Shown here: positions 1 to 31,548 of the stretch, in pieces | Numbering within the stretch: the first letter of the stretch is position 1 | Layout: each line of letters starts with the position of its first letter | Source: Rhodospirillales bacterium | Lineage (GTDB): Bacteria; Pseudomonadota; Alphaproteobacteria; Acetobacterales; Acetobacteraceae | Length of the DNA stretch: 31,548 bases | Assembly (NCBI GenBank): GCA_018971455.1 | Contig: JAGXAV010000002.1 | Coordinates: 1 to 31,548, forward strand | Reading direction: 5' to 3' | Notes under the pieces: generated by a model | Databases searched by the model: none | What the model was told of the DNA's origin: nothing | What the model saw: the letters and a program-made list of their open reading frames with translations, nothing else | Made by a program: the position numbers and the translations under genes

Positions 1-158
1 CTTGCTCCGAACCCGCCGCTAAAGCCGAGATCGCCGTCGAAGTCGAACAGAACATCCGTTCCCCGATTGGCCTTCATGTTCGTCCAGCCAGCATTGACCC
101 CGACGCCCGCACCTGCATTGCCGATGATGCCGTCCGCGCCATTCAGGTCGGCAGTGGG
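1..158 (-). pseudogene. Truncated fragment of a glycine-rich protein, cut at the left edge
   Basis: On the minus strand one frame is open from the TGA at 161-159 to the window edge. It encodes about 52 residues with a protein-like composition: LNGADGIIGNAGAGVGVNAG, then WTNMKANRG and TDVLFDFDGDLGFSGGFGA. Alternating Gly and small or hydrophobic residues suggest a secreted or surface beta-rich protein, but I do not recognise the family. There is no convincing start: the only in-frame ATG is at 77 and lacks a ribosome-binding site. The open frame begins exactly at the IS-like motif at 154-176. The simplest reading is the 3' part of a gene whose 5' part was removed by an insertion or deletion. 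A chance open frame remains possible at this length. Confidence 0.35.
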
Positions 159-176
159 TCAGTTTGATCCGCTCTG
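154..176. mobile_element. Possible relic of an insertion-sequence end
   Basis: The stretch GTGGGTCAGTTTGATCCGC resembles the repeated 'gtgggtcaattt/gatcaaattgacccac' terminal sequences I associate with IS21-type elements. It sits at the junction between a truncated gene frame on its left and scrambled coding remnants on its right. No transposase is present in the window, so only an end or a scar would remain. This is an inference from resemblance, and no second copy is visible here. Confidence 0.25.
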
Positions 177-234
177 AATAAAATCCTAGTCGGTTCCGCT
201 TTGGTCGCACGCCTGGACGTGGCATAATTCATAC

Positions 235-520
235 ATGGCACTCAAACGCACCCCACGCCCGCGCGACCCGGTCCAGCTTGGCAAGCTGATGGTCGATATC
301 GCGACCGACGCCGCGCCAGCCAGCTCGAAGCCCTCCTCGCCGAGCCCGCCACCGTCGAACTCCTCGCTGGCGTCCCGCAGGCCGCGCGCATCCTGCGCCC
401 GCTCTGCCGCATGCTGGGAATACGCCCGGCCGCCATCCCGCCCGCGCTGGCCCGCGGCGCCCCCGGCCTCCAGGCCGCGCTGGCCGCCGCCCCCCCGCGC
501 CTTCGCGAATCCTGTCTGAA
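235..520 (+). pseudogene. Frame-disrupted remnant of small hypothetical gene(s)
   Basis: The frame from the ATG at 235 opens with KRTPRPRDPVQLGKLMVDIA, which resembles the start of a small 'RPRDPxQLxKLxVDIATG' protein common in alphaproteobacteria. After about residue 23 it degenerates into a Pro/Ser/Arg-rich shadow frame. At about position 303 the protein-like signal moves to the +2 frame: QLEALLAEPATVELLAGVPQ, then AARILRPLCRMLGI. That part resembles the C-terminal region of other small hypothetical proteins often found near transposase genes. The result looks like either one frameshifted gene or two fragments joined by a deletion. The +2 frame runs on without a stop past the end of lpd, as expected for a decayed gene. 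Family assignment is from memory. Confidence 0.4.
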
Positions 521-591
521 AGGCGGCCGCCGGCCCGCGTCGCTATTGTTGCGACATCACAACATAATCGGCCAACCGGATCGCCCCGCCC
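521..591. other. Short intergenic stretch downstream of lpd
   Basis: This stretch lies just past the lpd stop codon, in the direction of lpd transcription. It holds a 10-bp GC palindrome (GGCGGCCGCC, about 522-531) and a weak inverted repeat TGTTG...CAACA (about 546-563). Neither is followed by a clear T-run on the minus strand, so I do not call an intrinsic terminator. Confidence 0.3.
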
Positions 592-1983
592 TCAGATGTG
601 CAGCGCCCGGCCCGCCACCGCCAGCGCCGCTTCCTTCACCGCCTCGTTGAGGCTGGGGTGCGCGTGGCAGGTGCGCGCCACATCCTCCGCACTCGCGCCG
701 AACTCCATGGCGGTGGCTAGCTCGGCGATCAGCGTGCCGGCATCGGGGCCGAGGATATGCGCGCCGAGAATGCGGTCCGTGGTCTTGTCGGCGAGGATCT
801 TCACGAAGCCATCCGTGTCGCCCATGGCCCGCGCGCGGCCATTCGCGGTGAAGGGGAATTTGCCAACGTTGTAGGCAATGCCGGCGGCCTTCAGCTGCTC
901 CTCGGTCTGGCCGATCGAAGCAACCTCGGGCCAGGTGTACACCACCCCCGGAATGACGTCGTAATTCACATGCCCGGCCTGCCCGGCGAGGATTTCGGCG
1001 AGCGCGACGCCCTCTTCCTCCGCCTTGTGGGCCAGCATGGGGCCTGCGATGACGTCGCCGATGGCGTAGATGCCGGCGACATTGGTGGCGAAATGCGCGT
1101 CCGTGCGCACGCGGCCGCGCTCGTCGGTGGCAACACCCGCGGCGTCGAGGCCGAGGGCGGCGGTGTAGGCGCGCCGGCCGATGGCCAGCAGGACCACATC
1201 GGCCTTGAGCGTCTCGCCAGCGCCGCCCTTGGCCGGTTCGAGGGTGAGGGTGACGCCGTCGGGCGATGTCACCGCCCCGGTCACCTTGGTCGAGAGGCGG
1301 AACTTGATGCCCTGCTTGCCCAGGATGCGCTCGAACTGCCGGCCGATCTCGCGGTCCATGGTCGGCACGGTGTGGTCGAGGAATTCCACCACGGTGACTT
1401 CGGCGCCCAGCCGGCGCCACACGCTGCCGAGCTCGAGGCCGATATAGCCGCCGCCGATCACCACCAGATGTCCGGGCACGGCGTCGAGTTCGAGCCCGCC
1501 GGTGGAGGTGACGATCTGCTTTTCGTCCACCGCCACGCCGGCCAGCGGCACGCTCTCGCTGCCGGTCGCGATCACGATGTTCTTCGTTCCGTACTCGGTG
1601 CCGTCCACCACGACGCGGCCGGCCCCGGCGATGCGGCCCTCGCCCTTCAGCCAGGTGACCTTGTTCTTCTTGAACAGGAATTCCACGCCCTTGACGTTGG
1701 CCGACACCACCTCGCCCTTGCGCGCCTGCATGCGGGCGAGATCGAGCGTCACGTCGCTCACCACCACGCCGTGCTCGGCCAGGGCATGCGTCGCCGTGTG
1801 GAAATTCTCCGAGGATTGCAGCAGCGCCTTGGAGGGAATGCAGCCGACATTGAGGCAGGTGCCGCCGAGGGTCGCGCGCTTCTCCACGCAGGCCACCTTC
1901 ATGCCAAGCTGGGCGGCGCGGATCGCGCACACATAGCCGCCGGGCCCGGCGCCGATGATGATGACGTCAAAATTTTCGCTCAT
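592..1983 (-). CDS. lpd: Dihydrolipoyl dehydrogenase (E3 of 2-oxoglutarate dehydrogenase)
   Basis: FAD enzyme that re-oxidises dihydrolipoyl groups on the E2 subunit with NAD+; cytosolic. The 463-residue protein has the N-terminal FAD-binding motif GAGPGG (11-16), the redox-active disulfide in GGTCLNVGCIPSK (C43, C48), an NAD-binding GGGYIG in the middle, a second FAD motif around YAIGDV, and the C-terminal catalytic pair in HPSLNE (H442, E447). Length and motif order are normal. It is the last gene of the mdh-sucCDAB-lpd operon, starting three bases after the sucB stop, so it most likely serves the 2-oxoglutarate dehydrogenase complex. It could also serve other lipoyl complexes if the genome has no second E3. 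Confidence 0.97.
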   Translation of the reverse strand: MSENFDVIIIGAGPGGYVCAIRAAQLGMKVACVEKRATLGGTCLNVGCIPSKALLQSSENFHTATHALAEHGVVVSDVTLDLARMQARKGEVVSANVKGVEFLFKKNKVTWLKGEGRIAGAGRVVVDGTEYGTKNIVIATGSESVPLAGVAVDEKQIVTSTGGLELDAVPGHLVVIGGGYIGLELGSVWRRLGAEVTVVEFLDHTVPTMDREIGRQFERILGKQGIKFRLSTKVTGAVTSPDGVTLTLEPAKGGAGETLKADVVLLAIGRRAYTAALGLDAAGVATDERGRVRTDAHFATNVAGIYAIGDVIAGPMLAHKAEEEGVALAEILAGQAGHVNYDVIPGVVYTWPEVASIGQTEEQLKAAGIAYNVGKFPFTANGRARAMGDTDGFVKILADKTTDRILGAHILGPDAGTLIAELATAMEFGASAEDVARTCHAHPSLNEAVKEAALAVAGRALHI

Positions 1984-1986
1984 GGC

Positions 1987-3225
1987 CTACAACCCCAGCA
2001 GCAGGCGGCGCGGATCCTCCACACCTTCCTTGACCCGCACGAGGAAGGAGACAGCCTCCTTGCCGTCCACGATGCGGTGATCATAGGAGAGCGCCAGATA
2101 CATCATCGGCCGGATTTCGACCTTGCCGCCGATCGCCATCGGGCGGTCCTGGATCTTGTGCATGCCCAGAATGCCGGATTGCGGCGGGTTGAGGATGGGC
2201 GTGGACATCAGGCTGCCATAGACGCCGCCATTGGTGATGCTGAACGTGCCGCCGGAGAGCTCGTCGAGCTTGAGCTGTCCGTCGCGCGCGCGGCGGCCGA
2301 AATCGCCGATCGTCTTCTCGATATCGGCAAAGCCCATCCGCTCGACGTTGCGGATCACCGGCACCACCAGCCCGTTCGCGCCGCCGACGGCGATGCCCAT
2401 GTGGATGAAGTGCTTGTAGACGATGTCCTCGCCATCGATCTCGGCGTTGACGGCGGGAAATTCCTGCAGGGCGGCGACGCAGGCGCGCACGAAGAACGAC
2501 ATGAAGCCGAGGCGGACGCCGCCATGCTTCTTCTCGAAGGCGTCCTTGTATTCGCTGCGCAGCGCCATCGCGGCCGACATGTCCACCTCGTTGAAGGTGG
2601 TCAGCATGGCGGCATTGTTCTGCGCCTCCTTCAGCCGGACGGCGATGGTGCGCCGCAGCCGCGTCATGCGCACGCGCTCCTCGCCCGGCTCGGCGTCGCG
2701 GGCGGGTTTCGCGGGGGCGGCGGCGGGGGCCGCGGCCGGGCGGTCGAGGAAGGCCAGCACGTCGCCCTTGGTCACGCGGCCATCCTTGCCGGAGCCGGCG
2801 CCGATCTCGCTCGCGGGCACGCCGCGCTCGGCGAGCAGCTGGGCGGCCGCCGGGAAGGGGGCGTGGCCCGCCGCGATGTCGGCCGGGGGGGTGGCGGGGC
2901 GGGCGACCGGGCCGGAGGTGGTGGGTGGCGGATTGACGCCAGCGGGCGGGTTGGCCGCCGGGCGCTCATGCGTCACCGGCCGGGCGCCGGCTTCGGCCAC
3001 CATGCCGAGCAGGGCGCCGACCGCCACCTCCGCCCCGTCGGGGGCGAGGATCTCGCTCAGCGTGCCGGCGACGGGCGCGCCGACCTCCACCGTCACCTTG
3101 TCGGTTTCCAGCTCGACCAGCGGCTCATCGGCCGCGACGGTCTCGCCGGCCTTCTTGATCCAGCGCGCCACCGTGGCCGTTGTCACACTCTCACCCAGCG
3201 TGGGCACTTTGATTTCGGTCGCCAT
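1987..3225 (-). CDS. sucB: Dihydrolipoyllysine-residue succinyltransferase (E2 of 2-oxoglutarate dehydrogenase)
   Basis: Core subunit of the 2-oxoglutarate dehydrogenase complex; it transfers the succinyl group from the lipoyl arm to CoA. The 412-residue protein begins with a single lipoyl domain whose modified lysine is K43 in [10 protein letters not shown] Pro/Ala-rich linker (about 80-115) follows, then a peripheral-subunit-binding domain ending in [12 protein letters not shown], a second Ala/Pro linker, and the catalytic domain with SYDHRIVDG near the C-terminus (H383, D387). One lipoyl domain and this length are typical of SucB rather than pyruvate E2. It starts 38 bases after the sucA stop and is followed three bases later by lpd. 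Confidence 0.97.
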
Positions 3226-3263
3226 GGCGGCAGGTCCAGTCCTTCAGGTGGTCGGTCTAAACG

Positions 3264-6146
<2,883 letters not shown>

Positions 6147-6281
6147 GCTCACTTCCTCATCCGATCGCGGCGCACCCGCGCGCCATGGTGGCCTTACCAC
6201 CCGCCGCATTAACATAGGATATCCGCCGCGCGCGCCAGCATGGCACGGCGGCGGTCCCCTCGCCCCTGTCCAGCGCCGGCT
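6147..6281. other. sucD-sucA intergenic region, sucA-proximal part
   Basis: No gene is recognised here. The minus strand carries the sucA ribosome-binding site (GAGGAAG, about 6151-6157). An in-frame upstream extension of sucA is open, but it is Arg/Pro-rich and unlike the family. Positions 6269-6281 look like a partial unit of the adjacent 38-bp repeat array. Confidence 0.5.
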
Positions 6282-6419
6282 GCATAGGCCGGCGCTCTTC
6301 ACCTATCATCACGCCGGCGGCATAGGCCGGCGCTCTTCACCTATCATCACACCGGCCGCATAGGCTGGCGCTCTTCGCTTATCGTCGCACCAGCTGCATG
6401 GGCCGGCGCCCTTCGCCTA
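6282..6419. repeat. 38-bp tandem repeat array between sucD and sucA
   Basis: Three full 38-bp units start with GCATAGGCCGGCGCTCTTC or a variant: 6282-6319, 6320-6357 and 6358-6395. A fourth, partial unit (6396-6419) runs into the sucD stop codon. Units 1 and 2 are almost identical; units 3 and 4 are progressively diverged. The CTA at offset 22-24 of units 1, 2 and 4 is, in unit 4, the sucD TAG stop read on the plus strand, so the array looks like successive duplication of the sucD 3' end. In units 1 and 2 GCCGGCG near the start can pair with (C)GCCGGC at the end, giving a small hairpin in the transcript. The unit length is not a multiple of three and no frame is conserved, so it is non-coding. 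Confidence 0.9.
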
Positions 6420-7292
6420 GCCCCGCAGCGCCTTCACCATGACACTGCCCAGCGCCGCCGGGCTGTCGGCAATGTGGATGCCGGCCTCGCGCATCGCCTC
6501 GAACTTGGCCGCCGCCGTGTCGCGCCCGCCGCTGATCACTGCGCCGGCATGGCCCATCCGCCGGCCGGGAGGCGCCGTGGCGCCGGCGATGAAGCCGACC
6601 ATCGGCTTCTTCACCTTGTTGCGGGCAACGAACTCGGCGGCGTCGATCTCGCTCTGCCCGCCGATCTCGCCGATCATGATGATCGCCTGGGTCTCCTCAT
6701 CGGCGAGGAACATCTCCAGCACCTCGATGAAGTCGGTGCCCTTCACCGGGTCGCCGCCGATGCCGACGCAGCTGCTCTGGCCGAGCCCGGCGGCCGTGGT
6801 CTGCGCCACCGCCTCGTATGTCAGCGTGCCCGAGCGCGAGACGATGCCGATGCGCCCGCGGCGGTGGATATGCCCCGGCATGATGCCGATCTTGCAGGCA
6901 TCCGGCGTGATCACGCCCGGGCAGTTCGGCCCGATCAGGCGGGAGCGGGACCCGTCGAGGGCGCGCTTCACCCGCACCATGTCGAGCACCGGAATGCCCT
7001 CGGTGATGCAGACGATGAGCGGGATCTCGGCGTCGATCGCCTCCAGGATGGCGTCCGCGGCAAAGGGCGGCGGCACGTAGATGCCGGTGGCCGTGGCGCC
7101 GGTGCGTACTACCGCCTCGGCCACCGTGTCGAACACCGGCAGGCCGAGATGGGTGGTGCCGCCCTTGCCGGGGGTCACGCCGCCCATCACCTTGGTGCCG
7201 TAGGCGATCGCCTGCTCGGAATGGAAGGTGCCCTGCGCGCCGGTGAAGCCCTGGGTGATCACCCGTGTATTGGCATCGACGAGAACAGCCAT
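6417..7292 (-). CDS. sucD: Succinyl-CoA synthetase alpha subunit
   Basis: Nucleotide-dependent succinate-CoA ligase subunit that binds CoA and carries the phosphohistidine; works with SucC. The 291-residue protein has the N-terminal CoA-binding Rossmann fold ([15 protein letters not shown], 16-30), [10 protein letters not shown] (121-130), [12 protein letters not shown] (177-188) and the active-site histidine H248 in [17 protein letters not shown] codon lies one codon upstream, but the ATG at 7292 is preferred because AGGAGG stands seven bases before it. The start overlaps the sucC stop by one base (TGATG), indicating translational coupling. The stop lies at the edge of the 38-bp repeat array. 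Confidence 0.97.
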
Positions 7293-8487
7293 CACGCGGC
7301 CTCCTGCACGGCCTTGACCACTTTTTCAGCGGCATCGGCGAGGTTGTCGGCCGAGATGATCGGCAATCCGGATTTGGCCATGATCTCCTTGCCCAGCGCC
7401 ACGTTGGTGCCCTCGAGACGCACCACCAGCGGCACGCTGAGCGAGACCTCGCGCGCGGCGGCCACCACGCCTTCGGCGATCACGTCGCAGCGCATGATGC
7501 CGCCGAAGATGTTGACCAGGATGCCCTCCACATGGGGGTCGGACAGGATGATCTTGAACGCCGCCGTCACGCGCTCCTTGGTGGCGCCGCCGCCGACATC
7601 GAGGAAGTTGGCGGGGGAGGAGCCATAGAGCTTGATGATGTCCATGGTTGCCATGGCCAGGCCCGCGCCGTTGACCATGCAGCCGATGACGCCGTCGAGC
7701 GCCACGTAGTTCAGGCTGTGCCGGGCGGCCTCCAGCTCCTTGGGGTCCTCCTCGGCCTCGTCGCGCAGCTTCTCCACCTCGGGGTGGCGATAGAGCGCGT
7801 TGTCGTCGAAGCTCATCTTGGCGTCCAGCGCCACCACATCGCCCGCACCCGTCACCACCAGCGGGTTGATTTCCACGATGGCGCAGTCGAGATCGACGAA
7901 GGCCTTGTACAGGGCTTCGACGAAGCGGCCGAAGGCGGCGATCTGCCGGCCCTTCAGCCCGAGCGCGAAGCCGAGCTTGCGGGCATGGAACGGCCACACC
8001 CCGGCCGCCGGATCGATGGCGACGCGAAGGATCTTCTCGGGATGGTGCTCGGCCACCTCCTCGATCTCCATGCCGCCCTCGGTGGAGGCCATGATCGTCA
8101 CCCGCGCGGTGGCGCGATCGACCAGCAGCGAGAGATAGAGCTCGCGCGCGATATCGCAGCCGGCCTCGACATAGACGCGGTTGACGCGCCGGCCGGCCGG
8201 CCCGGTCTGCTTGGTGACCAGCGTATGGCCGATCATCGCCTCGGCGGCGGCGCGCACCTCGTCGGCCGATCTGGCCAGCCGCACGCCGCCCTTGCCCTGC
8301 GCGTCATCGGCAAAGCGCCCGGCGCCGCGGCCGCCGGCATGGATCTGCGATTTCACCACATAGACCGGCCCGGGCAGCTTGCCGGCCGCCGCCGCGGCTT
8401 CGTCCGGCGTCCAGGCGACATGGCCGTCGAGCACGGCGACGCCGTAGGTCTTCAGCAGTTCCTTGGCCTGGTATTCGTGAATATTCA

Positions 8488-8488
<1 letters not shown>
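7292..8488 (-). CDS. sucC: Succinyl-CoA synthetase beta subunit
   Basis: ATP-grasp subunit of succinate-CoA ligase; binds nucleotide and succinate and determines nucleotide choice. The 398-residue protein starts [17 protein letters not shown], as is usual for SucC. It carries the ATP-grasp signature [19 protein letters not shown], the metal-binding stretch [21 protein letters not shown], and the conserved [15 protein letters not shown] near the C-terminus. The start overlaps the mdh stop by one base (TAATG) and the stop overlaps the sucD start (TGATG), so mdh, sucC and sucD form a tightly coupled translational unit. Confidence 0.97.
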
Positions 8489-9605
<1,117 letters not shown>

Positions 9606-10805
9606 TCAGGTCAGGTGCGGCAGCTCCAGATAGGCCTGGCTCTGCATCTCCTCCAGTCGCGAGGCGGTGCGCTCGAAGGCGCGGGCGCCCTCGCCGCGCT
9701 GGTAGAGCTGATCGGGCATCGCCTCGGCGGAGGCGACCAATTTCACACGATGATCATAAAGCGCATCGATCAGCACGATGAACCGCCGCGCCTCGTCGTA
9801 ATTGTCGGGCGACAGGCGTGGCACGCCGTCCAGCACGAGGGCGTGGAAATGCGTCGCCAGCGCCAGGTAGTCGCCCGGCCCCAGCGGCATGCCGCACAGC
9901 GCATGAAAGTCGAACCGCGCCACGCCTTCGGCGGCCAGCGGCACCACCACCTTACGCCCGGTGACGATCAGCGTCGCCGCCCGCGCCGGCGCGTGGCCGG
10001 TCAAGGCGGCGAAGGCGCCATCGAGCGCGCGCTCGGCGCGCCGGTCGGCCGGCACGTGCCAGGTCGCCATGCCGTGCAGGCGGGCGCGGCGGTAATCCCG
10101 CCCCGCCTCGATCGCCAGCACGTCGAGATTCTGCTTGATCAGCGCGATGAACGGCAGGAACGCGTCCCGCCCCGGCTGGCCCCGGAACAGATCGTCCGGC
10201 GCCGTGTTCGACGTCGCCACGACCACCACCCCGCGCTCGAAAAGTGCTTCGAACAGCCGGCCGAGGATCATCGCATCGGCGATGTCGTTGACCTGGAACT
10301 CGTCGAAGCAGAGCAGCGCCGCCTCGCCGGCGATGGCGTCGGCGAGCGGCGGAATGGGGTCGTCGGCGCCGGGATTGGCCTGCCGCCAGGCGAAGATGCG
10401 GGCATGGGCATCCTGCATGAAGCGATGGAAATGAATGCGCCGCTTGCGCCGGACGTCGGCGGTGGCGAAGAACAGGTCCATCAGCATGGATTTGCCGCGG
10501 CCGACCTCGCCCATCAGGTACAGCCCGTTGGCGCGCGCGTCGTCGGCTCACTCGGCCGGCTTGCGGCGCAGAAAGCGGGCGAGCAGGCCGGATCGCGCGC
10601 GGGCCGGCATCGGCTCGGGATCGTAGCCGCGCAGCTTCAGCCACAGCCCCTGCAGCCGCTCGGCGGCCATCAGCTGGGCGGGGTCGGCGGCCAGATGTCC
10701 CTCGGCGACGCGCGCGCGATAGGCCGGCAACGGTCCTTCGGCACGCACCGCCGGGGCGAGCGGCGCGGGGTCGGTGGTGGGGGGGGCGGGGGAGAGCGCG
10801 TCCAT
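9606..10805 (-). pseudogene. zapE: ZapE/AFG1-type ATPase gene broken by an in-frame TGA
   Basis: ZapE (AFG1/LACE1 family) is a P-loop ATPase linked to cell division and membrane-protein quality control. The frame reads from the ATG at 10805 for 85 residues, stops at a TGA (10550-10548), and continues open in the same frame to 9606. The first part matches the family N-terminus (GPLPAYRARVAEGHLAADPA, QLMAAERLQGLWL). The second part has Walker A in GEVGRGKSMLMD, FHRFMQDAHARI, Walker B in LLCFDEFQVNDIADAM, and the sensor region VVVVATSNTAPDDLF. The stop falls in the usually variable linker just before GLYLMGEVGRGKS, and total length without it (about 399 codons) fits the family. The only in-frame ATG after the stop is at 10514, within the Walker A region. 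It is either a nonsense mutation or a base-calling error; the start codon has no strong ribosome-binding site. Confidence 0.85.
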
Positions 10806-10838
10806 GCGGGGTCGCGATTAGCCTGATTTTCTGCCAAG

Positions 10839-10867
10839 TGGAACCGTCCGGGCGCCGGCGCTATATT
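10839..10867 (+). promoter_or_regulatory. Candidate promoter for the 2OG-Fe(II) oxygenase
   Basis: A TATATT hexamer at 10862-10867 stands out in GC-rich DNA, with TGGAAC 17 bases upstream as a weak -35. It lies 25 bases before the oxygenase ATG at 10893, within the 87-bp divergent gap facing zapE. The -10 is also flanked by GGCGC and GCGCC, forming a small dyad. Confidence 0.35.
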
Positions 10868-10892
10868 GGCGCCACTGCCGAGGACCCGCCCC

Positions 10893-11525
10893 ATGATCGA
10901 ACTGGACTATGCGGCACTGGCGGCCCTGCCGGTCGCCGAGACGCCGTTCCGCCATATCGTGCTGCGCCATTTCGTGCCGCCGGCCGCGCTGGCCGAGGTG
11001 GTGGCTGGCGTGCCGCCGATCGCCCGCGGCGGCTCCTTCCCGACCGGCTCGCTGCGCCTCGGGCCGGCCGCCAGGGCGCTGATCGAGGAGCTCGAGGGCC
11101 CGCGCTTCCGCGCGGCCGTTGCGGAGAAATTCGACCTCGACCTCGACCAGGCGCCGACCATGGTGACGCTGCGCGGGCGTTCGCGCGAGAAGGATGGGCG
11201 CATCCACTGCGACTCCACCGCCAAGCGCGTCACCGTGCTGCTCTACCTCAACCAGGCCCAGGAGTCCTGGGCGCGGCAGGAGGGCTGCTTGCGCCTGTTG
11301 CGCGGCCCGTCCGATATCGAGAATTATGCGGTCGAGGTGCCGCCGGTGGACGGCACGCTGCTGATCTTCCCCAATGGTCCGAACACCTGGCACGGCCACC
11401 GGCAATTCGTCGGCCCGCGCACCGTGGTGCAGCTCAATTACATGACCGAGGACAGCGCGGCCCGGTCCGAGTTGCGCCGCCACCGCATCTCCGCCTTCCT
11501 CAAACGCCTGGCGCCGGCAGCCTGA
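10893..11525 (+). CDS. 2-oxoglutarate/Fe(II)-dependent oxygenase family protein
   Basis: The predicted 210-residue protein has a double-stranded beta-helix fold, and its substrate is not known. The iron-binding triad is readable: H106 and D108 in GRIHCDSTAKRVTVLLYLN, and a distal His in NTWHGH (H167 or H169). R176 in GPRTVVQLNYM is placed to bind the 2-oxoglutarate carboxylate. Length and motif spacing resemble the prolyl-hydroxylase-like small oxygenases (2OG-FeII_Oxy_3). The frame extends upstream to 10866, but the ATG at 10893 follows a GAGG and begins a family-like N-terminus (MIELDYAALAALPV). It is divergent from zapE and its last 26 bases overlap a convergent small ORF. Confidence 0.8.
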   Translation: MIELDYAALAALPVAETPFRHIVLRHFVPPAALAEVVAGVPPIARGGSFPTGSLRLGPAARALIEELEGPRFRAAVAEKFDLDLDQAPTMVTLRGRSREKDGRIHCDSTAKRVTVLLYLNQAQESWARQEGCLRLLRGPSDIENYAVEVPPVDGTLLIFPNGPNTWHGHRQFVGPRTVVQLNYMTEDSAARSELRRHRISAFLKRLAPAA

Positions 11526-11730
11526 AGCCGCCCTGCGGCGCGCCCGGCAGGCGGCGGCGCGCGCCCGGCCGCGGTACCGGGCGGGGCTGCGGCGCACCCA
11601 CGCGCAGCCGCATGGCGGGCGGCACGCCGAATTGCGGGTCCCGGCCGAGAAACAGCGCCTCGATCACCGCGCGCGGCGCGCCCAGGGCGAACGCGTCGGA
11701 CTCGTACAATTCCTTGATAAGCTGTGCCAT
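11500..11730 (-). CDS. Small hypothetical protein, Pro/Arg-rich C-terminus
   Basis: This ORF encodes 76 residues starting MAQLIKELYESDAFALGAPR. I do not recognise a family. The first about 45 residues look like a folded, coding-biased segment with G/C at third positions. The C-terminus is rich in Pro, Arg and Gly and overlaps the end of the oxygenase gene tail-to-tail. An AGGA lies close to the ATG at 11730 (spacing only three bases). The frame is open upstream to 11871, so a longer product of up to 123 residues is possible. Those extra codons run into the AT-rich intergenic segment, which makes the short form more likely. Confidence 0.5.
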   Translation of the reverse strand: MAQLIKELYESDAFALGAPRAVIEALFLGRDPQFGVPPAMRLRVGAPQPRPVPRPGARRRLPGAPQGGFRLPAPGV

Positions 11731-11952
11731 ATGTCCTGCCGCGTCCTTGTCGCTGCGGTCGTTCCTCGATCCGCCGGACGCCGCCCCAAGCGGCACCCGA
11801 CACGCCTCAAATCGCAGATTTTCCATCAAGGTTATGTTAAGAAACGCCAATTGCGGTAAAATTAACAACAATCTCGATTATTGGGACGTTTCTCCGCCCT
11901 TGCCGCCGCGACCCACCCTGCGCACACTCCGCCGGCACAAACGGAGTGGAGC
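11731..11952. promoter_or_regulatory. Divergent AT-rich intergenic segment, likely promoters
   Basis: Between the small minus-strand ORF and the plus-strand dehydrogenase is a stretch that is unusually AT-rich for this genome (about 11805-11885, including GGTAAAATTAACAACAATC). AT-rich islands like this usually mark promoters in GC-rich genomes. TAAAAT (11857-11862) could be a -10 for the dehydrogenase, but no good -35 is evident. No gene is seen. Confidence 0.35.
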
Positions 11953-12864
11953 ATGAAGGGCCTGTTCATCGACGCCGGCACGGAACTCGCCGACATCTAC
12001 GCCAAGGTGGTGCGGCCGGGTGACCCCGCCGTGACGGTCAACCGCCAGGAGCAGGTCGAACCCGCCGATCTGCCGGCGCTTCTCGCAGGCTACGATTTCG
12101 TGCTCGACGACCACAGCCATATGCCGACCGACCAGCTTCGCGCCTGCAAGCAGCTGCGCCACGTCATCTTCCTCGGCACCGGCGCGCGCAGCTACATGAA
12201 CCCCGAAGAGCTGGCCGCGCTCGGCATCACCGTCCACATCATCAAGGGCTATGGCGACATCGCGGTGGCCGAGCACGCCATCGCCCTGATGTGGGCGGCG
12301 GCCCGCGGGCTGGCCGCCATGGATCGCGGCGTGCGCGCCGGCGGCTGGCCGCGCACCGAGGGCGTGCAGCTCACCGGCAAGACCATCGGGCTGCTCGGCT
12401 TCGGCGGCATCGCCGCCGAGGTCGCCCGCATCGCCGGCGGCGCGGGCATGCGCGTCCTGGCCTGGAACCGTAGCCCGAAATCCGCGCCCGGCGTTACTTT
12501 CGTCGATCTCGACACGCTGCTCGCCGAGAGCCATGTGCTCAGCCTGCATTTGCTGCTCAACGACGAGACCCGCGGCTTCCTCGGCGCCGAACGCCTGGCC
12601 CGGCTGCGCCCCGGCGCGATTCTGGTCAACACCGCCCGCGGCGCGCTGATCGACGAGCCCGCCCTGATCGCCGCCCTGCAATCCAACCATATCGGTCACG
12701 CCGCCCTCGACGTGTTCGACACCGAACCCCTGCCGGCCGGCCACGCGCTCACCCGGCTCGAGAACGTCACCCTCTCCGCCCACAGCGCCTTCCGGACCCC
12801 CGAAGCCAGCGAGACCCTCATTCGCCGCGCCCTCGACATCGCCTGCACCGTAGGGGGAGGGTAG
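11953..12864 (+). CDS. D-isomer-specific 2-hydroxyacid dehydrogenase family protein
   Basis: NAD(P)-dependent oxidoreductase of the formate/glycerate dehydrogenase superfamily; the substrate cannot be assigned. The 303-residue protein has the split catalytic domain, with the Rossmann motif in GKTIGLLGFGGIA (142-154), where the last Gly of GxGxxG is Ala. The catalytic triad is intact: R229 in VNTARGALID, E258 in DVFDTEPL, and H277 in LSAHSAFRTPE. The DVFDTEPL and NTARGALID signatures are typical. The ATG at 11953 follows GGAGTGGAG; the open frame extends upstream to 11881 without family similarity. It lies upstream of tRNA-Leu on the same strand and is not part of a visible operon. Confidence 0.88.
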   Translation: MKGLFIDAGTELADIYAKVVRPGDPAVTVNRQEQVEPADLPALLAGYDFVLDDHSHMPTDQLRACKQLRHVIFLGTGARSYMNPEELAALGITVHIIKGYGDIAVAEHAIALMWAAARGLAAMDRGVRAGGWPRTEGVQLTGKTIGLLGFGGIAAEVARIAGGAGMRVLAWNRSPKSAPGVTFVDLDTLLAESHVLSLHLLLNDETRGFLGAERLARLRPGAILVNTARGALIDEPALIAALQSNHIGHAALDVFDTEPLPAGHALTRLENVTLSAHSAFRTPEASETLIRRALDIACTVGGG

Positions 12865-12899
12865 GGAGGGCGCGGCGAGGGCGGTGCCCGTTGCCTGAT

Positions 12900-12985
12900 G
12901 CGGACGTGGCGAAACTGGTAGACGCAGCAGACTTAAAATCTGCTTCCTTTCAGGAGTGCGGGTTCGATCCCCGCCGTCCGCACCA
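12900..12985 (+). tRNA. tRNA-Leu (anticodon UAA)
   Basis: The acceptor stem pairs GCGGACG (12900-12906) with CGTCCGC (12975-12981), followed by discriminator A and an encoded CCA (12983-12985). The anticodon stem GCAGA/TCTGC encloses the loop CTTAAAA, with anticodon TAA at 12934-12936. The T-arm holds GGTTCGATCC. The extended variable region between anticodon and T stems and the total of 86 nt fit a class II tRNA, and anticodon UAA reads leucine UUA/UUG codons. It stands alone between the dehydrogenase gene and the 3' end of the homogentisate operon on the opposite strand. Confidence 0.97.
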
Positions 12986-13010
12986 GGGCCTCGCCGGGCG
13001 CCGCCGGGCT

Positions 13011-13961
13011 TCAGCCCTGCAGGGCGCTCCACATGGCGAGGTCGCGTTCGGCCGTCCAGATGCGCGGCGTGTCGATGCCGAGCGCCTCGTCATAGGCGCG
13101 CGCGACATTGAAGGGCAGGCAATGCTCATAGATCGCGTAATCGCGGTATTTCGCGTCGCAGACATCGCGCGTCGCCTGGAAGGCTTCCTTCAGGCTGCCG
13201 CCGCGCGCGGCGATCGCGACCGACGGGCGGAAATGATCGACGAGGAATTGCCGGGTCAGCGCCAGGCCCTCCTGCACCTTCGCGCGTGACACCAGCGCCG
13301 CACCACGGCCGGGCACCAACGCCACCGGGTCGAATGCCGCCATGCGGTCGAGCGTCGCCGGCCAATCGCCGTAATGGGCATCGCCGCAATAACAGGCGGA
13401 CTTGTATTCGGCGTCGTCACCCGAGAACATCACCTGCGAATCGGCAACCCAGGCAACGATGTCGCCGGCCGTATGGGCGCGGCCGAGATGCATGAGATCG
13501 ACCCGCCGCTTGCCGAGATAGATCGTCATCGCCCCGTCGAAGGTCAGGTTCGGCCAGGTCAGCCCCGGAATGGTCTCGGGATTCTTGAACAGGCGCGGAA
13601 AACGCTGCTGCTCGGAGGCCCAGTCCTCCGCGCCGCGCTCGTTGATCATGGCGCGGCATTTCGTCGAGGCGACGATGTTCGGCGCGCCGAAGCCCGAGGC
13701 GCCCAGCACGCGCACGGCGTGGTAGTGCGAAAGCACGACGTGGCTGATCGGCTTGTCGGTGACGCCGCGGATCAGCTCGACGACGCGCCGGGCCGCCACC
13801 GGCGTCGCCTGCGCGTCGATGACCATGGCGCTCTCGTCGCCGATGATGACCCCGGTATTCGGGTCGCCCTCGGCGGTGAAGGCATAGAGCCCCGGCCCGA
13901 CTTCGTCGAATGAGATCTTCTTCTCCGCGAGATCCGTGGTGGATGCGAAACCTTTGGCCAT
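13011..13961 (-). CDS. MBL-fold hydrolase of the homogentisate operon, with altered metal site
   Basis: The predicted 316-residue metallo-beta-lactamase-fold protein has unknown substrate. Its first metal site is kept: H79 and H81 in LSHYHAVR, H163 in GRAHTAGD and D182 in MFSGDD. The canonical HxHxDH is here HYHAVR (D to V, H to R), and the usual PGHG near the C-terminus is PGRG, so the ligands of a second metal are missing. The ATG at 13961 follows AAGGGAGAG; an upstream in-frame extension is a shadow of fahA. It is the last gene of the livK-to-MBL operon, 53 bases after fahA. From context it may act on a pathway intermediate or a side product of homogentisate breakdown; this is inference. 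Confidence 0.85.
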   Translation of the reverse strand: MAKGFASTTDLAEKKISFDEVGPGLYAFTAEGDPNTGVIIGDESAMVIDAQATPVAARRVVELIRGVTDKPISHVVLSHYHAVRVLGASGFGAPNIVASTKCRAMINERGAEDWASEQQRFPRLFKNPETIPGLTWPNLTFDGAMTIYLGKRRVDLMHLGRAHTAGDIVAWVADSQVMFSGDDAEYKSACYCGDAHYGDWPATLDRMAAFDPVALVPGRGAALVSRAKVQEGLALTRQFLVDHFRPSVAIAARGGSLKEAFQATRDVCDAKYRDYAIYEHCLPFNVARAYDEALGIDTPRIWTAERDLAMWSALQG

Positions 13962-14014
13962 GACTCTCTCCCTTGCTACCTCCGCGCCGGAGCGGCGGAG
14001 GCCGTCTGTTCCGT

Positions 14015-15301
14015 TCAGCCGCGCGGCGCCGGCAGAATGCGCCCGCGCGCCTCGCCGAAGCCGATCCGATAGCCCGCGCCCTCGCACCATCCGCGCATGA
14101 TGATCTCGTCGCCATCCTCGATGAAGCCGCGCCGGCCGCCACCGTGCAGGGTGAGCGGCTGGGCGCCGTTGCGCGTCATCTCCAGCAGCGAGCCGAGACT
14201 GTCCGGCGTCGGGCCGGAGATGGTGCCCGAGCCGAGCAGGTCGCCCACATTCATCGGGCAGCCGCCGATGGCATGATGGGTGAGCTGTTGTGCCGCCGAA
14301 TAATACATGTGGCGGAAATTGGTGTGGCTGATCGCCGTTTCCTCCGCCACGCCGGTGGGCCGCATCGCCACTTCCAGTCGGATGTCGAAATTGTTCGGCG
14401 TCGCCTCGGCCAGATAGGGCAGCAGCGGCGTGACGCGCGGCGGCGTGCCGACGCGGAAGGGCTCCAGCGCCTCGCTCGTCACCACCCAGGGCGAGATGGT
14501 GGTGGCGAAGGCCTTGGACTGGAACGGCCCGAGCGGCACGTATTCCCATTGCTGGATGTCGCGCGCCGACCAGTCGTTGAGCAGCACGTAGCCGAAGATC
14601 ATGTCGTAGGCCTGCGCGGTCGTTACCGGTGTGCCCATGGCGCTCGGCACACCGACGATGGCGCCGATCTCAAGCTCGAAATCGAGCCGCCGGCAGGCCG
14701 CGAGAACCGGCGCCTCGGCCTCCGGCGGTTTGATCTGCCCGAGCGGCCGGCGGATGTCGGTGCCGCTCACCACCACGGAGCTGGCGCGCCCGTTATAGCC
14801 GATCGGAATATGCAGCCAGTTCGCCGTGAGCGCGTTCTTGGGGTCGCGGAACAGGCTACCGACATTGGTGGCGTGGTCCTTGGACGCGTAGAAATCGGTG
14901 AAGCCGCGCACGGCGATGGGCAGGTGCATCCGCGCCGCGTGCTGGGGCACCATCGCCCGGCCGCGCAGCGCCGGGTCGTCGCGCAGCGGGCTGCCCGCGG
15001 CGTCGAGCAGCCCGGCGATACGCGCCCGCATCGCCTGCCAGGCCTGCGGCCCGCGCGCCATGAAGGCGTTGATGTCGGGCTGGTCGAAAACGCGCGGCCC
15101 GGCGGCCGGAGGGAGCAGCCCGGCCTCCTCCAGCACGGCAAGGTCGAGGATCATCTCGCCGATGGCAACGCCGACGCGGCGCGAACCGTCCCCGACGCTG
15201 AAGACGCCATAAGGCAGATTCTGGATCGGGAAGGCGGCCTCCGGCCGGTTCGCCGACTCGACCCAGCTCCGCCGCGCCGGGTCATGGGTGGGGTTCAGCA
15301 T
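14015..15301 (-). CDS. fahA: Fumarylacetoacetase
   Basis: Hydrolyses fumarylacetoacetate to fumarate and acetoacetate, the last step of homogentisate catabolism. The 428-residue protein has a two-domain layout like the animal enzyme. Catalytic and metal residues can be placed by similarity to mouse FAH: D136 and H143 in DFYASKDHATNVGSLF, E209 and E211 in LDFELEIGAIVG, and D243 in LLNDWSARDIQQWEYVPLG. The ATG at 15301 is chosen because GAGGG, overlapping the hmgA stop, precedes it; the frame is open further upstream, but that part lies inside hmgA. The gap to hmgA is only ten bases, so the two are co-translated. Confidence 0.96.
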   Translation of the reverse strand: MLNPTHDPARRSWVESANRPEAAFPIQNLPYGVFSVGDGSRRVGVAIGEMILDLAVLEEAGLLPPAAGPRVFDQPDINAFMARGPQAWQAMRARIAGLLDAAGSPLRDDPALRGRAMVPQHAARMHLPIAVRGFTDFYASKDHATNVGSLFRDPKNALTANWLHIPIGYNGRASSVVVSGTDIRRPLGQIKPPEAEAPVLAACRRLDFELEIGAIVGVPSAMGTPVTTAQAYDMIFGYVLLNDWSARDIQQWEYVPLGPFQSKAFATTISPWVVTSEALEPFRVGTPPRVTPLLPYLAEATPNNFDIRLEVAMRPTGVAEETAISHTNFRHMYYSAAQQLTHHAIGGCPMNVGDLLGSGTISGPTPDSLGSLLEMTRNGAQPLTLHGGGRRGFIEDGDEIIMRGWCEGAGYRIGFGEARGRILPAPRG

Positions 15302-15311
15302 CGCCGCGCCC

Positions 15312-16673
15312 TCACCGCTTGCCCGGATCGAAATGCTTGCGGATGCCGCTCCAGCAATCGACATAATCGCGCTGACGGGTCGGCAGTTCGGCCGCGTATT
15401 TGGTCATCCGCTGGGGGAACCGGGTCTCGAGCATGAACGCCATGGTGTCGGTCTGGCGCACCGGCGCCAGCTCCATGTTGCTGGCATGCTCGAACGCCTC
15501 GGCATCCGGGCCGTGCGGCAGCATGCAGTTGTGCAGGCTCATCCCGCCCGGCACGAAGCCCTTCGGCTTGGCGTCGTACACGCCCCCGATGAGCCCCATG
15601 AACTCGCTCATGACGTTCATGTGGTACCAGGGCGGGCGGAAGGTGTTCTCGGCGACCATCCAGCGATCGCAGAACACCACGAAATCGATGTTTGCCGTGC
15701 CGGGCGTCTCGGAAGGCGAGGTCATGACCGTGAAGATTGACGGATCGGCGTGATCGTAGAGGATCGGGCCGACCGGCGAGTAATGCCGCAGATCGTATTT
15801 GTAGGGCGCGTAATTGCCGTGCCACGCGACGACATCGAGCGGCGAGTGCGCCAGCTCCGTGCGCCACATCGTGCCGCCCCATTTGACGAACATCTCGCAG
15901 GCACCGTCACGATCCTCATAGGCGGCGACGGGCGTGAGGAAGTCGCGCTGGTTGGCCATGCAGTTGGCGCCGATCGGCCCGCGCTCCGGCAGGGTGAAGG
16001 CCGCCCCGTAATTCTCGCACAGATAGCCGCGCGCCGCGGTGGTTCCGGCGCCGAGCTCGACGCGGATCTTCACGCCGCGGGGAATGACGACGATCTCGCA
16101 GGGCTCGGCGTCGATGATGCCGAACTCGGTCGCGATGCGGATGTGCCCCTGCTGCGGGATGAACATCATCTCGCCATCGGCATTGTAGAAATACTGATCC
16201 GTCATCGACCGGGTGATGAGATAGACATGCGCCCCCATGCCGCCCATCGCGCCGGCGTCACCCGCCGTCGTCATGCTGTGCACGCCCTGCAAGAAGGTCA
16301 TCGCCTCTGTCGGCAGTGGCGGCGGATCCCAGCGCATCGGCGCCGGCGCAATTTCGATTTCCGGGCAGGGTGCCGTCCGCCACTGGCCGAGCCCGACCTT
16401 CTCGAACTGGCCCCAGTGCTTGACGGTGGGGCGGATGCGGTAGAGCCACGAGCGCTCATTGGCGACGCGCGGCGCCGTGAAGGGGGAGCCCGAAAGCTGC
16501 TCGGCATAGAGGCCGTAGGGGCATTTCTGCGGACTGTTGCGGCCAACGGGCAGTGCGCCGGGCAGTGCCTCGCTTTCGAATCCGTTGCCGAAGCCGGACA
16601 TGTAGCCGCGGTTGCCCTCGGCGATGGAGGCCGCCTGCTCCCGGGCGGGCCGGGCGATGCTGCGCTTGCTCAT
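15312..16673 (-). CDS. hmgA: Homogentisate 1,2-dioxygenase
   Basis: Non-haem Fe(II) ring-cleavage enzyme that converts homogentisate plus O2 to maleylacetoacetate. The 453-residue protein opens with the family signature [20 protein letters not shown] (24-43). The iron ligands known from the human enzyme are readable: H351 and E357 in [18 protein letters not shown], and H387 in [20 protein letters not shown] precedes the ATG. It lies between the DUF2783 gene (40-base gap upstream) and fahA. The downstream isomerase gene (maleylacetoacetate isomerase) is not in this window. Confidence 0.97.
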
Positions 16674-16713
16674 GGCTGTTCCTTTCTGTCGTCGTCTCGT
16701 GCAGTCCGGCGGC

Positions 16714-16911
16714 TCATTCGCCCTGCCGGGCGCGGGTCATGGCTTCCCTCAGGATCGTCAGGTCGCCGATATGGTTGGCCAGCAGCAGGATGAGCTTGGC
16801 ATTGACCATGCGGCTTTGCTCGTCACTGAGATCGCGATGCATCTCGATCAGGGCTTCGTAGAAATCATCCGGCGCGGCGATGTTGGCCGCGGTGTTCAGC
16901 GTGTTCGCCAT
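16714..16911 (-). CDS. DUF2783 small protein paired with FAD hydroxylase 1
   Basis: The predicted 65-residue, mostly helical protein matches what I know as DUF2783, a small family encoded beside flavoprotein aromatic hydroxylases. The core is [20 protein letters not shown] followed by [20 protein letters not shown]. The ATG at 16911 follows a strong GAGGAGG that overlaps the stop region of the hydroxylase (ten-base gap); the open frame upstream of it is a hydroxylase shadow. A paralogue sits at 24641-24835, also directly after a hydroxylase gene. The role is unknown; a small partner or stabilising subunit of the hydroxylase is a reasonable guess from the conserved pairing. Confidence 0.8.
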
Positions 16912-16921
16912 GCTTGCCTCC

Positions 16922-18568
16922 TCAGGACCGGGCGGTGGCGCGCGCCAGTGCCGCGGCCACACGCGCCGGATCGAATTCGCGCCAGCGCGCGCAGACATGC
17001 TGGTCCGGGCGTAGCAGATAGGTGGTGCCTGGGCGCGCGTCGTAGCGCGCGGCGAGCAGCCCGGCCGCATCCTCGAGAACCGTCTCGCCGCCGGCGTGCG
17101 TCCGGCCGTCACCCTCGCGCAGCACGCGCACCACACGCAGCGGAATCCCCCCGCACGGCACCGCCCCCACCGCGCCTTCGCCGAAGGTGACGAGCGTGAA
17201 CTCGTCGCCGACCGTGGCGAGGAACCAGCCCGGTGCGCCGTCGCGCCGAACCGGGGCATCGGCGGCCGGCGCGCCCGGAACCATCAATCCGGCGAAGGGC
17301 TCGGAGTCGGGCGTGTTGAGGCTCGATCCGCGCAAGGTCGCCGGCACCGAGAGCCGGCCGGAATTGACCAGCTGGCGGGCGAAGGCATGCTCCTTGGACA
17401 GCTTCAGCACGGCATCGCGGAAGGTGCGGCTGACCTCGCTTTTCGGGGTGATGAAATCGGTCGCCCGCGTCGAGTTGAGGATGTTCTCGTCGGCGGCGTA
17501 TTCGCGCTCGCGCGCATAGCTGTCGAGCAGCGCGTCCGGCGCCTGGCCGGCCAGCACGAGACGCAGCTTCCAAGCCAGGTTCTCGGCATCCTGCACGCCG
17601 CTATTGGCGCCACGCGCGCCGAAGGGCGAGACGCCATGCGCGCTGTCACCGGCGAAGATCACCCGCCCATGGCGGAATTTTTCCATGCGCAGGCAGGCGA
17701 AGGTATAGACGCTGCACCATTCGAGATCGAACGCGACGTCCTGGCCGAGCAGCGCCTGCACGCGCGGAATGACGCGCTCGGGCTGCATCTCGGCCTTGGG
17801 GTCGGCCTCCCAGCCAAGCTGGAAATCGATGCGCCAGACATTGTCGGGCTGACGGTGCAGCAGCACGGATTGGTGGCGGTGAAAGGGCGGGTCGAACCAG
17901 AACCATCGCTCGGTCGGAAACTCCGCCTTCATCTTCACATCGGCGATGAGGAAGCGGTCGCGGAAGACGCGCCCCTTGCTTTCCAGACCCATGAGGTTGC
18001 GCACCGGGCTGCGCGACCCGTCGGCGGCGACGAGATAGTCGCAGAGCAACTCATAGGGGCCGTCCGGCGTCTCGATGGTCAGCTGCACGCCATCGTCGCG
18101 CTGCTCCAGCCCGGTGACCTTGTTCTTCCAGCGGATGTCGAGATTGCCGAGCGCGCGCGCACGGTCCAGCAGATAGCCCTCGGCGTAGTATTGCTGGAGG
18201 TTGATGAAGGCCGGACGGCGATAACCGCTCTCGGGAAGCAGATTGAAGGAATAGACCTGTTCCTCCTGGAAGAAGATCTTGCCGAGATTCCACGACACGC
18301 CCGTCTCGACCATGCGCTCGCCGCAGCCGAGCCGGTCCCAGATCTCCAGCGTGCGCTTGGCAAAGCAGATTGCCCGCGACCCCACCGAGAGCGTGTTGTC
18401 GTCATCGAGCAGCACGACGGCCACCCCCTGCTGCGCCAGATCGATCGCCAACGACAGGCCCACCGGGCCGGCGCCGACGATGATGACCGGATGGTGCACA
18501 GGACTGGCGGCGCGCTGGTCGGGCGAGGCGACGTAATCGAGTGTGAGCGTCTGGTAGTCGATCTGCAT
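16922..18568 (-). CDS. FAD-dependent aromatic hydroxylase 1 (PHBH/MhpA-type)
   Basis: Class A flavoprotein monooxygenase that would hydroxylate an aromatic acid using NAD(P)H and O2. The 548-residue protein has the FAD dinucleotide motif GAGPVG (32-37), the DG motif in LVAADGSRSPVR (D183, G184), the GD motif in GRVIFAGDSAHGVSPFGARG (G307, D308), and a C-terminal thioredoxin-like domain as in phenol and 3-hydroxyphenylpropionate hydroxylases. Being co-transcribed with hmgA and fahA, it most likely makes homogentisate, for example from 3-hydroxyphenylacetate, but the substrate is inferred from context only. It starts 32 bases after the hemerythrin-livF stop and is followed by its DUF2783 partner. 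A paralogue lies at 24832-26526. Confidence 0.9.
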   Translation of the reverse strand: MQIDYQTLTLDYVASPDQRAASPVHHPVIIVGAGPVGLSLAIDLAQQGVAVVLLDDDNTLSVGSRAICFAKRTLEIWDRLGCGERMVETGVSWNLGKIFFQEEQVYSFNLLPESGYRRPAFINLQQYYAEGYLLDRARALGNLDIRWKNKVTGLEQRDDGVQLTIETPDGPYELLCDYLVAADGSRSPVRNLMGLESKGRVFRDRFLIADVKMKAEFPTERWFWFDPPFHRHQSVLLHRQPDNVWRIDFQLGWEADPKAEMQPERVIPRVQALLGQDVAFDLEWCSVYTFACLRMEKFRHGRVIFAGDSAHGVSPFGARGANSGVQDAENLAWKLRLVLAGQAPDALLDSYAREREYAADENILNSTRATDFITPKSEVSRTFRDAVLKLSKEHAFARQLVNSGRLSVPATLRGSSLNTPDSEPFAGLMVPGAPAADAPVRRDGAPGWFLATVGDEFTLVTFGEGAVGAVPCGGIPLRVVRVLREGDGRTHAGGETVLEDAAGLLAARYDARPGTTYLLRPDQHVCARWREFDPARVAAALARATARS

Positions 18569-18600
18569 GGACGTGTCCCGATATCCCTGGCGTTGTCCGG

Positions 18601-19932
18601 CTACATGCCGAGATAGGCTTTCTTGACCTGCTCATTGTCGAGCAGATCCGGCCCGGTTCCGCTGAGCAGAATGCGGCCGGTTTCCATGACGTAGCCGCGA
18701 TCGGCGATGGCCAGCGCCGCGCGCGCATTCTGCTCGACCAGCAGGATGGTGATGCCGCTGTCGCGCAGCCGGCAGACGATGCGGAAGATCTCCTCGACGA
18801 TTAGCGGCGCGAGACCCATGCTCGGCTCGTCGAGCAGCAGAAGCCGGGGCTTGCCCATCAACGCGCGCCCGAGCGCGAGCATCTGCTGCTGCCCGCCCGA
18901 AAGCGTTCCCGCCGGTAGCCGGCGCTTCTCCTCCAGCACCGGAAAGAGGGCGTAGATCTCGCCGAGCCCGGAGGCGATCTCGCCGGCCGGCCGCGTATGC
19001 GCGCCCATCAGCAGATTGTCCTCGATGCTCATCGGCGCGAAGACCTGCCGCCCCTCGGGAACCTGGCAGATGCCAGCACGCACCCGCGCTTCCGGAGCAA
19101 GTCGCGTCATCGTGCGGCCAGCGAAGGTGACGTCGCCGCCGGTCACCGGCTGCACGCCGGACAGGCAGCGCAGCAGGGTCGTCTTGCCGGCCCCGTTCGC
19201 GCCGACGAGGACGACGAGCTGGCCCGCATGCACTTCGAGCGAGACGTCGCGCAGCGCCTCGATGCGCCCGTAGCGCGTGCTGATGCCGCGCACCGCGAGC
19301 ATCGGCTCGCCGGTCGGCGCGGCGACGGCGCGGCGCCCGGCGATCGGCAGCACGTCGCGCTGTCCGCCCAGTCCGAACGGGGCAGGCAGAAGCTGGGTGA
19401 TGCGCTCGCGCAGCTCGGCGATGCGGGCATCGCCGTGAGCGACATCGAGCGGATCGGCATGCGCGGCGAAGGCCGCATCGACGTCATCCCAGTCCTCGGC
19501 GGTCAACGCCTCCCGGGCCAGCGCGAAGGTGCCCTCCTCCTCGAGGCGCATATGCTCGTCGAGATGTTGGCGGAAGCTGTGGATTTCGGCCACCAGCCGG
19601 CCGATCTGCGGGGCGGCGGCGATGCCGGGTTCGAGCAGCATGCGCTTCATCGTCTCGAGCTGCCGCGGGCCCATTTCGTGATCGCGATGCAGGCGGTCGA
19701 GAACGGCGCCGGCGGCGTTGCTGCGCTGGCGCAGCCTGGCGAAGAGGAAATCATCCTCCTTGGGGTGGTGGAAGCGCTCGGTGAAGGTTTCGAAATAGGC
19801 GATGATGAGATCGGCCGTGTGCAGGTCGGCGGCACTGGCGCCGCCGCCAATGGTCTCGGCGAGCGCGCCGAGCGCGCTGGCCAGCCGCCGCATGTTGGCG
19901 TGCTCCGCCTCGATGATGTCCAGTGCGCGCAT
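18601..19932 (-). CDS. livF: Hemerythrin (HHE) domain fused to LivF-type ABC transporter ATPase
   Basis: The 443-residue protein combines two modules. Residues 1-175 form a hemerythrin-like four-helix domain with candidate di-iron ligands H11, H55 with E59 (HHPKE), H82/H85 (LHRDHE), H123 and H127 with E131 (HLDEHMRLEEE). Residues 211-443 are a complete LivF: Walker A GANGAGKTT (244-252), Q-loop region VPEGRQVF, signature LSGGQQQ (344-350), Walker B LLLLDEP with E369, and the LivF-typical LLVEQN. A Pro/Arg/Ala linker joins them. GGAGG seven bases before the ATG at 19932, inside the end of livG, supports translation of the whole fusion; the internal ATG for a plain LivF (19302) has no good ribosome-binding site. 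LivF normally lacks this N-terminal domain. I infer a di-iron oxygen- or redox-responsive importer ATPase. Confidence 0.92.
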   Translation of the reverse strand: MRALDIIEAEHANMRRLASALGALAETIGGGASAADLHTADLIIAYFETFTERFHHPKEDDFLFARLRQRSNAAGAVLDRLHRDHEMGPRQLETMKRMLLEPGIAAAPQIGRLVAEIHSFRQHLDEHMRLEEEGTFALAREALTAEDWDDVDAAFAAHADPLDVAHGDARIAELRERITQLLPAPFGLGGQRDVLPIAGRRAVAAPTGEPMLAVRGISTRYGRIEALRDVSLEVHAGQLVVLVGANGAGKTTLLRCLSGVQPVTGGDVTFAGRTMTRLAPEARVRAGICQVPEGRQVFAPMSIEDNLLMGAHTRPAGEIASGLGEIYALFPVLEEKRRLPAGTLSGGQQQMLALGRALMGKPRLLLLDEPSMGLAPLIVEEIFRIVCRLRDSGITILLVEQNARAALAIADRGYVMETGRILLSGTGPDLLDNEQVKKAYLGM

Positions 19933-19935
19933 GGC

Positions 19936-20697
19936 CTAGCCTCCGGTCCCGAGATAGGCGGCGATGACGTCCGGATTCTCGCGGATTTCGCGCGGTGTGC
20001 CCTCGGCGAGGCGGCGGCCATAATTGAGCACGAGGATGCGGTCGGAGATGTTCATCACGAGCTTCATGTCATGCTCGACCAGCACGACGGTAACGCCCGC
20101 CGGCGGCAGTTTCTGGATCAGCGCGTCAACCTCATGCGTTTCGGAGTCGTTGAGCCCGGCCGCCGGCTCGTCGAGCAGCAGAAGCTTCGGCTTGGCCGCG
20201 AGCGACCGCGCGATCTCGAGGCGCTTGAGCGCGCCATAGGGCATTTCGCTGGCATGCGCATCGATGTAGGCGCCGACGCCGACGAAGCGCATCAGCTCGG
20301 CCGCCTCCTCGCGGCACGCCCGATCGGCGCGGCGCAGGGTGGGCAGGTGGAACATGCCGGCGAACAGGCCGTGATTGAGGCGCAGATGTGCACCCACCAT
20401 CACGTTGGCGATGGCGCTCATGTTCATGCAGATCTGCAGGTTCTGGAAGGTGCGGCTCATCCCCAGGCGCGCCAGCCGTTCCGGCGGCTGGTGGTTCGCC
20501 TCGGTGCCGGCGAAGCGCATCGTCCCGGAACTCGGCGTGTAGACGCCGGTGATCAGATTGAACAGCGTCGTCTTGCCGGCGCCGTTCGGGCCGATCACCG
20601 CGTGGATGGTGCCCGCCTCGATCTGGAAGGAGACGTCATCGACCGCCTTCACGCCGCCGAACTCGCGGGTGAGGTGGGAGACGGCTAGCAGGCTCAT
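19936..20697 (-). CDS. livG: Branched-chain-type ABC transporter ATP-binding protein LivG
   Basis: One of the two nucleotide-binding subunits of a HAAT-family importer. The 253-residue protein has Walker A GPNGAGKTTLFN, a Q-loop in SRTFQNLQ, the LivG-type signature MPYGALKRLEIARSL in place of LSGGQ, Walker B LLLLDEPAAGLN, and the switch His in VLVEHDMKLVMNISDRILVL. Its start overlaps the livM stop by four bases (ATGA), and hemerythrin-livF begins three bases after its stop, so translation is coupled on both sides. With livF it would power uptake of the operon's substrate. Confidence 0.95.
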   Translation of the reverse strand: MSLLAVSHLTREFGGVKAVDDVSFQIEAGTIHAVIGPNGAGKTTLFNLITGVYTPSSGTMRFAGTEANHQPPERLARLGMSRTFQNLQICMNMSAIANVMVGAHLRLNHGLFAGMFHLPTLRRADRACREEAAELMRFVGVGAYIDAHASEMPYGALKRLEIARSLAAKPKLLLLDEPAAGLNDSETHEVDALIQKLPPAGVTVVLVEHDMKLVMNISDRILVLNYGRRLAEGTPREIRENPDVIAAYLGTGG

Positions 20698-21638
20698 GCC
20701 CGCCTCCGCCGCAGGGCGAGCCGGCGCAGGGCGAGGGACGGCACCAGGCCGCGCGGCAGGAAGATCATCGTCACGATCAGGATCAGGCCGAACACCACGG
20801 TCTCGCCGCCCTCCAGCCCGGCCAGCACCTGCGGCAGCGCGGTGAGCAGGACGGCGCCGAGAAGCGAGCCATAGATCGAGGCCATGCCGCCGATCACCAC
20901 CATGGTTACCAGGGCGATGGAGTGGAAGAAATCGCTGAGCGTCGGCGTCACGAAAGCGAGGTAATGGGCCGTCACGCTGCCCATGATGCTGGTCAGCACG
21001 GCCGAGAGCACGAAAATGCGCACCTTCGCCGCCGTCGTGTCGATGCCGGCGACGCGGGCGGCGATCTCCGAGCCGTGGATCGCCTGCAAGGCCCGCCCGG
21101 CCGGCGAATCGATGAGGTTGAGCGCGAGCCAGGTGGTGCCGAGCAGCAGCACCGCGACCACCCAGTACCAGGCCTGCTCGCTGGCGATTTCGAAGCCGAA
21201 CAGCGAGAAGTTCGGCACCGACATGCCGTCCGGCCCGCCGGTCAGCGCGACCTCGTTGACCAGCACGATGGAAATGATGATCCCGAGGCCGAGCGTTGCC
21301 ATGGCCAGGTAATGGCCCTTCAGGCGCAGGATTGGCCGCGCCACCAGCAGCGCGAGTCCGCCCGAGCCGATGGCGCCCGCCAGCATCGCCGCGGCGGACG
21401 GCCAGCCATAATTCGCGGTCAGGATCGCCGAGGCATAGGCGCCGATGCCGAGGAACCCGGCATGGCCGAGGCTGATCTGCCCAGTATAGCCGATCAGAAG
21501 GTTGAGCCCGATCACCACCACGGCGTTGATCGCCATGCGGATCGCGACATCGAGGTAGAAATCATTCGGCAGGATGGCGGGCAGCACGGCGAGGACGACC
21601 AGCAAGGCGCCGAGGCCGAAGGAGCGGGGGAGCGCCAT
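20694..21638 (-). CDS. livM: Branched-chain-type ABC transporter permease LivM
   Basis: Inner-membrane permease of the importer. The 314-residue protein is very hydrophobic with about eight to ten membrane segments. It carries the family signature LLIGYTGQISLGHAGFLGIG and the later loop SPAGRALQAIHGSEIAARVAGID that contacts the ATPase. The C-terminus is Arg-rich (LALRRLALRRRRA). The stop overlaps the livG start (ATGA) and the start lies two bases after the livH stop. Confidence 0.94.
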   Translation of the reverse strand: MALPRSFGLGALLVVLAVLPAILPNDFYLDVAIRMAINAVVVIGLNLLIGYTGQISLGHAGFLGIGAYASAILTANYGWPSAAAMLAGAIGSGGLALLVARPILRLKGHYLAMATLGLGIIISIVLVNEVALTGGPDGMSVPNFSLFGFEIASEQAWYWVVAVLLLGTTWLALNLIDSPAGRALQAIHGSEIAARVAGIDTTAAKVRIFVLSAVLTSIMGSVTAHYLAFVTPTLSDFFHSIALVTMVVIGGMASIYGSLLGAVLLTALPQVLAGLEGGETVVFGLILIVTMIFLPRGLVPSLALRRLALRRRRA

Positions 21639-21640
21639 GA

Positions 21641-22513
21641 TCAGACGCGCTCCGTCGTCTTGGCCCCGAACAGGCCGTTGGGCAGGAAGAACAGGACCAG
21701 CAGGATGAGCACGAAGGGCAATGCATCCTTGTAGGAGGAGGAGAGGTAGCCCGCCGTCATCGCCTCGACGATGCCAAGCAGCAGCCCGCCCGCGACGGCG
21801 CCCATGCCGCTGCCGAGCCCGCCCAGCGTGGCGGCGACGAAGCCCTTCATGCCGAGCATGATGCCGCTGTCATAGGAGGCGCCGGTGATCGGCGCCACCA
21901 GCACGCCGCCGAGCGCGCCCAGCGCCGCGGCGAGACCGAAGCTCGCCAGCAGCACGGCGCGGGTGTTGACGCCGACGAGCTGGGCGGCGAGGCGGTTGTA
22001 GGAGGTGGCGAGCATCGCCTTGCCGGCGCGCGTGCGGCCGAAATACCAGGCCAAAGCTGCAACGGTGGCCAAGGTCGTCGCCAGAATCCACAGGCTCTGC
22101 GGCAATATGGTCGCCCCGAGGGCGGAGAACGGCGCGTCGCCGCTGAAGGAGGGCAGCGGCCGGGTGTTCTTGCCGAGGAAGATCTGCACCAGGCCGCGCA
22201 TCACCAGCGAGACGCCGATGGTGATGATGATCAGCGTCGTCACATCCGCGTTCTTCGCCGGCTCGATGGCGAGTTTCTCGACGAGCAGGCCGGCGATGGC
22301 GGTCACCGCGATGGCCAGCGGCACGGCCAGCATCAACGGCACGCCATGGGCGTTGAAAAACGCCGCCGCCATGCCGCCCAGCATGATGAACTCGCCCTGG
22401 GCGAAATTGATCACGTTGCTGGCATTGTAGATCAGCGCGAAACCGAGGGCGGCGAGCGCGTAGATCGCGCCGCTGGTCACGCCGGAGAACATGAACTGGA
22501 CGAACTCGGACAT
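21641..22513 (-). CDS. livH: Branched-chain-type ABC transporter permease LivH
   Basis: Inner-membrane permease that pairs with LivM. The 290-residue protein opens with GVTSGAIYALAALGFALIYN and NVINFAQGEFIMLGGM, both strong LivH signatures. It contains the cytoplasmic coupling loop TRAGKAMLATSYNRLAAQLV and several long hydrophobic segments, with the GMKGFVAATLGGLGSGMGAV stretch towards the C-terminus. It follows livK after 57 bases that hold a strong hairpin (22538-22564). Confidence 0.94.
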   Translation of the reverse strand: MSEFVQFMFSGVTSGAIYALAALGFALIYNASNVINFAQGEFIMLGGMAAAFFNAHGVPLMLAVPLAIAVTAIAGLLVEKLAIEPAKNADVTTLIIITIGVSLVMRGLVQIFLGKNTRPLPSFSGDAPFSALGATILPQSLWILATTLATVAALAWYFGRTRAGKAMLATSYNRLAAQLVGVNTRAVLLASFGLAAALGALGGVLVAPITGASYDSGIMLGMKGFVAATLGGLGSGMGAVAGGLLLGIVEAMTAGYLSSSYKDALPFVLILLVLFFLPNGLFGAKTTERV

Positions 22514-22537
22514 CTCAGGCCGCTCCGATCTGGTCCG

Positions 22538-22564
22538 GCGGGGGCGGCGGGTGGCCGCCCCCGC
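22538..22564 (-). terminator. Strong hairpin between livK and livH
   Basis: A perfect 11-bp stem, GCGGGGGCGGC with GCCGCCCCCGC, encloses a five-base loop in the 57-bp livK-livH gap. There is no T-run after it on the minus strand. It is therefore better read as a partial terminator or an RNA-stabilising hairpin than as a full stop. Such hairpins downstream of binding-protein genes commonly give more binding protein than permease, which fits here. Confidence 0.65.
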
Positions 22565-22570
22565 GGCGCA

Positions 22571-23728
22571 TCACTTCACCAGCGTCCAGGTGCCGTTGTG
22601 GATTTCCAGCAGCCGCGCGGCCGAGACATCGAGGCCCATATGGTCGGTGGGCGACATGTTGACGATGCCGCTGATGCCGACAAAGCCCTTGGTCTGCTCG
22701 ATGGCGTCGCGCACTTTCGCCTTGTCGAAGCTGCCGGCGCGCTTGACGGCATCGACCCAGATCTCGAAGGCGGTGTAGGTGTCGCCGCCGAAACCCGAGA
22801 CCGGCTCATGGTATTTCGTGGTGTAGGCCGTCACGTAATCCTCGACGACCTTCTTCTGCGGATCACCGGCGGGCAGCTTGTCGGCGATCAGCAGCGGCGC
22901 GGAGGGCAGGCGCACGCCCTCGGCGGCCGCACCGGCCAGCTTGATGAATCCCTCGGAGGCGACGCCGTGGGACTGATAGAGCGGCATCTTCATGCCGAGC
23001 TGCGCGTAGTTCTTGGTCACCAGCGCCGGCCCTTGGCCGAAGCCGAAGACGAACAGCGCCTGCACCGCCGGGTTGCTCTTGATTTTCGTGAGCTGGGCGG
23101 TGACGTCGGTGTCCTTCGGACCATAGGTCTCGTCGGCAACCAGCGTGATGCCGTATTTGGCGGCAACCAGCTTGGACTGCTTGCGGCCCGAAATGCCGAA
23201 GCCGGACGTCTCCGACAGCAATGCCACCTTGGTGAGCCCACGCTGCTTCATGTCGGCAAAGACGCGCTCGGCGGCCATGCGGTCGGTATAGGGCGTCTTG
23301 AAGACCCATTTCTTCACCGGCTCGACAATCTCGACCCCGCCGGCGAGCGAAATGAACGGCACCTGCGCGCGATCGACCAGCGGGATCATCGCCATCGTGC
23401 TGCCGGTGGTGGACCCGCCGATGATGACATCGACGTGATCATTGTCGAGCAGGCGCTTGGTGAAGCCGTTCGCCTTGCCGGCCTCGCCGCCGTCGTCATA
23501 GTGCACGAGGACCAGCTTGCGGCCGAGCAGGCCGCCCTGGGCGTTGACCTGGTCGATATATAACTGCAATGTCTTCAGCTCGGGATCGCCGAGGAAGGAG
23601 GCGGGCCCGGTCACCGACAGAACCGCGCCGATCCTGACGGGCCCCTGCGCCGCGGCCGGTCCGGCCATGGCCACGGCGAAGCCGGCGGCGAGTGCCGCGC
23701 CCAGCGAATTGCGCCTGGTGATGCTCAT
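22571..23728 (-). CDS. livK: Periplasmic substrate-binding protein of the Liv-type importer
   Basis: Binds the imported ligand in the periplasm and delivers it to LivHM. The 385-residue protein has a signal peptide MSITRRNSLGAALAAGFAVA ending near AAAQG. The twin arginine followed by a hydrophobic run makes Tat export possible, although the Sec route cannot be excluded. The mature part opens with RIGAVLSVTGPASFLGDPE and has the Peripla_BP_6 fold features GGLLGRKLVLVHYDDGG and VIIGGSTTGSTMAMIPL. The ATG at 23728 is chosen because GGGAGAG precedes it and it starts the signal peptide; the frame runs on to 23824. Given the downstream genes, the ligand is probably an aromatic acid rather than an amino acid (inference). 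It is the first gene of the ten-gene operon. Confidence 0.94.
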   Translation of the reverse strand: MSITRRNSLGAALAAGFAVAMAGPAAAQGPVRIGAVLSVTGPASFLGDPELKTLQLYIDQVNAQGGLLGRKLVLVHYDDGGEAGKANGFTKRLLDNDHVDVIIGGSTTGSTMAMIPLVDRAQVPFISLAGGVEIVEPVKKWVFKTPYTDRMAAERVFADMKQRGLTKVALLSETSGFGISGRKQSKLVAAKYGITLVADETYGPKDTDVTAQLTKIKSNPAVQALFVFGFGQGPALVTKNYAQLGMKMPLYQSHGVASEGFIKLAGAAAEGVRLPSAPLLIADKLPAGDPQKKVVEDYVTAYTTKYHEPVSGFGGDTYTAFEIWVDAVKRAGSFDKAKVRDAIEQTKGFVGISGIVNMSPTDHMGLDVSAARLLEIHNGTWTLVK

Positions 23729-23812
23729 GTCGTTTGTCTCTCCCTTTTTGCCGCGCGGCGTATTGGTATCATTCGTAACTTTGTGGATCGGACGGATCAA
23801 GCCTGCACGCTG

Positions 23813-23834
23813 TTTTGCATGCAAATTCGCATGC
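23813..23834. promoter_or_regulatory. Operator O1: paired GCATGC boxes in the livK promoter
   Basis: TTTTGCATGC is followed by six bases and GCATGC; the two boxes are 12 bp apart start-to-start, about one helical turn. The first box is the centre of a perfect 12-bp palindrome, TTTGCATGCAAA (23814-23825). The pair sits exactly between the -35 and the -10 region of livK, where binding would block RNA polymerase. The same arrangement recurs at 26555-26576. The adjacent GntR/FCD protein is the first candidate binder. Confidence 0.65.
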
Positions 23835-23871
23835 TGTCAAGCGTCTTGTGCGAATCATTTTTGAACACGAT

Positions 23872-23884
23872 ATTGCATGCGAAT
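23872..23884. promoter_or_regulatory. Operator O1b: single GCATGC box near the gntR start
   Basis: ATTGCATGCGAAT is close to a palindrome and its half GCATGCGAAT is the reverse complement of ATTCGCATGC at 23825-23834. It ends 14 bases before the chosen gntR start codon, so it is well placed for autoregulation. Confidence 0.5.
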
Positions 23885-23898
23885 TTCCGGCACCGGTC

Positions 23899-24627
23899 AT
23901 GGACCATGCCGCCACCAGCCCGTTCGCGAGGGGCCACAACTTGCTGAGCAGACACGCAAACGACCTGGCCGACCTGCCGCTGGGCGAGACCGCGCGGCCG
24001 GCCCGCACGAGCCACGATGTCTATGACCGGCTGCGCCTGGCCATCGTCACCGGCGAGATCCGCCCCAACGCCCCGCTCATCGAGGCCGACCTCGCCGGCG
24101 CCCTCAACGTCAGCCGCACGCCGATCCGCGAGAGTCTCCAGCGCCTCAGCGCCGACGGCCTCATCGTGCCGCGCAAGCGCGGCTGGGCGGTGCGGGAATA
24201 TTCGCGCGAGGAGATCCAGGAGAGCTACGAGGTGCGCGCCGCGCTCGAGGGCTATGCCGCCTTCCTCGCCGCCGCCCGCGGCACCGATGCCGAACTTGCC
24301 GCCATCGCCGCCGTGCAGGCGGAGCGCGATCGCGCCGCGAGCCCCGGCCGCGAGTTCCGCGTGCGCACCAACCGCGCCTTCCATGACGGCATCATCGCCG
24401 CCGCCCGCAATGCGCGCCTGACCGAGGCGATCTTCCGCGCCGGGCAGTTCTACTTCAACGCGCGCATCGCGGCGATGACGACGGAGGAGGATTTCCGCTC
24501 CAACCAGGCCGATCACGGCCGCATCGTCCGCGCCCTGCTGGCGCGCGACGCGAGTGCCGCCGAACAGGCCATGCGCGCGCACATCCTGCACACCTTCACC
24601 GTTTTCCAGCGCCTCGGCCCGCTTTGA
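23899..24627 (+). CDS. GntR-family transcriptional regulator (FCD type)
   Basis: Ligand-responsive DNA-binding protein, probably the regulator of the divergent liv/hmg operon. The 242-residue form has a winged helix (about residues 38-105) with DVYDRLRLAIVTGEIRP and the recognition region ADLAGALNVSRTPIRESLQR, then DGLIVPRKRGWAVREYS. The C-terminal FCD domain is all-helical and includes NRAFHDGIIAAARN and ADHGRIVRALLARDASAAEQ, whose His residues usually help bind a metal. The ATG at 23899 is the likeliest start, but it lacks a ribosome-binding site and the frame is open from 23815. It converges with the second DUF2783 gene. Confidence 0.92.
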   Translation: MDHAATSPFARGHNLLSRHANDLADLPLGETARPARTSHDVYDRLRLAIVTGEIRPNAPLIEADLAGALNVSRTPIRESLQRLSADGLIVPRKRGWAVREYSREEIQESYEVRAALEGYAAFLAAARGTDAELAAIAAVQAERDRAASPGREFRVRTNRAFHDGIIAAARNARLTEAIFRAGQFYFNARIAAMTTEEDFRSNQADHGRIVRALLARDASAAEQAMRAHILHTFTVFQRLGPL

Positions 24628-24633
24628 CCGTGC

Positions 24634-24650
24634 CGCGGGTTCACCCCGCG
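24634..24650. terminator. GC hairpin between gntR and the second DUF2783 gene
   Basis: CGCGGG and CCCGCG enclose a five-base loop in the 13-bp gap between two convergent genes, overlapping the stop codon of the minus-strand gene. No T-run follows on either strand, so termination efficiency is uncertain. Confidence 0.35.
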
Positions 24651-24835
24651 ACCGGCAGATCCTCCAGCGCCACGGCCAGGCTTTCGCGAAACGTGGCGAT
24701 GCCGTCCAGCCGCTGCGCGAGGAGGAGGGCGAGCTTGGCGAGCAGCAATGCCTCGCCGGAGGGCCCGACGCGGTCGATCGCCGCGGCCAGATCGTCATAG
24801 GCGCGTTCGAGATCCTCGAAGGGCATCGTCGTCAT
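24641..24835 (-). CDS. DUF2783-like small protein paired with FAD hydroxylase 2
   Basis: The predicted 64-residue helical protein resembles the DUF2783 protein at 16714-16911: KLALLLAQRLDGIATFRESL here aligns with [20 protein letters not shown] there. The ATG overlaps the hydroxylase 2 stop by four bases (ATGA) and is preceded by GGGGAGG, so the two are translationally coupled. Its function is unknown; the repeated pairing implies a role with the flavoprotein. Confidence 0.78.
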   Translation of the reverse strand: MTTMPFEDLERAYDDLAAAIDRVGPSGEALLLAKLALLLAQRLDGIATFRESLAVALEDLPVAG

Positions 24836-26526
24836 CCGGTCCTCCCCTGGCTGCGGCCCAAGGCAAGGGCCAGCACGTCGGTCACCTCTGTCGCCTCCAG
24901 CCGGCGCCAGCGCCCGGCGACGTGCATGTCCGGGCGCAGCAGATAGAAGCTGCCCGGCCCGGCGGCCAGCCGGCGGGACACCGTGCCGTGCGGATCGGCG
25001 ATGGCGCCGGCGGGCGCCGCGGCGCCCGGGGCGGCGATGGTGACCAGCGTGAAGCGCGGATCGAGGGCGCCGAGGCGGGCCGCCAGAGCCGGGTCGAGGG
25101 GCGCGCCATCGCTGAAATAGAGCCCGGCGAAACCCGTGCCGACATGGTCGAGCAGGTAGCTGCCATCGGCCAGATGCGCATTCACGCAGGCGCTGCCGGC
25201 CACCGCGCCGCCGCTGAACTCGCTGTCGCGCCGCCGCGCCGTCTCGCCCAGCGTCTCGCGATAGGTGTAGGGCACCATCAGCCGCGGATCGACGAAGCGG
25301 CGCACGAAATCATGCCGCAGCGCCAGCGACAGCACCGCCGCGCGCATCAGCGCCACCCCGCGCGTCGGCGGCGTCATGAAGCGCGCGCTTTTGCTGGCAT
25401 TGGCGAAGACGTCGAGCGTCGCGCCGCGCCGTTCGGGCGTGTAGCTGTCGAGCAGCCCCGCCCCCGCCTGCCCGCCCAGCACGTAGCCGAGCTTCCAGCC
25501 GATGTTGAAGGCGTCGGCGAGGCCGTTGTTCAGCCCGCGCACGCCGAAGATCGGCACGATATGCGCGCTGTCGCCGATGAAGATGGTGCGCCCGTGCGTG
25601 TAATCGTCGAGGCAGAGCGTGTTGGCCGTGTAGATGCTCCACCATTCGAGCTCCCACGGCTTGTCATGGCCGATATCCTTCAGGATGGCGCCGACGCGGG
25701 CGCGGATATTGGCCTCCTCGACGGCCGCCTCCGCGCTCTCGCCGTCGCGCAGCTGATAATCGACGCGCCAGATATTGTCGGGCTGCTTGTGGATCAGCAC
25801 CGTGCCGCCGGGGTTGGAGGCCGGATCGAACAGGGCGCGGCGCTCGGTGGGATAATCGTGCTCCATGCGCACATCGGCGATGACGTAGCGCCCCTCGTAA
25901 TTCTCGCCCTGCAGGCGCAGGCCGAGCAGGCCGCGAACGGCGCTGCGCGCGCCATCGGCGGCGAGCACGTATTGCGCCGTCAGCGGATAGGCGCCGAGCG
26001 GCGTCTCGATGCGGAGGCGCACGCCGTCCGGCTGTTCGGCGATGGCGGAGACCTCGCTCTCCCAGCGCGCGTCGATCAGCGGGCTGCGCGCCACCGCGTC
26101 CCACAGGTACTGCTCCAGATATTGCTGCTGGAGGTTGTACATGGGCAGGTATTTCTCGTCGTCGCTGTGCGGCATGTCGAAGCGGTAGATTTCGCGGCCG
26201 CGGAAGAAGCTGCGCCCGCGCCGCCAGCCCAGCGACTTGGCGAGGAAGGGGGCGACGGCGCCGATCTGCTCGAAGATGTGGTAGCTCGCCCGTGCGATGC
26301 ACGTCGCCCGGCTGCCGTCGTTGAAGGTCGGCTTGCGGTCGAGCAGCACGCTGCGGATGCCGTAGCGCGCCAGCGCCAGCGCCGCCGTCATGCCGACCGG
26401 GCCGCCGCCGACGATGGCGACCGGATGGGTTATGGTCTGGCCGTCCAGTTCCGGCACGGGCCGGGCGCTGAAATGCGGGTAGTGGAAGTAGAGGGATTCG
26501 AGGGGTCCCCGGCCGGCTGGTCGCAT
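24832..26526 (-). CDS. FAD-dependent aromatic hydroxylase 2 (PHBH/MhpA-type)
   Basis: Class A flavoprotein monooxygenase, 564 residues, paralogous in layout to hydroxylase 1 but clearly diverged. It has the FAD motif GGGPVG (40-45), the DG motif in VLAADGARSAVRG (D191, G192), the GD motif in GRTIFIGDSAHIVPIFGVRG (G318, D319), and a C-terminal thioredoxin-like domain ending LLRPDMHVAGRWRRLE, very like the end of hydroxylase 1 (LLRPDQHVCARWREFD). The ATG at 26526 is chosen for the strong AGGAGGAG before it; an upstream ATG at 26574 lies inside the operator. The substrate is unknown; a related phenolic acid feeding the same homogentisate route is a reasonable inference from the shared operator. 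Confidence 0.9.
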   Translation of the reverse strand: MRPAGRGPLESLYFHYPHFSARPVPELDGQTITHPVAIVGGGPVGMTAALALARYGIRSVLLDRKPTFNDGSRATCIARASYHIFEQIGAVAPFLAKSLGWRRGRSFFRGREIYRFDMPHSDDEKYLPMYNLQQQYLEQYLWDAVARSPLIDARWESEVSAIAEQPDGVRLRIETPLGAYPLTAQYVLAADGARSAVRGLLGLRLQGENYEGRYVIADVRMEHDYPTERRALFDPASNPGGTVLIHKQPDNIWRVDYQLRDGESAEAAVEEANIRARVGAILKDIGHDKPWELEWWSIYTANTLCLDDYTHGRTIFIGDSAHIVPIFGVRGLNNGLADAFNIGWKLGYVLGGQAGAGLLDSYTPERRGATLDVFANASKSARFMTPPTRGVALMRAAVLSLALRHDFVRRFVDPRLMVPYTYRETLGETARRRDSEFSGGAVAGSACVNAHLADGSYLLDHVGTGFAGLYFSDGAPLDPALAARLGALDPRFTLVTIAAPGAAAPAGAIADPHGTVSRRLAAGPGSFYLLRPDMHVAGRWRRLEATEVTDVLALALGRSQGRTG

Positions 26527-26590
26527 TCTCGTCTCCTCCTGCACGCCGTCTGTTTTTTGCATGCTGTTGTGCATGCCGTTGCGGATGCTA
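26527..26590. promoter_or_regulatory. Operator O2: paired GCATGC boxes between hydroxylase 2 and luxR
   Basis: TTTTGCATGC, six bases and GCATGC (26555-26576) repeat the exact spacing of operator O1 at livK, and a degenerate third box GCGGATGC follows (26581-26588). On the minus strand both sites continue into an A-rich run and GCGTGCAGG. O2 ends about 28 bases before the hydroxylase 2 start codon. It overlaps the potential start codons of the LuxR-type gene on the plus strand, so both genes could be controlled from it. Confidence 0.65.
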
Positions 26591-27415
26591 TTCTTCCGAA
26601 ACAGCCATCCGCGTCTGTCCCCTTTCGCGGGGGACAGGCAAGCCGGCCCGGAGGAAGCCCTGACAGCGCCCGAACATGAGCGCGCACGCTACCGCCTGCT
26701 GAGCCGCTGCGTCGATCATCTCGGCGGCGCCGGGTTCTATGAGCCCTTTCTCGCCCTGGTCGCGGAGGTCATCGGCGCCGACCAGTGCATGGCCTTCGCC
26801 TACCACCCGACCGGTGCCACCTGCCTGCTGTCGCGCAACTTCCTCGAAACGGCGCGCGGCGCCGGCCTTCATCGCGCCTATCTGGCCGAGGGATTCCGCG
26901 CCGATCCGCTGCGCCCCCGCCTCGAGGCGATGACGCCCGGCGCCGCCCGTCTCGTCCCGCTCGCCGAGACAATCGGCGAAATGAGCGCCGGCTACCGCGC
27001 CCGCTACTACGAGGCGCCCGGCCTGGCCGACAAGCTCGCCGTCCTGCTCGTCGACCAGACGCGCCGGCTGATCGTCAATTTCTATCGCGGCGCCGGGCGG
27101 CCCCGCTTCGGCGAGGAGCATCCGCCCCTGCCGCCCGGCCTGGTGGAGCTGGCCGCCCATCTCTTCCGCGCCCACCTCGCCGCCCGCCCGAGCGGCGGCG
27201 TGCCCGCGCCGCTGGCCGCCCTCTCCGAACGCGAGCGCCAGGTCTGCGCCGGCATCCTCGCCGGGCGGAAGACCGAGGCCATTGCCGGGCAGTGCGGCAT
27301 CGCGCCCAACAGCGTCGTCACCTATCGCCGCCGCGCCTACGTCAAGCTCGGCATCTCCTCGCGCGCCGGCCTGTTCGCCCTCTGCGCGCCGCAATTGTCG
27401 GCGGCCGCCGCGTAG
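26585..27415 (+). CDS. LuxR-type transcriptional regulator
   Basis: Single-polypeptide regulator with a C-terminal LuxR/FixJ helix-turn-helix (about 210-270) containing LSERERQVCAGILAGRKTEA and IAPNSVVTYRRRAYVKLGIS. The N-terminal about 200 residues look like a small ligand-sensing domain of no recognised type (YEPFLALVAEVIGADQCMAF, and DKLAVLLVDQTRRLIVNFYR). No phosphoacceptor receiver domain is seen. The start is uncertain: ATGs at 26573 and 26585 lie inside operator O2 and lack good ribosome-binding sites, while GGAGGAAG at 26651 precedes a CTG at 26661. It is divergent from hydroxylase 2 and 47 bases upstream of the cupin gene on the same strand, so it may regulate either unit. Confidence 0.85.
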   Translation: MLFFRNSHPRLSPFAGDRQAGPEEALTAPEHERARYRLLSRCVDHLGGAGFYEPFLALVAEVIGADQCMAFAYHPTGATCLLSRNFLETARGAGLHRAYLAEGFRADPLRPRLEAMTPGAARLVPLAETIGEMSAGYRARYYEAPGLADKLAVLLVDQTRRLIVNFYRGAGRPRFGEEHPPLPPGLVELAAHLFRAHLAARPSGGVPAPLAALSERERQVCAGILAGRKTEAIAGQCGIAPNSVVTYRRRAYVKLGISSRAGLFALCAPQLSAAAA

Positions 27416-27462
27416 GTCTAGTCTGCGCCGCCAGCGCCGAACGGCGCGCCGAGGAGGACGCC

Positions 27463-28083
27463 ATGAACGCCGCTGACATCTCCGCCGCCCGCACCGCGGC
27501 CGTCGCCGCCGCCATCGAGCGCATCCGGGCCATCGAGCGCGCCCACGGCATCACCCGCCAGGCGCTGGAGGCGATCCGCGGCGAGATGCTCGCCCTGGCC
27601 GCGCAGGAGCACCTCTTCCCCTCGGCCGAATTCGCCCCGCCCCCGGCCGGCGAGAAGGGCAGCCGGCGCTACCTGTTGCAGGAGGATGCGGATAACCGCT
27701 TCGCCCTCTATCTCAACGCGCTCAATCCCGGCAACGAGACCAAGCCGCACGATCACACCACCTGGGCGGTGGTGGTCGCCGTCGAGGGCCAGGAGCTCAA
27801 CAAGGTCTATCGCCAGGAGCCCGGCCGGCTGGTGGTCGATCACGAGGTGATGGTCGAGCCGGGGCGCGGCATCGCGCTGATGCCGACAGACATCCACTCC
27901 ATCCACACCACCGGCGCGGTGCCGACGCGGCATTTGCACATGTACGGCCTGGCGCTGGAGAAGCTCGACAACCGCCTCGCCTACGATCCGGCGACCGGCG
28001 CCGCCGTGCCCTACAACCGCAATTTCATGCAGCCGACCGCCACCACGCGCCCCGCCGGCGCGCCGGCCCCGCGCCCCGCATGA
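27463..28083 (+). CDS. Cysteine dioxygenase-like cupin (thiol dioxygenase)
   Basis: Non-haem iron thiol dioxygenase, 206 residues, that would oxidise a small thiol (cysteine or 3-mercaptopropionate) to its sulfinate with O2. The three-His iron site is readable: H96 and H98 in ETKPHDHTTWAVVVAVEG, and H145 in LMPTDIHSIHTTG, followed by the conserved HLHMYG. The N-terminal helix-rich part and the Ala/Pro-rich tail are ordinary. GAGGAGG stands before the ATG at 27463. Its stop overlaps the rhodanese start by four bases (ATGA), so thiol oxidation and sulfur transfer are probably linked. The substrate cannot be decided by eye. Confidence 0.85.
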   Translation: MNAADISAARTAAVAAAIERIRAIERAHGITRQALEAIRGEMLALAAQEHLFPSAEFAPPPAGEKGSRRYLLQEDADNRFALYLNALNPGNETKPHDHTTWAVVVAVEGQELNKVYRQEPGRLVVDHEVMVEPGRGIALMPTDIHSIHTTGAVPTRHLHMYGLALEKLDNRLAYDPATGAAVPYNRNFMQPTATTRPAGAPAPRPA

Positions 28084-29672
28084 GGCGCATCGACGCGCTG
28101 ACCCTGCGCGGCTGGATCGAGGATGGCGAGGAACTCGCCATTCTCGATGCCCGCGAGGAGGGCGAGTTCGGCGCGGCGCATCTCTTCTGGGCGGTGCCCT
28201 GCCCGCTGTCGCGCTGCGAGGCGCGCGTGGCGGCGGTGCTGCCCCGCCTCGCGACCCGCATCGTCTGCGTCGATGCCGGGCAGGGGGGCGCCGCGGGCGG
28301 CCTGGCCGAGCGGCTGGGCGACTACCTCGAGGGCATCGGCTGCACCGACGTGGCCGTGCTGGATGGCGGCACGCGGGCCTGGGCGGCGGCGGGCTACGTG
28401 CTGTTCAGCGGGGTGAACGTGCCGAGCAAGGCGTTCGGCGAGTGGGTCGAGCATCATTACGGCACCGTCAGCGTCGATGCGCCGGAGCTGAATGCCTGGA
28501 TCGAGTCCGGGCGCGACATGGTGGTGCTGGACAGCCGCACGCTGGAGGAGTTCCGGCGCATGTCGATCCCCTCGGGCATCAGCGTGCCGGGCGGCGAGCT
28601 GGCCTACCGCATCGCCGAGCTGGCGCCGCGGCCGGAGACGCTGGTGGTGGTGAACTGCGCCGGGCGCACCCGCTCCATCATGGGGGCCGAGAGCCTGCGC
28701 CAGGCCGGCATCCCGAACCAGGTCGTGGCGCTGCGCAACGGCACCATGGGCTGGGAGCTGGCGGGACTGACCTGCGCGCGGGGGCGGGAGGAACGCTACC
28801 CCGCCGGCGCGCCGGCCAGCGCCGCCCTCGCCCTGGCGCGCGCCCGCGCCTTCGCCGAACGCAGCGGCGTGCGCAGCATCGACGCCGCCGGGCTGGACCG
28901 CCTCGCCGCCGACGCCTCCCGCACGCTCTACGTGCTCGACGTGCGAGACCCGGCGGAATTCGCCGCTGACCACCTCGCCGGCAGCATCTCGGCCCCGGGC
29001 GGGCAGCTGGTCCAGGCGACCGACCAATGGATCGGCGTGCGCGGCGCGCGCATCGCGCTGATCGATGATGACGGCGCGCGCGCCCGCATGGCCGGCGCCT
29101 GGCTGCGCCAGATGGGCCATCGCGACGTCTTCGTCGTCGAGGGCGGGCTGGCGGCGCGCCCGGTGCCGGCGCGGCGCCCGCCCGTGCCGCCCGTCATCGT
29201 GCTGCCGGCCGACCTGCTGGCCGCGGCGCCCGATGCGCTGGTGGTCGATCTGGCGCGCAGCATCGAGTACCGCGAGGGCCACATTCCCGGCGCGGTCTGG
29301 GCCATCCGCTCCCGCCTCGCCGCTATCGCCGACCGGCTGGCTGGTGCCCCGATGGTGGTGCTCACCTCCCCCGACGGCACGCTCGCCGCCTTCGCGGTGG
29401 CCGAGGCGCAGGGGCTGACCCGGGCGCCGGTGCGCGTGCTGGAAGGCGGCACGGCGGGCTGGAAGCTGGCCGGCCACGCCCTGGTGCGCGACCGCACCAC
29501 GCCGCCCGACGAGGCGTGCGTGGATTTCTATCTGCGCCCCTACGACCGCAATTCCGGCGTCGAGGCGGCGATGCGCGCCTATCTCTCCTGGGAGATCGAT
29601 CTGGTGCACGACATCGCCCGCGACGGCACGGTCCGGTTCGGTCCTTCCGGACATGTCGGCGCGGCTGGCTGA
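28080..29672 (+). CDS. Multidomain rhodanese (four tandem domains, one catalytic)
   Basis: The predicted 530-residue sulfurtransferase is built from four rhodanese-like domains: about 1-110, 130-235, 264-360 and 374-468, plus a 60-residue C-terminal extension (YLRPYDRNSGVEAAMRAYLS). Each domain repeats the pattern of an 'ILDAREEGEF'-type strand and, in three of the four, a 'LxGGTxGWxxAG'-type end. Only domain 2 has the active-site cysteine (C193 in VVNCAGRTRSIMG). The equivalent positions read VDAGQGG in domain 1, IDDDGAR in domain 3 and TSPDGT in domain 4, so those are probably structural or binding domains. The start overlaps the cupin stop and the end overlaps comF by 20 bases. From the pairing, it probably handles sulfur from the thiol dioxygenase substrate. 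Confidence 0.9.
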   Translation: MRRIDALTLRGWIEDGEELAILDAREEGEFGAAHLFWAVPCPLSRCEARVAAVLPRLATRIVCVDAGQGGAAGGLAERLGDYLEGIGCTDVAVLDGGTRAWAAAGYVLFSGVNVPSKAFGEWVEHHYGTVSVDAPELNAWIESGRDMVVLDSRTLEEFRRMSIPSGISVPGGELAYRIAELAPRPETLVVVNCAGRTRSIMGAESLRQAGIPNQVVALRNGTMGWELAGLTCARGREERYPAGAPASAALALARARAFAERSGVRSIDAAGLDRLAADASRTLYVLDVRDPAEFAADHLAGSISAPGGQLVQATDQWIGVRGARIALIDDDGARARMAGAWLRQMGHRDVFVVEGGLAARPVPARRPPVPPVIVLPADLLAAAPDALVVDLARSIEYREGHIPGAVWAIRSRLAAIADRLAGAPMVVLTSPDGTLAAFAVAEAQGLTRAPVRVLEGGTAGWKLAGHALVRDRTTPPDEACVDFYLRPYDRNSGVEAAMRAYLSWEIDLVHDIARDGTVRFGPSGHVGAAG

Positions 29673-30501
29673 CGGCCTGCGCCGGATCGGCCGGGCGGCG
29701 CTCGATGTCCTGCTGCCGCCGCAATGCCTGGCCTGCGACGTGCCGGTCGACGCGCCGGGACATCTCTGCGCGGCCTGCTTCGCCGAGGCCGGATTCATCA
29801 CGGCGCCGCGCTGCGCGGCCTGCGGGGCGCCCTTCGGCCGCGCGGCGGAGGGCGGGCCGGCACGGCTCTGCCGCGGCTGCGTGCAGGACCGCCCGCCCTG
29901 GGGCGAGGCCCGCGGCGCGCTGCGCTACGACGGGCTGGCCCGGCGCATCATCCTTCCCTTCAAATATGGCGACCGGCCGGAACTGGCCCATGGCCTCGCC
30001 GCGCTGATGGCCCAGGCGGGGGCGGCGCTGCTGCGCGAGGCGGATCTGCTGGTGCCGGTCCCGCTGCACCGCGCCCGGCTGCGCGCCCGGCGCTACAACC
30101 AGGCGGCGCTGCTGGCGCGGGCCCTGGGCCGGCGCACCGGCCTGCCGATGCTGCCGGACGCCCTGCGCCGCCGGCGCGCCACCGCGGCGCTCGGCGAATT
30201 GGCCGCGGCCGCGCGGCATGCCGAGCTGGCGGGCGCGATCGCCGTGCACCCGGCCCGCGGCGGGCGCATCGCAGGACGGCGCGTGCTGCTGATCGACGAT
30301 GTGCTGACCTCCGGCGCCACCGCCTCCGCCTGCACCTTGGCGCTGCGCGCCGCCGGCGCGGCCGGCGTCAATGTGCTGGTGGCCGCCCGCGTGCCGGATC
30401 CCCGCATGTCGGATGCCCGCTTGTCGGATGCCGCTATGGCACGCCCGCCCCTGTTCGCCGGCCGGCATCCGGCGGCGGCGGACGGCGCGGACGGTGCCTG
30501 A
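29653..30501 (+). CDS. comF: ComF-family double zinc ribbon/phosphoribosyltransferase protein
   Basis: Protein of the ComF/GntX family; in some bacteria it is needed for DNA uptake, elsewhere the role is unclear. The 282-residue protein has four CxxC pairs forming zinc ribbons (C25/C28, C39/C42, C54/C57, C73/C76), then LPFKYGDRPELAHGLA, PVPLHRARLRARRYNQ, and the PRPP-binding loop VLLIDDVLTSGAT (211-223). The last about 35 residues include a short 15-bp direct repeat (PRMSDARLSDA) and an Ala-rich end beyond the conserved domain. The ATG at 29653 lies inside the rhodanese gene. In many alphaproteobacteria comF is followed by grxC, as here. Confidence 0.92.
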   Translation: MSARLADGLRRIGRAALDVLLPPQCLACDVPVDAPGHLCAACFAEAGFITAPRCAACGAPFGRAAEGGPARLCRGCVQDRPPWGEARGALRYDGLARRIILPFKYGDRPELAHGLAALMAQAGAALLREADLLVPVPLHRARLRARRYNQAALLARALGRRTGLPMLPDALRRRRATAALGELAAAARHAELAGAIAVHPARGGRIAGRRVLLIDDVLTSGATASACTLALRAAGAAGVNVLVAARVPDPRMSDARLSDAAMARPPLFAGRHPAAADGADGA

Positions 30502-30508
30502 CCCCTTG

Positions 30509-30522
30509 CGCGGCCGGCCGCG
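30509..30522. repeat. 14-bp perfect GC palindrome after comF
   Basis: CGCGGCCGGCCGCG lies eight bases after the comF stop. A run of seven T follows only 24 bases later (30546-30552), too far for a standard intrinsic terminator. It could be a weak terminator or chance in GC-rich DNA. Confidence 0.4.
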
Positions 30523-30574
30523 GCGCCCAACCCTTTCGACAGCCGATTTTTTTGACGGAACGACGGAGACCGCT

Positions 30575-30835
30575 TTGCCCGAGATCGAAATCTACACCCA
30601 GCCCTGGTGCCCCTATTGCGTGCGCGCCAAGCAGCTGCTCGACGCCAGGGGCGTCGCCTACCGCGAGATCGACGCCCCTGGCGGCACCCCCGAGCGCGCC
30701 GAATCGCAGGCCCGTTCGGGCCGCAGTTCGGTGCCGCAGATCTTCATCGACGGCGCCTCGATCGGCGGCTGCGACGAGCTGATGGCGCTCGACCGCGCGG
30801 GCCAGCTCGACAAGCTGCTCCATCCCGGCGCCTGA
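30575..30835 (+). CDS. grxC: Glutaredoxin 3
   Basis: Small glutathione-dependent thiol oxidoreductase. The 86-residue protein has the dithiol site CPYC (C12, C15) in IYTQPWCPYCVRAKQLLDAR, the cis-proline loop SVPQIFIDG and the glutathione-binding GGCDEL. The TTG at 30575 is chosen as start because GGAG lies six bases before it and the protein then begins at the usual place; upstream in-frame ATGs lie within comF and add unrelated Arg/Pro-rich sequence. It lies between comF and the DUF1178 gene. Confidence 0.93.
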   Translation: MPEIEIYTQPWCPYCVRAKQLLDARGVAYREIDAPGGTPERAESQARSGRSSVPQIFIDGASIGGCDELMALDRAGQLDKLLHPGA

Positions 30836-30957
30836 ACCGCCCGCCGCCGCCGCGCGGCGCGGAAAGGATGTCGGCGGCAGGGGGGCGGGATCGCCGCCCT
30901 TGCTCCGGCGGCCGGTTTGCCCCATGTCAAAAATGTGAAAACCCTCGAGACGCGCCG

Positions 30958-31449
30958 ATGATCCACTACCAGCTGCAATGCGAGCAGAGCCACGGCTTCG
31001 ATGGCTGGTTCAAGGACAGCGCCAGCTTCGACCGCCAAGCGGGCCGCCATCTGCTGGAATGCCCGATCTGCGGCTCGAGCAAGGTCACGCGCGCGCTGAT
31101 GACGCCCGCGGTGCCGAAGAAGGGGCGCGCCAGGGCCGCGGCCCCGATGATCGCCGACGCACCGCCGGAAAAGCCCGCCGCCCCGCCGCCCGCCACCCCG
31201 CCCGTCGCGCTCGCGGCACCGCGTCTGCCCGACCATGTGCGCGCCATGCTGCAACGGCTGCGCAGCGAGGTGGAGCAGAATTGCGACTATGTCGGCGCCG
31301 ATTTCGCCGAGGAGGCCCGGCGCATCCATCGCGGCGAGAGCCCGCGCACGGGCATCTATGGCGAGACCAGCCCCGACGAGGCCGAGGCGCTGGCCGAGGA
31401 GGGCATCGAGGTGGCGCGCATTCCCTGGGTGCCGCGCGCCGACGGCTGA
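30958..31449 (+). CDS. DUF1178 family protein
   Basis: Conserved alphaproteobacterial and betaproteobacterial protein of unknown function, 163 residues. The N-terminus carries a zinc-ribbon-like set of cysteines (C8, then C35 and C38 in LLECPICGSSKVTRALMTPA). A Pro/Ala-rich linker (about 60-90) follows, then the conserved C-terminal part VEQNCDYVGADFAEEARRIH and RGESPRTGIYGETSPDEAEA. These two signatures define the family. In many relatives a carbon-nitrogen hydrolase gene sits between grxC and this gene; here only 122 non-coding bases do. Confidence 0.9.
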   Translation: MIHYQLQCEQSHGFDGWFKDSASFDRQAGRHLLECPICGSSKVTRALMTPAVPKKGRARAAAPMIADAPPEKPAAPPPATPPVALAAPRLPDHVRAMLQRLRSEVEQNCDYVGADFAEEARRIHRGESPRTGIYGETSPDEAEALAEEGIEVARIPWVPRADG

Positions 31450-31460
31450 GCCGGCGCGGC

Positions 31461-31548
31461 CTACCCTTCCGCCTCGCCGAGGCCGGCCTTGCCCGGCGCC
31501 CGCGCCATCGCCGCCGCCAGCAGGCGCGGCGGCAGCAGCCCGGCGACG
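31461..31548 (-). CDS. C-terminal end of an unidentified minus-strand gene (partial)
   Basis: The minus strand is open from the window edge to a TAG at 31463-31461, giving about 28 residues: VAGLLPPRLLAAAMARAPGK followed by AGLGEAEG. The composition and G/C-rich third positions look coding, and a helix-plus-short-tail end would fit a short-chain dehydrogenase, but this is too little to assign. It would converge with the DUF1178 gene. Confidence 0.4.
   Translation of the reverse strand, partial: VAGLLPPRLLAAAMARAPGKAGLGEAEG

Follow-up and report, generated by a model that had tools for sequence, protein, structure and literature searches.

Hemerythrin (HHE) domains often serve as sensors of oxygen, redox state, or iron, and they are known on signalling outputs, whereas we know of none on the ATPase of an ABC importer. 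Comparable arrangements include the hemerythrin-diguanylate cyclase of Vibrio cholerae and DcrH, in which, as here, a hemerythrin domain sits on a catalytic or signalling protein; their output is signalling, while that of the protein described here is transport, and both carry the O2-binding 5-His set of ligands. In O2-carrying (5-His) hemerythrin, an H-x3-H motif on helix 3 supplies the extra histidine. The ligand pattern of YtfE and FBXL5 is of the 4-His/2-Glu kind (H, HxxxE, H, HxxxE in YtfE). The hemerythrin domain of FBXL5 is an iron- and O2-responsive switch that, unlike ours, belongs to a eukaryotic F-box protein. The iron-sulfur repair proteins YtfE/RIC/ScdA have the HHE helices and the 4-His/2-Glu ligands in common with the fusion, although the profile match is weak; they have an N-terminal domain of their own and no fused ATPase. 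NMB1532 (2p0n) and PF0695 (3cax) are solved structures of unknown function whose entries, unlike the fusion, name no ATPase. On the transport side, LivF of the branched-chain amino acid type ABC importers is a complete ATPase encoded by the last gene after livHMG, as in our case, but the fusion differs from an ordinary LivF by about 205 extra N-terminal residues containing the HHE domain and by its context of aromatic catabolism.

Here we analyze a 31,548-nucleotide stretch of a Rhodospirillales genome (the window), in which an HHE domain and a LivF-type ATPase are encoded in a single frame. The fusion is a correct observation, neither a chance join nor an assembly error. As to its function, our favored reading, to which we assign a probability of roughly 0.4, is that the HHE domain is a di-iron regulatory domain, responsive to O2, redox state, or iron, on the ATPase of the importer. 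The features of the locus are as follows.

18601..19932, minus strand: HHE-LivF fusion gene, 443 amino acids (open reading frame and Pfam; 20 further fusions)
19387..19932, minus strand: hemerythrin (HHE) domain, residues 1-182 (Pfam and predicted structure)
19900..19902, minus strand: H11, candidate iron ligand, helix 1 (invariant in 21/21 fusions)
19756..19770, minus strand: HHPKE, residues 55-59, helix 2 (H55 and E59 candidate ligands)
19678..19680, minus strand: H85, candidate ligand, helix 3 (invariant in 21/21)
19540..19554, minus strand: H127-x3-E131, candidate ligands, helix 4 (invariant in 21/21)
19303..19383, minus strand: linker, residues 184-210 (pLDDT below 50 at 184-202, predicted disordered)
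18604..19302, minus strand: LivF-type ATPase (nucleotide-binding) domain, residues 211-443 (Pfam, NCBIfam, fold match to 1ji0)
19177..19203, minus strand: Walker A, GANGAGKTT (sequence)
18889..18903, minus strand: ABC signature, LSGGQ (sequence)
18820..18840, minus strand: Walker B and following Glu, LLLDEPS (sequence)
22571..23824, minus strand: livK, substrate-binding protein (Pfam)
21641..22513, minus strand: livH, permease (Pfam)
20694..21638, minus strand: livM, permease (Pfam)
19936..20697, minus strand: livG, partner ATPase subunit without HHE (Pfam; orthologue upstream of 20/20 other fusions)
16922..18568, minus strand: FAD-dependent hydroxylase, PRK08132 subfamily (Pfam, NCBIfam)
16714..16950, minus strand: DUF2783 small protein adjoining the hydroxylase, start approximate (Pfam)
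15312..16673, minus strand: hmgA, homogentisate 1,2-dioxygenase (Pfam, NCBIfam)
14015..15364, minus strand: fahA, fumarylacetoacetase (Pfam, NCBIfam)
13011..13943, minus strand: metallo-beta-lactamase-fold protein (Pfam)

The fused gene and its product

The reading frame at 18601..19932 runs without interruption on the minus strand, a strand that the initial annotation left unnamed, and the plus-strand frame translated across the same interval has stops. Third-position GC stays between 0.76 and 0.95 across 12 blocks of the gene, linker included, and this steadiness leaves no room for a hidden frame change. The initial annotation had described an uninterrupted 443-residue frame of two domains, and the frame itself, its third-position GC, and the 20 further one-frame fusions all bear this out. 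The ribosome-binding site it placed before the ATG of the hemerythrin part is likewise present, GGAGG lying 7 nt upstream and making the start plausible. Only 3 nt separate the livG stop codon from the fusion ATG, so the two genes are probably translated in tandem. Pfam Hemerythrin (PF01814) matches residues 3 to 138 with 52 bits (cut-off, 25.3), and ABC_tran (PF00005) matches residues 227 to 371 with 101.6 bits. Within the source genome (721 contigs, 85.78 percent complete), the HHE part of the fusion is the sole Pfam hemerythrin match.

The best NCBIfam model for the fusion is LivF PRK11614 (residues 210 to 442), but its score of 261.4 bits falls short of the equivalog cut-off of 441, so the ATPase part is LivF-like rather than an E. 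coli LivF in the strict sense. It is nonetheless complete, as had been claimed: the Walker A, signature, and Walker B motifs are found in all 21 fusions. The linker region (183 to 212) measures 23 to 31 residues in every one of them and is predicted to be a flexible tether of about 25 residues between the HHE domain and the ATPase. Because the model of the whole fusion reaches a pTM of just 0.59, no HHE-ATPase contact is predicted and the relative placing of the domains in it is unreliable.

Modeled alone, residues 1 to 190 form a four-helix bundle (pLDDT, 91.9; pTM, 0.88) with long helices predicted at 2-30, 34-70, 72-100, and 107-142. The full set of candidate di-iron ligands noted earlier stands in part. 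Six residues (H11, H55, E59, H85, H127, and E131) are present and individually invariant across the alignment of 21 fusions, as is H56. The fusions lack the additional helix-3 histidine of the O2 carrier: 20/20 compared have Leu at position 81, a turn ahead of H85. The HHE part thus has the YtfE/RIC-type 4-His/2-Glu pattern (H, HxxxE, H, HxxxE), which matches sensor or iron-handling HHE proteins, by analogy, rather than an O2 carrier. The architecture of YtfE is not shared, since the HHE match starts as early as residue 3, with the ATPase behind it, leaving no YtfE N-terminal domain. Profile comparison matched NMB1532, and, weakly, YtfE (E 0.0015) and FBXL5; among the 50 fold matches listed, FBXL5 and 6q09 scored scarcely above unrelated bundles (12.3), and YtfE was absent from these 50, which excludes nothing. 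By analogy with its family, we infer that the domain binds two irons and that its state may shift with O2, redox conditions, or iron supply.

Recurrence of the fusion and its aromatic setting

A search for the two-domain architecture across genomes, proposed in the initial annotation as a check, yielded at least 20 one-frame fusions in other proteobacteria, 21 in total with that of the window. With the HHE part as query, species genomes gave 16 loci, 9 with HHE and LivF in one frame and 7 without; the nine belong to Bradyrhizobium mercantei, one Polaromonas, four Rhodoferax, one Burkholderiales, one Rhodocyclaceae, and one Zoogloeaceae. In the family of the Polaromonas genome, 17 of 299 genomes matched a profile built from the fused HHE parts at E 1e-45 or better, 9 with fusions (8 of them new) and 8 without, and in the family of the Bradyrhizobium genome all three matching genomes (of 248) had fusions, two of them new. 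Among 72,556 plasmid records searched in translation, 639 gave a match, and in a single one the match extended over 80 percent or more of the query. This record is AZO_p1, a complete plasmid from Azospirillum lipoferum 4B, whose fusion is 59.9 percent identical over all 443 residues. The genome searches scored part of the candidates in each genome (up to 10 in the Polaromonas family, 12 in the Bradyrhizobium family, and 9 in the LivG search described below), so misses are possible and the counts are lower bounds.

Closer to the window, with its own HHE domain as query, 397 genomes of its family (one other match, standalone) and 385 genomes of its class (29 other genomes matched) yielded no further fusion, and 250 genomes of its order gave no other match. 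These three samples overlap, and with this single query they cover close HHE types. The class matches were checked at loci L032 to L062; six of the matches lacked a separate locus, one of these falling within L035.

Orthologous livH, livM, and livG lie upstream of the fusion in 20/20 relatives (21/21 loci with the window), and in the 19 relatives scanned the HHE domain is on only one of the two ATPase subunits. Within the stretches examined, livK occurs at 11/21 loci, with full-length-like scores in 10 of the 20 relatives. In the window, the fusion is the last gene of livKHMGF and is followed downstream by the hydroxylase, DUF2783, HmgA, fumarylacetoacetase, and metallo-beta-lactamase-fold genes; among 19 other fusion loci, the DUF2783 neighbor recurs at 9 and a metallo-beta-lactamase-fold homologue at 8. 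Judging from these neighbors, the imported substrate is probably an aromatic acid, such as phenylacetate or a hydroxyphenylacetate-like compound. Elsewhere in the window are a second PRK08132-family FAD hydroxylase (24832-26574, minus strand), a GntR-like regulator divergent from livK (23815-24627, plus strand), and, at 27418-29672 (plus strand), a 221-residue protein with no Pfam or NCBIfam match, which by eye resembles a cysteine-dioxygenase-type enzyme, and after it a protein containing four rhodanese stretches.

At least one gene of an aromatic-pathway reference set is present at 19/21 fusion loci, a count to be read knowing that the set was partly drawn from these loci; it falls to 18/21 without the two least specific references (metallo-beta-lactamase-fold protein and PaaG). 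The set was assembled from genes of the window, of fusion loci L065, L069, L070, L076, L129, and L182, and of L135 and L177, so that loci which supplied a reference match by construction, and the stretches scored ranged from 6.7 to 31.5 kb over four locus groups. The aromatic setting described for the window therefore generalizes. L131 and L132 are the two fusion loci matching nothing in the set; in L131, a flavin reductase adjoins an acyl-CoA-dehydrogenase-like protein, and the two possibly make up a two-component monooxygenase. Curated models above cut-off in the sampled loci were PaaN, PaaK, PaaG, PaaI, and 3-oxoadipyl-CoA thiolase, PaaH lying slightly below its equivalog cut-off (665.2 versus 669.4 bits), and the Pfam models above cut-off were PaaA_PaaC, PaaX, DUF2783, and FAA_hydrolase.

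An oxygenase of the set is present at only 10/21 fusion loci, within stretches of 7.8 to 31.5 kb, and its kind varies: flavin hydroxylase and HmgA in the window, PaaA/PaaC elsewhere, and, in the A. lipoferum stretch, a Rieske oxygenase and catechol 1,2-dioxygenase together with muconate cycloisomerase. The suggestion that the fusion would track with hmgA failed. HmgA was matched in the window only, with none at 19 other fusion loci or in the A. lipoferum stretch (7.8 to 29.3 kb for these 20 relatives), and we reject such tracking. At L070 (992-3081), a 342-residue protein with no Pfam or NCBIfam match lies beside a 2Fe-2S/FAD reductase, with a similar pair, by eye, in L126; next to paa genes, the L070 protein is possibly an undescribed oxygenase.

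Importers without the domain, descent, and unfused pairs

Among the 299 Polaromonas-family genomes, 26 encode a LivG that matches at E 1e-80 or better, with the fusion after it in 9 and an ordinary LivF in 17; nine of the ten best-scoring LivG are of the fused kind. Six unfused loci were taken from the 17, and four matched the aromatic reference set: L176 and L179 are paa clusters (the latter including PaaA/PaaC), L177 has hpaD, about 6 kb from the unfused LivF (L160), and L181 has a PaaK-like gene. L180 gave no match to the set. L178 also had no reference match, but its benzoate-CoA ligase and 2-oxoacid:ferredoxin oxidoreductase give it an anoxic look. As a control, 1/8 loci with unfused LivF in relatives of the window matched the set, the eight being chosen, mostly as nearest in the tree, from 29 such loci (L003 to L031). 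The best plasmid match to LivF, from Variovorax (H2, 67.2 percent), is also unfused. At E 0.001, the fused-HHE profile found nothing in three of four genomes with an unfused orthologous importer; the fourth (G846) has one standalone HHE. In the paa cluster of L176, the LivF (L157) has a short leader in the place of the HHE domain.

Since 4/6 unfused loci match the set, aromatic context goes with the transporter family no less than with the HHE domain, and the occurrence of unfused orthologues in paa clusters implies that O2-dependent catabolism does not need the domain. We accordingly reject aromatic context as proof of O2 gating. Because orthologues exist without it, the HHE domain is an optional, dispensable addition, and these comparisons suggest that it is probably a modulator rather than an essential part of the pump.

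In an ATPase tree with 33 unfused LivF and a LivG, 20 fusions fall on one side of a branch (84/94). Once the 17 closest unfused LivF are added, the fusion label requires three changes, which fits loss after a single origin as well as multiple origins. Two unfused LivF, L157 and L160, nest within the larger fusion group (17 fusions; 94/95), which is not purely betaproteobacterial, since it includes L121 of the Bradyrhizobium family. This nesting suggests that the HHE domain was probably lost there, and hence at least once among the orthologues. In the HHE tree, from a short search, the 20 fusion domains group together with the poorly placed L062 and L096 (SH-aLRT, 95).

Substitution rates point to constraint on both parts, less on the HHE part. 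Four close pairs, three of them drawn from L067, L069, and L071, gave dN/dS values of 0.067 to 0.093 for the HHE part and 0.009 to 0.054 for the ATPase part. Five more distant pairs, with large dS, gave 0.126 to 0.594 for the HHE part, the highest value being that of the window versus L122, where dS is near saturation. In each of these pairs, the HHE part is the faster evolving of the two.

HHE genes also occur next to Liv operons without being fused to them. The nine fusion-bearing genomes of the species scan hold 25 HHE matches, that is, 9 fusions and 16 others, and 5 of these 16 lie directly after the LivF of another Liv operon (L089, L090, L091, L097, and L100; the gap is 105 nt in L097 and 17 nt in L100). 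A sixth, L096, directly follows a LivM-like permease as read by eye, and the stretches L133 to L137 and L096 (Rhodoferax, Burkholderiales, and Zoogloeaceae) all have a standalone HHE gene directly after Liv-type importer genes. One paired operon (L135) encodes the large subunit of a ring-hydroxylating dioxygenase; AndAc is its nearest model, with a score under the cut-off. Eight standalone HHE genes of the Polaromonas family have no LivF-like ATPase within about 1.5 kb on either side; the HHE-Liv gene pairing recurs but is not the rule. In the ATPase tree the paired LivF are distant from the fused ones, and in the HHE tree the five paired HHE stand apart from the fused HHE, so the two ways of pairing look independent.

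Possible roles of the HHE domain

On the favored reading, the protein is the LivF-type ATPase of a Liv-type importer with an HHE domain tethered N-terminally by a flexible linker. The domain, as in others of its family, would hold two irons and change state with O2, redox conditions, or iron supply; this change might affect how LivF assembles, hydrolyzes ATP, or couples to LivHM, and uptake could thereby be raised or lowered to match the adjacent O2- and iron-dependent catabolism. We suspect a regulatory role because loci with differing oxygen- and iron-dependent pathways share the fusion, whose recurrence in other proteobacteria suggests, without proving, that uptake is adjusted to oxygen or iron. 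Orthologues without the domain, some of them in paa clusters, call for caution here. The initial annotation had gone further, proposing gating by oxygen or redox state in step with the enzymes of the operon: the recurrence beside aromatic catabolism with varied oxygenases speaks for this proposal, and the lack of hmgA tracking and the HHE-less importers in paa clusters L176 and L179 (PaaA/PaaC) weaken it. A fuller version, in which the ATPase carries its own di-iron O2/redox sensor, aromatic-acid uptake is gated by O2 posttranslationally, and Liv importers and HHE have been joined more than once (as fusions and as neighbors), strikes us as rather unlikely taken as a whole.

Alternatively, the domain may be an iron-handling or protective module at the membrane (YtfE/RIC-like repair, or scavenging of NO or peroxide) that regulates no transport. 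The N-terminal domain of YtfE is missing from the fusion, such a function leaves unexplained why a single importer family should bear the domain, and a linker kept at 23 to 31 residues in 21/21 fusions hints that the position of the domain relative to the ATPase is important; we regard this explanation as unlikely. A metal-binding docking or assembly module, serving LivF-LivG pairing or enzyme recruitment with any O2 response incidental, would fit the finding that, across the 19 relatives scanned, one ATPase subunit carries the domain and its partner does not, as well as the standalone HHE genes that follow other Liv operons. Against it, the six ligands invariant in 21/21 argue for a working metal site, and at least one probable loss among orthologues argues against a need in assembly; we consider this explanation similarly unlikely. 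Less credible again is a near-neutral fusion kept by descent, whose HHE domain now contributes nothing to transport: at least one probable loss with the operon kept, and the faster evolution of the HHE part, speak for it, but the dN/dS of 0.067 to 0.093 in close pairs and the invariant ligands make this improbable. Finally, although the window genome is fragmented and its fusion has a Met at residue 211, from which a LivF-sized product alone might start, we dismiss a sequencing error joining two genes, given 20 further one-frame fusions, one on a complete plasmid, and a conserved internal start, given that residue 211 is Met in 2/21 fusions and that 18/21 have no Met at 195-214 (ATG only considered).

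If the HHE domain does gate uptake, as the favored reading would have it, then oxygen, redox, or iron state would be linked directly to the motor of an ABC importer, without transcription. Aerobic degraders would stand to gain, in that aromatic acids would not be taken up and activated once oxygen runs out. The series provided by nature (domain fused, domain encoded by an unfused neighbor, domain lost) makes such a role testable.

Other settings of HHE genes were noted by eye: in L037, L093, L102, L103, and L104, the HHE domain is fused behind a universal-stress-protein-like domain, and in L073, a standalone HHE gene lies 100 nt after an apparent TRAP large permease.
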